From positions 1 through 43,870 of the IMG/VR virus record IMGVR_UViG_3300025892_000042: a stretch of DNA of 43,870 nucleotides. One strand, given 5' to 3'. This document shows, piece after piece, positions 1-43,870 of the stretch. This DNA is from a virus. Within the stretch, counting starts at the first letter, position 1, and each line of letters begins with the position of its first letter. The notes below the pieces were generated by a model. It did no database searches, was not told the DNA's origin, and was given only the letters and a program-made list of their open reading frames with translations. The position numbers and the translations under genes were made by a program.

Positions 1-2
1 AT

Positions 3-1505
3 TTAGTGCATTGTTCAGATCCTGTAAAAGGATACGATTATTTTGCAAAAAAATTCTTTTTTATACAGCACCCTGTAAGAGGAAAATGTATATTTGAACC
101 TTTTCAATATCAAACAAAATTATTATCAAGTTATCACGATTTCAGATTCAATATTAATATGCTACCAAGACAAAGTGGTAAAACTACAACTGCCGCTTGT
201 TATCTTTTATGGTATGCAATGTTTCATCCAGATCAAACTATACTAATTGCCGCACACAAATATACAGGTGCACAAGAAATTATGCAACGTATAAGATATG
301 GATATGAACTGTGTCCCGATTATATAAGAGCTGGTGTAACAAACTACAACAAAGGATCTATGGAATTTGAAAATGGATCAAGAATTGTATCAGCAACTAC
401 AACAGGAAATACTGGTAGAGGTATGTCAATATCTTTACTGTACTGTGATGAGTTTGCATTTGTCAACCCTGGCATAGCACAAGAGTTTTGGACTTCCATA
501 TCACCCACACTGGCAACAGGTGGACGTGCAATTATCACATCAACGCCAAACTCAGATGAAGATGTATTTGCAACAATTTGGCGTGAGAGTCAAAACAAAT
601 TTGATGAGCATGGTAACGAACAAGAATTAGGAATCAATGGATTTCATGGATACACAGCATCATGGGACGAACATCCAGACAGAGACGAAGAATGGAAAAA
701 ACAAGAACTAGGACGTATTGGTGAAGAAAGATTTAGACGTGAATATGGTTGTGAGTTTTTGGTTTTCGATGAAACACTAGTAAACAGTCTCGTGTTGACC
801 ACATTGGAAGGAAAAGAACCCACACTCAATATGGGACAAACACGCTGGTATAAAAAATTAGATGCTCATGCAACATATGTTGTGGCACTGGATCCAGCAA
901 TGGGAACAGGCGGCGATAATGCGGCAATTCAAGTGTTTGAATTACCTTCATACACACAGGTAGCAGAATGGAAACACAACACAACTCCTATCCCACAACA
1001 AATAAGAATTATGCGTGATATTTGCAACTACATAAAAGATGAAACAAAATCATCAGGCTCAAACATATATTGGAGCGTGGAAAACAATACCATAGGCGAA
1101 TCTGCATTGTTGGTTATAAATGATTTTGGAGAAGATTCTATTCCTGGCTTGTTTGTTTCAGAACCAATCAGAAAAGGTCATATAAGAAAGTTTAGAAAAG
1201 GATTTAATACCACACACAAAACAAAAATCACTGCATGTTCTAGATTAAAGAACATGATTGAAAAAGAAAAACTGAAAATATACAGTAAACCTTTGATAAG
1301 TGAATTGAAGAGTTTTATTGCTTCGGGTTCATCATTCAAAGCAAAATCTGGTCAAACAGACGACCTAGTGAGTGCTACTTTGTTGATTATGCGTATAATA
1401 AGTGTGCTAAAAGATTGGGATCCAAAAATTTACACATCATTCAGTCAAGCAGACGAAGACACAGCAGATAAGGTTATGCCAATGCCTATATTTGTAAGCC
1501 ACTAA
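3..1505 (+). CDS. terL: Terminase large subunit (T4 gp17-like), 5' partial
   Basis: This is the ATPase-nuclease motor that packages DNA into the prohead and cuts the concatemer. Numbering from the GTG at position 6, Walker A is LPRQSGKTT (53-61), Walker B with catalytic acid is LLYCDE (144-149), and the coupling motif TSTPN is at 178-182. The RNase H-like nuclease domain starts at VVALDP (Asp296) and has a late acidic pair in GQTDDLVSA. The alignment with T4 gp17 is clear over its whole length. The frame is open to the window edge and the product (about 500 aa) is shorter than T4 gp17 (610 aa), so the true start is probably outside the window and the GTG is internal. The next gene follows after 16 bases with its own late box. 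Confidence 0.95.
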   Translation, partial: LVHCSDPVKGYDYFAKKFFFIQHPVRGKCIFEPFQYQTKLLSSYHDFRFNINMLPRQSGKTTTAACYLLWYAMFHPDQTILIAAHKYTGAQEIMQRIRYGYELCPDYIRAGVTNYNKGSMEFENGSRIVSATTTGNTGRGMSISLLYCDEFAFVNPGIAQEFWTSISPTLATGGRAIITSTPNSDEDVFATIWRESQNKFDEHGNEQELGINGFHGYTASWDEHPDRDEEWKKQELGRIGEERFRREYGCEFLVFDETLVNSLVLTTLEGKEPTLNMGQTRWYKKLDAHATYVVALDPAMGTGGDNAAIQVFELPSYTQVAEWKHNTTPIPQQIRIMRDICNYIKDETKSSGSNIYWSVENNTIGESALLVINDFGEDSIPGLFVSEPIRKGHIRKFRKGFNTTHKTKITACSRLKNMIEKEKLKIYSKPLISELKSFIASGSSFKAKSGQTDDLVSATLLIMRIISVLKDWDPKIYTSFSQADEDTADKVMPMPIFVSH

Positions 1506-1507
1506 CA

Positions 1508-1515
1508 GATAAATA
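1508..1515 (+). promoter_or_regulatory. T4-type late promoter box (GATAAATA)
   Basis: GATAAATA matches the T4 late consensus TATAAATA in seven of eight bases. It lies in the short gap after terL. If the box spans -13 to -6 as in T4, transcription would begin at 1521, one base before the ATG at 1522. No Shine-Dalgarno sequence is present. Confidence 0.7.
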
Positions 1516-1521
1516 CACTGT

Positions 1522-3795
1522 ATGAACTTAAATGTTATAGCAAAAGACCTTTTTAACAAGATCAGAGGGCAATTTCCACAGGTTACACTGGGTGATTCAG
1601 GAGGACAAGCAACCACTGAACCCACTGAAGCAAGGTTTTTTGACTTCGATTTCAACGAGGGCGGAAACGCACTAGGAAAGGTAAGTATTAGCATTAGTGA
1701 AGAAGATGGCTTGGTTGTAATGCACAGCAAAGACTTTGTTGAACAATCAGATGAACCATTAAAACACAGTTGGTACAACTTTTTAAAAGAATTAAGAGGT
1801 TTTGCCAAAGCAAGAGTGCTTGGTTTTGACACAAGAGACATAACAAAAAGCAATCTTGAAAAAAGAGATTATGACTTTTTAGGACAAGGGAAAGAGGTAG
1901 AAACAGTGAGCGAATCAAATTTATACGGTACAACAAAGACAAGTTTTCAAACTGTAGGTGAAGCGAGATTAGTAATCAAACATTCGGCACCTGTAAATCC
2001 AGCAGTAGCCGGTGGACGTACTCACAGAATAGAATCTCTTTTTATAGAAAGCAATGCAGGCGAAAGATTCAAATATCCGTTTAAACATTTAAACGGTGCA
2101 AGAGCAATGGCTCGTCACGTATCAGAAGGTGGAAATCCATTTGATGACTTTGGCAAACACATTGCAGAAATGAGTTCAGAATTAAATCAATTAAGAAAAT
2201 TCAAAACTTACATGAACAGATCAAACGTTATGGCAGAAGGCCTAAAACAATATCAGTCTGTTGTGGATGAAAGAATAGAAGAAATTAAAACAAGTTGTTT
2301 AAAATTACAAAAACAAAATGCTTACAAAGAAACATTTGAAACTTATAGCAAATCAGAATTAGCAGAAGTTCCTGAAGATGTTAAAAAATCATGGATAGAT
2401 GAATTAACGATCAAATCATTCAATGAAGAACTACAAGATGTATTTCCTTACATCTACAAACTGGTTTCAGAAAGAACAGCAATAGAAGAATTAGGACCAA
2501 CATCATTTGAAGCACATGGATATCAAGGCGGCATTGAACCAAGAACTTTAAAATATGATTTGATTGGAGACTTTAATCCTGAAAAACCAATCAGCGACAT
2601 GGATATAGACAATGTTCAAAACATGTTATCCAAAGCAGGAATTTCGGCAGATGTTCAACCTGATCCATCTAACTTCCAAGGTGTTGTTGTACACACAGAT
2701 ACAAATCCAGAAGAAATTGAAAAAGTATTAGGTGGTATGATTGAAACTGTGGATAACTTTCATGAGTTTGAATCAGCAATGGACGATATTGTAAGAGAAG
2801 ACAACGGATTGTTTTCACAAGATGCAGACGAACAAAATTTAGCACTAGAAAAATTAAACACACTGATGGCAAAACATTTTCCTGTAGGTGTTAATGGTAC
2901 AAACGGAATTGAAAGTCTAGCAGGTATAATTGATGATCAAGAATTAAATGCTCAAATTGAAAAAGCGGCAAATGAAGATTCAGATGCTTGTATGCGTCCA
3001 ATGATTTTAGATTATATTTCACAAAAAGATCCCACACTGGTTTCAAAAATTGAAACAGGTGACATGAAACAAGATCCAGGAATAAACAAAAAAGAAGAAA
3101 TTACATTCGAAGATATCAAACCTTATGTGTCTATGTACAAGGGTGATGATGGTAAGATGGTGTATGATATTTTAAACAAAGATGAAAAATCTGTAACAAA
3201 ATTTAATAATGCCAAAGACGCAATGGAATATCTAAGAAAAAATTTCGACAAATTAAAATCAAGTGATTCAGAAATTAAAAACGAAAACGAAACAGATTAC
3301 GAAGGTTCAATGGATTATGAATTATCAGGTGATGATGGTGAAACGGCTTATGGTACAATTCATTATAAAGCAATCAACGGCAAAGTTGACCCTAACAGTT
3401 TAAAAGGTGAATACACATACGATGGCAATCATAAAATTGACGACGATACAGCAGATGAAATGATTAAGCCAGGTGGTGCAGAACACGAAGAAGCACTAAA
3501 AGCCGCACAAGAAGATTACGACTTTGAATCAGATCGCATGAAATCAAAGATGGGTGCAGAAGACCAAGACGAGAAAGCATTTACAGACAAAGAATCAACT
3601 GTAGAAGAGTTCGTTAAGAGTTTCTTTGACTACACATCAAATCAATTTCCTAAAGGTGAAACAGCAGTATTAACGTCAGTAGAAAAGAAATTTGGCGACG
3701 GTGCTGTGAGCACTGCTCAGGAAACAATTCAAAACTTAATGGCAAACAAAGATCCAGAAATTGCCAAAATCAAAAAATTAGCAGGCGTTCAATAA
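1522..3795 (+). CDS. Large acidic protein of unknown function, late class
   Basis: A 757-residue protein that I cannot assign to a family. The N-terminal 200 residues look globular and beta-rich. A helical, Lys/Glu-rich middle (about 200-330) follows, and the second half is very acidic and low in complexity, rich in Asp, Glu and Lys. It has no signal peptide, membrane segment or obvious catalytic motif. It starts directly behind a late promoter box and follows terminase, so a virion, internal-head or assembly role is likely, but that is inferred from context only. The start at 1522 is fixed by the box and by the lack of an upstream alternative in the 16-base gap. Confidence 0.85.
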   Translation: MNLNVIAKDLFNKIRGQFPQVTLGDSGGQATTEPTEARFFDFDFNEGGNALGKVSISISEEDGLVVMHSKDFVEQSDEPLKHSWYNFLKELRGFAKARVLGFDTRDITKSNLEKRDYDFLGQGKEVETVSESNLYGTTKTSFQTVGEARLVIKHSAPVNPAVAGGRTHRIESLFIESNAGERFKYPFKHLNGARAMARHVSEGGNPFDDFGKHIAEMSSELNQLRKFKTYMNRSNVMAEGLKQYQSVVDERIEEIKTSCLKLQKQNAYKETFETYSKSELAEVPEDVKKSWIDELTIKSFNEELQDVFPYIYKLVSERTAIEELGPTSFEAHGYQGGIEPRTLKYDLIGDFNPEKPISDMDIDNVQNMLSKAGISADVQPDPSNFQGVVVHTDTNPEEIEKVLGGMIETVDNFHEFESAMDDIVREDNGLFSQDADEQNLALEKLNTLMAKHFPVGVNGTNGIESLAGIIDDQELNAQIEKAANEDSDACMRPMILDYISQKDPTLVSKIETGDMKQDPGINKKEEITFEDIKPYVSMYKGDDGKMVYDILNKDEKSVTKFNNAKDAMEYLRKNFDKLKSSDSEIKNENETDYEGSMDYELSGDDGETAYGTIHYKAINGKVDPNSLKGEYTYDGNHKIDDDTADEMIKPGGAEHEEALKAAQEDYDFESDRMKSKMGAEDQDEKAFTDKESTVEEFVKSFFDYTSNQFPKGETAVLTSVEKKFGDGAVSTAQETIQNLMANKDPEIAKIKKLAGVQ

Positions 3796-3814
3796 TTAAC
3801 TTTACCATTTCCGG

Positions 3815-3843
3815 TTGACTAAATAGTAATATTAGTATATATT
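3815..3843 (+). promoter_or_regulatory. Sigma70-type promoter, upstream copy for gp32
   Basis: TTGACT (3815-3820) and TATATT (3838-3843) are separated by 17 bp. The -10 element runs into the -35 of the next promoter, giving a tandem pair before gp32. A CTAAATA sequence (3819-3825) resembling a late box overlaps it. Confidence 0.5.
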
Positions 3844-3871
3844 TGACATTATGTTTGTCTTGTGCTATACT
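3843..3871 (+). promoter_or_regulatory. Sigma70-type promoter for gp32
   Basis: A perfect -35 TTGACA (3843-3848), a 17-bp spacer and TATACT (3866-3871). The predicted start near 3878 gives a leader of about 49 nt before the gp32 ATG. It is the strongest host-type promoter in the left part of the window, fitting a protein needed early and in large amounts. Confidence 0.8.
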
Positions 3872-3910
3872 AATATTTTAAAGGCACATAATATAATAAC
3901 AACAGGCAAT

Positions 3911-3918
3911 AAAGGAGG
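3911..3918 (+). promoter_or_regulatory. Strong Shine-Dalgarno for gp32
   Basis: AAAGGAGG lies 8 bases before the ATG at 3927. It is one of the few strong ribosome binding sites in the window and fixes the gp32 start. Confidence 0.8.
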
Positions 3919-3926
3919 CTTAAATT

Positions 3927-4889
3927 ATGGCAACACTACAAGAGATCAGAGCAAAACTGAAAGAACAAGAATCTAAATCAGGAGGCTCTAATTCAAGAAC
4001 AGGCGGAGACAACGCCATTTACCCATTTTGGAATCTAAAAGAAGGAGAGCAGGCAACTGTTCGTTTCTTGCCAGATGGCGATAAAGAAAACACTTTTTTC
4101 TGGAAAGAAAGGTTAATGATTAAATTACCTTTTGCAGGAATCAAAGGTGAAACAGATTCAAGACCAGTGCAAGTACAAGTTCCATGTATGGAAATGTACG
4201 GCGAGTCTTGTTCAATCTTATCCGAAGTAAGAGGATGGTTCAAAGATCCTAAATTAGAAGATTTAGGAAGAAAATATTGGAAGAAAAGAAGTTATATTTT
4301 CCAAGGTTTTGTGAAAGACGATCCAATCGGAGAAGAATCAACTCCAGAGAATCCAATTAGAAGATTCATAATTGGTCCACAAATATTCCAAATAATTAAA
4401 GGAGCATTGATGGATCCAGATATGGAAGATCTTCCAACTGATTCAACAAGTGGTGTTGATTTTAGAATTATCAAAACATCCAAAGGTGGATATGCTGATT
4501 ATTCAACATCAACATGGTCTAGAAAATCAAGACCTTTAACAGAAGATGAAAACAAAGCGATTGAAAGCAACACTCTTTTCAATCTTAATGATTTCCTTCC
4601 GAAAAAACCTAGCGAAGTTGAAGTTAAGGTTATGAAGGAGATGTTTGAAGCATCTGTTGACGGTGAAGCATATGATCAAGATAAATTTGGTCAATACTTT
4701 AGACCCGCAGGCTTGTCATCAAGAACTGGTGATCCAGTAACTCCGAAAGCAGAAACTCCAGCACCAGCGGCTGAAGTGAAAGCAGAACCAGTTGCTGAAA
4801 CAACGCAAGAAGCACCAAAGCCAACTGCTGAATCAAGCGGAAAAGCAGAGGACATCTTAGCAATGATCAGAGCAAGACAACAAAAATAA
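3927..4889 (+). CDS. 32: Single-stranded DNA-binding protein (T4 gp32-like)
   Basis: It coats ssDNA in replication, recombination and repair and works with UvsX, UvsW and the gp41/gp61 primosome encoded nearby. The family is recognised from the conserved core: NAIYPFWNLKEGEQATVRFL near the N terminus, WFKDPKLEDLGRKYWKKRSY, and the stretch ending FNLNDFLPKKPSEVEVK, which closely match cyanophage gp32. Only two Cys (87 and 95) occur where T4 gp32 uses one His and three Cys to bind zinc, so the zinc site appears reduced. The C terminus is a Pro/Ala/Glu-rich linker ending in a mixed-charge helix rather than the very acidic T4 tail. It has its own promoters and a strong Shine-Dalgarno, and is followed by a stable hairpin before uvsX. 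Confidence 0.95.
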   Translation: MATLQEIRAKLKEQESKSGGSNSRTGGDNAIYPFWNLKEGEQATVRFLPDGDKENTFFWKERLMIKLPFAGIKGETDSRPVQVQVPCMEMYGESCSILSEVRGWFKDPKLEDLGRKYWKKRSYIFQGFVKDDPIGEESTPENPIRRFIIGPQIFQIIKGALMDPDMEDLPTDSTSGVDFRIIKTSKGGYADYSTSTWSRKSRPLTEDENKAIESNTLFNLNDFLPKKPSEVEVKVMKEMFEASVDGEAYDQDKFGQYFRPAGLSSRTGDPVTPKAETPAPAAEVKAEPVAETTQEAPKPTAESSGKAEDILAMIRARQQK

Positions 4890-4901
4890 TAATAAGCACA
4901 T

Positions 4902-4923
4902 TGTGGGGAGGCAACTCCCCACA
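4902..4923 (+). terminator. GCAA-tetraloop hairpin between gp32 and uvsX
   Basis: A 9-bp, G+C-rich stem (TGTGGGGAG/CTCCCCACA) closed by a GNRA-type GCAA tetraloop. No U-run follows (the next bases are CAACTTAAAGG), so it is not a classic intrinsic terminator. It could be a partial terminator or a 3' stabiliser of gp32 mRNA that sets the gp32:UvsX ratio. Confidence 0.6.
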
Positions 4924-4943
4924 CAACTTAAAGGTAAAAAATT

Positions 4944-6011
4944 ATGGTAAAAGCATTTGACGTTAGTAAGTTTAGAAAAACTTTAACAAAATCCATTACA
5001 GGAATGAGCAGTGGATTTAATGATCCAACAGATTGGATCTCTACAGGTAACTTCGCACTGAACTATTTGGTCAGTGGTGATTTTAATAAAGGTATTCCAT
5101 TAGGAAAAGTAACTGTGTTTGCAGGCGAATCAGGAGCAGGCAAGTCATACATTTGTGCAGGTAACATTGTAAAACACGCACAAGAACAAGGCATATTTGT
5201 TGTGTTGATTGATTCAGAGAACGCACTTGACGAAACATGGTTAAAAGCATTAGAAGTGGATACTGATGAAAAGAAACTATTAAAACTTAATATGAGCATG
5301 ATAGATGATGTTGCTAAAACAGTATCAACATTTATGGATGACTACAGAGCAATGAATGAAGAAGACAGACCAAAAGTATTGTTTGTGATTGATTCGTTAG
5401 GTATGTTGTTGACTCCAACTGATGTTGATCAGTTTCAAAAAGGTGACATGAAGGGCGACATGGGTAGAAAACCTAAAGCACTTACATCACTTGTTAGAAA
5501 CACAGTTAACATGATTGGTTCACACAATGTAGGACTTGTATGTACTAACCACACATATGCATCGCAAGACATGTTTGATCCAGATGATAAAATATCAGGT
5601 GGACAAGGATTTATCTATGCATCTTCAATTGTGGTTGCAATGAAAAAATTAAAACTGAAAGAAGACGCAGATGGTAATAAAATTAGCGAAGTCAAAGGAA
5701 TCAGAGCTGGTTGTAAAGTGATGAAAACTAGATATGCTAAACCTTTCGAGGGTGTACAAGTTAAAATTCCATATGAAACAGGAATGAATCCTTATTCAGG
5801 ACTTGTTGATCTTTTTGAAAAGAAAGGTATATTAGTTAAAGAAGGAAACAGACTTAAATATGTTGATTCTAAAGGAACAGAAACTAAAGAATATCGTAAA
5901 GTATGGGAAAGTGGTGGAGAACCATTGGACAATATTATGAAAGAGTTCAATAGTATTCCTGAACCTGTAGAAGAAACTAAAGAAACAAACACTAGCACGG
6001 TAGAGGAATAA
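4944..6011 (+). CDS. uvsX: RecA-like recombinase UvsX
   Basis: This is the phage strand-exchange ATPase for recombination-dependent replication and repair. The RecA core is plain: Walker A GESGAGKS (61-68), Walker B VLFVIDSLG (145-153), and an L2-type segment around ISGGQGFIYASS. The acidic C-terminal tail (PVEETKETNTSTVEE) is typical of UvsX/RecA. Its length of 355 aa is near the T4 protein (about 390 aa). It begins 54 bases after gp32, past the GCAA hairpin, and ends 3 bases before the next small gene, so it is probably co-transcribed with gp32 and the two genes that follow. Confidence 0.95.
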   Translation: MVKAFDVSKFRKTLTKSITGMSSGFNDPTDWISTGNFALNYLVSGDFNKGIPLGKVTVFAGESGAGKSYICAGNIVKHAQEQGIFVVLIDSENALDETWLKALEVDTDEKKLLKLNMSMIDDVAKTVSTFMDDYRAMNEEDRPKVLFVIDSLGMLLTPTDVDQFQKGDMKGDMGRKPKALTSLVRNTVNMIGSHNVGLVCTNHTYASQDMFDPDDKISGGQGFIYASSIVVAMKKLKLKEDADGNKISEVKGIRAGCKVMKTRYAKPFEGVQVKIPYETGMNPYSGLVDLFEKKGILVKEGNRLKYVDSKGTETKEYRKVWESGGEPLDNIMKEFNSIPEPVEETKETNTSTVEE

Positions 6012-6014
6012 GAC

Positions 6015-6230
6015 ATGGAAGGAAGTCAGATAGTTGAAATTTGGCAATTTTTCAAAGAGTACTTTGACAGGAAACAACCTGTTGAATTGATTGCTGAAAA
6101 ATTTGTAGATTTAATGGCAGACTATGGCGTTGGAGACGATCAGTTTCAAGATGCCTTAGGTGCAGATGATAATCTAGACAAAGCAATCCAATATTATTTG
6201 GATGAAGAATCAGAAGAAGAGGATTATTAA
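6015..6230 (+). CDS. Small acidic protein downstream of uvsX
   Basis: A 71-residue acidic, helical protein (MEGSQIVEIWQFFKEYFDRK..., ending in an Asp/Glu-rich tail). I recognise the general type as a small conserved gene behind uvsX in marine T4-like phages but know no function. It lies 3 bases after uvsX and overlaps the next ATG by one base, which suggests translational coupling and a role linked to recombination or replication. The acidic tail could mimic DNA or bind a partner, but that is speculation. Confidence 0.8.
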   Translation: MEGSQIVEIWQFFKEYFDRKQPVELIAEKFVDLMADYGVGDDQFQDALGADDNLDKAIQYYLDEESEEEDY

Positions 6231-6688
6231 TGGCTGGATGGTATCAGAAAATAGCAAGAGATATTGGTGTTATACCTGATGCCATCAAGCATTATGAAGA
6301 CGAGTTAATACAAGCAAAGTCAGAAATTAGAATACGTGGCAATATTGAAAAAGCATCAGCAGATATGCCCGGAATAGTTGAACAACGATTTAATCAATTA
6401 CAAGAAATAGAAGCAATCCTACAATACATGAATATTGAATTGAGAAGATTACGTTCATCGCACTTTAAAAAATATTTAGAAAATTATCAAAGAGCATTAT
6501 CCAGCAGAGATGTAGAAAAATACGTGGATGGTGAATCAGATGTTGTTGATTATGAAAAAATTATCAACGAATTTGCACTTTTAAGAAATAAATGGTTAGG
6601 CATTACAAAAGGACTGGATCAGAAACAATGGCAGATGACAAACATTGTTAAATTAAGAGTTGCTGGTATGGAAGACGCTTCTATATAA
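6230..6688 (+). CDS. Conserved helical protein of the uvsX operon
   Basis: A 152-residue, largely alpha-helical protein with heptad-like stretches (ELIQAKSEIRIRGNIEKA, QLQEIEAILQYMNIELRRLR) and a conserved-looking LSSRDVEKYVDGE motif. I recognise it as conserved in marine T4-like phages, always uncharacterised. Its place next to uvsX would suit a recombination mediator such as UvsY, but it shows no clear similarity to T4 UvsY, so I do not name it. It is the last gene before the glycan island, which begins 35 bases later behind a late box. Confidence 0.8.
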   Translation: MAGWYQKIARDIGVIPDAIKHYEDELIQAKSEIRIRGNIEKASADMPGIVEQRFNQLQEIEAILQYMNIELRRLRSSHFKKYLENYQRALSSRDVEKYVDGESDVVDYEKIINEFALLRNKWLGITKGLDQKQWQMTNIVKLRVAGMEDASI

Positions 6689-6709
6689 CATATCACCAAA
6701 AAACATTCC

Positions 6710-6717
6710 AATAAATA
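6710..6717 (+). promoter_or_regulatory. Late promoter box at the head of the glycan island
   Basis: AATAAATA differs from T4 TATAAATA only at the first base. The predicted start at 6723 is one base before the ATG at 6724. No Shine-Dalgarno is visible. It places the island in the late class. Confidence 0.65.
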
Positions 6718-6723
6718 TTCAAA

Positions 6724-7467
6724 ATGAACTTGAATATCCCATCATACATAATATCAATGAAAGGCGTTCCTGTAAGTGAATCACTCACAGAAGAATGTTT
6801 AAATTCTGCGAAAAAATTTGGAATAAATCCAGAAATATTTCCTGCAATTCATGGCAAACAGATAGATCATGAATGGAAAAAAAATAATTTGAAGGATTTT
6901 AAATTTAATCAAAGAATAAAAAAATTAAATCCAGGAGCAATAGGTTGTTTGATATCACATCTATTATTATGGAAAAAAAGTATCGAAATAAACAAACCTA
7001 TATTGATTCTAGAACACGATGCACTGATAATCAGACCTATCCCACACAGTCTTGTTGCAAGATTTACAGAAGTGTGCAATCTTGATCGCCTAAGCAGACT
7101 GACCACAGACTATGACAACAAAGTACAGGAAAATAATGGAGAAGATGTTACTGTGTTTATGAAAAGACGACCAAATGTATCTGGATTAGAACTTTACAAC
7201 AAAACTCACATAAAAGGTGCTCATGGTTACATTGTTAAACCACAAGGTGCACAAAGATTAGTTGATTGGGTATGGGCCGCTGGTGTATTAGCGGCAGATG
7301 TTTCGATTAACAGCATCAGTTGTTTATTGACTTACACAGATACCAGTTATTGCAGAATAAATCCTCGTTATTGGAATGCACAACGAATGAAAGGCACAAA
7401 TTCATTCACCAGACCAACAGACAAAGACAAAAAAATGATGGAAGAGGCAAAAAATGGAATTCGATAA
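6724..7467 (+). CDS. Glycosyltransferase family 25-like protein (1 of 3)
   Basis: Family 25 enzymes transfer sugars, commonly galactose or glucose, in LPS-type glycans. The family pattern is visible: an N-terminal IPSYIISMKG strand, NPGAIGCLISHLLLWKKSIE (the GAIGCxxSH signature), then ILILEHDALI, the metal-binding acidic motif, and a later KGAHGYIVKPQGAQRL. It is 247 aa, within the family's range. It opens the island, overlaps the next gene by 14 bases and has two relatives here (8340 and 15047). The acceptor could be host surface glycan, virion protein or DNA; the sequence does not say which. Confidence 0.85.
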   Translation: MNLNIPSYIISMKGVPVSESLTEECLNSAKKFGINPEIFPAIHGKQIDHEWKKNNLKDFKFNQRIKKLNPGAIGCLISHLLLWKKSIEINKPILILEHDALIIRPIPHSLVARFTEVCNLDRLSRLTTDYDNKVQENNGEDVTVFMKRRPNVSGLELYNKTHIKGAHGYIVKPQGAQRLVDWVWAAGVLAADVSINSISCLLTYTDTSYCRINPRYWNAQRMKGTNSFTRPTDKDKKMMEEAKNGIR

Positions 7468-8353
7468 ACTGCACATAGGTGGAGATTTGCCTATCAATAA
7501 GTCGCATGTGATTTATTTTAGTTGTGACCCAACATACTGGGCAGAACACGGACAATACCTAGCAAAAAGCACACTATCTGTAAACAAAAAGAATCTTGTA
7601 CACGTGCATGTACATATGATTTATGAACATGATCAATCTCACAACTTAAAAAATCTAATACAAGATGAAAATATCACATACACATATGAAGTACACGATA
7701 AAGAATTTTATGATCAATTTATATTGGCAAAAGATCATCCAATGTTCAATCGAGGTCCAGAAATTTGTAACACAAAATCAGACAATGAATTGAAAAGAAA
7801 AATTTACCTATCCAGTGCTAGATTTTTTTATTTTAATAAATTTTTTGAAAAGTTTCAACATGTCTTACAACTGGATTCAGATGGATTGGCACGGGAACGC
7901 ATACCTCTAAAAGAATTTAAATTAATTTCAACATGGCCCGCGGCAATGCGTAAACCCAAAGATCCCAGTGTGTACATTGCCAGTTGTGTAACACCTGGAA
8001 TAGGTGAACCCGGTGATAAATTTAAAAAAGAATTATCACAAAACATGATTCAAGCATTTAAAAAGCCAATTTACTGGTTTGTAGATCAACACGTTCTAAA
8101 AGATTTATTAGATGCAAGAGAATTTGTGTCTATACCTTACAAATGGAACAGTTGGGGTCTTAAATCCGGTGGAGAAATATTCAGTACAGCAAAAGGTACA
8201 AAAAAATATGGCTTTAGATACAAAGCATTGAAATATGCATGGTTTGGTGATAAAGACAAATTAAAGTTTCACAAAAATATGGCAGATAAAGTAGAACTTG
8301 AAAAAATGCAACAAAAACTTAAAAAAAGAAATAAGAAAAATGCAAAATCCTAA
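7454..8353 (+). CDS. GT-A type glycosyltransferase, putative
   Basis: A 299-residue protein with a nucleotide-diphospho-sugar transferase pattern: an N-terminal strand VIYFSCDPTYWAEHG, alternating beta/alpha segments, and the acidic motif VLQLDSDGLA at about 139-144, which resembles the DxD metal/sugar-nucleotide site. The C-terminal 40 residues are Lys-rich and end KKRNKKNAKS. It overlaps both the upstream gene (14 bases) and the downstream gene (14 bases). Substrate and linkage are unknown. Confidence 0.7.
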   Translation: MEFDKLHIGGDLPINKSHVIYFSCDPTYWAEHGQYLAKSTLSVNKKNLVHVHVHMIYEHDQSHNLKNLIQDENITYTYEVHDKEFYDQFILAKDHPMFNRGPEICNTKSDNELKRKIYLSSARFFYFNKFFEKFQHVLQLDSDGLARERIPLKEFKLISTWPAAMRKPKDPSVYIASCVTPGIGEPGDKFKKELSQNMIQAFKKPIYWFVDQHVLKDLLDAREFVSIPYKWNSWGLKSGGEIFSTAKGTKKYGFRYKALKYAWFGDKDKLKFHKNMADKVELEKMQQKLKKRNKKNAKS

Positions 8354-8921
8354 AGGATATATTATACATTTAAAAAATCATCAAAATTCTGTTGAATGGG
8401 GTAATCATGCACTAACAACTGGACAAGAATTAGGTTGGAATATTGATTTATATGATGGAGTTGATGGTACAAAAGAAAAACTAGAAGATTATAATTTAAA
8501 AATTTATCCACATAATAAAAAATGTATAAGACTTTTATCAAGACCAGGAACACAGGGGTGTTTTCTCAGTCAATACAAATTATGGAACAAATGTGTTGAA
8601 GAAAATCAAGAAATTTGTATATTTGAACATGATGTTGTTTTCAAAAAAACGTTTTCGATAGACCAAAATTTTAATCATGTTCTAAAGTTCGAAGGATTTC
8701 AACCTGCTAAACCAATGCCAGTAGGACAATGGTGGGAAGGTGCTAGAGCATATTGTTTAAAGCCGGAAGGTGCCAAAAAAATTCTAAATTTTGTAAAAAA
8801 TCAAGGAGCCATGCCTGCAGATTGGTGTATCAACAATGGTATTTTAGAAGTTGACTTCGATTTAAATAACAAAGTTACGTTCGACTCAAAAAAATTTAGT
8901 TTCACAAAGGATTTAAAATGA
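8340..8921 (+). CDS. Glycosyltransferase family 25-like protein (2 of 3)
   Basis: The protein runs 193 aa from the ATG at 8340. An earlier in-frame start at 8298 would add only a Lys-rich stretch inside the previous gene. It shows the family 25 landmarks: GYIIHLKNH near the N terminus, RPGTQGCFLSQYKLWNKCVE, the acidic motif ICIFEHDVVF, and GARAYCLKPEGAKKIL before a C-terminal PADWCINN. This matches the 6724 and 15047 proteins in order and spacing. It ends with an ATGA overlap into the next gene. Confidence 0.8.
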   Translation: MQNPKGYIIHLKNHQNSVEWGNHALTTGQELGWNIDLYDGVDGTKEKLEDYNLKIYPHNKKCIRLLSRPGTQGCFLSQYKLWNKCVEENQEICIFEHDVVFKKTFSIDQNFNHVLKFEGFQPAKPMPVGQWWEGARAYCLKPEGAKKILNFVKNQGAMPADWCINNGILEVDFDLNNKVTFDSKKFSFTKDLK

Positions 8922-9697
8922 AAAGATTGATATTTCAAGTAAGTGTAGGTAAACCTAGCAAATTATACACAACTTGTATCAACAGTGTAGCAGAGTATTG
9001 TAAAAAATATTCAATAGATCACATAGTATTAACGGAACCGAAACTAAAGATAAGACCAGATCCTTCTAGAACAGGTAGAAGTTTACAAGCAGTGGAAAAA
9101 TTAGGTTATATGCCTATCTACGAGAAAGAAAATGCTTTTGAGTATTTCGATAGATATGATCAGATTGCCATAGTGGACAGTGACATATACATAAAAGCAA
9201 CTGCACCTGACATATTTTTAGACTTAACACAAGAGTATGACTTCGGTGGTGTGGTTGAAAGAGAACTACCATTGACGCCCAAATACAAAAACAAAATTAC
9301 CAAATATTCACGCAGTGCTTTCACAAATTTAAAAGATGTTGACTGGTATTGGAATCATCTAGGTGCAGAATTTTACAACATGGGTCTGATGGTAATGAAC
9401 AAATCATTTGCCAAATACCTTAAAGGTCAAACACCTAAAGAATTCATTACTAGACCAGAATTTAAAGACTTTGTCGATGGTGTCGGTTTTTATAAATGGA
9501 GCACAGACCAAATGTTATTAAACTGGTTTGTGAAAAAAGAAAAAATTAAATGTAAAAACATGGATTGGCGTTGGAACTCATTGTACACAGCAGTGACCAA
9601 AGAAAAACAACAAGAAAGTTTTTTCACACACTTCTTTTTAAGAGATCACTTACCAGAACGTGGCGAAAACATACAAGAAATTTTAAAAAAGATATGA
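8918..9697 (+). CDS. GT8-like glycosyltransferase, putative
   Basis: A 259-residue protein with the fold pattern of GT-A retaining transferases: LIFQVSVGKPSKLYTTCINS at the N terminus, then IAIVDSDIYIKA with the DxD metal site at about 87-89, EFYNMGLMVMNKSFA (the region that usually packs the sugar nucleotide), and WSTDQMLLNWF. It is joined by 4-base ATGA overlaps to both neighbours. The donor and acceptor cannot be told from sequence. Confidence 0.75.
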   Translation: MKRLIFQVSVGKPSKLYTTCINSVAEYCKKYSIDHIVLTEPKLKIRPDPSRTGRSLQAVEKLGYMPIYEKENAFEYFDRYDQIAIVDSDIYIKATAPDIFLDLTQEYDFGGVVERELPLTPKYKNKITKYSRSAFTNLKDVDWYWNHLGAEFYNMGLMVMNKSFAKYLKGQTPKEFITRPEFKDFVDGVGFYKWSTDQMLLNWFVKKEKIKCKNMDWRWNSLYTAVTKEKQQESFFTHFFLRDHLPERGENIQEILKKI

Positions 9698-10353
9698 ATA
9701 TAATATTACAACATTGGACTGGAGAGTTAGGACCTTTAGAATTAGCATCTAAAAAAAATATGGAGCATTATGCAAAATATTGCAAAGCGTCATATGAATT
9801 AATTTTAGGTAATCAATTTAGACCAAAATTAGATCCCTGCTGTCAAAAATTAATAATGCTGGATGAAAGATTTGACATATATGATGATGTACTAATGGTA
9901 GATCTCGACATGTTTGTAGTAAAGCACGTTAAAGAAAATATATTCGATATACCCGGAGTTGGATTAAATTCTGCAATTCAACAGACTCTATTTGCTTCTA
10001 TGCTAAAACATAAAAAATATAAAAGATTAATGGATAAAGATGGTCCTTTTTGGGGAGGAGCATTTTGGAAATTTACAAATCAGCAAAGAAAACAGTTAAG
10101 AAAATTTATTGTCGATAGTGAAATGAAAATCTTTAATGGAAATTTTAATGACGAAGGAATAATACACAGATTAGCAAGTCAAGCCAAATTGAAACAAGCA
10201 GATGTATCCGAAGAATGGTGCTGGGGAAATTGTTTTCCTGGTTATGAAAAAGCAAAAATGATACATATTAGACACAAGTTTAAATTAGAAGGACCAAAAG
10301 TTCCTAAAATAGAAGTTTTAAATCAATTAAAAAAAGAAGGAGTTGTTGAATGA
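9694..10353 (+). CDS. GT-A glycosyltransferase, putative
   Basis: The start at 9694 (ATGA overlap with the preceding stop) is preferred over an upstream in-frame codon at 9565, which lies deep in the previous gene. The 219-residue product begins MNIILQHWTGELGPLELASK and contains VLMVDLDMFVV, a DxD-type motif, and a WGGAFWKF segment. It is probably related to the other GT8-like proteins of the island. It is coupled to the epimerase gene by another ATGA overlap. Confidence 0.7.
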   Translation: MNIILQHWTGELGPLELASKKNMEHYAKYCKASYELILGNQFRPKLDPCCQKLIMLDERFDIYDDVLMVDLDMFVVKHVKENIFDIPGVGLNSAIQQTLFASMLKHKKYKRLMDKDGPFWGGAFWKFTNQQRKQLRKFIVDSEMKIFNGNFNDEGIIHRLASQAKLKQADVSEEWCWGNCFPGYEKAKMIHIRHKFKLEGPKVPKIEVLNQLKKEGVVE

Positions 10354-11204
10354 AAATATTAGTAACCGGGGCTACCGGATATATTGGTGCCCACTATGTT
10401 AAAGTTGCGGCGGACCATGGACATGAAGTAATTGCCACTGATTTTAATTTAAATCAAAATAACATAGAAAAATATTCATCCAAAATTATAGATTGGGACT
10501 TTCGTAAACCTTCTCCAATGAAAATGTCGTTTGACAAAGTAGTGCATATTGGAGCAATGGGTTCAGTTCCTTTATCAATGAAAGATCCTTGGTTATATTA
10601 TGAAACGAATGTAGTTGGTACAAAAAATGTGATTGACTTTGCTGAATGTGATCACTTTGTTTATTGTTCTACTGGTTCGGCATTTGATCCTGCCGCATCA
10701 CCATATGCTACTACAAAATATGGTGGCGAATTACTCACAAAACAATTTAAAGAGAATCACAGTCTTGTTAGATTCTATAATGTGTGCGGTAACAACGGAT
10801 TCAATAAATTTGATGACAAATATTCACATCTGATAAGAAAAGCCGCGGCAGTGGCTAACGGTAAGTTTGATACATTGGAAATCTTTGGCACTGATTATGA
10901 TACTAGAGATGGAACTTGTATTAGGAATTATACTCATGTTACAGATATTGTTGATTCTTTACAAAAGATAGTAGAAAATAAACCAACTGGAGTCATTGAT
11001 TGTCTTGGATCACCAGAGGGCGTAAGTGTAAGGGAAGTTATCGATACGATGTGTAATGTATCAAAGAAAAACCTACATATCATCGAAAAAGCAAGACGAC
11101 TAGGTGACATACCTATATCAACTGTGCCAGATAAATCAATTCACTTCAAGCAAACTAAATCAGTTGCTGACATGTGTATAGATGCTTTGGAGCATGAAGT
11201 ATGA
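10350..11204 (+). CDS. NAD-dependent sugar-nucleotide epimerase/dehydratase
   Basis: An extended short-chain dehydrogenase that would remodel a nucleotide-activated sugar for the transferases around it. The Rossmann glycine motif is GATGYIG (7-13), an acidic residue ends beta-2 (IATDFN), and the catalytic YxxxK appears as YATTK with the upstream Ser/Thr in YCSTGSAFD. The length of 284 aa is slightly short for GalE-type enzymes (about 310-340), mostly at the C-terminal substrate domain. Being internal to the operon, it supports the view that the island builds a specific sugar rather than only attaching host-made ones. Confidence 0.9.
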   Translation: MKILVTGATGYIGAHYVKVAADHGHEVIATDFNLNQNNIEKYSSKIIDWDFRKPSPMKMSFDKVVHIGAMGSVPLSMKDPWLYYETNVVGTKNVIDFAECDHFVYCSTGSAFDPAASPYATTKYGGELLTKQFKENHSLVRFYNVCGNNGFNKFDDKYSHLIRKAAAVANGKFDTLEIFGTDYDTRDGTCIRNYTHVTDIVDSLQKIVENKPTGVIDCLGSPEGVSVREVIDTMCNVSKKNLHIIEKARRLGDIPISTVPDKSIHFKQTKSVADMCIDALEHEV

Positions 11205-11926
11205 CATTATGGGAAACTATGTTGGTAGACATTCGATCTGAATTTCAAAATAAGAAAAAATTCTTACAGCATAAAACTATTTCTAAAACAATCAGTCCAA
11301 ATCAAAGAAAGAATACATTAATCCATTTGGATTACGTCAAGAAAAACGAATATTTTTCCAATGAAGTCTTGCCTAAAGTCCTGGATTCAACAGTCGGTGG
11401 CCCAAAACTATTTCAAGGAGTCAGTCAAGGAACTGCTCAACATTGTCATTACTTAATGGTGATGCTGGAACATCTTGGTTTAAAGATTACAGACTTTGAT
11501 CACATATCCGATATCGGTGGTGGGTATGGTAATTTTTATAGAATGGCAAAGTTATTGGGATATAAAGGAAATTTTGATATAGCGGATTTTCCAATCATGC
11601 ATGAAATACAAGAATACTATATAAAGCAACATAGTCTTGATCTCCCAAATTTTATTGGAATAAATGATTTAAATCCAATTAGTAAAAGTATTCTTTTTGG
11701 GTTCCATAGCATTAATGAAATGCCTCTTTCTGATAGAGATATACTTGAAGAAAAGTATTATCTATATGACCATGTAATGATACTTTACAATAGTGAATTT
11801 GACGGTATTAATAACTTTGAATATTTCAGTAGTTTAAAAGAACGCATGAGCAAAAATTTTACAATAAACATAATTCAAGCACCACTGAAAACCAACGGTG
11901 CTTTTTTTATAGGATCAAAAAAATGA
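11201..11926 (+). CDS. SAM-dependent methyltransferase, sugar O-methyltransferase-like
   Basis: A 241-residue protein with the class I SAM-binding motif ISDIGGGYGNFYRM (about 104-117). A helical N-terminal extension contains LFQGVSQGTAQHCHYL, a feature I associate with putative sugar O-methyltransferases of surface-polysaccharide clusters. A following acidic strand end (NFDIADFP) fits motif II. It is joined by ATGA overlaps to the epimerase and to the next gene. Methylation of a sugar residue is the likely role, inferred from context. Confidence 0.7.
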   Translation: MTLWETMLVDIRSEFQNKKKFLQHKTISKTISPNQRKNTLIHLDYVKKNEYFSNEVLPKVLDSTVGGPKLFQGVSQGTAQHCHYLMVMLEHLGLKITDFDHISDIGGGYGNFYRMAKLLGYKGNFDIADFPIMHEIQEYYIKQHSLDLPNFIGINDLNPISKSILFGFHSINEMPLSDRDILEEKYYLYDHVMILYNSEFDGINNFEYFSSLKERMSKNFTINIIQAPLKTNGAFFIGSKK

Positions 11927-13077
11927 ACCCAAATGATTTATTAACGTACAAACGATTTGATGTTGTTGTCAAATATATGTATGCATCCAATTTATCAAGT
12001 GAATTTTATAAAAATGCTTACAAAGAACATCTTAAAATTTGGAATGGCTTTCATGAAGGAAATCCAAAAAAGAATGGGTTTGAAGAATTTGACAATGCAT
12101 TTAAATCGATTATTAATAACACAGTTGATGAGCCAGTTCCAGTGAATCCTGAAGGTCATATTGCCAATGGTGCTCATAGATTAGCCGCCGCGTTATATCA
12201 TCAAAGACCTATTAATACTAGAAATACAAATTCGAAGGAAAATTATCCTATTGAAGCCGATTATAAAGTCTTTCATAAAAAAGGACTGCAAAGACATATC
12301 TTACAAAGAACTGCATTAGAGTATGCAAAACTTAAATCTAACACTCATGTCATATGTTTATTTCCTATTGCTCATACACGCATGGATGAAGTAATGAATA
12401 TTATTGAGAAACATTCTAATATATTTTATAAATCATCTGAAGTATTAAATGCCACAGGACAACTTGGTTTAATAAAAGAAATATATCTTTCTGATGGTTG
12501 GGCTAACGAAAAAGGAATAAGAAAAAAATGTAAGCAGTGTTTTCGAGGAATGAGCAAAGTAACCTTTGTGTTGATAGATGCAAAAAATCTTGAAACTGTT
12601 AAAGAAATGAAAAAAGAGATTAGAGCATTATTCAAAGTTGGCAACCATTCTGTTCACATTAATGACTATCATGTAGACACGATTCGTATAGCAAAAACAG
12701 TGTTCAATGATAATAGCATACATTTCCTTAATAATAGAAAAGATACTTTGTTTCCTAATTACAAAAAACTAATGTCTGATACAAAATCAGATGACAACAC
12801 AATTATTACTGGTTCAACTGTATTATCGCTATACGGTTTAAGGGATTGCAAAGATATAGATTTAATTTATTTTAATAATCCACCCGTTGACTCGCATAAT
12901 CAATATGTTGGAACACTTTATAAATTAACTCTAGACGATATTTTTAATAATCCAATGTATCATCTATATTACAATGGTTTTAAATATGTGTCTTTAGATG
13001 TTATAAAAAACATGAAGAAAATACGGAATGAACCAAAAGATGTTATAGATGTAAAATTAGCAGAGGAAATAAAATGA
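11923..13077 (+). CDS. ParB-like / nucleotidyltransferase fusion, putative
   Basis: A 384-residue two-part protein. The N-terminal part holds PVNPEGHIANGAHRLAAALY (about 74-93), which resembles the GxHRLxAA core of ParB/Srx-type domains. The C-terminal part holds GSTVLSLYGLRDCKDIDLIYF (about 295-315), the hGS...DxD pattern of the polymerase-beta nucleotidyltransferase fold. The middle (about 130-260) resembles neither. ParB-like domains do occur in polysaccharide loci, but I do not know this combination. It could prime or activate a sugar, or modify a protein or nucleic acid. Both domain calls rest on motif reading alone. It overlaps both neighbours by 4 bases. Confidence 0.55.
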   Translation: MNPNDLLTYKRFDVVVKYMYASNLSSEFYKNAYKEHLKIWNGFHEGNPKKNGFEEFDNAFKSIINNTVDEPVPVNPEGHIANGAHRLAAALYHQRPINTRNTNSKENYPIEADYKVFHKKGLQRHILQRTALEYAKLKSNTHVICLFPIAHTRMDEVMNIIEKHSNIFYKSSEVLNATGQLGLIKEIYLSDGWANEKGIRKKCKQCFRGMSKVTFVLIDAKNLETVKEMKKEIRALFKVGNHSVHINDYHVDTIRIAKTVFNDNSIHFLNNRKDTLFPNYKKLMSDTKSDDNTIITGSTVLSLYGLRDCKDIDLIYFNNPPVDSHNQYVGTLYKLTLDDIFNNPMYHLYYNGFKYVSLDVIKNMKKIRNEPKDVIDVKLAEEIK

Positions 13078-13889
13078 AAAATTTAATTTATCAAGTATGG
13101 GCAGGCGACATGAGACCTGGTTGTAGGTACAGTGAAAAACTATTTAGAGAATATGCAGAAAGAATTGGGGCAGATTACAGATTAGATATAAGTCCTAATA
13201 TTGCCAGTAAGTATGTGCGTAAAGACGGCATGTATTTTGAATGGTTAAATCCTATGCTAGATGATTCGTTCCTTGAATACGATAATGTCTGTGTAATCGA
13301 TTTGGATGTGTTTCCAGTTGATAATTTAACTAAAAATATTTTCGACGAGCCAATTAAAGACTTTGGCATCTGTACTGAACCTTTTCAAGGTAAGTATCGT
13401 GAATCTACAACTATAGGTAAAAACATAAACAAAAAGAGTGACGAACGATGGGCTCGAGCAGTTGAATCAAAATACGGTACAGCCATGCCTCGAGATGCTG
13501 ATGGATATGTAAAAGTATATAATGCTGGTATGGTAATGTTTACAAAGAAAGGTATGCAACTTGCTAGAGAAAAATTTGTACCTTTTCAAGAATATATGGA
13601 TTATATTAGAGCCTGTGGCTTAGGTAGATTCTACAGTGTGGATCAGAATTATTTTCATGCTATGATGGTAACGCATAGCGAATATACTGAAATGGATAAT
13701 GGCTGGAACAATTATGTCCACGGTGTTCGTGGTCCTTTAGCATCACAAGATCCAGTGAATGATAGTAGAAATGAACTAACTAAATTTGTACATATTCAAT
13801 TGAGTGGTGCAGATTATTTTAACAATGAACAATTATATAATATTACTAATTCAGCAAGATCAGAATGGAATGTGGAAGGTATACAATGA
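13074..13889 (+). CDS. GT-A glycosyltransferase, putative
   Basis: A 271-residue protein of the same general pattern as the 8918 product: N-terminal NLIYQVWAGDMRPGCRYSEK, VCVIDLDVFPVDN with a DxD motif (about 75-79), KVYNAGMVMFTKKGM, and FYSVDQNYFHAM. The shared order of motifs suggests that the island grew by duplication of one GT8-like ancestor. It is coupled to both neighbours by ATGA overlaps. Confidence 0.75.
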   Translation: MKNLIYQVWAGDMRPGCRYSEKLFREYAERIGADYRLDISPNIASKYVRKDGMYFEWLNPMLDDSFLEYDNVCVIDLDVFPVDNLTKNIFDEPIKDFGICTEPFQGKYRESTTIGKNINKKSDERWARAVESKYGTAMPRDADGYVKVYNAGMVMFTKKGMQLAREKFVPFQEYMDYIRACGLGRFYSVDQNYFHAMMVTHSEYTEMDNGWNNYVHGVRGPLASQDPVNDSRNELTKFVHIQLSGADYFNNEQLYNITNSARSEWNVEGIQ

Positions 13890-14446
13890 TAGTAGCAAAT
13901 CTTAAAGAAACAAAAAACATTAATGAATATCAAACTTCGTTAAAACAACAATTGCAGAAAGCACATGGAGAACAATACACAGATTACCTAGACGAAATTT
14001 CAAGATTAACAAAAAAATCGCAATCTTATAGAGAAATAGGAACATTTCAAGGTGCTTCTACATCTACAGCAATGATGAATATGATCCCATACATTGAAAC
14101 TATTGATCTTGACTTTGTTCATATTAATCCTCACAAACATATTTTTGAAACACACGCACAACAAAATAAAATAGAATTTAAAATGATTCAAACTGATTCG
14201 TTGAAATATAACATAGATAAAAAAACTGAGGTACTTTTAATAGACGGATATCATAATCCAAAACACGTGTTAAAAGAATTAGACAAGTATGCACCTTGGA
14301 CAACACAAACTATTGTACTACATGATACAACATTATTTCCAAGATTATGGAAATCTGTACAAAATTTTCTATCTTCTCATCAAGACTGGAAACTTGTTTA
14401 TAGACATACAGTGAATGCAGGCTACACAGTATTAGGAAAGAAATAA
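13886..14446 (+). CDS. Class I SAM-dependent methyltransferase (Methyltransf_24-like)
   Basis: The start at 13886 (ATGA with the upstream stop) gives 186 aa. Motif I is REIGTFQGASTSTAM, motif IV region is VLLIDGYHNPKHVLKELD, and TIVLHDTT follows. This is the layout of cephalosporin hydroxylase/Methyltransf_24-type proteins common in glycan loci. It has a neighbour of the same family (14448), and the two could act on successive sugars. Substrate unknown. Confidence 0.75.
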   Translation: MIVANLKETKNINEYQTSLKQQLQKAHGEQYTDYLDEISRLTKKSQSYREIGTFQGASTSTAMMNMIPYIETIDLDFVHINPHKHIFETHAQQNKIEFKMIQTDSLKYNIDKKTEVLLIDGYHNPKHVLKELDKYAPWTTQTIVLHDTTLFPRLWKSVQNFLSSHQDWKLVYRHTVNAGYTVLGKK

Positions 14447-14447
14447 A

Positions 14448-15050
14448 ATGAATTTAAAAGAAATTTTTATAAAAAACAAATGTGATAAGGCTACAAAGCA
14501 CAGATATTACGAATTGTATCAACAAGATTTTGATAAATTTCAAAATGATGAAATTAACATATTGGAAATTGGCACGTTCAAAGGAGAAAGTACCCATTCT
14601 TGGCTTGATTATTTTCCTAAAGCACAAGTCTATACAGCAGATACATTTGAAAGGGTTCCACCAGAAAAGATTCCTGCATTAAAAAATGATCGTGTACAAT
14701 GGTACAAACTTGATAGCACTTCATTAAACTGTAAAGAAAATTTTAATAATTTAGGTATCCAATTTGATTTTATAATCGACGACGGACTACATACTCCTGA
14801 AGGGCAACGGTTGACTTTTGAAAATTTAATCGATTGTTTAAAACCCACAGGATCATATTACATTGAAGATGTATGGATGTTAAACAAAGGAAACAATATG
14901 TCACATTGGTGGGTTAAAAAACATTCAAAAGATTTTACTATGGAAAAATTCAATAAATTAATCGATTCAGTCAATAAATTTAAAGTATCGGAACATGATT
15001 TTAGTAGTTCAAAAATTCCAGATAGTTATATATTGAAAATTAAAAAATGA
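14448..15050 (+). CDS. Class I SAM-dependent methyltransferase (Methyltransf_24-like)
   Basis: A 200-residue protein with motif I ILEIGTFKGESTHSWLD (about 38-54), the motif II acidic residue in VYTADTFERV, and FDFIIDDGLHTPEGQ (about 105-119), then SYYIEDVWML. It is the second such protein in a row; the two share the IGTF(Q/K)G core. It starts 1 base after the upstream stop and overlaps the next gene by 4 bases. Confidence 0.8.
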   Translation: MNLKEIFIKNKCDKATKHRYYELYQQDFDKFQNDEINILEIGTFKGESTHSWLDYFPKAQVYTADTFERVPPEKIPALKNDRVQWYKLDSTSLNCKENFNNLGIQFDFIIDDGLHTPEGQRLTFENLIDCLKPTGSYYIEDVWMLNKGNNMSHWWVKKHSKDFTMEKFNKLIDSVNKFKVSEHDFSSSKIPDSYILKIKK

Positions 15051-15712
15051 AAGCATTTATTATAACTCTGATGAATGATGCATGGAGTTTGTCATATGCT
15101 GAACGTTGCTTACAAAGTTTACAAGATACAGAAAGTGATATTGAAGCCACATTGTTCGATGCCACAACACCTGAAACTATTAAACCGGTTGCTTGGACAT
15201 GGCCAACTGGTAAAAAAATTACTTGTACAAAAACTAATCTATTTTTAAAACCTTATAAAACATACGACAACAACAAACGAATTGCCGCGGCTCAAAGTCA
15301 TTTTAACTTGTGGCAAAAATGCGTAGACATGAACGAATCCATAATGATATTGGAACACGATGCTGTCTTTACAAGAAAATTTACCAAACCCAAACATTTT
15401 GATGGTGTGGGAGCCTACAGCATAAATGATCCTAGAGGAGCCACTTTCAAATCCAAAGAATATCATTCTGCATTATCTGATGGATTTAATTCTGTGCCTT
15501 GGGTAGCACCAAAGAATATTCCACAAGGACTGCCAGGACATTCTGCTTATGTGATTACACCATGGGCGGCTCGTGACATTATACAAAAACAAAACAGCAT
15601 AGGATGGTGGCCCAATGACGCTATTATGTGTAGTCAGTTGTGCGAATGGCTGTTTGTTTACAAACCATACTTCACCAAAACACAAGGCGTCAAATCTACC
15701 ACTTCACTGTAA
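15047..15712 (+). CDS. Glycosyltransferase family 25-like protein (3 of 3)
   Basis: A 221-residue protein with family 25 landmarks: AFIITLMNDAWSLSYAERC, IAAAQSHFNLWQKCVDMNES, IMILEHDAVFTRKF (acidic metal motif), and GHSAYVITPWAARDII. It matches the 6724 and 8340 proteins in motif order but not closely enough to suggest recent duplication. It ends 22 bases before the next ATG, one of the few gaps in the island, and that gap holds a late box. Confidence 0.8.
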   Translation: MKAFIITLMNDAWSLSYAERCLQSLQDTESDIEATLFDATTPETIKPVAWTWPTGKKITCTKTNLFLKPYKTYDNNKRIAAAQSHFNLWQKCVDMNESIMILEHDAVFTRKFTKPKHFDGVGAYSINDPRGATFKSKEYHSALSDGFNSVPWVAPKNIPQGLPGHSAYVITPWAARDIIQKQNSIGWWPNDAIMCSQLCEWLFVYKPYFTKTQGVKSTTSL

Positions 15713-15719
15713 ATTTGCC

Positions 15720-15727
15720 AATAAATA
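15720..15727 (+). promoter_or_regulatory. Late promoter box inside the glycan island
   Basis: AATAAATA lies in one of the few intergenic gaps of the island. The predicted start at 15733 lies two bases before the ATG at 15735. It divides the island into two transcription units. Confidence 0.65.
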
Positions 15728-15734
15728 TTTTTAT

Positions 15735-16418
15735 ATGAAAGTTTTTGTAGGCTATGACACGAGAGAAGATATTGCATATCAGGTTTGCGAACATTCAATC
15801 TACACACATTCATCAGATGCAGAAGTACAACCATTAAATCAACAAACACTACGACAGGACAAATGGTATTGGAGAGAATTAGATAAACTAGCATCAACTG
15901 AGTTTACATTCACAAGATTCTTAATACCAGCCCTAGAAAATTATAAAGGTTGGGCATTGTTTTGTGATTCCGATATAGTTTTTACAACTGATATAAAAGA
16001 ATTATTCGATCAAGCAGATGACAAGTATGCTGTCATGTGTGTAAAACATGACTACACACCCAAGCCTGGAATTAAAATGGATGGTCAAAAACAAACTGTG
16101 TATCCAAGAAAAAATTGGAGTTCTGTTGTGCTGTACAACTGTGGACACAAATCAAACGAAAAATTAACAGTGGATTTAGTAAACAATCCCAATTATGATG
16201 GAGCATACTTTCACCGATTCAGTTGGTTGAAAGATGAAGAAATTGGTTCGCTCGATCACAGTTGGAATTGGCTTGTGGGATGGTATAAGTCTCCACAAGA
16301 TGGTGAGCCTAACGCCTTACACTACACAGAAGGCGGCCCTTGGTTCAAAAATTATCGTAATTGCGAATACGGTGATGTTTGGAAAAAATATCTTCACACA
16401 ATGATGAATAGTAAATGA
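15735..16418 (+). CDS. GT8-like glycosyltransferase
   Basis: The late box just upstream and the strand MKVFVGYDTREDIAYQVCEH fix the start at 15735. An in-frame codon at 15615 lies inside the previous gene and is rejected. The 227-residue product shows GWALFCDSDIVFTTDI with the DxD motif, SSVVLYNCGHKSNEKL, and GSLDHSWNWLVGWY. This pattern (VFVGYD...E...FCDSD) is typical of bacterial and phage glycosyltransferases related to family 8. It is the first gene of the second island transcription unit. Confidence 0.85.
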   Translation: MKVFVGYDTREDIAYQVCEHSIYTHSSDAEVQPLNQQTLRQDKWYWRELDKLASTEFTFTRFLIPALENYKGWALFCDSDIVFTTDIKELFDQADDKYAVMCVKHDYTPKPGIKMDGQKQTVYPRKNWSSVVLYNCGHKSNEKLTVDLVNNPNYDGAYFHRFSWLKDEEIGSLDHSWNWLVGWYKSPQDGEPNALHYTEGGPWFKNYRNCEYGDVWKKYLHTMMNSK

Positions 16419-16419
16419 T

Positions 16420-17217
16420 ATGCACTATTATTTTGATGGACAAGATGAAATACTACAACACTGGAATAGAGGACTAGGAGCTCATTTCCTACCGTTTGAA
16501 GCAATCAAAAAAACTTCTTTGGACAACACAGTTAGTTTTAGAAGTCTAGCAAAAAGAAAAATAATCAACGATTGTAAAAATTCAGGAAGAACATTTTACT
16601 ATATCGACACAGGATATGTGGGTAATCTCATAAAGAAAAAACTGTTTCACAGAGTTGTAAAAAATGATGTGCAACACAGTCAAGTGTTTGATGTTCCTGA
16701 TGATCGTTGGAGAAAGATACAAGCAAAAAGTCCTGAATTAGAATTTGTAGAATGGCGTAAGAATCATAAAGGTAAAATCTTACTAGTAGTACCAAGTGAA
16801 AAGCCATGTAAATATTATAACATAAACAGAGATCAATGGGTCAATGATACTTTGAATGAATTAGCAAAATACACTGATAGAGAAATTATTGTTAGAGACA
16901 AAGGCAAAAGACATGAACGAGTTGGTGCAGGCAGTGTGCCTAAATTCTTAATAAAAGAACAAATTTATGCCACAGTGACATATCAGTCTATTGCGGCTAT
17001 TGAAAGTGTTTGTGCAGGTGTGCCTGCATTCACTATGGAACGAACTGCCGCAGACAGTGTGACATCACAAGATTTAAGCAAGATAGAATCACCATTCTAT
17101 CCATCAAGAGATCAAGTACACAAATGGCAACATTGGTTGGCGTATTGCCAATATCATATCAGAGAATTGGGTTCTGGACAAGCAAAAGCAATAATGGAAA
17201 AATATGGATTATTATGA
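16420..17217 (+). CDS. GT-B-like glycan protein (1 of 4 relatives)
   Basis: A 265-residue protein with the pattern KILLVVPSEK, then WVNDTLNELAKYTDREIIVRDK, then YATVTYQSIAAIESVCAGVPAF. The same three blocks recur in the 17214, 18984 and 31481 products. The pattern resembles the C-terminal half of GT-B/capsule-polysaccharide-type proteins, where the last block (S..A.EA...G.P) contacts the donor nucleotide. The function as a transferase is inferred. It starts 1 base after the previous stop and overlaps the next gene by 4 bases. Confidence 0.65.
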   Translation: MHYYFDGQDEILQHWNRGLGAHFLPFEAIKKTSLDNTVSFRSLAKRKIINDCKNSGRTFYYIDTGYVGNLIKKKLFHRVVKNDVQHSQVFDVPDDRWRKIQAKSPELEFVEWRKNHKGKILLVVPSEKPCKYYNINRDQWVNDTLNELAKYTDREIIVRDKGKRHERVGAGSVPKFLIKEQIYATVTYQSIAAIESVCAGVPAFTMERTAADSVTSQDLSKIESPFYPSRDQVHKWQHWLAYCQYHIRELGSGQAKAIMEKYGLL

Positions 17218-18161
17218 TTAGTGTTGTAGGATACATGAAGGTTATTCCGCCTGGAAATAAAAAACCACAAAAGCCTTTAATAATAAAAAACTTTATTGAA
17301 GGTGTGAATAGATGCGGCGACAAAGGAATAATAAGCAATTCTTGGACAGTGGTTCCAGCAGATGTGTCTGTGCTACAAGGATTTGTACATCAACAACCAC
17401 AAAAACACAGACATCTAATGTTACGAAAATCTGTGTTTGAAACACAACAAAAAAGAAACAAACGCACCATGATTGTGGATTCCAGTTTGTTTTTGTATGC
17501 AGATCCAACTCAATCAAAAAATTATTTGCGTTATGGATACGATGGTATCTTTCCTAACACAGCAGAATACTGTTATGACAATCCAGATCCATTACGATGG
17601 GAAATAATTAAAAAAGACCTAGGCATAGATTTAAAACCCTGGAGATTGGGTGGCGGAAAATATATTTTAATCTGCTGTCAGAGAGATGGTGGTTGGAGTA
17701 TGGGTGGACTAAAAGTTAATGTTTGGTTACAACATGCTATTCAACAAATAAGAAGTTTCACAAAAAAAGAAATAAGAATAAGATTCCACCCAGGAGATAA
17801 ATCATCTAGACAATGGGCTAATCTTGTAAGACAATGGATAAACAGCGGACAATCAACATATCAAAATATTGCAATCAGTGGTGCAAAAAACTTAATAGAT
17901 GAATTTGCTCATGCACATGCAGTGGTTGGACACAACTCTAGTCCAACAGTAGCATCTGTTATCGAAGGAATACCCACATTGGTCACAGACCCTGACGGTG
18001 CTCAAATTAAAGGAGTGAATTTAGAAAAATGGCAAGACATAGAATCTCCTAAAGAATTTGATAGAGAACTGTGGATAAGACGCATAGCACAAATACACTG
18101 GACATTGGACGAAGTGAAAGCAGGATTGGCATGGAAACATTTAAGGAAATACGTCAAATGA
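17214..18161 (+). CDS. GT-B-like glycan protein (2 of 4 relatives)
   Basis: The start at 17214 (ATGA with the upstream stop) gives 315 aa; an in-frame codon at 17010 inside the previous gene is rejected. The three shared blocks are YILICCQRDGG, WLQHAIQQIRSFTKKEIRIR followed by FHPGD, and HAVVGHNSSPTVASVIEGIPTL. FHPG and the GHNSSPTV.A...G.P block resemble capsule polysaccharide/CDP-glycerol-type GT-B proteins. It overlaps the next gene by 4 bases. Confidence 0.65.
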   Translation: MISVVGYMKVIPPGNKKPQKPLIIKNFIEGVNRCGDKGIISNSWTVVPADVSVLQGFVHQQPQKHRHLMLRKSVFETQQKRNKRTMIVDSSLFLYADPTQSKNYLRYGYDGIFPNTAEYCYDNPDPLRWEIIKKDLGIDLKPWRLGGGKYILICCQRDGGWSMGGLKVNVWLQHAIQQIRSFTKKEIRIRFHPGDKSSRQWANLVRQWINSGQSTYQNIAISGAKNLIDEFAHAHAVVGHNSSPTVASVIEGIPTLVTDPDGAQIKGVNLEKWQDIESPKEFDRELWIRRIAQIHWTLDEVKAGLAWKHLRKYVK

Positions 18162-18994
18162 TCACTGCATTAACTACATTTCATAAATCAGGGCTAGACT
18201 TGTACGGACAAAGATTCATAGACAGTTTTGCAAATAACGTCGACAAAAAAATTAAATTGTTGGTGTATGCAGAAAATTGCACGCCTGTCAATCCAGATGC
18301 AAGTCAAATAACAATTATAGATTCAAAAGAACTAGAAAAATTAAATCAATTCAAATCACGTTGGGGCAATGTGCCAAAAGCAAATGGCAAATGTCCTTTT
18401 CCAGAAAAGCGTCCAAGAGATCATCATAAAGAATTTAAATGGGACGCTGTAAGATTTGCAAATAAAGTTTATGCTGTATTTGATGCTGTGGATAGAACTG
18501 ACGACACATGGACTGTGTGGATAGATGCAGACACCTATGTGCATTCACCTATCAATTACGAACAATTCACACAACTGTTGCCAAAAGATAAATGGATAAC
18601 GTTTGTTGGCAGAGGTAAAGGATCACAAACATGGCCCGAGTGTGGCTTTTATGGGTTGAACAACAAACACGACACTTGTAAAAAATTTTTAAAAGAATTT
18701 GAACGCATGTATCAAGAAGCAGACAATGGAATTTTCAAACTAGATGAATGGCACGACAGTTATGTGTTTGGCAAAATATTAAATCAACTTGCACCAATTG
18801 ACGACAACTTCCATGATTATTCAAAAGACATATACAACAAAACTGCTAAGACAGGTGGTGGTGGACATCCGCTGATTAACTCAGTTTTAGGAAATTACTT
18901 TGATCACATGAAGGGCGATAGAAAAAATAAAGGAAAAAGCCAAAAGAAAGACTTGCTTGCCAATCGCACAGAGTCATACTGGAATGCAATTTAG
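18158..18994 (+). CDS. GT-A glycosyltransferase, putative
   Basis: The start at 18158 (ATGA overlap) gives 278 aa and is preferred to an in-frame codon at 18071. It contains TWTVWIDADTYVHSP, a strong DxD motif, preceded by KWDAVRFANKVYAVFDAV, and a GFYGLNNKHDTCKKFL segment. A GGGGHPLINS loop lies near the C terminus. The overall pattern is a GT-A transferase acting on an unknown acceptor. It overlaps the next gene by 11 bases. Confidence 0.7.
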   Translation: MITALTTFHKSGLDLYGQRFIDSFANNVDKKIKLLVYAENCTPVNPDASQITIIDSKELEKLNQFKSRWGNVPKANGKCPFPEKRPRDHHKEFKWDAVRFANKVYAVFDAVDRTDDTWTVWIDADTYVHSPINYEQFTQLLPKDKWITFVGRGKGSQTWPECGFYGLNNKHDTCKKFLKEFERMYQEADNGIFKLDEWHDSYVFGKILNQLAPIDDNFHDYSKDIYNKTAKTGGGGHPLINSVLGNYFDHMKGDRKNKGKSQKKDLLANRTESYWNAI

Positions 18995-19820
18995 TTTATT
19001 CACAGACAACGGTCCGTTAAACAGTCCTCTTGTATGGGAGGCTGTACAATCTGGATTACAAAGATTAGGACACTCCGTTGATCAAAACAATCTAGACACA
19101 GAAGTTCCTGTAATTTGGTCACTGTTGTGGAATGGAAGAATGACAAAAAATAAATCTGTTTGGGAACATTTTAGATCCAAAAATAAAAATGTGCTTGTAG
19201 TGGAAGTGGGTGGTATAAAAAGAAATACAACTTGGAAAGTTGGATTGAATGGAATTAATAGAGCAGGAGATTTCGGACCAAAAAATAATAACAATGACAG
19301 AGTAAAACAATTTAATCTTGATCTCAAGCCTTGGCGTACAGATGGTGAACACATTCTAGTATGTTTACAACACACCAAAAGTGAACAATGGAAAAATATG
19401 CCAACACAAGAACAATATGTTATAGACACTGTGAATACCATAAGAAAACACACAGATAGAAAAATCATAATACGATCTCATCCTAGATGTGTATTACAAA
19501 ATCCACCTATTTTAGAAAATGTCAATTACGAAATTCCAAAACAAATTGCAAACACATATGATGATTTTGACTTAAATTTTTCTAATGCTTGGGCAGTTGT
19601 AAGTTACAGCAGTAACCCAGGAATACATGCTGTATTGAATGGTATTCCTGCTTTTGTGGGTGAACAAAGCCTTGCTTATGACGTTGCAAACACAGATTTC
19701 AGCACCGTTAACAGCCCAAAGACCCCTGCTAGACAGCAATGGCTTAATGATTACACGCACACTGAATGGACAATTGAAGAAATAGCACAGGGCACGCCTT
19801 TTTCAAGATTGACTTTTTAA
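18984..19820 (+). CDS. GT-B-like glycan protein (3 of 4 relatives), last of island
   Basis: The start at 18984 gives 278 aa beginning MQFSLFTDNGPLNSPLVWEA. The shared blocks are HILVCLQHTKSEQW, YVIDTVNTIRKHTDRKIIIR followed by SHPR, and AWAVVSYSSNPGIHAVLNGI followed by PAF. The C terminus (WTIEEIAQG) resembles that of the 17214 product (WTLDEVKAG), so the two are probably duplicates. It is the last gene of the island; the next gene has its own sigma70-type promoter that begins inside the last codons of this one. Confidence 0.65.
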   Translation: MQFSLFTDNGPLNSPLVWEAVQSGLQRLGHSVDQNNLDTEVPVIWSLLWNGRMTKNKSVWEHFRSKNKNVLVVEVGGIKRNTTWKVGLNGINRAGDFGPKNNNNDRVKQFNLDLKPWRTDGEHILVCLQHTKSEQWKNMPTQEQYVIDTVNTIRKHTDRKIIIRSHPRCVLQNPPILENVNYEIPKQIANTYDDFDLNFSNAWAVVSYSSNPGIHAVLNGIPAFVGEQSLAYDVANTDFSTVNSPKTPARQQWLNDYTHTEWTIEEIAQGTPFSRLTF

Positions 19821-19837
19821 CCAAAATCATTTATAAT
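19809..19837 (+). promoter_or_regulatory. Sigma70-type promoter, leaderless arrangement
   Basis: TTGACT (19809-19814), 17 bp, TATAAT (19832-19837). If the -10 ends at -7, transcription starts at 19844, the A of the ATG. There is no Shine-Dalgarno. The -35 lies in the end of the preceding gene. Confidence 0.8.
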
Positions 19838-19843
19838 AATGGT

Positions 19844-21130
19844 ATGCGTAAAATTACCATAGAAGAATGTTTAGAACTGATGGCAGGTCTGGCTGTCAAT
19901 GCCACTGTGGTGCCTGCATTTATAGTGTTAGACAGAGATAAGAAAATTATCTTTGACATTGCCAAGAAGGTTTTTAAAGGCACAGCACTCACTGATAGGC
20001 AGTTGGAAGCAGTGAAAAAAATATTAATTACAAGATATAAATCACAATTTAGAATACGAGGCATAGATTTAGAAAACAGCGTAAACAACCTTAGACAACC
20101 TTTAAGACATCTAGATAGAAGTGAATACATCAGAATAGAAAATGGTAGTGATTATTTAGAACCTTATTGGTCAGGATTTACACCACAAAAAGTTATTGTT
20201 GTTAGATTCCCATTTAACATGACGTATTCAAAAGCCATGTCAGCAGTAAGAAAATTGCTAGGCCCTGTACCAAGCAGATATTACTCACAAAAATTAAAAG
20301 ACAAATACATTTTGCCTTACACAGAAAAGATTGTACACAGACTGATATCTAACTTTAAAAATAAGATTAAGGACATTGACCCTGTGTTATTAGATGTGCA
20401 TGATCAATGTGAAAAACTTTACAAAAGACCCGATCAATTTGTGCCTGGTATTTACAACTATCAAATCAAAAATAGTTCACCAGTTACCACACAATACCAT
20501 AGAGAATATTTTGGCGATCCAGCAAAAGAAAATTTACATCTATATTATGACAGAAAAGAAAAACTAGGTTTACATTATTTTGATAAAAACAATTTAGCAG
20601 AGTCATCAAGCAATTTATCAACACTATCAAAAGCAATATTAGAAAGACAATATTCAAAAATAAATTTAGATTCCGAAAAATGGAAACTAGAACAAATAGT
20701 GGATACAGTAATAGAATTAAGAAGATTTCCATTAATGGTTGTTTTGAAAGGTGACACTGAACAAAACAGTTTGGAAGACTTGCACAACACACACAAACTG
20801 TTTAAAAATCTTATACCTAAAAATGAAATTTCTGTATTGGCAAGATGTAAAAATTCAACAAGTTTTGGTAAAGAATTTAATGAATATGTGAAAGATAATC
20901 AATTAAATAATTCACTTGCAAAATCAACAAAAATAGTGTATATTACAAGTAAGAAGATTCCGAAGCCGTTGTTAACATCTGATTGGGAAGCCGAAGCAGT
21001 GTTGGTTTGTGATAACACAAGAGCCTACACCAAAGTGGACAAATATGTTAGCACAATTGATTTGCAATTACAAATTAATGGTCAAGATAGTTATTGGAGT
21101 CGAGTGCATTATGGAGCAGATACTATATGA
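19844..21130 (+). CDS. Unknown protein upstream of uvsW
   Basis: A 428-residue protein that I do not recognise beyond its being placed next to uvsW. The N terminus (ITIEECLELMAGLAVNATVVPAF) and the segment ALTDRQLEAVKKILI look like a small helical domain. The C-terminal third has alternating strands (LMVVLKGDT, ISVLARCKN, KIVYITSKKIPKPLL, EAVLVCDNTRAYTKVDKY) that suggest a Rossmann-like or helicase-like domain without a P-loop. It starts on a predicted leaderless promoter and overlaps uvsW by ATGA, so a role in replication or recombination with UvsW is likely. Confidence 0.8.
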   Translation: MRKITIEECLELMAGLAVNATVVPAFIVLDRDKKIIFDIAKKVFKGTALTDRQLEAVKKILITRYKSQFRIRGIDLENSVNNLRQPLRHLDRSEYIRIENGSDYLEPYWSGFTPQKVIVVRFPFNMTYSKAMSAVRKLLGPVPSRYYSQKLKDKYILPYTEKIVHRLISNFKNKIKDIDPVLLDVHDQCEKLYKRPDQFVPGIYNYQIKNSSPVTTQYHREYFGDPAKENLHLYYDRKEKLGLHYFDKNNLAESSSNLSTLSKAILERQYSKINLDSEKWKLEQIVDTVIELRRFPLMVVLKGDTEQNSLEDLHNTHKLFKNLIPKNEISVLARCKNSTSFGKEFNEYVKDNQLNNSLAKSTKIVYITSKKIPKPLLTSDWEAEAVLVCDNTRAYTKVDKYVSTIDLQLQINGQDSYWSRVHYGADTI

Positions 21131-22584
21131 GATGTAAAATTGTAATCACAGACGAGGTCAATGTAAAGATCGAAGGATTGCCTGTTGACGTTAGAAGAAA
21201 GATTGCAAATAAGTTTAAATTTTCAGTGCCTTATGCACGTTACTTGCCACAGTATAAATTAGGTAGATGGGATGGTAAGGTTGGTTTCTTTGGTTTAGGT
21301 GGTAATGGTTATGTGAATCATTTAGAAAAGATTATAGAATATCTGCACGAATCGGGTGTTGAGATAGAAGAAGTAGATGACAAAAGACATAAATTTGATT
21401 TAGTATTTGATAAAATTGATAAAGATTATTTTGCAGATAAATCGTGGCCCAAAGGACACATATGCGAAGGACAACCAATCGAATTGCGAGATTATCAAGT
21501 GGATGTTATTAATAATTTTATAAAAGAGCCACAAAGTTTACAAGAGGTTGCCACTGGTGCTGGTAAAACAATCATCACTGCGGCATTGAGCAGTATATGT
21601 GAAAAGTTTGGACGTACACTAGTGATTGTGCCAAACAAAGGATTGGTTACACAAACAGAAGAAGATTACGTAAATGTGGGACTGGACGTGGGAGTATATT
21701 TCGGCGACAGAAAAGAATTAAATCGTACGCACACAATTTGCACATGGCAAAGTCTAAATGTGCTGGATAAGAAATCTAAAGCAGGAGAATCTGTGTTAAC
21801 TCTAGCAGATTTTTTAGACGGAGTGAAAACAGTTATCATAGATGAGGTTCACCAAGCAAAGGCAGAAGTGTTAAAAAAATTGTTAACACAACATCTTAGA
21901 AATGCTCCTGTGAGATGGGGACTGACTGGCACAGTGCCGAAAGAACAGTTTGAATTTCAAAGCATACTAGCAAGTATTGGTCCTGTTGTTAATCAGATAT
22001 CAGCAAAAGAGTTACAAGATAAAGGTGTTTTATCTAAATGTCATGTAAATGTGGTACAGTTGATTGACACAGAAGTTTACACAAACTATCAAGAAGAATT
22101 AAAATACTTGGTCACAAATGAAAAAAGAATAGATTACATTGGAAAATTGTGTAACAAAATTAAAAGCGGTGGTAACACTCTTGTGCTGGTTGATCGACTT
22201 ACAGCAGGAAAAAAATTAGCAGAACTAATAGACGATAGTGTGTTTATTCAAGGTGAAACAAAGTTGGCAGATAGAAAAGAACAGTATGACGAAATCAGTG
22301 ATTCAGACAACAAAGTGATTATTGCAACATATGGTGTAGCCAGTGTAGGTATTAACATACCGAGAATATTTAATCTAATATTGATTGAGCCTGGCAAATC
22401 ATTTGTGAGAGTTATACAATCGATTGGCAGAGGAATACGTAAAGCCAAAGACAAAGACTTTGTGCAAATTTGGGATCTTACTTCAAGTTGCAAATTTGCT
22501 AAAAGACATTTAACACATAGAAAAAAATTTTATAAGGAAGCAAATTATCCTTTTACAATAGAAAAGGTGGATTGGACAAAATGA
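21127..22584 (+). CDS. uvsW: UvsW helicase (SF2, recombination/origin RNA-DNA hybrids)
   Basis: UvsW unwinds branched DNA and R-loops and drives the change from origin to recombination-dependent replication in T4. The start at 21127 (ATGA overlap) gives 485 aa, close to T4 UvsW (about 500). An N-terminal substrate-binding domain (residues 1-110, with LGRWDGKVGFFG) precedes the helicase: Walker A ATGAGKT (142-148), DEVH (239-242), GLTGT motif III, and motif VI QSIGRGIRKAK. It is coupled to the nitrilase-like gene downstream by another ATGA. Confidence 0.95.
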   Translation: MRCKIVITDEVNVKIEGLPVDVRRKIANKFKFSVPYARYLPQYKLGRWDGKVGFFGLGGNGYVNHLEKIIEYLHESGVEIEEVDDKRHKFDLVFDKIDKDYFADKSWPKGHICEGQPIELRDYQVDVINNFIKEPQSLQEVATGAGKTIITAALSSICEKFGRTLVIVPNKGLVTQTEEDYVNVGLDVGVYFGDRKELNRTHTICTWQSLNVLDKKSKAGESVLTLADFLDGVKTVIIDEVHQAKAEVLKKLLTQHLRNAPVRWGLTGTVPKEQFEFQSILASIGPVVNQISAKELQDKGVLSKCHVNVVQLIDTEVYTNYQEELKYLVTNEKRIDYIGKLCNKIKSGGNTLVLVDRLTAGKKLAELIDDSVFIQGETKLADRKEQYDEISDSDNKVIIATYGVASVGINIPRIFNLILIEPGKSFVRVIQSIGRGIRKAKDKDFVQIWDLTSSCKFAKRHLTHRKKFYKEANYPFTIEKVDWTK

Positions 22585-23408
22585 GAATAGCAGGTGCACA
22601 AATACCAGTAACAAACGATGTTAAAACAAATTTTGAAAACATAATGAAGGCATGCGAATGGGCGGTAGAAAATAAAGTAGATTATTTGTTTACACCGGAA
22701 ACATCATTGAGTGGTTACAACACTATGGCATTCAATATCAATACTTGTAAAGAAACAGAAGACGCATTAGAAAAATTAGTAGAATATGCATCAAGCCACA
22801 AACTAGGATTAATTGTTGGCACACTGTGGCTAGAAGACAAAGACAAAGTTAATGGTGCATTTTTCGGAGTCAAATCAAATCAATTAAGATTTTATAATCA
22901 AGAAGGCGAATATATTGGATCTACAAAGAAATCTAAACTTGTAAGTTTTGATGCAGACTGTGAACCTGAAACAAAAAACCCAGTGGTAACAATCACAAAA
23001 GGAGAAGATAAGTTAAAGATCGGTGCTCTTATCTGTAATGATCTTGTTGGTAATTATTATTGGGGTGGAGATAATCTTGCTAAAAAACTTAAAGAAAATG
23101 CACAACCCGATTTAATAATACATGCAAGTAACACTCAAAAGGATCAAGGTAAACATGTTAAACTATTACACGACAACTTTCATGATGCATGTACGCAATT
23201 GGTTGCTTATGCAACTAACACACCAATATTGGCTGTGGACAATCCTTGGCACATACATGGAGTAGAAACACAAGATGGCACATCTTTCACATCAGGCATT
23301 TATCTTCCATTAGAGGCAAAACACAAAGCACCCAAAACAGGCACACAATATTTTTACTATGATCATAGTAACATAACTCATTCATTTTCGGAAGGAACAA
23401 ACAAATGA
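22581..23408 (+). CDS. Carbon-nitrogen hydrolase (nitrilase superfamily)
   Basis: Nitrilase-superfamily enzymes hydrolyse or condense amides, nitriles or carbamoyl compounds. From the ATG at 22581 (275 aa), the Glu-Lys-Cys triad is visible: Glu40 in FTPETSLSGY, Lys in STKKSKLVSF (117 or 119), and Cys152 in GALICNDLVG. The family length is about 270-300, so it is full length. The substrate cannot be told. It sits between uvsW and small replication-region genes with ATGA overlaps on both sides, an unusual place for a metabolic enzyme. Nitrogen scavenging (amide or nitrile) would be one reading. Confidence 0.85.
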   Translation: MRIAGAQIPVTNDVKTNFENIMKACEWAVENKVDYLFTPETSLSGYNTMAFNINTCKETEDALEKLVEYASSHKLGLIVGTLWLEDKDKVNGAFFGVKSNQLRFYNQEGEYIGSTKKSKLVSFDADCEPETKNPVVTITKGEDKLKIGALICNDLVGNYYWGGDNLAKKLKENAQPDLIIHASNTQKDQGKHVKLLHDNFHDACTQLVAYATNTPILAVDNPWHIHGVETQDGTSFTSGIYLPLEAKHKAPKTGTQYFYYDHSNITHSFSEGTNK

Positions 23409-23911
23409 AAATATTAACAGTGGAGAACACTCCATACGATCTAAACAAAATGCCACAAACAGTGTCAGACGACATGGCATTCAGTGTGTTAGATAACAGC
23501 AACCCAAAGGAGCCAGACTTCTTTTTCTTGCCATTAATTTATATTGAATCTTTTAATGCTCCAGCAATAGTTTTAGATATCAATGGTAAAGAGATTACCA
23601 TGCCGTTGGATTGGAGTATAGCAGTTGGCGACAAAGAAGACAGCAACACAGTTGAAGTTGTGCCATTAACAAGTATTGCAGATAGAGGATTCTCAGCATT
23701 TATTTTTAATCCACTAGATGGATTTAAAGCAGATTTTTACGAAGTGAACGTTGTAAACTTTTACAATGATGTAAAATGGTACTTTCCAAAAATAAAAAAT
23801 AATCAACTATTGTCAACTCCGTTGACTGATACAAAAAGTCCAGATTGTGCATTTTTTGTAAAAGATATTTCAAGACAGTGTGAAAGTATAGAGTACACAT
23901 CATTGTTGTAA
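23405..23911 (+). CDS. Conserved protein of unknown function
   Basis: A 168-residue protein, predicted mostly beta-strand: DFFFLPLIYIESFNAPAIVLDI and KEITMPLDWSIAVGD, then VVPLTSIADRGFSAFIFNPL. I do not recognise a family. It overlaps the nitrilase by 4 bases and the next ATG by 1 base, so it is part of the uvsW-to-DnaE-like operon. No catalytic motif or membrane segment is apparent. Confidence 0.75.
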   Translation: MKILTVENTPYDLNKMPQTVSDDMAFSVLDNSNPKEPDFFFLPLIYIESFNAPAIVLDINGKEITMPLDWSIAVGDKEDSNTVEVVPLTSIADRGFSAFIFNPLDGFKADFYEVNVVNFYNDVKWYFPKIKNNQLLSTPLTDTKSPDCAFFVKDISRQCESIEYTSLL

Positions 23912-24159
23912 TGCCAAAAAAGAAAGAAAGTGCAATGATTTACGAAAGTCCAGACGGTGGAGCAACTGTGTATGCTCGACCAATTGATGGCAAAGGTGAA
24001 CGTGTGCTGATCGAAGAACCAAAATATCCTGATTGGTATTTGACAGAATTAGAGATAAACGAAGTTGTAGATTATGCAAATGAAGGAAACAAGTCTTTAC
24101 AAATACAGTTAAAGAAGTTAAAATTAATGTATAATCTAATTAAAGAAAACAGATGGTAA
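23911..24159 (+). CDS. Small conserved protein of unknown function
   Basis: An 82-residue protein. The first half is a small beta region (MIYESPDGGATVYARPI), the second half a charged helix (NKSLQIQLKKLKLMYNLIKE). An isolated conserved pair of features of this type is common in marine T4-like genomes but I know no function. It overlaps the previous stop by 1 base and the next start by 7 bases. Confidence 0.75.
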   Translation: MPKKKESAMIYESPDGGATVYARPIDGKGERVLIEEPKYPDWYLTELEINEVVDYANEGNKSLQIQLKKLKLMYNLIKENRW

Positions 24160-24632
24160 CAAAAACAAACAAACTACCTTTAAAAGACATACTGGCGGCT
24201 ATCGATATGAATGCTAAAAATGTATGGGACGACTTATCTGATGATGAACGTAAGCAGGTATCGTTTTATCTATTGAATAGATATGTTAGTGCTATCAAAG
24301 GAAAACCCGAAGAAAAGCAATTACAAATATTCAAGACAAACGAGTACTACAACAAAAATTTCTTTACGTTGACCAAACACAAAAAGTTATTATGGTTTTT
24401 GTTGTGTATGACTGCTAATGATACAAAATCAATAAGATATCATGAGTGGATTGGTTACAAACAAAAAGGTAGCAACAGTACGGCAAAAGCAATGAAGTTT
24501 TTAGAAAAATTGTATCCGTCTAGAAAAGAAGATGAATTAAAACTGTTAGCAAGTATTAACACAACAAAAGAATTAAAACAATTGGCAGAAGATTTAGGAA
24601 TGACAAAAGAACAAATTAAGAAAACATTTTAA
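24153..24632 (+). CDS. Possible clamp-loader small subunit (gp62-like), or unknown
   Basis: A 159-residue helical protein. The N-terminal LPLKDILAAIDMNAKNVWDD and FYLLNRYVSA resemble the L.D.l.aI...K and YIVNR.LS segments of phage gp62 clamp-loader small subunits, and the C-terminal LKQLAEDLGMTKEQIKKTF resembles their short helical end. The resemblance is faint. gp62 would pair with gp44 to load the sliding clamp; no gp44 or gp45 is in this window. It overlaps the next ATG by 1 base. The alternative is a marine-phage protein of unknown function. Confidence 0.65.
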   Translation: MVTKTNKLPLKDILAAIDMNAKNVWDDLSDDERKQVSFYLLNRYVSAIKGKPEEKQLQIFKTNEYYNKNFFTLTKHKKLLWFLLCMTANDTKSIRYHEWIGYKQKGSNSTAKAMKFLEKLYPSRKEDELKLLASINTTKELKQLAEDLGMTKEQIKKTF

Positions 24633-25315
24633 TGATTGAAAAACTTTATTCATGCAAATATTGTAATGCAAAATTTGCCAAAGAAAAAACATTAACAGTG
24701 CATATGTGTGAACAAAAAAGAAGATTTACACAAAAAGATGAACGAAGAGTGCAACTGGGATTTCAAACATTTGTTAGATTTTATGAATTATGTCAAAAAT
24801 CCACTAAGACAAAGACATATGAAGAATTTTGTAAATCACCTTACTATACGGCATTTGTAAAATTTGGCAGTTTTATTAGTAACGTAAAACCATTATATCC
24901 TAACAAATACATCGACTATGTGGTCACCTCTGGTGTAAAATTGGATCATTGGTGTAGAGAAGAAATGTATTTAAAATATGCAGGTGATTTAATTTTAAGA
25001 GAACGTGTAGAAACAGCAATGGAAAGATCAATTAAAACAATGATGGATTGGGGCGATGAAAAACAAGCACCTTGGAGTGATTATTTTAGGTATGCAAGTC
25101 TTAATAGAGCAGTGATAGACATCAAAGACGGAAAGATATCACCTTGGTTAATATTAAATTGTAAAAGCGGCAAAACCATGATGAAGAATTTTAATGACGA
25201 ACAATTACAGATTGTGTATCCAGTGATGGATCCATCACATTGGGCACTTAGGTTCAAACGGTTGCCGGCAGATGTTGAAATGGTGAAAGAAGTAATAAAG
25301 GAGGCAAAACTATGA
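24632..25315 (+). CDS. Zinc-finger protein of unknown function
   Basis: A 227-residue protein opening with a C2H2/C2HC-type finger, YSCKYCNAKFAKEKTLTVHMC, in which Cys8, Cys11, His24 and Cys26 are plausible zinc ligands. The remainder is helical and basic in the first half (KRRFTQKDERRVQLGFQTFV) and ends ADVEMVKEVIKEAKL. DNA or RNA binding is likely from the finger and its place in a replication-linked operon. The next gene overlaps by 4 bases and its Shine-Dalgarno (AAAGGAGG) lies in the last codons of this one. Confidence 0.75.
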   Translation: MIEKLYSCKYCNAKFAKEKTLTVHMCEQKRRFTQKDERRVQLGFQTFVRFYELCQKSTKTKTYEEFCKSPYYTAFVKFGSFISNVKPLYPNKYIDYVVTSGVKLDHWCREEMYLKYAGDLILRERVETAMERSIKTMMDWGDEKQAPWSDYFRYASLNRAVIDIKDGKISPWLILNCKSGKTMMKNFNDEQLQIVYPVMDPSHWALRFKRLPADVEMVKEVIKEAKL

Positions 25316-25965
25316 TTAAAGAACACAATGTTGTTCCATTATTTGGAATACCACTTTGTCAGACACAAATACAACCATACGAAGAAAGTGAAAAATTTCT
25401 AAAAGAAAAAATAGAATATGTTGAAAGATCACACAAAGTATCATACATGTCTAAAGATGATTATGTGCTAGATAATGAAAACTTAATGCCACTTAAAAAA
25501 GAAATCGAAACGCAAGTAAGTGAATTTATGCATGGATATTTAGACATACACGAGAAACATAAATTTATTATTACAACAAGTTGGTGTAATAGATATGAAC
25601 ATAACCATTTTATACAGGAACATTATCATAGTAACAGTTTAATATCCGGAGTATTGTTTTTATCAGATTGTCAAGACACAGCAAATATTGTATTTCATAA
25701 AGATAAAAATCATACAAATATTTTTACTGATACAGTTAGATTAGATCACAAAGATGAATTTGATTATGTTAACAAAAGAAGTTATCTATATCATCAATCT
25801 AAAATGGCAATTAGTCCAAAGAAATGGGATTTGGTTATGTTTCCAAGTTTTTTAAATCACAGTGTTGAAGTCAACACTAGCACAACTAATGTAAGACACT
25901 CCCTGTCATTTAATGTTTGGGTAAAAGGTGAAATAGGTGGTGGACACAGCAAATTGGTATTATAA
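25312..25965 (+). CDS. 2OG-Fe(II) oxygenase, putative (TIGR02466-like)
   Basis: A 217-residue jelly-roll protein of the family seen widely in marine phages. The N-terminal VVPLFGIPLCQTQI, then EHYHSNSLISGVLFLS (His104/His106, first ligands), and PSFLNHSVEVN with NVRHSLSFNVW (distal His and the Arg that holds 2-oxoglutarate) fit the TIGR02466 pattern. The substrate is unknown; amino acids, proteins or nucleobases are all possible. It has a strong Shine-Dalgarno in the upstream gene and abuts the DnaE-like gene with a 1-base overlap. Confidence 0.8.
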   Translation: MIKEHNVVPLFGIPLCQTQIQPYEESEKFLKEKIEYVERSHKVSYMSKDDYVLDNENLMPLKKEIETQVSEFMHGYLDIHEKHKFIITTSWCNRYEHNHFIQEHYHSNSLISGVLFLSDCQDTANIVFHKDKNHTNIFTDTVRLDHKDEFDYVNKRSYLYHQSKMAISPKKWDLVMFPSFLNHSVEVNTSTTNVRHSLSFNVWVKGEIGGGHSKLVL

Positions 25966-26522
25966 TGTTTGATGTAGATATAGACTTTGCAGATAGAAAT
26001 GTGTTGTTAGAAAAACTAAAACACAGAATTGCCAAACTAGGAAACGGCAAGAAGCACAACACTGGAGTCTACTTCACAGAAATTCCTCATGATCCTGCTA
26101 CTAACTTGTCCACTCTGGATTACGAAACTGCTGAAGATAGAAATTACTTCAAACTAGATTGTTTAAATGTCAGTATCTACAAAGATGTAAAAGACAACGA
26201 TCATTTAAACAAACTGATGACAACAGAACCGATGTGGGAACTATTAGAAGCAAAAGAATTTAGTGATCAAGTCTTTCATTTAAACGGACATAATGAAATA
26301 TTAAAAACATTGAAACCTAAAAACATAGAACAACTAGCGGCTGTGTTGGCAATAATACGTCCAAGTAAACGGTATCTTTTACACAAAGATTGGAACACAA
26401 TAATGCAAGAAGTATGGACAAAGCCAACAGATGACAAATACTTCTTTAAGAAATCTCACGCAACATCATATGCATTCGCCGTGGTTGTACACATGAATCT
26501 TATCTGTGAACAATTAACTTGA
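25965..26522 (+). CDS. Condensed DnaE/PolIII-alpha-like catalytic core
   Basis: A 185-residue protein whose motifs follow the order of bacterial DnaE (family C polymerase, about 1,160 aa) with the intervening parts removed. VDIDFADR (4-11) matches the DnaE palm motif with catalytic Asp401/Asp403. KHNTGVYFTEIP (30-41) matches the KHAGGVV loop. YFKLDCLNV (61-69) matches VKFDFLGL with the third catalytic Asp. ILKTLKPKNIEQLAAVLAII (112-131) then RPS matches the LQP..FEDMIALVALFRPG segment, and YFFKKSHATSYAF (159-171) matches YGFNKSHSAAYAL. All three carboxylates are kept, while PHP, finger and beta-binding parts are absent. Polymerase activity is not implied. It may be a nucleotidyltransferase, clamp partner or regulator. 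Confidence 0.75.
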   Translation: MFDVDIDFADRNVLLEKLKHRIAKLGNGKKHNTGVYFTEIPHDPATNLSTLDYETAEDRNYFKLDCLNVSIYKDVKDNDHLNKLMTTEPMWELLEAKEFSDQVFHLNGHNEILKTLKPKNIEQLAAVLAIIRPSKRYLLHKDWNTIMQEVWTKPTDDKYFFKKSHATSYAFAVVVHMNLICEQLT

Positions 26523-26888
26523 TTATTTAGGCTTACGAACCAGTTGGACTGATTTTCTCTTGCTTCGTTTCATGGCAAGATTACTAAGGCTTGTGATTGG
26601 ACCGATCTTTACACTGACATCTTTTGTGTTCATCATCATCAAGACATCCTTGAATTTCGCTAATTCTTTACGCAGAAAAATATTAATAGGGATCATCCTA
26701 TTGCTTTCCCACCACCAAGTTTGACACAATTTAATGAATTTTTCTCTGGCGTTTGTGTGTATTTCTTCGTACACATAGATAGAGGTAATAGAGGTATCTT
26801 GGTTGTTGATTACCCCAACGTACTCTTTTCCACCGTATTCGACGACCGAGATAAACGGAAAGTTCTTTTCTATGTCGTTTAACAGCAT
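26523..26888 (-). CDS. Conserved protein of unknown function
   Basis: A 121-residue protein on the opposite strand to its neighbours. It begins MLLNDIEKNFPFISVVEYGG, has a strand-rich first half (EYVGVINNQDTSITSIYVYE), then a helical WWWESNRMIPI segment with three adjacent Trp, and a Lys/Arg-rich end. The pattern reminds me of a small conserved protein of marine T4-like phages with no known function. Its stop abuts that of the DnaE-like gene (convergent). A possible late box on the minus strand lies at 26933-26940. Confidence 0.7.
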   Translation of the reverse strand: MLLNDIEKNFPFISVVEYGGKEYVGVINNQDTSITSIYVYEEIHTNAREKFIKLCQTWWWESNRMIPINIFLRKELAKFKDVLMMMNTKDVSVKIGPITSLSNLAMKRSKRKSVQLVRKPK

Positions 26889-26897
26889 TTTAATATC

Positions 26898-26905
26898 AAT
26901 AAATA
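26898..26905 (+). promoter_or_regulatory. Late promoter box for the 26915 gene
   Basis: AATAAATA, with a predicted start at 26911, four bases before the ATG. No Shine-Dalgarno is present. Confidence 0.65.
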
Positions 26906-26914
26906 CATAAGATT

Positions 26915-27700
26915 ATGCAACTTGTGCCAAAATATTTATTAAATAACAGTGTGACTCTTACCGCAAACCTGGCAGGAGAAATAACGGAGTATAGATCAGT
27001 GTATCAGAGAAATTTAAACATCGCAAAAGGAATAGACAACCTAGTTCAATTCAATGTGCTTAATGCAGATCAGAAACCCGTGTCTATACTGGATACATAC
27101 ACACCTAAGTTTCAAATGTATGACGAAAACAACAGATTAGTAGTATCAAAAGATGGAACAGTGATCGAGACATCTACACCAAGCAAAGTGGGACACTTTA
27201 CAATTACGATATCTGAAAATGATTTATTAAACTTAAAATCCCAATACATGCATTACATTGTGTATCTACAAAAAAATTCAGATGCATCAAAAACTATATT
27301 GCATAGTGGTACTAATTTTTCAAATAAAGGCACAGTGTTTGTGAGCACAGAAGAATTTCCAGGTCCAATAGATTCGTATTCAGTGACAACATTTACTGAA
27401 GACAACCCAAGTTCAGGGGTGTTTGTTTCAGAAACAATCACAGCAGAACCAACAATCAATGGCAATTCGGCACTGCACACTGTGGCATATTATCTTGATG
27501 AAGCAGTTGGTGATATCGTTGTGCAAGGAACTCTTGCCAATCAAGTTGATGGAGATACATTTTGGTCAGATATTAACACCTTCACGTCAACACTTTCAGA
27601 CAGTTTAGAATATGTAAACTTCAATGGAGTATACAGTTATTTGAGATTCAAGCATACACTCACTTCTGGTAGCGTTACCAAAATATTAATTCGAAATTAA
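26915..27700 (+). CDS. Late beta-rich protein, probable virion component
   Basis: A 261-residue protein with a strongly beta-stranded composition: N-terminal NNSVTLTANLAGEITEYRSV, KFQMYDENNRLVVSKDG, then a second domain from about 150 rich in Ser, Thr, Gly and Val. The first 120 residues resemble the N-terminal domain of baseplate-upper/neck-type proteins (a strand with 'K...D..pv.F.V....p...D..' pattern), but I cannot name a homologue. The late box directly upstream supports a structural role (tail or fibre). No transmembrane segment. The end of the gene abuts the primase promoter. Confidence 0.75.
   Translation: MQLVPKYLLNNSVTLTANLAGEITEYRSVYQRNLNIAKGIDNLVQFNVLNADQKPVSILDTYTPKFQMYDENNRLVVSKDGTVIETSTPSKVGHFTITISENDLLNLKSQYMHYIVYLQKNSDASKTILHSGTNFSNKGTVFVSTEEFPGPIDSYSVTTFTEDNPSSGVFVSETITAEPTINGNSALHTVAYYLDEAVGDIVVQGTLANQVDGDTFWSDINTFTSTLSDSLEYVNFNGVYSYLRFKHTLTSGSVTKILIRN
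26933..26940 (-). promoter_or_regulatory. Possible late box on the minus strand
   Basis: AATAAATA read on the minus strand, 45 bp before the start codon of the 26888 gene and inside the first codons of the plus-strand gene. If used, the two opposing transcripts overlap. It may be coincidental in this A+T-rich sequence. Confidence 0.35.
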
Positions 27701-27729
27701 TTGACTTTTATCACTTTTTAATTTATAAT
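27701..27729 (+). promoter_or_regulatory. Sigma70-type promoter of primase, leaderless arrangement
   Basis: TTGACT (27701-27706), 17 bp, TATAAT (27724-27729). The predicted start at 27736 is the A of the primase ATG. The same sequence and spacing occur at 19809. Confidence 0.8.
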
Positions 27730-27735
27730 AAAAGC

Positions 27736-28740
27736 ATGAATATTGTGCTTGACGTTTTACAAACTTATCTTCCTTCTAAAAGAAAACAGACCCCTAGTGG
27801 TTGGGTGGCTTTCAACGCACCGTGTTGTCAACACAACGGCACAACTCCTGATACAAGACAACGAGGAGGATTGATTGCCAAAGCAGACGAGAGTGTAAGT
27901 TTCCATTGTTTCAACTGTGGGTTTAAAACAAGTTGGCGTATCGGAAGAAATTTATCATATAAAATGAAAAAATTTATGAGATGGTTGAACATGCCTGATG
28001 ACGTAATCACAAAATTGGCACTTCAGGTTTTACAACAAAAGACCGATGACACTGGATTTAAATCGATTGTCACATTGCCAAAATTTACGATTAAGGAACT
28101 GCCGCCTAAAGCAAAACCAATACATGAATGGGCAACATACAAAGATTTAGAACCGGGCGGTGTTGATAAAGATTTATTTTCTGTGATGGAATATATTGTT
28201 AAAAGAAAATTGACACTGGATGATTATGATTTTTATTGGAGTCCTGAAGCAGGATTCAGAGATAGATTGATTATACCTTTTATGCATCAAGCAAAAATTG
28301 TTGGATACACAGCAAGAAAGGTTGTGGAGAGTAAAGTAAAATATCTATCAGAACAACAACCAGGATATGTGTTCAACACAGATGCTCAAGATGATGACAG
28401 AAAATATATCGTAGCAATGGAAGGTCCCATTGATGCACTTGCTGTTGATGGCGTTGCTCTATTAGGCAGTGAGATCAAAGAACAACAATCGACACTGGTG
28501 AATAGTCTAGGAAAACATGTGATTGTGGTTCCCGACAGAGACGAAGCAGGACAAAAACTAGTTTGGGACAGTCTTGAAACAGGATGGAGTGTCAGTATGC
28601 CGGATTGGGATCAAGAAATCAAGGATGTCAATGATGCTGTATGTAAATATGGTAGACTTCATACATTGTACACAATAATTAAAAATGCTGAAGATTCACA
28701 ATTAAAAACTAAACTGAGGATGAAAAAATGGTTCGCATAA
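27736..28740 (+). CDS. 61: DNA primase (T4 gp61-like)
   Basis: It makes RNA primers on the lagging strand with gp41. The 334-residue protein has an N-terminal zinc site (Cys30/Cys31 and His33 with Cys58 and Cys61, in FHCFNCGFKTSW) and a TOPRIM catalytic domain: YIVAMEGPIDALAVDGVALLG gives the catalytic Glu, and VIVVPDRDEAGQ gives the acidic DxD pair. This is close to T4 gp61 (342 aa). It has its own promoter and overlaps the small 28728 gene by 13 bases. Primase and gp41 are separated by two small genes and the carbamoyltransferase, unlike T4. Confidence 0.92.
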   Translation: MNIVLDVLQTYLPSKRKQTPSGWVAFNAPCCQHNGTTPDTRQRGGLIAKADESVSFHCFNCGFKTSWRIGRNLSYKMKKFMRWLNMPDDVITKLALQVLQQKTDDTGFKSIVTLPKFTIKELPPKAKPIHEWATYKDLEPGGVDKDLFSVMEYIVKRKLTLDDYDFYWSPEAGFRDRLIIPFMHQAKIVGYTARKVVESKVKYLSEQQPGYVFNTDAQDDDRKYIVAMEGPIDALAVDGVALLGSEIKEQQSTLVNSLGKHVIVVPDRDEAGQKLVWDSLETGWSVSMPDWDQEIKDVNDAVCKYGRLHTLYTIIKNAEDSQLKTKLRMKKWFA

Positions 28741-28862
28741 AAAATTTTATAAAAAAAGCGATTTCAATTTTGTTTTTCCCTATCACAAAACTTGTAACAT
28801 ACATCAAATACAAGAAGAAGATTAGAGAATTACAAAAAAGAGACCCTTTTATTTACAAATAG
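28728..28862 (+). CDS. Small basic membrane-associated protein
   Basis: A 44-residue protein starting MVRIKNFIKKAISILFFPIT with a hydrophobic stretch (AISILFFPITKLVTYI) flanked by Lys/Arg, then KYKKKIRELQKRDPFIYK. It resembles a tiny conserved gene of marine T4-like phages. The start overlaps the primase end by 13 bases, and the stop lies 1 base before the next ATG. A membrane peptide is likely; the function is unknown. Confidence 0.65.
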   Translation: MVRIKNFIKKAISILFFPITKLVTYIKYKKKIRELQKRDPFIYK

Positions 28863-28863
28863 A

Positions 28864-29040
28864 ATGTATTTTGTAATAGAAGGAATTCACACAAATCCAA
28901 ATAATATGAAAACTTTGGATAAAACAACGAGAAAGGAATACGGTCCTATGAATAAAAAAGAAGCCAACGAACTAGCAAAGTCGTTGATTCAAAAAAATAT
29001 AGACGATTTTTATCATAGAGCTTGGGTAATTGAAAGATGA
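28864..29040 (+). CDS. Small protein of unknown function
   Basis: A 58-residue protein, MYFVIEGIHTNPNNMKTLDK and a second half KKEANELAKSLIQKNIDDFY that is a charged helix, ending RAWVIER. It starts 1 base after the preceding stop and ends in an ATGA overlap with the carbamoyltransferase start. The two overlaps and a clean open frame support its being real. I know no function. Confidence 0.65.
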   Translation: MYFVIEGIHTNPNNMKTLDKTTRKEYGPMNKKEANELAKSLIQKNIDDFYHRAWVIER

Positions 29041-30038
29041 TAGTTTGGGGTATAACAGGAAACAATCACGATGCCAGTTTGGCAGTGATGGAATGGAAGG
29101 TACAAGGATTAACTGATCACTATGCTCTAAAATTAAAATGGGCAGGCATGAGCAAAGACTTCAGTGGTGTGCCTGGTGATCCTACCCTGTGTCCGAAACT
29201 AATGGCAGAAGTAAGAGCAAATCCTAAATGGGCCTACCCTGCAAAGATTTATTTTTATGAAAAGCCTTTGAAGAAAACTATGAGACAACTGATTGCAGGA
29301 CAAGGTTGGAAATGGAAAGAAAATAATATTAAAAAGTTTTTAGCAAAATCTGGTGTACACAATGTTCCTATAGAATATATTGATCATCATCATAGCCATG
29401 CGGCATATGGATATTACACATCGGGATTTAAAAATGCGGCAGTTGTTGTTTTAGATTCGATTGGTGAGTTTGAAACATTTACTATTTGGCATGGCAGAGG
29501 TACCAAGTTAGAAAAGAAATACACTCAAAGATATCCTCACAGCATTGGATTGTTTTATTCAGCAATGACTCAAAGAATAGGATTTCAAGCAAACGCAGAA
29601 GAATACAAATTGGAACAATTGGCTAAAAAAGGCAATTGGAGAAAATATTATAGATTGTTTATGGAAGAAATTATCGACACTAGAATGCCTTTCAAAACAA
29701 GAATAAATCTACACAGAGGTTGTAATTGGTGGAGACCAGAATTGAACACAGAAGAAGACATGGCAGATCTAGCCGCAACTACACAGCACATTTTTGAACA
29801 AGTGTTGATGTGTGCAAGTTCGTGGATACAGATGAATATCAAAACATCAAACATAGTTTTGGTAGGCGGGTGTGCATTGAATAAAACTGCTGTGAGTAAA
29901 TTAAATGCAGTTTGGGATGATATATGGGTGCCAACAAATCCTGGTGATCCTGGATCGTGTATAGGTGCCGTGTGTGCCAAATATCAAAAGCACATTGACT
30001 TTCACGGAGAAATGTGGTATAATAAGGACAATGGTTAA
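29037..30038 (+). CDS. Carbamoyltransferase (NodU/CmcH N-domain type)
   Basis: NodU/CmcH-type enzymes move a carbamoyl group from carbamoyl phosphate through an adenylate to a hydroxyl on a sugar or antibiotic. The 333-residue protein opens WGITGNNHDASLAVME, and has YIDHHHSHAAYGYYTSGFKN (the metal-binding HxxxH of the Kae1-like domain), VVVLDSIGEFETFTIWHG, a GLFYSAMTQRIGF segment, and IVLVGGCALNKTAVSKL. Full-length relatives are about 550 aa and add a C-terminal YrdC-like half, which is missing. Such short forms occur in marine phages. The target could be a glycan from the island or a nucleotide. It ends over the start of gp41, with gp41's promoter inside its last codons. Confidence 0.88.
   Translation: MIVWGITGNNHDASLAVMEWKVQGLTDHYALKLKWAGMSKDFSGVPGDPTLCPKLMAEVRANPKWAYPAKIYFYEKPLKKTMRQLIAGQGWKWKENNIKKFLAKSGVHNVPIEYIDHHHSHAAYGYYTSGFKNAAVVVLDSIGEFETFTIWHGRGTKLEKKYTQRYPHSIGLFYSAMTQRIGFQANAEEYKLEQLAKKGNWRKYYRLFMEEIIDTRMPFKTRINLHRGCNWWRPELNTEEDMADLAATTQHIFEQVLMCASSWIQMNIKTSNIVLVGGCALNKTAVSKLNAVWDDIWVPTNPGDPGSCIGAVCAKYQKHIDFHGEMWYNKDNG
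29995..30023 (+). promoter_or_regulatory. Sigma70-type promoter of gp41, inside the preceding gene
   Basis: TTGACT (29995-30000), 17 bp, TATAAT (30018-30023). The predicted start at 30030 is one base before the gp41 ATG at 30031. It lies within the last codons of the carbamoyltransferase gene. Confidence 0.8.
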
Positions 30039-31488
30039 ACAAAATAAAGATTACGGATACGAGATACAAAAACTGTATCTTGAAATGATGTTAAGTGACG
30101 CAGAAACATTTGTGCGTTGTCAGTCCATATTTGATTACACACTGTTTGATAGAAAACTTCAAGAAACAGCAGACTTTGTGAACAAGTATGTTGTTCAATA
30201 TAATTCATTGCCAACATATGACATTGTGAACAAGTCGTGTAATATGGAATTGAAGGCGGCAGATAATTTAACTGAAGAACATTTCAATTGGTTATTAGAT
30301 GACTTTGAAACATTTGTTAGACACAAAAGTTTGGAAAGAGCAATATTAAAAAGTGCTGATATGTTAGAAAACGGTGAATATGGTCCAGTTGAAGAATTGG
30401 TCAAGAAGGCAGTACAAATAGGATTACACAAAGATATAGGAACAGATTATTTTGATGATCCCAAAGCAAGACTAATGGGATTAAAAGATCAAAACGGTCA
30501 AGTTAGCACAGGCTGGACAACACTAGATAAAAAATTGTTTGGTGGATTCAACAAAGGTGAATTGAATATATTTGCTGGTGGATCTGGTGCAGGTAAGTCT
30601 TTGTTCCTTGCAAACTTAGGTTGTAATTGGGTGCTGAATGGTTTAAATGTTGCATATGTATCATTTGAATTAAGTGAAGCACTAGTAAGTATGAGACTAG
30701 ATTCTATGCTCACTGATGTGCCTGCTAGAGAAATATTTAAAGATTTAGATGGTGTAGAAATGAAAGTTAAACTGCTTGGCAAAAAAGCAGGTAAGTTTCA
30801 AATCAAATACATGGCAAGTGGTAAAAACGCAAACGATTTAAGAAGTTATCTCAAAGAATATGAAATTAAAACTGGCAGTAAACTAGATGTTATACTGGTT
30901 GACTATTTGGATCTTATGATGCCAATCAGTAGAAAAGTTTCTCCAAGTGATTTGTTTGTTAAAGATAAATTTGTATCTGAAGAATTAAGAAACTTGTCAA
31001 TGGAATTAAATGTTATCTTTGTCACAGCATCACAGTTGAACAGAGGTGCAGTTGAAGAAATTGAATTTGACCACAGTCATATATCAGGAGGTTTAAGTAA
31101 AATACAAACTGCTGATAATGTGTTTGGTATCTTTACAAGTAGAGCAATGAGAGAACGTGGTAGATATCAAATACAATTAATGAAAACTAGATCATCTAGC
31201 GGTGTTGGTCAGAAAATAGATTTAGAATTTGATTTAGATAGTTTAAGAATAAGAGATCTAGCAGAAGATGATTCAGGACAAAATTATGGTAGCAGTGGCA
31301 ATAGTACCATATATAACTCATTGAAAAAAACTTCAACAGTTATAGATGATAATGCAACAGATTCATCTGAATCACAAGAAAAAGTTCCTAATCCTACAAA
31401 AGGACAATCGTTGCACAAAGCCGATACAGATAATACAGATCAAACAAAGTTGAGGGACTTTTTAAAGAACCTTGATGGCGATGAATAA
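30031..31488 (+). CDS. 41: Replicative DNA helicase (T4 gp41, DnaB-like)
   Basis: This hexameric 5'-3' helicase drives the phage fork with primase gp61. The start at 30031 is fixed by the promoter just upstream; an in-frame codon at 29965 falls inside the preceding gene. The 485-residue protein has a helical N-domain (1-140), then Walker A AGGSGAGKS (182-190), LDVILVDYLDLM (Walker B), FVTASQLNR (sensor, H3-type) and a C-terminal arginine-finger region (SRAMRERGRYQIQLMKTRSS). A Ser/Asp-rich tail follows (430-485). It has its own promoter and a 3' overlap with the 31481 gene. Confidence 0.93.
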   Translation: MVKQNKDYGYEIQKLYLEMMLSDAETFVRCQSIFDYTLFDRKLQETADFVNKYVVQYNSLPTYDIVNKSCNMELKAADNLTEEHFNWLLDDFETFVRHKSLERAILKSADMLENGEYGPVEELVKKAVQIGLHKDIGTDYFDDPKARLMGLKDQNGQVSTGWTTLDKKLFGGFNKGELNIFAGGSGAGKSLFLANLGCNWVLNGLNVAYVSFELSEALVSMRLDSMLTDVPAREIFKDLDGVEMKVKLLGKKAGKFQIKYMASGKNANDLRSYLKEYEIKTGSKLDVILVDYLDLMMPISRKVSPSDLFVKDKFVSEELRNLSMELNVIFVTASQLNRGAVEEIEFDHSHISGGLSKIQTADNVFGIFTSRAMRERGRYQIQLMKTRSSSGVGQKIDLEFDLDSLRIRDLAEDDSGQNYGSSGNSTIYNSLKKTSTVIDDNATDSSESQEKVPNPTKGQSLHKADTDNTDQTKLRDFLKNLDGDE

Positions 31489-32311
31489 ACAATACAAAAG
31501 AATAGTAATTCCAAAAGGTTTAGATTTAGGAACCAGCAGACGTACTTGTACTCAGTTGGCAAACACAATTAGTGTAAGTTCTGGTTTAGAAATATTTTCA
31601 GATGTTGATCATATCCAACAAGGAGATTTAGTAATACTTGGTGGTGTTGGTGGACACGATGGTTTTCAAAAGTATCATGAGTCTTTTCAAGAAAAAAATA
31701 TCGATTATGTGAATGTTGAAAAAGGATATTGTAATTGGTGGAAGCCGGTTTATTGGAGAGTTACGTTCAACGAAAATCAAATCTCAGATATAAAAGGCGA
31801 ATACACTAACGAACGATTTGCCAAATTTAAACTAAAAATAAAACAATGGCAAATGGGAGATCAAGTATACATAGTTGCTCCTAGTCAAAACGGATTAGAT
31901 GTGTATGGTATCAAACAAAATGTAGATCAATGGATAGAATCTACCACACAAGAAATTAAAAAACACACAAACAGACCAATTAAAGTTAGAAAGAAGATGC
32001 CTAAAAAAGCAAGAGGTTCAAGAGGTTTTTGTGGTTCTTTAGAAAACATTTACTGCGTGATCAGTTTACACACCATGGCAATGACCGAAGCATTACGAGA
32101 AGGATGTCCTGTAATCAGTCTTGTGCCAGGTTGTCTAAAAGATTACAGTGTAAACTCAATTGATAAGATTAATAATTTGTATTATCCAGAAAACAGACAA
32201 TACTTGTTTAACTGTTTAACCAATTTACAATTCAACTCTGACGAATTGATAAACGGTTTTGCTTGGAACACCATGAGCAAATACTATGGAATCGATATCA
32301 AGAAAGCCTAG
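31481..32311 (+). CDS. GT-B-like glycan protein (4 of 4 relatives), orphan
   Basis: The start at 31481 gives 276 aa; ATG at 31475 is an equally possible start. The shared blocks of the island family are present: VYIVAPSQNG, WIESTTQEIKKHTNRPIKVR, and YCVISLHTMAMTEALREGCP followed by VISL. They align with the 16420, 17214 and 18984 products, yet this copy lies 11.7 kb away, overlapping the 3' end of gp41 by 8 bases. It has a likely sugar-nucleotide or glycan role. The gene ends 86 bases before the opposing amidinotransferase gene. Confidence 0.65.
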   Translation: MNKQYKRIVIPKGLDLGTSRRTCTQLANTISVSSGLEIFSDVDHIQQGDLVILGGVGGHDGFQKYHESFQEKNIDYVNVEKGYCNWWKPVYWRVTFNENQISDIKGEYTNERFAKFKLKIKQWQMGDQVYIVAPSQNGLDVYGIKQNVDQWIESTTQEIKKHTNRPIKVRKKMPKKARGSRGFCGSLENIYCVISLHTMAMTEALREGCPVISLVPGCLKDYSVNSIDKINNLYYPENRQYLFNCLTNLQFNSDELINGFAWNTMSKYYGIDIKKA

Positions 32312-32327
32312 AGGCGGACAGCAAAAT

Positions 32328-32372
32328 TCCGCGAAGCGGTAACGCAGAAATTCCAAATCCGCGAAGCGGTAA
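32328..32372. repeat. Two 15-bp direct repeats with GCGAAGC mini-hairpins
   Basis: TCCGCGAAGCGGTAA occurs at 32328-32342 and 32358-32372, 30 bp apart. Each holds CCGC-GAA-GCGG, an inverted repeat with a GAA loop, and the core GCGAAGC is known as an exceptionally stable DNA mini-hairpin. A third degenerate copy (CGGTAAGC) follows at 32385-32392. The 85-bp gap between convergent genes is otherwise empty and noticeably richer in G+C than its surroundings. The role could be bidirectional termination or a scar of insertion. Confidence 0.8.
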
Positions 32373-32396
32373 GCACAGCGATTTCGGTAAGCAATT

Positions 32397-33470
32397 TTAA
32401 TCTATGATTTTTCTTTTGACGCCTCGTCTTTTGACATCAAGTGTGCTACAATGTATTCCACCGTCCCAAAACAAATAGTGTCTCTGTGGTACAACGTGGC
32501 AGTCTATGTGTAAGGACTTCAGTTTTGCAAACAGTTTGGGTATGTGTCGTGCAAACACAATGTTGTTTCTGTCTATCACCAACACATTGAGATCAAAGCA
32601 AACTTCTTGACTGTAACCTCTCCAATTCTCCAAGTACTTGTCTATCCAAGCAATGTCCATTTTGTTTTGTGCTTCTGCATAATCTTGTACATATCTGTCC
32701 ATTTTCAATTCAGGCAAACAGTCACTCACATCAATCAACTGTTTGTTGTGTAAGCATTCAGGCACCCATTCCTTGCCTGCGTGTATCACTGTGTCATCAT
32801 CTATCATGATGAAGCCGTGGTCAATGTGACCAAAGCCATTGAATTTTGTGCCGGCATTGTGATGAAATTTATACTGATTCAGTTCACGTTTGCACCATTC
32901 TAAACCTGAGGCTGAACCCGGTCCTTCGTGATTAACAATGATGGCATCACCTGCTTTGTACATGGTGGCAGTGTGCCACAACACCTTGTCCATCAATTTT
33001 TCTTTGTAGGTTTTGTCGTTCACAAACCAATCATCCCGGTTGTTCAAGTTCATCAACATGGGTGCTGGTTGGCTGATCCAACGATAACCTTGCTGAAACA
33101 ACTGTTCAAATATTCGGTAATAACTGATGGAGTCAAAGTATCTATCTGTGTAACTGGTGTAGGTTTGTATCACAGTGTTGCCCATCACCAACATGGCATC
33201 TCTAGGCACTATGGGTGCAATGGGAAACTGCACATCAAACTCTGGCATGGAGATAGGATCATAATACTGGTGCACATCTGGTCGCATCACTTCAATGTTG
33301 CCCTGCTTGAGAAAGTCAGCCAACTGATCCAGGTCCTGCTTGGTTTCTTCTAAAATTTTATTGAACTGTGTGGGGTTGTTGTGATGTGTCAACAGTTGAC
33401 TTGCTTGATCAGGATCATATGTGTCTCCCACTATCACAGTCTCCAACGGATCGTATTCTGTGTAAATCAT
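32397..33470 (-). CDS. Amidinotransferase (glycine/inosamine amidinotransferase family)
   Basis: These enzymes move the amidino group of arginine to an amine, giving ornithine and a guanidino compound. The 357-residue protein begins with the family strand PLETVIVGDTYD. It has the catalytic-pocket Asp175 in YKAGDAIIV, His215 and Asp217 in FGHIDHGFI, and the catalytic Cys341 in WDGGIHCSTLDVKRRG, which matches human AGAT (GGGxHC) and bacterial StrB. It is the last gene of the minus operon, joined by ATGA overlap to the oxygenase. The acceptor is unknown; glycine, an inosamine or a lysine-like amine are options. Local base composition is more G+C rich than the genome average. Confidence 0.9.
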   Translation of the reverse strand: MIYTEYDPLETVIVGDTYDPDQASQLLTHHNNPTQFNKILEETKQDLDQLADFLKQGNIEVMRPDVHQYYDPISMPEFDVQFPIAPIVPRDAMLVMGNTVIQTYTSYTDRYFDSISYYRIFEQLFQQGYRWISQPAPMLMNLNNRDDWFVNDKTYKEKLMDKVLWHTATMYKAGDAIIVNHEGPGSASGLEWCKRELNQYKFHHNAGTKFNGFGHIDHGFIMIDDDTVIHAGKEWVPECLHNKQLIDVSDCLPELKMDRYVQDYAEAQNKMDIAWIDKYLENWRGYSQEVCFDLNVLVIDRNNIVFARHIPKLFAKLKSLHIDCHVVPQRHYLFWDGGIHCSTLDVKRRGVKRKIID

Positions 33471-34018
33471 ATGTTTAGATATTTTACGTGCATGAAACTT
33501 TGTAGGCTACGTCTTTTTACATCTGGTGTAACAATTTTAGTCACAGCATGATACAGGTCTTCATTGTTGATCACAATTCTGTTGCCGATGGGTTCCAAGT
33601 ATTCGCCCTTGTCTGCATTGTCCTGTTTGAACAAAAACAATCCACCATCTTGAAAGTTCCAAGTGTCATTAAGAAAAAAGGTCACACCCACATAATCGAT
33701 GTCTTGTTTGTCCCAAGGCAGGAATCTGTCTTTGTGCCACGTGCTCACATAGGGATATTTCATTTCATGGTAACGCAGTGTGTGGTCATGTCCTGTGAGT
33801 AATTCTTTGGTGAAGTAACCTTGTTCAACCAACAAACCGAAAAAGAAATCTTTGGTTTCGTGATTGAGATAGAATAGATTACAATCATCTGTTTCGTGAT
33901 GATCTGTTTCATCATCATACCTTTCAAAACGTCCACCGTGCTGTGTGATATCATTTTGTATCAACTGATTAATTTTTGTCAGTTGTTCATCATTTAAAAA
34001 ATTATCTTTTATAATCAT
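33467..34018 (-). CDS. 2OG-Fe(II) oxygenase (prolyl-4-hydroxylase-like)
   Basis: A 183-residue jelly-roll protein with the full iron facial triad: His95-x-Asp97 (TWHKDRF), distal His157 (EDLYHAVTKI) and Arg170 (VKRRSLQSF) for 2-oxoglutarate, plus FLNDTW and GGLFLFK strands typical of the P4H family. Free amino acids, peptides and proteins are substrates of this family. It is flanked by an amidinotransferase and an aminotransferase with ATGA overlaps on both sides, pointing to joint action on a small molecule. Confidence 0.88.
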   Translation of the reverse strand: MIIKDNFLNDEQLTKINQLIQNDITQHGGRFERYDDETDHHETDDCNLFYLNHETKDFFFGLLVEQGYFTKELLTGHDHTLRYHEMKYPYVSTWHKDRFLPWDKQDIDYVGVTFFLNDTWNFQDGGLFLFKQDNADKGEYLEPIGNRIVINNEDLYHAVTKIVTPDVKRRSLQSFMHVKYLNI

Positions 34019-35109
34019 TGCAACTGTCCTTTCAAAACAGTAAAATATTCTTCTGTGGCATTTATGGGTATGATGAAAAATTTATGATCATCGCCCTTTA
34101 GCAAATCAAACAGTGTGCCGAACTGTCCCACTATGCTGTAACCTGCTTCCTCAAATATTGTTTTTGCTGTTGCCACAATGCTGTGATGCTGTGACATCAA
34201 TTGTTCCTCGTGCAGGATATCAATATATTTAATGCAACTCAACACACCCGGCAAACTGTAATTGTATGTAAAGCCGTGTTCCCAATCAAACTCTTCAGGC
34301 AACACATCGTCAATTTTTTCGTTGTACATGGTGATACTGAGAGGAAAAAATCCTGCTGTGATGGCTTTGCCCATGGTGAATATGTCTGGCTGAATAGGAG
34401 TTTGTTTCCAACCTGCAAAACTGCCAGTCTTTCCTCCGCCAATAAAAATATCATCCATAATCACAATCACACCTTGTTGTTGAATCTGTTTTATTTTGTT
34501 CCAAAATTCTTCTGTGTTGGGTCTTAACTGTTGTCCATAAGAACAAGTTTCCACCATGACACACATAACATCTTGCCAATCTACTGCGTTGATATCAAAA
34601 TCTCTTTTCAATCTAATCACTTGATCATATGGCTTTAGTGTGTAGAAAGGATCATTAAACAAACTGTCCCCCATGTTGTAATTTAAAAATGTGGATCCAT
34701 GATAACTGTTTTCAAAACACACAATCTTTGTGCGTTTGTGTTGTCCCACAAGTTTTTGATATGCACTGGCAAGTTTTATTGCACCTTCGTTGGCGTCTGA
34801 TCCACTCAATGCAAATATACTTTTGTATCCTGTCATAAGAAACAATTTATCAGACAGTTCATAACTGGGCTCATTCAAGTAGAGATTTTCATTCTGCACA
34901 ATGCTTTCTGCTATTTCTGGTTTTACTTTGATATTGTCATACACATAGTCTAATATATCGTGTCTATCAAATCCCAAAGTGAAGCAACCATAATGCAACA
35001 ACGGATCTATAATTTTCTTTCCGTCATCAATATAACCATATTGCCAATGTGGTTTTGCTACATTGGTTAATCTTTGTACACCTGGTATGAGTCCTTTTAA
35101 TGATTTCAT
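34015..35109 (-). CDS. PLP-dependent class III aminotransferase
   Basis: A fold-type I PLP enzyme of 364 aa, shorter than usual class III enzymes (about 400-450). Visible landmarks: LSGSDANEGAIKLA (102-115, phosphate-binding region), SYHGST (135-140), IMDDIF (Asp220, pyridine N) and GKTGSFAGW, and the Schiff-base Lys248 in FTMGKAITAGFFPL. It is likely to interconvert an amine and an aldehyde/keto group or move an amine, as ornithine aminotransferase or glutamate-1-semialdehyde mutase do. Its partner amidinotransferase releases ornithine, a possible substrate. Overlaps the downstream gene by ATGA. Confidence 0.88.
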   Translation of the reverse strand: MKSLKGLIPGVQRLTNVAKPHWQYGYIDDGKKIIDPLLHYGCFTLGFDRHDILDYVYDNIKVKPEIAESIVQNENLYLNEPSYELSDKLFLMTGYKSIFALSGSDANEGAIKLASAYQKLVGQHKRTKIVCFENSYHGSTFLNYNMGDSLFNDPFYTLKPYDQVIRLKRDFDINAVDWQDVMCVMVETCSYGQQLRPNTEEFWNKIKQIQQQGVIVIMDDIFIGGGKTGSFAGWKQTPIQPDIFTMGKAITAGFFPLSITMYNEKIDDVLPEEFDWEHGFTYNYSLPGVLSCIKYIDILHEEQLMSQHHSIVATAKTIFEEAGYSIVGQFGTLFDLLKGDDHKFFIIPINATEEYFTVLKGQLQ

Positions 35110-35117
35110 ATAATTAA

Positions 35118-35654
35118 TTATTGAATTTCAAATACCAATTGATCGTATGTGACGTCTGCTGAATCTGTAAATTGTTTTTTGGATTCTAATGCAACTGTTA
35201 TAGGTAAATCCATATCCACAAAGTTTTGAACGGAAACTTTTTTGGTATCTCCTTGATGGAAAGTTTTATCCAGTTTGTGTGTTTGATCATTCACCGTGAG
35301 TGTTACATCATATTCGTCAGTTAATTTTTCACTGCCTTCAACAAAATTCTTTCTATTAAACGTTGTGGTACATATAGAACTATTGCTGTCAAACACAAAG
35401 TCTACTTCTGTTTTTTCTTTTATGTCACCAAATGAAATATCATAAATTAAATTGACAACGTTTACACTGTCAGAATCAAACAGTATTTGATCTGTCATCA
35501 GCAACGGTAAATTTTCTTCAGCATCGTCAATATTTTCAAACACAACTGCATCATTGATCATCACAGTTAAATTGTTTTTGTATTGATGTTTTTTCAAACT
35601 AAAATATTGTTTGTTGTCTTCTTTTGGACAACGCAGTGTGAAAATTTTATTCAT
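35118..35654 (-). CDS. Unknown beta-rich protein in the amidinotransferase operon
   Basis: A 178-residue, apparently all-beta protein (for example KIFTLRCPKEDNKQYFSLKK, DSVNVVNLIYDISFGD, TTTFNRKNFVEG, DVTLTVNDQTHKLDK). It has no signal peptide, TM or catalytic motif that I can see, and its charge pattern is Asp/Lys rich. It lies 8 bases upstream of the aminotransferase and overlaps the 3' end of the 35647 gene by 8 bases. It could be a substrate carrier or virion accessory protein, but this is unsupported. Confidence 0.75.
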   Translation of the reverse strand: MNKIFTLRCPKEDNKQYFSLKKHQYKNNLTVMINDAVVFENIDDAEENLPLLMTDQILFDSDSVNVVNLIYDISFGDIKEKTEVDFVFDSNSSICTTTFNRKNFVEGSEKLTDEYDVTLTVNDQTHKLDKTFHQGDTKKVSVQNFVDMDLPITVALESKKQFTDSADVTYDQLVFEIQ

Positions 35655-36273
35655 GCTCTATACTGTCTTTAAATTTTACTAATGCTTCTTCAAAACTTAA
35701 ATGGTCTCCTGGTAATTTTAACAAAGTCAATGACAGTGTCCATCTATCTTGTGTAGGATCTGGATTGTAGGTATTGTGTAGTTGACCTACATTCATCAAA
35801 CTGGGTTTGTTGATCACTGCTTGATAAATTAAATCTACATCATTTTCATCTGCACTGTAACACTTGTAACATTCAATGTCTGGTTCTATTCCTGCTTCTT
35901 GAAAACTTTTATTAATTTCTGTTTCATCATGATTAATTTCAACATATTCTTTATCTGATTTAAGTTTGTACCATTTTGTTGTGCTGGTTTCCGGACCCCA
36001 TGTAAAGTTAAGTTTACAGGCATCTCGTTGTCCGGGAGGTATCACAGTGTCGTTGTGAATGGGTATTGCTCCTCCATTGGGTTTGGTATAAAATCCTTCT
36101 ATTACATTTGATATCTTTAAGTTGTATTGAGCAAGCCATTTGAACAATTCGTCTGGCAGTTCAGAAATATTCACATATGAAATAAAATCATTTTCCAATG
36201 CTTTGTTAAAACATCTGGGTTTGGGCATTGTAAATGGTAGTTGTATGTACCTATGATATATGTTGAAGTCCAT
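35647..36273 (-). CDS. 2OG-Fe(II)/Asp-Asn beta-hydroxylase-like protein
   Basis: A 208-residue protein. An iron-site pattern is visible: His73-x-Asp75 in AIPIHNDTVIPP, a distal His166 in NVGQLHNTYN, and Arg177 in DRWTLSLTLL, spaced as in aspartyl/asparaginyl beta-hydroxylase-like oxygenases. The strand KLNFTWGPE follows the first motif. A perfect TATAAATA late box lies 9 bases before the ATG, with no Shine-Dalgarno. It is the first gene of a five-gene operon. Confidence 0.7.
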   Translation of the reverse strand: MDFNIYHRYIQLPFTMPKPRCFNKALENDFISYVNISELPDELFKWLAQYNLKISNVIEGFYTKPNGGAIPIHNDTVIPPGQRDACKLNFTWGPETSTTKWYKLKSDKEYVEINHDETEINKSFQEAGIEPDIECYKCYSADENDVDLIYQAVINKPSLMNVGQLHNTYNPDPTQDRWTLSLTLLKLPGDHLSFEEALVKFKDSIEHE

Positions 36274-36282
36274 GTATGAAAA

Positions 36283-36290
36283 TATTTATA
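36283..36290 (-). promoter_or_regulatory. Perfect T4 late promoter box (TATAAATA), minus strand
   Basis: TATAAATA on the minus strand. The predicted start at 36277 is four bases before the ATG at 36273. It should drive the five-gene amidinotransferase operon late in infection. Confidence 0.75.
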
Positions 36291-36303
36291 GACTGCTGAA
36301 TTT

Positions 36304-36405
36304 ATGTGTTACAGGTATGGTTTTGGTGCGGGTAGACACGTATATGCCTCAACAGACAATGGCCCGTATAATGACGTGTATGACTGTTTAACAGGTGTTT
36401 ATTAG
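36304..36405 (+). CDS. Candidate 33-residue peptide in the divergent gap
   Basis: An open frame for MCYRYGFGAGRHVYASTDNG and then PYNDVYDCLTGVY in the 189-bp gap between two divergent 2OG-oxygenase genes. It is rich in Tyr and Gly and has two Cys (2 and 28). A weak TTGAAG-18 bp-TATAGA promoter would start transcription near 36299, five bases before the ATG. The stop lies in a small TATTAG/CTAATA hairpin. There is no Shine-Dalgarno and I know no homologue, so it may be chance. Confidence 0.35.
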   Translation: MCYRYGFGAGRHVYASTDNGPYNDVYDCLTGVY

Positions 36406-36449
36406 GGCACTCTAATAGCCAATTGTGTAAGCGATAATGTCACAGTCTG

Positions 36450-36455
36450 TATAAT
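36450..36455 (+). promoter_or_regulatory. Candidate -10 box (TATAAT) before the 36463 gene
   Basis: TATAAT places transcription start at 36462, one base before the ATG, as at the other leaderless promoters. A good -35 at 17 bp is missing (GTAAGC); TTGTGT lies at 21 bp. An activator may be needed. Confidence 0.5.
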
Positions 36456-36462
36456 TAATTGT

Positions 36463-37146
36463 ATGTCAAAAGAAATTCAAAACAAAACAGTTAATCTTAA
36501 ACAATGGCAAGATGGAAACGAGCCGCCATTTAATCCAGAAATGGAAGTCGAAATAAAAGACTTTATAGGTGTATTCAAAAAAGCATTCACAAAAGAATGG
36601 TGTGATCATGCAATCAAGTACTTTGATGAAATGACCAAGATGGGATTTGGTAGATCAATTCAAGAAATATCAGGAGCACCCAGACATTTAAAAGACACAC
36701 AAAATTTTAACACATCAAGATTGTATTCGCAAGGCGATAACTTGTTGAGCATTGTTGGAGTTCCTGGAGTACAAGATAAATTTTTAGATACTTTTTGGGC
36801 GTGTTACAATGGAATTTACAGACATCAGTTTTCATCTTTACAAACAGAAGGTGCACCACAGATGGTATATGAAATGAAGATTCAAAGAACTGCACCTGGA
36901 GAAGGTTACCATGTTTGGCATTGGGAACAAAGTAGTAGATCCGACACAACAAGATTTATGGTCATACAAGTTTTCTTAAATGATGTGGAAGAAGGCGGTG
37001 AAACAGAATTATTATACTATCCTAGAAGATTAAAAGCAGAAGCAGGAACATTATTAATATTTCCTGGAAACTATACACACACCCATAGAGGCAACCAGCC
37101 TCTGTCTGGACCGAAGTACACTATTAATACTTGGCTAGAATTCTAA
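36463..37146 (+). CDS. 2OG-Fe(II) oxygenase
   Basis: A 227-residue protein of the marine-phage 2OG-oxygenase type. EGYHVWHWEQ supplies His153-x-Glu155, an HxE rather than HxD start of the iron triad. VFLNDVEEGGETELLYYPRR follows, then GTLLIFPGNYTHTHRGNQPL (distal His206 or 208), and GPKYTINTWLEF where Lys218 takes the place of the usual Arg. It lies alone on the plus strand, convergent with the hemC operon, with a TATAAT box immediately before the ATG. Confidence 0.85.
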   Translation: MSKEIQNKTVNLKQWQDGNEPPFNPEMEVEIKDFIGVFKKAFTKEWCDHAIKYFDEMTKMGFGRSIQEISGAPRHLKDTQNFNTSRLYSQGDNLLSIVGVPGVQDKFLDTFWACYNGIYRHQFSSLQTEGAPQMVYEMKIQRTAPGEGYHVWHWEQSSRSDTTRFMVIQVFLNDVEEGGETELLYYPRRLKAEAGTLLIFPGNYTHTHRGNQPLSGPKYTINTWLEF

Positions 37147-37175
37147 GACCGGTTGCTTAATTAATTTAGATTATA

Positions 37176-37295
37176 TTATTGTTCGAATGACTTTACAGCC
37201 TTCTCTACAATCTTTTCCATCTTGTTGTAAATTTTTATAAAAAAATTATTAATCGATGTGATCACGAATGTGATTATTTGTTTGACTTTTTTCAT
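37176..37295 (-). CDS. Small hydrophobic/amphipathic peptide, 39 aa
   Basis: MKKVKQIITFVITSINNFFI followed by KIYNKMEKIVEKAVKSFEQ: a Lys-rich N terminus, a hydrophobic segment and an amphipathic helix. A good Shine-Dalgarno (AGGGAG, with AAAAGG nearer the ATG) lies upstream. It occupies most of the gap between the convergent 36463 and hemC genes and would be the last gene of the hemC transcript. A membrane-associated peptide is likely, function unknown. Confidence 0.5.
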   Translation of the reverse strand: MKKVKQIITFVITSINNFFIKIYNKMEKIVEKAVKSFEQ

Positions 37296-37336
37296 AGCCT
37301 TTTCTCCCTTGTTTGTGTTTTTATATTTGCCTTTAT

Positions 37337-37359
37337 AAACAAAGCAATTTGCTTTGTTC
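37337..37359. terminator. Hairpin downstream of hemC
   Basis: ACAAAGC and GCTTTGT arms around an AATTT core, 8-9 bp of stem (37338-37346 with 37350-37358). No long U-run follows on either strand, so it may be a weak terminator or an RNA-stabilising element between hemC and the 37295 peptide. Confidence 0.4.
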
Positions 37360-37410
37360 TTTAATATTTACATAAGTTTTTGTGAAACTTATCTGCTACT
37401 ATTGAAATAA

Positions 37411-38274
37411 TTATTGTGGTATAAATGCATGGACAACTTTTTGTGCTAATTTTTTCCACTCAGCAAGTTCTCCAATTTCTTGTATGTGATGAGCAGTTGT
37501 TCCATCATGATAAGAACAACGAATCTGCATCATTCCTTTTTCAGGTCTTGCATCTGCTGTTACGCCTATCGCAGTTTGACAATCTCCGTTTACTAATTCC
37601 AACACATATCTTTCAGCCATCAATTCAATTGTGGGCCATTCTAATATTTGAGGATTCCATATGTCTTTCATTTTTACATCATTGCTTCTTATCTGCACAA
37701 CAACCTTGCCTTGTCCTGCGGCAGGCAACAATTCATTTTCTGGCATCACAGTGTGCTGAACTTCTTTGTTCAATCTATCCAAGGCACATTTTGCCATGAT
37801 GATGCCGTCCACTTCTTGTTTTTGTATTAATTCTAATCTTGTTTGAATATTTCCTCTTATGGGTACAAAACGTAAATCTGATCTTTGATCTCCCAACATC
37901 TTTGCTCTGCGTGGAGCACTTGTGCCTATTCTATATCCACTAGGTATAGAATCAAAATTTTCAAAAGGTCCTACCAATGCATCACGCCTGTCACCTTGTT
38001 CCCACACACAACCTAAAATTTCTGTTCCGTCTGCAATTTCTGTTCCCACATCTTTTGCACTGTGAATAGCACAATCTATTTCTCCTGCAAGGAGTTTGTC
38101 TTCTATTGTGGAACAAAATATGTGTTTACCACCCATTTCATGTATAGGAGTTTTTTGATCTATGTCGCCTTGACTTTTAATTTGAATCAGTTCATAAGGT
38201 TGAACTAAACCTGACGCGGCACCGTCTGCCTGTCGTATGGCGAGAGGAGATCCTCTTGTGCCAATTTGAATCAT
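37411..38274 (-). CDS. hemC: Hydroxymethylbilane synthase (porphobilinogen deaminase)
   Basis: HemC joins four porphobilinogens into hydroxymethylbilane, the linear tetrapyrrole on the way to haem, sirohaem and cobalamin. The start at 38274 gives 287 aa (E. coli 313) beginning MIQIGTRGSPLA, the normal N terminus. An earlier in-frame start would overlap the upstream gene. Conserved parts: GGKHIF (49-54), HSAKDV with catalytic Asp75, GDRRDALVG, IGTSAPRRAKML, PIRGNIQTRL, LLPAAGQGK, and Cys232 in NGDCQTAIG, the attachment site of the dipyrromethane cofactor. All essential residues are present. It is part of a late-box operon of tiny genes. Confidence 0.93.
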   Translation of the reverse strand: MIQIGTRGSPLAIRQADGAASGLVQPYELIQIKSQGDIDQKTPIHEMGGKHIFCSTIEDKLLAGEIDCAIHSAKDVGTEIADGTEILGCVWEQGDRRDALVGPFENFDSIPSGYRIGTSAPRRAKMLGDQRSDLRFVPIRGNIQTRLELIQKQEVDGIIMAKCALDRLNKEVQHTVMPENELLPAAGQGKVVVQIRSNDVKMKDIWNPQILEWPTIELMAERYVLELVNGDCQTAIGVTADARPEKGMMQIRCSYHDGTTAHHIQEIGELAEWKKLAQKVVHAFIPQ

Positions 38275-38281
38275 GATACTG

Positions 38282-38470
38282 CTATGCTCTGCCCCAAGGT
38301 ATTGGATTGCCTTTGTTGTCGACAACTAAATCGCTTGTATCTTTGTACTGGGCAACCATTATGCCTTTGCCTTTGCCTTCAGCGATCCATCTACAAGGTT
38401 TGATTTCTCTTTCGTTGTGATACCTTGTCAAGTGATTGGTAATGATACCTCTTGCTTTTACACCTGCCAT
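38282..38470 (-). CDS. Small protein of unknown function
   Basis: A 62-residue basic protein (MAGVKARGIITNHLTRYHNE, then IKPCRWIAEGKGKGIMVAQY). The second half looks like a small beta hairpin. It lies 7 bases before hemC and 2 bases after the preceding gene, in a tightly packed operon. I recognise no family; a small conserved protein of marine T4-like phages is likely. Confidence 0.65.
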   Translation of the reverse strand: MAGVKARGIITNHLTRYHNEREIKPCRWIAEGKGKGIMVAQYKDTSDLVVDNKGNPIPWGRA

Positions 38471-38472
38471 TT

Positions 38473-38616
38473 TTATCTTCCTTGTCCGTTATAAAATTTA
38501 TGACTGCGTTTTTTAGATTTATTCATCGATGAAAACTTGCAACGTGATTTTTTTCCTGACTGACTAGTTTTCTTAGGTTGTGAAACATGTCCTTCAAATG
38601 ATTTATGTATTTTCAT
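38473..38616 (-). CDS. Very basic 47-residue protein
   Basis: MKIHKSFEGHVSQPKKTSQS followed by GKKSRCKFSSMNKSKKRSHK and a YNGQGR end. It is Lys/Arg/Ser rich with one Cys, ribosomal-protein-like in composition. A Shine-Dalgarno (AGGAAA) lies in the last codons of the upstream gene. It starts 1 base after that gene's stop. The Ser-Lys-Lys-Arg and final GQGR resemble small conserved nucleic-acid-binding-like proteins of marine myophages. Confidence 0.6.
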   Translation of the reverse strand: MKIHKSFEGHVSQPKKTSQSGKKSRCKFSSMNKSKKRSHKFYNGQGR

Positions 38617-38617
38617 A

Positions 38618-38749
38618 TTATTTCCTTACTTGTTTTTTCTTTTTCTTTTTCTTCTTGATTGATCTTTCTGTGTAATCTTGCATCTGAGCAATCATAGCCG
38701 CCCATTCTTCTACAGATGTTTCTTTGACAGTTGCTTTTTTTCCAGCCAT
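38618..38749 (-). CDS. Small protein with poly-lysine tail, 43 aa
   Basis: MAGKKATVKETSVEEWAAMI is followed by a helix and a run of eight lysines, then QVRK. Its start lies 1 base after the stop of the 38751 gene and its stop 1 base before the next ATG, which is the packing expected of a true operon member. Nucleic acid binding is plausible from the charge. No homologue is known to me. Confidence 0.6.
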   Translation of the reverse strand: MAGKKATVKETSVEEWAAMIAQMQDYTERSIKKKKKKKKQVRK

Positions 38750-38750
38750 C

Positions 38751-39020
38751 TTATCTACCTGCTGATTTTTTGGCTTTAAGAGCCTCTTTAACTTTTTGTT
38801 GAATAATCGCTTGTCTGATTTTTCTACCTATTGGCAATTTTTGTACCACGTAGAATTCTTCGCCTCGCTTGGTAGTCCATTCCACTTCAACTTCTTGGGC
38901 TTTGGTTCCACCTTGATAACTCAATACTGCTTTCTTAAAACTCATAGCCGTGATCTCTTTGATCTGCTCTTCTGCTTCAGCAGTTTTATCTATAAATTTA
39001 AATGTTCTTTCTTTAGGCAT
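38751..39020 (-). CDS. Conserved small protein, 89 aa
   Basis: MPKERTFKFIDKTAEAEEQI and then a beta-strand region KAVLSYQGGTKAQEVEVEWT with a basic helical end KEALKAKKSAGR. It has a good Shine-Dalgarno (AGGAG at 39026-39030) and a late box 21 bases upstream. It is the first gene of the operon that includes hemC. Function unknown. Confidence 0.75.
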   Translation of the reverse strand: MPKERTFKFIDKTAEAEEQIKEITAMSFKKAVLSYQGGTKAQEVEVEWTTKRGEEFYVVQKLPIGRKIRQAIIQQKVKEALKAKKSAGR

Positions 39021-39040
39021 ATGTTCTCCTTATTTTGAAG

Positions 39041-39048
39041 TATTTATT
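39041..39048 (-). promoter_or_regulatory. Late promoter box for the hemC operon, minus strand
   Basis: AATAAATA read on the minus strand. The predicted start at 39035 gives a 15-base leader that contains an AGGAG Shine-Dalgarno, so this unit is not leaderless. It faces the sigma70-type promoter at 39072 in a divergent arrangement. Confidence 0.6.
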
Positions 39049-39071
39049 AAATGGTACTATAATTCTACTGC

Positions 39072-39100
39072 TTGACACGGGCAAACAGATGTGTTATACT
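39072..39100 (+). promoter_or_regulatory. Sigma70-type promoter, leaderless arrangement
   Basis: Perfect TTGACA (39072-39077), 17 bp, TATACT (39095-39100). The predicted start at 39107 lies one base before the ATG at 39108. An in-frame codon inside the -35 (39072) cannot be the real start. Confidence 0.8.
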
Positions 39101-39107
39101 GATGTAC

Positions 39108-39455
39108 ATGAGCGAAAAAACTTCACAGATTTTAGAGAATTTAAAGAATATTAGACAGACAGAACCCGAAGAAACATCTTCATCTGGGCCAATTGCAAGT
39201 AATCTAGATGCTGACAGGATTTATGGCAGTATCAACAACACCATACATTTGATCAACAGAGATGGATCGAAACACAAAGGCAAAATTTTCAAAAGAAGAA
39301 TTACCCTCAAAGACATAGACGGTGGCAATTTTTTTGCTCACGCATATGAAACAGATGACGGCAGATGGTTTGACAGAGCAGGACTGCCCTGTGCCAAACC
39401 CAGCACTGTGGTGAAACAATCCACTGAAGAAGCGGATGCTGGCGACAATAACTAA
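39108..39455 (+). CDS. Small early protein of unknown function
   Basis: From the ATG at 39108 (39102 is an alternative six bases earlier) the product is 115 aa: MSEKTSQILENLKNIRQTEP, a Ser-rich linker, a likely small beta domain (RIYGSINNTIHLINRDGSKH, KGKIFKRRITLKDI, FFAHAYETDDGRWFDRAG) and an acidic tail. No recognised family. It sits alone on a strong host-type promoter, so an early host-takeover or regulatory role is possible. Confidence 0.7.
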   Translation: MSEKTSQILENLKNIRQTEPEETSSSGPIASNLDADRIYGSINNTIHLINRDGSKHKGKIFKRRITLKDIDGGNFFAHAYETDDGRWFDRAGLPCAKPSTVVKQSTEEADAGDNN

Positions 39456-39459
39456 CAGC

Positions 39460-39720
39460 ATGATCACCTTGAAAGAATATGAAGATATGCCTGAGTATTG
39501 GGATTACCAACGCAAGATAGCCTTCAACAAAGAAAAATGTATGAAGGCTTGTGAAAACATAGTTGAACGTTTCGAAGATGTGGCAGAAGAAAAAGATGCC
39601 GAGAGTATGTTTGAATTGATGTGGCATCAAATAGAAGCAGAAGATTACGAAGAACCTCCAATAGATTGGATACCCAAAGACCCTGCATTAAGAATTCAAG
39701 GCGAATCATACACAGCATAA
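39460..39720 (+). CDS. Small acidic helical protein
   Basis: The ATG at 39460 gives 86 aa; 39436 is an alternative in-frame ATG overlapping the preceding gene. Sequence parts: MITLKEYEDMPEYWDYQRKI, EKCMKACENIVERFEDVAEE and WHQIEAEDYEEPPIDWIPKD. It is acidic and mostly helical, 4 bases after the preceding stop, so likely co-transcribed. No function known to me. Confidence 0.65.
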   Translation: MITLKEYEDMPEYWDYQRKIAFNKEKCMKACENIVERFEDVAEEKDAESMFELMWHQIEAEDYEEPPIDWIPKDPALRIQGESYTA

Positions 39721-39749
39721 TCATTATGTGTTTTGAGCATACCACTTAT

Positions 39750-39757
39750 GCTAAATA
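39750..39757 (+). promoter_or_regulatory. Late-type box (GCTAAATA) before the riboswitch
   Basis: GCTAAATA, the CTAAATA form seen in marine T4-like phages. The predicted start at 39763 is one base before the first base of the riboswitch. Confidence 0.55.
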
Positions 39758-39763
39758 CATATA

Positions 39764-39808
39764 CGTTCAGGCATCAGGCCCGGAAGTAGGATATATCCGA
39801 AGGAACGC
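39764..39808 (+). ncRNA. Glutamine riboswitch (glnA / Downstream-peptide class)
   Basis: The conserved landmarks of the glutamine aptamer are all present in order: CGTTCA at 39764-39769, CGGAAGTAGG at 39781-39790, a short ATATAT loop and CCGAAGGAACGC at 39797-39808. CGTTC pairs with GAACG (P1) and GGAT with ATCC (P2/P3 region). This class controls glutamine synthetase and small 'downstream peptide' genes in cyanobacteria and marine phage sequences. A Shine-Dalgarno (AAAGGAGG, 39823-39830) follows 14 bases later; CACCT right after P1 could pair with AGGGTG beside it, which would link ligand binding to translation. Confidence 0.88.
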
Positions 39809-39835
39809 ACCTAACTGATAACAAAGGAGGGTGAT

Positions 39836-40033
39836 ATGAGCAGATTCAATCATCTACTTAAAAACTATACGAAAAATTCACAACTTGTCAAAAAGACAAT
39901 GGAACTGTTTCGTGCTAGAAAAGAAGTGGACATAAATGGAAACGGTACTTCTGGACACATGGTAAAACATGGTTCAAACAAAGGTAAAGTACTGGGACAT
40001 CGTTCTACAAAGTCCAATAATAATTGGCAATAA
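39836..40033 (+). CDS. Riboswitch-controlled small basic protein
   Basis: A 65-residue protein, MSRFNHLLKNYTKNSQLVKK then a helix and a Gly/His/Lys/Asn-rich second half (GNGTSGHMVKHGSNKGKVLG, then HRSTKSNNNWQ). It is not a known metabolic enzyme. It has a strong Shine-Dalgarno and sits behind a glutamine riboswitch, in the position of the small peptide genes of the Downstream-peptide class. The name of that class comes from peptides of this size. It may sense or modulate host nitrogen status, for example by binding an inhibitor or enzyme, but that is inference. Confidence 0.75.
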   Translation: MSRFNHLLKNYTKNSQLVKKTMELFRARKEVDINGNGTSGHMVKHGSNKGKVLGHRSTKSNNNWQ

Positions 40034-40035
40034 TT

Positions 40036-40302
40036 CTATTTCTTAGAAAATAAAAAAGACCTGCTGGCGGAACTGTATCTAAAGTTTAGGTTTCGCCAGT
40101 GTGGTTCTTTCCATATAATTTTTTCCCAACTACGACAATCTGTGTTGCCCCAGCCATTATCTAATCGCATTTTTACCTGATATCGTGTTTTAGGAGAGTG
40201 CAATGCAGTTTCCATGAAACGAACTAGATCCACAGAAGTGAATGCAGATTCGCCGTCTAGGGTGTGTCGGATGGTTTTTTTAGTTTGTCGAGTGGGTCGC
40301 AT
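40036..40302 (-). CDS. Small protein of unknown function
   Basis: The start at 40302 gives 88 aa beginning MRPTRQTKKTIRHTLDGESA. A late box (40313-40320) stands 10 bases upstream, and an in-frame ATG at 40323 lies upstream of that box, so the shorter form is preferred. The middle has a Trp-rich segment (GWGNTDCRSWEKIIWKEPHW). It is convergent with the riboswitch gene, 2 bases apart, and divergent from the 40339 gene. Confidence 0.6.
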   Translation of the reverse strand: MRPTRQTKKTIRHTLDGESAFTSVDLVRFMETALHSPKTRYQVKMRLDNGWGNTDCRSWEKIIWKEPHWRNLNFRYSSASRSFLFSKK

Positions 40303-40312
40303 ACTAAATGTA

Positions 40313-40333
40313 TATTTATCCATGCGATAAATA
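40313..40333. promoter_or_regulatory. Back-to-back late boxes in a palindrome
   Basis: GATAAATA on the minus strand (40313-40320) and GATAAATA on the plus strand (40326-40333) are separated by CATGC. ATATTTATC and GATAAATAT form 9-bp arms. The minus start would be 40307 (ATG 40302) and the plus start 40339, which is the ATG itself. Confidence 0.7.
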
Positions 40334-40338
40334 TCAAT

Positions 40339-41646
40339 ATGCGTTACAGAGAATTTAAAATAAACATCAACGAAGCCACTATCGCGGCATCTACTCCGTC
40401 CAGCATTCCTGCGTATATTGATAATCTAAATCAATTACTAGCAACCAATCAAGTCATTCCAGCAGGTAAACAAGGTGAGATCAGTATTGTGCCTGAGCCC
40501 AATCAAAAAGTTAACAGTATTGCAGATGTGATCAAAGGCAAGATCAACAACAAACCTGCAGAAATACAAGTGAGCAAGGTATTCAAAAGTGCCGATGTAA
40601 AAGGCAAATCGGGTAGATCATTCAATCTAGGCAATGCAACAGAAGGCATGTTTGCTACTGCCATCTACAATAGACTTGTGTCAGATAAAGATGTCACAGT
40701 ACAAGGACTAAAATCTAGTTTGGCTAATTTACCGCCACACAATAAAAATGGTGTAACTGTTGGTCCTGTTGAAGTCAAAGATCGCAAAGGTGTTTCAGAC
40801 AAAGTTCAACTGTTTATTAAATTAGATATAAGCAGTTATGAAGGAATCAAAGATCCACAATCTTTACAAAATTTAATTCCACATCTTCAGTCAATTGTAA
40901 ATTATGTAAACAATGAAGAAATTAAAACATTAACTAATGAATTCAAAACAAACGGCACTGTTGATTCTGTTAAAGTAATATCTGATGGTGTTACAGATGC
41001 TAAAAGTTCTAAGGTAGATGTTGAAGTGGTTTATTTGAACGACAAAGGTGAAAGAAAAACTGTAAGATACGAAAGATCAGTTAAGACTGGCGGAGTAAAA
41101 CAATTTGGACAAGTGACAGCCGGTGGAGCCAAAGATGAAGATGATGCAGGCAAATCAGTCACAAGAGCAGAAAGATATGATTTACAAGAACAATTTTGGG
41201 ACGATTTTCAGATTGACATTTCAGCATCTGAAGACGATTTTATAGATTGGACTGATTACGTTGAAGCATACGATTTCACATATGCCGAAGCGGCAAAACA
41301 ATTGAATGAAAAATTAAAAGGTGACAAAAAAGAAAAACAAACTGTACAAATCATATTTGACGTGATTAAAAAACACGGAGTTGGTGATAGACCAAATGCC
41401 AAAACTGTAGACTTTGGTCCTAAAGGCTATAAGATATTAGATTATAAAAAACTAGACGAGTTTGTGTCTAAAACTGATTTAAATGCAAAATTTATTAAAA
41501 ATCAAAAAAGACCTGGAGTGTCTATACAAGATCAAAGTGGTGCAGACTTTGTGATCATAAGATTATACAAAGGTGAAACAAAAATGACCAACATGATAGA
41601 GCGTGGTCCAGCACTAGAAAAAATTATAAAAGTAAAAGAAGGTTAA
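40339..41646 (+). CDS. Late protein of unknown function
   Basis: The ATG at 40339 is fixed by the late box; an in-frame codon at 40264 lies on the other side of the box. The 435-residue product begins MRYREFKININEATIAASTP, an opening seen in several marine T4-like virion or assembly proteins. It is Lys, Asp and Val rich, with charged stretches (KGDKKEKQTVQIIF) and no TM or catalytic motif. Like the 1522 gene it is late-controlled and acidic in its second half. It precedes the LamG-like gene by 1 base, so a virion role is likely. Confidence 0.75.
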   Translation: MRYREFKININEATIAASTPSSIPAYIDNLNQLLATNQVIPAGKQGEISIVPEPNQKVNSIADVIKGKINNKPAEIQVSKVFKSADVKGKSGRSFNLGNATEGMFATAIYNRLVSDKDVTVQGLKSSLANLPPHNKNGVTVGPVEVKDRKGVSDKVQLFIKLDISSYEGIKDPQSLQNLIPHLQSIVNYVNNEEIKTLTNEFKTNGTVDSVKVISDGVTDAKSSKVDVEVVYLNDKGERKTVRYERSVKTGGVKQFGQVTAGGAKDEDDAGKSVTRAERYDLQEQFWDDFQIDISASEDDFIDWTDYVEAYDFTYAEAAKQLNEKLKGDKKEKQTVQIIFDVIKKHGVGDRPNAKTVDFGPKGYKILDYKKLDEFVSKTDLNAKFIKNQKRPGVSIQDQSGADFVIIRLYKGETKMTNMIERGPALEKIIKVKEG

Positions 41647-41647
41647 T

Positions 41648-42619
41648 ATGGCGGCTAACGGAATATCAGGATTAAGCACCAAAGAAGCAAAGCAAGATGC
41701 TAAACTTACTCTCGCCCAAGCCAAACGCAAAGGCAGAGTGATCACTGAAGGTAGTGGCACTTGGAGCGATGACGGCACAGATAATGAAAACGCTTCTTGG
41801 TATAAACAAGGTAACACAGCAGATAAAACTCTACTTGCTAATCCATACGAAGGCGATGCTTACAACCCAGACGATGATGAAGCAACAGGCACACTTGTTC
41901 CTGCTCGTCCTTTCTTAGGAGCATCAGTTGGTATTGCTGACAGCATTTTAGATGATGCCTTTGTGTATGTTGATGCTGGATCAACATCAAGTTATTCAGG
42001 CACAGGCACAGCGTGGAATGATATATCAGGTAATAGTTTAAATGCTACACTGGTAGGAGCACCACCATTCGTTGCAGGAGCCAATGCACACTTTACACTA
42101 GCAGGTGGCGACCATGCTACATTGCCAACAGGATTTGCAAACGACTTTGCCAATGGCTTTGGATTGTTTGCTATATGGAACTTTGGTACAGCATCAAACT
42201 ATGAACGTATTATTGATCTAGGGCAAGGACAAGCGGATGACAATATTATTGTTGGACGCAAAGGCACTACGGATACATTCTTCTATCAACTCTACAACGG
42301 CGGCACAGGTGGAACATTTGTTGAAGTTGCTAACGCTATTCAAAACTCAACATTTGCAAGTTATGGTGTTGCCCTAAACGGAACAGATGGTAGATTGTAT
42401 ACAAATGGTACTCTAGCAGGCACGCAAGCCAACTACGCAGAAGTACCTACCAACGTAAGCAGAAACTCAAACTTCATAGGTAAATCAAATTGGCCGAGCG
42501 ACGGAGTATCAACGGGTGCTATGGGTGTAGTATTGATATTTAGAAGAGCATTGACGGCAACTGAATTTGCCACACTACACAACTCATTTGCCGCAAAGTA
42601 TGGATTAACCCAAGTCTAA
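41648..42619 (+). CDS. LamG/concanavalin A-like lectin domain virion protein
   Basis: A 323-residue protein. An N-terminal basic region (GLSTKEAKQDAKLTLAQAKR) is followed by a Gly/Asn/Asp-rich linker, and from about 105 a jelly-roll lectin pattern: VYVDAGSTSSYSGTGTAWND, SLNATLVGAPPFVAGANAHF, GFGLFAIWNFGTASNYERII, and a C-terminal GAMGVVLIFRRALTATEFAT (the typical closing strand of LamG/pentraxin-like domains). The fold binds carbohydrate in many virion decorations and adhesins. A surface or fibre role with host or particle glycans is plausible. Confidence 0.75.
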   Translation: MAANGISGLSTKEAKQDAKLTLAQAKRKGRVITEGSGTWSDDGTDNENASWYKQGNTADKTLLANPYEGDAYNPDDDEATGTLVPARPFLGASVGIADSILDDAFVYVDAGSTSSYSGTGTAWNDISGNSLNATLVGAPPFVAGANAHFTLAGGDHATLPTGFANDFANGFGLFAIWNFGTASNYERIIDLGQGQADDNIIVGRKGTTDTFFYQLYNGGTGGTFVEVANAIQNSTFASYGVALNGTDGRLYTNGTLAGTQANYAEVPTNVSRNSNFIGKSNWPSDGVSTGAMGVVLIFRRALTATEFATLHNSFAAKYGLTQV

Positions 42620-42645
42620 TGGACAACATAATAGATTAAAAACCC

Positions 42646-42663
42646 TGCGTTGTTTCCAACGCA
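42646..42663. terminator. Bidirectional terminator hairpin
   Basis: TGCGTTG and CAACGCA form a 7-bp stem with a TTTC loop, flanked by CC/GG pairing across a bulge. AATTTTCC follows on the plus strand; TTTTTAATC follows GGG on the minus strand, so it could end both the plus-strand LamG unit and the minus-strand transporter unit. Confidence 0.6.
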
Positions 42664-42673
42664 AGGAATTTTC

Positions 42674-42748
42674 CTAAAGTAGCAATAAACTTGCTAACAC
42701 AACAATGACTGCTATTACACCAGCCGCTGTGTATAAGGTGTTTATCAT
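42674..42748 (-). CDS. 24-residue membrane peptide
   Basis: MINTLYTAAGVIAVIVVLAS followed by LLLL: one hydrophobic helix with a polar N terminus. It starts one base after the transporter's stop codon, and the terminator hairpin follows it. The lack of any charged segment other than the N terminus fits a single-pass peptide. Function unknown; could accompany the transporter. Confidence 0.5.
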   Translation of the reverse strand: MINTLYTAAGVIAVIVVLASLLLL

Positions 42749-42749
42749 A

Positions 42750-43352
42750 CTATTTCAGTTTGTATGTCTTCTGTAGTCTGTTCAGTAAGATACCATATGC
42801 TGGTAAAAATACTATTAGTCCTACTGCAATTTTGATCACCGTTTGTGATCCTGCAATCTCCATCCAGTTAGCCGCCATGTATTCGTCGGCACTGTTGTTG
42901 AAAGCCACTGCAAAGAAAGTGTAAGTGTCAATGATGTTTGCCGCGATAGTTGATACCGCTGGTGCTAACCACCAATTGTTCTTAAACCCTTCTCTGATGT
43001 ATTGAAACACATACACGTCCAGCATGGTACCAATTGCATAAGCAGTGGCACTTGCGAAACCAATTCTTACTGCGACCGATCCCGGTGCTCCTTCTGCCAA
43101 CACAACTGCTATGGATCCAATGATTGCCAAAGGATAAGCCGCCGCGATGGTTTGTCTTGCTATTGTTTTGCCCAACAGTCTAACAGTCAAGTCTGTTGCT
43201 ATCACAACTAATGGGAAAGTGAATGCCGCCCACGTCAATTTAACACCCAGTATTTCTACAGGTATTGCCACTAACGCATTTGAAACTGTGATCACGATAA
43301 CGTGCAGTGCCACTAATTTCATCAGCATTGATTTGTCTACGTTTTTAAACAT
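42750..43352 (-). CDS. yhhQ: Queuosine precursor transporter (YhhQ / VUT family)
   Basis: A 200-residue inner-membrane protein with about six hydrophobic segments. The family core is clear: a first TM (LVALHVIVITVSNALVAIPV), VVIATDLTVRLLGKTIARQT (the conserved TDxxxxxxGK...R), and IREGFKNNWWLAPAVSTIAA followed by NIIDTYTFFAVAF (the conserved SxxxxxxIDTxxFxxxAF). YhhQ takes up queuine-type 7-deazapurine bases (preQ0/preQ1). Length is usual for the family (about 220). A Shine-Dalgarno (AGGAG, 43358-43362) and two promoters precede it. Confidence 0.9.
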   Translation of the reverse strand: MFKNVDKSMLMKLVALHVIVITVSNALVAIPVEILGVKLTWAAFTFPLVVIATDLTVRLLGKTIARQTIAAAYPLAIIGSIAVVLAEGAPGSVAVRIGFASATAYAIGTMLDVYVFQYIREGFKNNWWLAPAVSTIAANIIDTYTFFAVAFNNSADEYMAANWMEIAGSQTVIKIAVGLIVFLPAYGILLNRLQKTYKLK

Positions 43353-43385
43353 TATTACTCCTATAGGTTAATTAATGTTGTGTGG

Positions 43386-43414
43386 ATTATAGCATGATTC
43401 TGTGACAGTGTCTA
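43386..43414 (-). promoter_or_regulatory. Sigma70-type promoter of the transporter (proximal)
   Basis: On the minus strand TAGACA (43409-43414), 17 bp, TATAAT (43386-43391). The predicted start near 43379 gives a leader of 27 nt with an AGGAG Shine-Dalgarno. One of two 13-mer repeats (43399-43411) overlaps it. Confidence 0.7.
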
Positions 43415-43445
43415 TACACTTTTTGCGTGTGTTCTGCGACAGTGT
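43399..43445. repeat. Two 13-bp TCTGYGACAGTGT repeats
   Basis: TCTGTGACAGTGT at 43399-43411 and TCTGCGACAGTGT at 43433-43445, 34 bp (about three helical turns) apart, the first over the proximal promoter spacer. They look like sites for one regulator, but the second is also the arm of a hairpin. Confidence 0.5.
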
Positions 43446-43513
43446 TGCATGACTGCCGCAGAACTCAACTCGAGTTGCCTAAGGAAGGCATTGACCGTGT
43501 CTGATGTGGTCAA
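43431..43513 (-). ncRNA. Highly structured leader of the transporter gene
   Basis: Four consecutive inverted repeats between two minus-strand promoters: TTGACC/GGTCAA (43491-43513), GCCT/AGGC (43477-43489), the perfect palindrome CAACTCGAGTTG (43466-43477), and GTTCTGCG/CGCAGAAC plus a wobble pair and four more pairs (43431-43464). An RNA from the distal promoter would fold into a row of hairpins before the transporter. It may be a riboswitch, an attenuator or a separate small RNA. I could not match it to preQ1-I, -II or -III motifs. Confidence 0.5.
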
Positions 43514-43523
43514 TACTATCCAT

Positions 43524-43552
43524 AGTGTAGCAGATTAATTGGCAGTTGTCAA
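43524..43552 (-). promoter_or_regulatory. Sigma70-type promoter (distal), minus strand
   Basis: Perfect TTGACA (43547-43552), 17 bp, TACACT (43524-43529). The predicted start near 43517 is immediately before the hairpin cluster. Confidence 0.7.
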
Positions 43553-43603
43553 CCGGTTAAGGGTACCAAAAAATCACTGTCAAAAAAAAAATTATGTGGG
43601 TAC

Positions 43604-43870
43604 TTACGCAATTAGGGGATCAGTTTTGCAGTCGATATCAAATGGACACAGTGCCAATTGTGCTTGAAGTTCTTCCATGTGTGCACCAGCCAAATCAAAT
43701 TCTATCTCCACTTCTTCTCCCATGGGATTGAAATTGTCCATGATGCCACGTTTGTTGGCTCCGTTCAACCATACCAATATGTGTCTGTCAAACCATGCTC
43801 TTTGATTGAAAGGTTGGTCCAACTGCTGGGGTCGGATGTGTATGTGTTGAGGATCCGTCAATGCATGATG
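43604..43870 (-). CDS. Unknown protein, 5' partial at window edge
   Basis: The reading frame is open to the window end; 88 codons are visible, ending CPFDIDCKTDPLIA. Visible parts: HIHIRPQQLDQPFNQRAWFD, RHILVWLNGANKRGIMDNFN and VEIEFDLAGAHMEELQAQLA. A TTG at 43861 is only the first possible start codon within the window. It may be a beta/alpha protein; I do not recognise it. A run of ten T (minus strand, 43582-43591) follows the stop by about 12 bases and may help end its transcript. Confidence 0.6.
   Translation of the reverse strand, partial: HHALTDPQHIHIRPQQLDQPFNQRAWFDRHILVWLNGANKRGIMDNFNPMGEEVEIEFDLAGAHMEELQAQLALCPFDIDCKTDPLIA

Follow-up and report, generated by a model that had tools for sequence, protein, structure and literature searches.

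A conserved, partly exchangeable phage operon combining a class III aminotransferase and 2OG-Fe(II) oxygenase-like proteins with an amidinotransferase-like protein that carries histidine at a catalytic position

The window analyzed here is the whole 43,870-nt stretch of IMG/VR virus record IMGVR_UViG_3300025892_000042; the phages that carry the operon described below are marine. An earlier note on this DNA described five minus-strand open reading frames between positions 36273 and 32397, and all coordinates match our own exactly (Table 1). The genes were said to be joined by overlaps, which holds for three of the four junctions (oxyA/beta-rich gene, 8 nt; aminotransferase/oxyB, 4 nt; oxyB/AGAT, 4 nt); the remaining one, between the beta-rich gene and the aminotransferase, is an 8-nt gap (35110-35117). 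As a whole, that description stands in its coordinates, reading frames, promoter box and operon, but not in the complete catalytic residues it assigned to the AGAT-like protein. A simple scan found no terminator 3' of the operon. In the space where the AGAT gene and a glycosyltransferase-like gene converge there are two copies of ACCGCTTCGCGGA (window 32323-32370, minus strand); each is a short CCGC-TTC-GCGG hairpin, and neither scored as a terminator.

Table 1. Coordinates of the operon and its associated features in the window.
Feature	Position	Strand	Description
oxyA	35647..36273	(-)	208 aa; AspH-like 2OG-Fe(II) oxygenase, by motif
beta-rich protein	35118..35654	(-)	178 aa; all-beta; cassette type I only
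class III PLP aminotransferase	34015..35109	(-)	364 aa, compact; PF00202
oxyB	33467..34018	(-)	183 aa; P4H-like 2OG-Fe(II) oxygenase; PF13640
AGAT/StrB/HsvA-like pentein	32397..33470	(-)	357 aa; PDB profile search
TATAAATA box, T4-late-type promoter element	36283..36290	(-)	within longer conserved [T/C]ATAAATATTT
exchangeable cassette	33473..36279	(-)	replaced in L007, promoter to AGAT start codon

The assignment of a class III aminotransferase was borne out: the protein matches PF00202 with E = 5.8e-36 (124.5 bits, cut-off 30.5), and its PLP lysine (K248, codon 34368-34366), D219 and an SGSDANE motif are invariant in the alignment. The suggestion that it consumes the ornithine released by amidino transfer fared less well. 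In ArgD, the arginines of the HGR and RF.P motifs bind carboxylates. Ornithine recycling is unlikely because the window enzyme lacks both: the HGR of E. coli ArgD is HGST in this family, with Ser in place of the arginine, and the C-terminal MRF.P ('RF.P') arginine is missing. Against TIGR00707, the protein scores 119 bits versus a cut-off of 410.

The two oxygenase assignments differ in strength. OxyB is P4H-like, as proposed, with a match to PF13640 (5.6e-7) and an invariant HxD...H...R motif in the alignment (H95, D97, H157, R169). The beta-hydroxylase-like character of oxyA finds support in the same motif (H73, D75, H166 and R177, invariant in 11 homologues) and in other oxygenase genes of sister operons that match PF05118 (Asp_Arg_Hydrox), but oxyA itself has no Pfam match, PF05118 included. 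An hhalign comparison of oxyA with an AspH-like family gave 67%, covering the HxD stretch alone, and a low-confidence model (pLDDT 58) matches mostly 2OG oxygenases, none at E ≤ 0.001. The beta-rich protein is modeled by AlphaFold2 as all beta (pLDDT 91); searches of PDB and BFVD with this fold gave nothing at E ≤ 0.001, and the protein shows no similarity to the beta-rich c54.

The last gene of the operon encodes an AGAT/StrB-type protein, as had been claimed: profile searches of PDB match HsvA (4.2e-65), StrB1 (5.6e-65), SxtG (6e-57) and human AGAT (3e-53), the similarity spans most of the protein's length, and HsvA is its closest solved relative by sequence. Human AGAT uses Cys407, His303 and Asp254 for catalysis and Asp170 and Asp305 in the donor site. 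The equivalents of Cys407, His303, Asp170 and Asp305 (C341, H215, D91 and D217) are conserved in all aligned sequences that cover them, but the position of Asp254 is occupied by His166 (codon 32975-32973). Among 82 homologues, 78 have His in this column and four (L061, L078, CP220 and S-SCSM2R) have Asp, so the statement that all catalytic residues are present was too strong. Since the histidine persists across a clade in which the remaining catalytic residues do not vary, the substitution reads as an altered function or mechanism, not decay, and amidino transfer may be altered throughout the clade. A more radical alternative is that the protein is not an amidinotransferase at all and carries out some other pentein reaction, as a hydrolase or with a different donor, giving a product without guanidine. 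The nearly clade-wide histidine beside an otherwise intact site, and the aspartate retained in the four exceptions, speak for this alternative; we nevertheless consider it unlikely, given the overall profile match to four amidinotransferases of solved structure and the recurring aminotransferase partners, which suit an amine acceptor.

A scan of viral contigs for AGAT-like relatives gave 272, of which 80 were kept. About 40 near relatives have the same surroundings: wherever the contig reaches, hemC lies to one side together with an oxygenase gene, and a gp41-type helicase to the other. The same operon is indeed present in related genomes: the aminotransferase occurs in every near-relative contig that extends far enough upstream of AGAT, and a reverse scan with the aminotransferase gave 16 contigs, all with AGAT, including L101 (63% identity) and L103 (54%). 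Thus the two genes occur together in every contig reaching both, and the pairing holds for aminotransferase homologues at 53-54% identity. Scans of viral contigs with oxyA and with the beta-rich protein returned such operons only, the sole setting in which homologues of the latter were found. The dN/dS values of the operon genes are mostly ∼0.05-0.2 between closer relatives (gp41 helicase, 0.06-0.14), saturated distances being unreliable. The genes are therefore neither scattered among relatives nor dead, but grouped and under purifying selection. This conserved grouping supports the earlier proposal of a small biosynthetic pathway, for which a hydroxylated guanidino product is plausible.

Several neighboring genes are of interest in their own right. 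The hemC gene (hydroxymethylbilane synthase; window 37411-38325, minus strand; TIGR00212, 1.3e-68) lies beside the operon in many relatives. The gp41-type helicase (window 29965-31488, plus strand) is closest (55%) to those of PA5oct-like Pseudomonas jumbo phages, so the window phage may belong with the jumbo phages rather than among standard T4 relatives. In L009, L017-L024 and L034, AGAT is separated from the next gene by one of 550 aa that matches the NTPase and finger domains of DNA polymerase III alpha (6.2e-44; for example L034:759-2408, minus strand); the window has no such gene at this place. In the L025-L029 group a SET-domain gene directly adjoins AGAT (L028:11086-11571, minus strand, 1.8e-23), and a small CPFA-motif protein, DUF6875-like with a weak Pfam match, is encoded near AGAT in L038, L051, L061, L067, L073 and L135.

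The relatives carry two versions of the genes upstream of AGAT. Type I, found in the window, has the order oxyA - beta-rich protein - aminotransferase - oxyB - AGAT, and type II (L007, L020-L024 and L101) has c59 - P4H-like - c24 - aminotransferase - AGAT; c24 has a PF05118 match, and c59 narrowly misses the cut-off of that family. A blastn comparison of L007 with the window locates the boundaries: identity is 82.8% over 36400-36279, ending at the start of the operon, and 92.7% over 33473-32304, beginning at the AGAT start codon; between these two stretches only the aminotransferase aligns (71%). The same right-hand breakpoint appears when L019 is compared with L022 and L024 (91% versus 72%). 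Each type forms a single group in the aminotransferase tree, while the AGAT tree requires three type changes, forced by well-supported branches, and the helicase tree also requires three, with weaker support. This discordance argues that the block has been exchanged, probably repeatedly, with AGAT remaining part of the phage backbone.

As described earlier, the operon is preceded by a perfect TATAAATA box. It lies 9 nt 5' of the oxyA ATG and stands in the same place in relatives: type I and type II contigs alike have TATAAATA with a TTT tail where the operon begins, and a one-base variant, CATAAATA, takes its place in L011, L012, L017 and L028. No copy at the operon start was seen in L101, L103 or L135. 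The element is rare, with one copy in the window versus 4.4 expected from shuffles, and 3, 2 and 2 copies in three long relatives versus 9, 11 and 8 of a reversed control. Two of these seven copies precede this operon; the other five precede genes for a tail sheath, a baseplate wedge, tail-fibre-like proteins (two homologous sites) and a GT9 and carbamoyltransferase pair. Shorter contigs contain a few further copies. Being rare and sited before virion genes, TATAAATA behaves, at the level of sequence, like a T4-type late promoter. The description of the operon as late is thus supported by sequence, through an element common to the operon and tail genes. In type I just 7-9 nt separate the box from the first codon, which would leave almost no leader on a transcript initiated at TATAAATA. 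Together, these observations indicate a genuine and conserved biosynthetic module, probably expressed late, whose cassette exists in natural variants.

More distant phage AGATs, mostly at 28-33% identity, occur in a different setting. Radical-SAM proteins are encoded at 21 of 22 dereplicated distant AGAT loci and an Aminotran_1_2-like protein at 15 of them; AspH-like oxygenases are present at many, and a DegT match appears in the tally of AGAT neighbors. The window record contains no radical-SAM genes. The two settings are linked by L103, a contig that carries the class III operon together with nine radical-SAM matches over cut-off. A cellular origin was considered and set aside: the single scan of cellular genomes gave, with its patterns, only two MAGs with an AGAT relative, both Bdellovibrionia and both with the cluster of radical-SAM, aminotransferase and AspH-like genes. 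One of them, L086, is a 917 kb bacterial contig with a phage-type radical-SAM/aminotransferase/AGAT/AspH-like cluster.

From the gene families, conservation, purifying selection, promoter conservation and exchange read in the sequence, we infer a set of reactions, their order and their target. The class III aminotransferase would convert a carbonyl precursor to a primary amine, the AGAT-like enzyme would transfer an amidino group, normally from host arginine, onto this amine to give a guanidine, and the two 2OG-Fe(II) oxygenases would hydroxylate the precursor or the product, the compound built being a small molecule or a virion decoration. One phage AGAT family pairs with three unrelated kinds of aminotransferase (class III, Aminotran_1_2-like, and a DegT kind annotated as 3-amino-5-hydroxybenzoic acid (AHBA) synthase), suggesting that AGAT guanidinylates an amine supplied by the aminotransferase. 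On this view each phage lineage keeps its guanidine step and exchanges the enzymes for amine formation and hydroxylation together, as a single cassette; the products of relatives would then probably be variations on a common guanidino theme. We give about even chances to this reading, a late-expressed, modular amine-to-guanidine module.

Where such a product would act is suggested by the late-type control alongside tail genes and by the block exchange, which point to decoration of the virion over early metabolism. That it decorates a tail or fibre protein or a glycan is a tentative proposal, possible but short of probable. We found no carrier, substrate or attachment target for the pathway. 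A large glycosyltransferase/methyltransferase/epimerase cluster with GT25 genes occupies window positions 6724-19820 (plus strand), and GT25 is present in most near relatives; these GT25 glycan genes follow phage lineage. The cluster was rejected as an obligate partner: it is absent in the L101 and L103 contigs, both of which carry the operon, and is therefore not required.

Two other destinations have to be weighed. A soluble guanidino compound (polyamine-like, an osmolyte or an inhibitor) could act in the infected cell as a free metabolite and not on the virion. The paper on HsvA, the nearest solved relative, calls it a polyamine amidinotransferase in its title (as cited by PMC12833800), and guanidino enzymes are named among viral AMGs in the text available from surveys (PMC11360552, PMC8226683), where glycine amidinotransferase or creatine-type enzymes appear and no such operon is described. 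A surface or decoration role is better suited by the promoter type common to tail genes and by the block exchange, and we regard the free metabolite as somewhat unlikely. The second possibility is DNA hypermodification, with a guanidino side chain built on a phage base. PLP enzymes and oxygenases are known from phage pathways that modify bases, and the window encodes a Vut_1 family transporter (42750-43352, minus strand, 2.7e-24), which we take to be YhhQ-like. We nonetheless consider this destination very unlikely. The transporter is in none of 23 related records; no TGT/DpdA-type gene was found in 24 records and no thymidylate-synthase-type gene in 14, all incomplete genomes, so 7-deazaguanine and thymidylate-synthase-type modification were both set aside, and the operon promoter is of late type.

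Returning to virion decoration, a broader reading would be that many tailed-phage lineages run swappable late chemical 'caps', in which interchangeable enzymes, either amine-making and hydroxylating or radical-SAM, supply a conserved guanidinylating enzyme of altered catalytic site and give each phage a different guanidino decoration; we consider this doubtful as a generalization. Several features together make target and product testable: a small set of genes, a promoter of late type, cassette variants that occur naturally in close relatives and have clean breakpoints, and an entire clade of enzymes in which a catalytic residue is changed. The analysis also joins the radical-SAM/AGAT modules of Campylobacter phages and the viral 'glycine amidinotransferase' AMGs into one family.

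It is instructive to compare the operon with known systems. HsvA (from Erwinia), StrB1, SxtG and human AGAT belong to the same family by profile and have in common with the window protein the Cys, the His and two Asp; they differ from it at the Asp254 position and in their gene neighbors. The phaseolotoxin AmtA pathway likewise uses an amidinotransferase for a non-standard guanidino amino acid, a likeness by description (PMC4887976). A literature search for phage amidinotransferases with radical SAM or guanidino hypermodification returned nothing on phages of this kind, and no characterized guanidine chemistry on phage products was found. In Synechococcus phage S-SCSM2R (SSCSM2R_301-310), a 2OG oxygenase gene overlaps the AGAT start, as oxyB does here; the aminotransferase is the one with the AHBA synthase annotation, a radical-SAM gene and several glycosyltransferases are also present, and AGAT keeps the Asp. 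The earlier remark that the pathway has no known phage counterpart calls for qualification: for Campylobacter phages CP220 and CPt10, interchangeable modules have been described in which a putative glycine amidinotransferase gene accompanies five genes of the radical-SAM kind (Timms et al. 2010, PMC2853527). The AGAT-like gene there belongs to the same broad family as the one in the window (27% identity) and sits in a block reported to differ between close phages. Their modules contain five radical-SAM genes each with no class III aminotransferase reported (PMC2853527), the CP220 AGAT has the catalytic Asp where the window protein has His, and in the window operon AGAT itself is kept, with the breakpoint at its start codon. 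The CP220/CPt10 module is thus the nearest precedent, from which the window operon differs in its enzymes, its breakpoints and the active site of its AGAT.

Follow-up and report, generated by a model that had tools for sequence, protein, structure and literature searches.

Why would a phage place a glutamine sensor in front of a single gene for a very small protein, and in which direction would such a sensor switch? Phage riboswitches have seldom been described, and what is controlled by phage glutamine riboswitches has hitherto been unclear or misassigned. We address the question at one locus of a marine T4-like phage, using the window (the complete 43,870-nt stretch of the IMG/VR record IMGVR_UViG_3300025892_000042). 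An initial annotation, made from the letters of the DNA, had proposed a glutamine riboswitch at a late start site controlling a 65-residue basic protein. The aptamer class itself is already known, as are its presence in cyanophages and in the phages Melnitz and Mosig and the small-protein targets that it has in cyanobacteria. The features of the locus are collected in Table 1.

Table 1. Coordinates of the riboswitch locus and of neighbouring genes in the window
Feature	Position	Strand	Basis
20-bp promoter block CATACC-N3-TATGCTAAATA (upstream element and late-type box)	39738..39757	+	motif conservation
CTAAATA late-type box	39751-39757	+	sequence
Predicted transcription start	39763	+	inferred from T4 late-promoter geometry
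Glutamine-I riboswitch aptamer (RF01739)	39762..39811	+	50.9 bits; P2/P3 covariation
Aptamer stem P1	39764-39768/39803-39807	+	
Aptamer stem P2	39770-39772/39778-39780	+	
Aptamer stem P3	from 39789-39790/39797-39798	+	
SD-masking helix, 5′ arm CACCT (first base equivalent to C60 of the solved aptamer)	39808..39812	+	covariation, ViennaRNA
Shine-Dalgarno AAGGAGG	39824..39830	+	sequence; conserved in relatives
SD-masking helix, 3′ arm GGGTG (overlaps Shine-Dalgarno 3′ end)	39829..39833	+	covariation, ViennaRNA
65-aa basic protein, phrog_32989 family, phage-only	39836..40033	+	phrog_32989 match, relatives, coding selection
Class-III aminotransferase, in a mostly unassigned minus-strand block	34015-35109	-	PF00202, E 6e-36
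Hydroxymethylbilane synthase hemC, phage-encoded	37411-38325	-	TIGR00212 above cut-off
Queuosine precursor transporter, YhhQ type	42750-43352	-	TIGR00697 above cut-off

The aptamer and the promoter block in front of it

The riboswitch had been recognised by three landmarks, CGTTCA and two further aptamer sequences, all of which are present in the window. When the whole window was scanned with cmscan, RF01739 (Glutamine) was the sole Rfam match; its score exceeds the gathering score of 35 bits (E 2.2e-8) and the match spans the full model, from 1 to 53. The initial annotation had named the glnA and Downstream-peptide covariance models as a check on its claim, and only the former scored above its gathering score. 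Because RF01704 (Downstream-peptide, glutamine-II) fell below its own in the same scan, the element is assigned to glutamine-I and not to glutamine-II. By family membership it is a genuine glutamine-I riboswitch, and the window copy would be expected to bind glutamine. Across 46 distinct leaders, the three-way junction of P1, P2 and P3 shows double changes in P2 and P3, with P1 invariant, and the core is near-invariant in 140 distinct aptamers, with a coupled change from A6-C21 to G6-U21. The exchange (G6-T21 in the DNA) was seen in 9 of the 140, including L226, L230-L233 and L235, and was never mixed; it is expected to retain the wobble geometry.

A late box had also been claimed, so placed that the RNA would begin one base before the aptamer. 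A TATAAATA-like T4-type late box, in the window version CTAAATA, is positioned to start transcription at the leader, and the geometry of T4 late promoters predicts a start immediately before P1, in agreement with the claim. The TATAAATA sequence has a single occurrence in the window. The CTAAATA 7-mer is not enriched window-wide (8 found, 8.7 expected), so the box alone proves nothing, and we relied on conservation across phages. Of 39 leaders of the family, 38 have a TAAATA box before P1, at a distance of 3-14 nt (mostly 6-9), and this conservation favours reading the box as a promoter element. In the window's subgroup the box forms part of the 20-bp CATACC-N3-TATGCTAAATA block. A search of the entire IMG/VR collection with CATACC-N{1,5}-TATGCTAAATA found 48 stretches with an exact match; 36 of them have a glutamine riboswitch 6-7 nt downstream, followed by a gene of the 65-aa-protein family. 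The spacing is N3 in every one of these 36 and mixed in the remaining 12. The block was found once in the window record and once in the related contig G001; the five records other than the window gave none or one partial match each. The CATACC-N3-TATGCTAAATA block looks like a dedicated promoter. Judging by its box, it may be recognised by T4-type late machinery and used late in infection. Sigma-70-like sites and terminators near the 65-aa gene were no commoner than expected by chance.

The 65-residue protein and its possible roles

A 65-codon gene follows the aptamer, in keeping with the proposal that the switch would control one small basic protein. The product was described as lacking a known function, and this description holds: its net charge is +10 and its pI 10.8, and neither Pfam nor NCBIfam gave a match. 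It belongs to phrog_32989 (E 9.6e-12), a family with no function recorded. At least 80 relatives were found in viral contigs of IMG/VR, with 44-76% identity over the matched stretch, and the relatives in isolates are almost all from Pelagibacter phages of several morphotypes, together with one uncultured-phage fosmid. In the family alignments (A1 and A2) the N-terminal part is a basic helix region, and the EVDINGNGTSGY segment is near-invariant. Codon-position differences within the family number 1056, 733 and 1887 at the first, second and third positions, respectively, and single-base codon changes are synonymous in 1031 cases and non-synonymous in 396. The third-position bias and the synonymous excess indicate that the ORF is a translated gene under purifying selection.

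Searches for more distant similarity gave little. PF14105 (DUF4278) was unmatched by the window protein and had no consistent match across 38 relatives, and a profile search of the PDB with the family returned designed repeat proteins or marginal matches, with no relevant relative. AlphaFold2, run on A2, predicted only a helix at residues 5-27 (pLDDT 67, pTM 0.33) and no confident fold. Scanning genome contigs with the family alignment for a host homologue yielded four matches (three on MAG contigs and a weak one of 36 residues in Pseudomonas libanensis), which we read as viral contigs or chance and not as a host gene. Two relatives are unusual in their setting. At L051:2578-3159, a relative shares its reading frame with an AdoMet decarboxylase domain at the N-terminal end (PF02675, E 7e-16), and HTVC008M (KC465899 18226-18384) has an unannotated relative, without an obvious in-frame start, between gp2 and gp48.

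In nearly all of the closer relatives (L002-L035, at least 50% identity over the matched stretch) the aptamer precedes the start codon by about 30 nt. No aptamer was found at the distant relatives (L036 onward), HTVC008M or HTVC019P. The aptamer accompanies the gene in T4-like lineages and was not found with the podophage, siphophage and HTVC008M relatives of phrog_32989. Since the protein family is present in other pelagiphages without the riboswitch, the protein's task does not of itself require glutamine control. The gene neighbourhood of the family is not conserved beyond close relatives. As for the phage itself, of whose genome the window is a fragment, its terminase is 94% identical to that of G012 and 68-77% identical to those of four larger contigs of up to 185 kb, and the nearest isolate terminases are those of Pseudomonas jumbo-type phages (PA5oct-like), at 53%. 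Neither the window nor five related contigs yielded a psbA gene; this absence, together with the nearest terminases being those of Pseudomonas phages, indicates that the host is probably a heterotroph.

Our best guess is that, under nitrogen sufficiency, the protein would bind a target of host or phage origin in the late phase of infection. It is possible, but we do not favour the idea, that the protein is instead a virion or assembly component, with the riboswitch serving just to match the output of a structural gene to the nitrogen supply. Relatives do adjoin late structural genes (those for the baseplate wedge and tail lysozyme, and the portal in L058), and they occur in the gp2/gp48 region of HTVC008M and near DNA maturase B of HTVC019P. 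The neighbours vary between lineages, however, and in other phages the same switch precedes unrelated tiny basic peptides. A second and rather less likely alternative, drawn from analogy, is that the protein could act like a glutamine synthetase inactivating factor, so that glutamine would trigger a shut-off of nitrogen assimilation. Cyanobacterial IF17 is likewise small and riboswitch-controlled and acts on glutamine synthetase, and the phage peptides share its small size and basic character. This analogy has to be set against the failure to match any known family or relevant PDB structure, the occurrence of the protein without the switch in other pelagiphages, and the rise of host glnA transcripts during infection in two SAR11-pelagiphage systems (PMC12753301). 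Whatever the target, the suggestion that the phage, by sensing glutamine, subjects infection to nitrogen-state control is plausible.

The Shine-Dalgarno-masking helix and the direction of switching

The Rfam end of the aptamer and the ATG are separated by 25 nt in the window. Just 3′ of P1, the aptamer tail, C39808-T39812, is complementary to G39829-G39833, and ViennaRNA gives the resulting helix a pair probability of 0.98-0.99 in the window. In all 101 distinct tail/SD combinations taken from viral leaders, with the register left unselected, the helix has a mean length of 4.37 bp, as compared with 3.67 ± 0.07 when tails were shuffled among leaders (0/2000). Unguided RNAalifold analysis of 46 diverse viral leaders predicted P1, P2, P3 and the masking helix together. 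In this alignment, which was restricted to leaders in one register and whose sequences are related, 99.1% of the cells of the helix are paired and 16 are double-change cells, compared with 3.7 after shuffling (0/500). Compensatory examples include CACC/GGTG, CACT/AGTG, CATCT/AGATG and CAATCT/AGATTG. Other viral groups apparently mask the Shine-Dalgarno sequence in a different register, such as CTTTAC/GTAAAG in the YRG group. On this comparative evidence the masking helix, which was absent from the initial annotation, is a conserved translational expression platform.

The position of the helix suggests how it might respond to glutamine. In the solved glutamine aptamer, G22 and G23 are disordered in the ligand-free state, and long-range contacts, including G23-C60, form upon binding (PMC5393176). 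Because C39808 is the equivalent of C60, which pairs with G23 in the bound state, glutamine binding and full masking of the Shine-Dalgarno sequence compete for one base. We therefore consider it likely that the element is a translational ON switch. The phage late-type promoter would produce a short mRNA whose leader consists of the glutamine-I riboswitch and the masking hairpin. By default, the tail would pair with its downstream complement and hide the ribosome-binding site. Upon binding of glutamine, the C60 equivalent would be captured in the long-range pair with G23, which would deprive the masking helix of its closing pair and allow translation of the 65-aa protein. We hold this complete model, with its late-type promoter, glutamine-dependent unmasking and 65-aa product, to be probable also as a whole; glutamine binding, the ON direction and late timing are its inferred components. 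In the fold model of the window, removal of C60 costs approximately 3 kcal/mol, and a 4-bp masking helix is still predicted.

Alternatively, the element could be an OFF switch, in which glutamine stabilises P1, the masking helix stacks on P1, and the protein is produced under glutamine shortage, such as might follow its depletion by the synthesis of phage proteins. The masking helix is indeed compatible with P1 in the fold model, both coexisting in the minimum-energy fold, and coaxial stacking of the two could let glutamine tighten the helix. We think that this is unlikely, given that the bound-state G23-C60 pair takes a base from the masking helix and that the cyanobacterial glutamine-I and -II riboswitches studied activate expression (PMC6316151). 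Least probable is that the aptamer has lost glutamine sensing and persists as a relic or decoy, leaving the leader merely a structured 5′ UTR: some relatives score only 38-45 bits and L258, which is closely related to the window, has an alteration in the conserved core, but the near-invariance of the core in the 140 aptamers with its coupled exchange, the full covariation of P2 and P3, and the finding that every riboswitch-bearing phage record searched has a single element or a single tandem pair all argue against this idea.

Glutamine riboswitches and small proteins in other phages

The window element resembles the glutamine-I riboswitches typified by the Synechocystis gifB leader (glnA RNA, RF01739) in its aptamer consensus, three-way junction and conserved core, in preceding a small basic protein of regulatory size, and in the mode of activation seen in cyanobacteria and proposed here. 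It differs in belonging to a T4-like phage that lacks psbA, in its position immediately behind a late-type promoter, and in having a phage-only protein family and a masking helix seeded at the C60 position. The glutamine-II (Downstream-peptide) riboswitches of picocyanobacteria, which are found with DUF4278 proteins, also place a glutamine sensor before a protein of 17-100 aa, but their aptamer is of a pseudoknot class; DUF4278-like YRG peptides lie behind other viral glutamine-I switches, not behind that of the window. Our search of the literature indicates that the C60-seeded masking helix, the promoter block, the link between the protein family and the switch, and the reassignment of the Melnitz riboswitch presented below are apparently undescribed.

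A pattern scan of IMG/VR for the aptamer gave at least 120 matches, in which the downstream ORF was picked by a simple rule based on the Shine-Dalgarno sequence, start and length. Among the matches listed, tiny basic proteins follow nearly all of the viral glutamine riboswitches examined, and they fall into more than 10 unrelated groups, mostly of 26-65 aa. Some are the YRG peptides, and PF14105 matches viral members of that group. Two product groups, of 122 and 195 aa, were rejected as mis-picks by the rule, because a YRG ORF of 16-18 codons lies closer to the aptamer.

Melnitz (infecting OM43) and Mosig (infecting SAR11) are, like the window phage, marine T4-like phages; their hosts are streamlined heterotrophs, and each has one glutamine-I aptamer (PMC9004378). 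In contrast to the window, their aptamers precede peptides of 32 and 51 aa. In Melnitz (MZ577097, L208:1504-1673), the aptamer at 1504-1552 is followed on the plus strand by a 32-aa ORF starting at 1575 (MTLYQQWCYLKAQKEYRRRQKILMYFRIRLKG), which is unannotated, an antisense ORF being annotated there. The riboswitch was published as controlling a tmRNA (PMC9004378). The tmRNA match ends at L208:1496, upstream of the aptamer start, so that control of the tmRNA is probably wrong, which suggests that the claim needs revision. In Mosig (MT647606, L225:523-751, minus strand), a late-type box, CATAAATA, is followed by the aptamer and the 51-aa peptide, a member of the SRPR..DDPR group; the arrangement matches that of the window, but the protein is unrelated.

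A single switch, with an expression platform that can be defined and its own dedicated promoter, is seen repeatedly in many marine viral contigs, and in nearly every case a tiny, unannotated basic protein follows it. We tentatively suggest, as a generalisation that may well not hold, that it is a modular device shared among marine T4-like phages, both those of heterotrophs and those of cyanobacteria, in which a dedicated promoter and glutamine-gated translation would serve at least 10 unrelated tiny basic payloads that retune the cell, or the timing of lysis, when glutamine is sufficient; the window protein would be one of several independent payloads acting on host nitrogen metabolism. The recurrence offers a testable route to the coupling of infection to nitrogen state in marine phages, together with a list of candidate peptides. 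Tandem glutamine riboswitches before single tiny ORFs were also observed, at L097, L101, L117, L139, L153, L154, L167, L184, L190 and L193.
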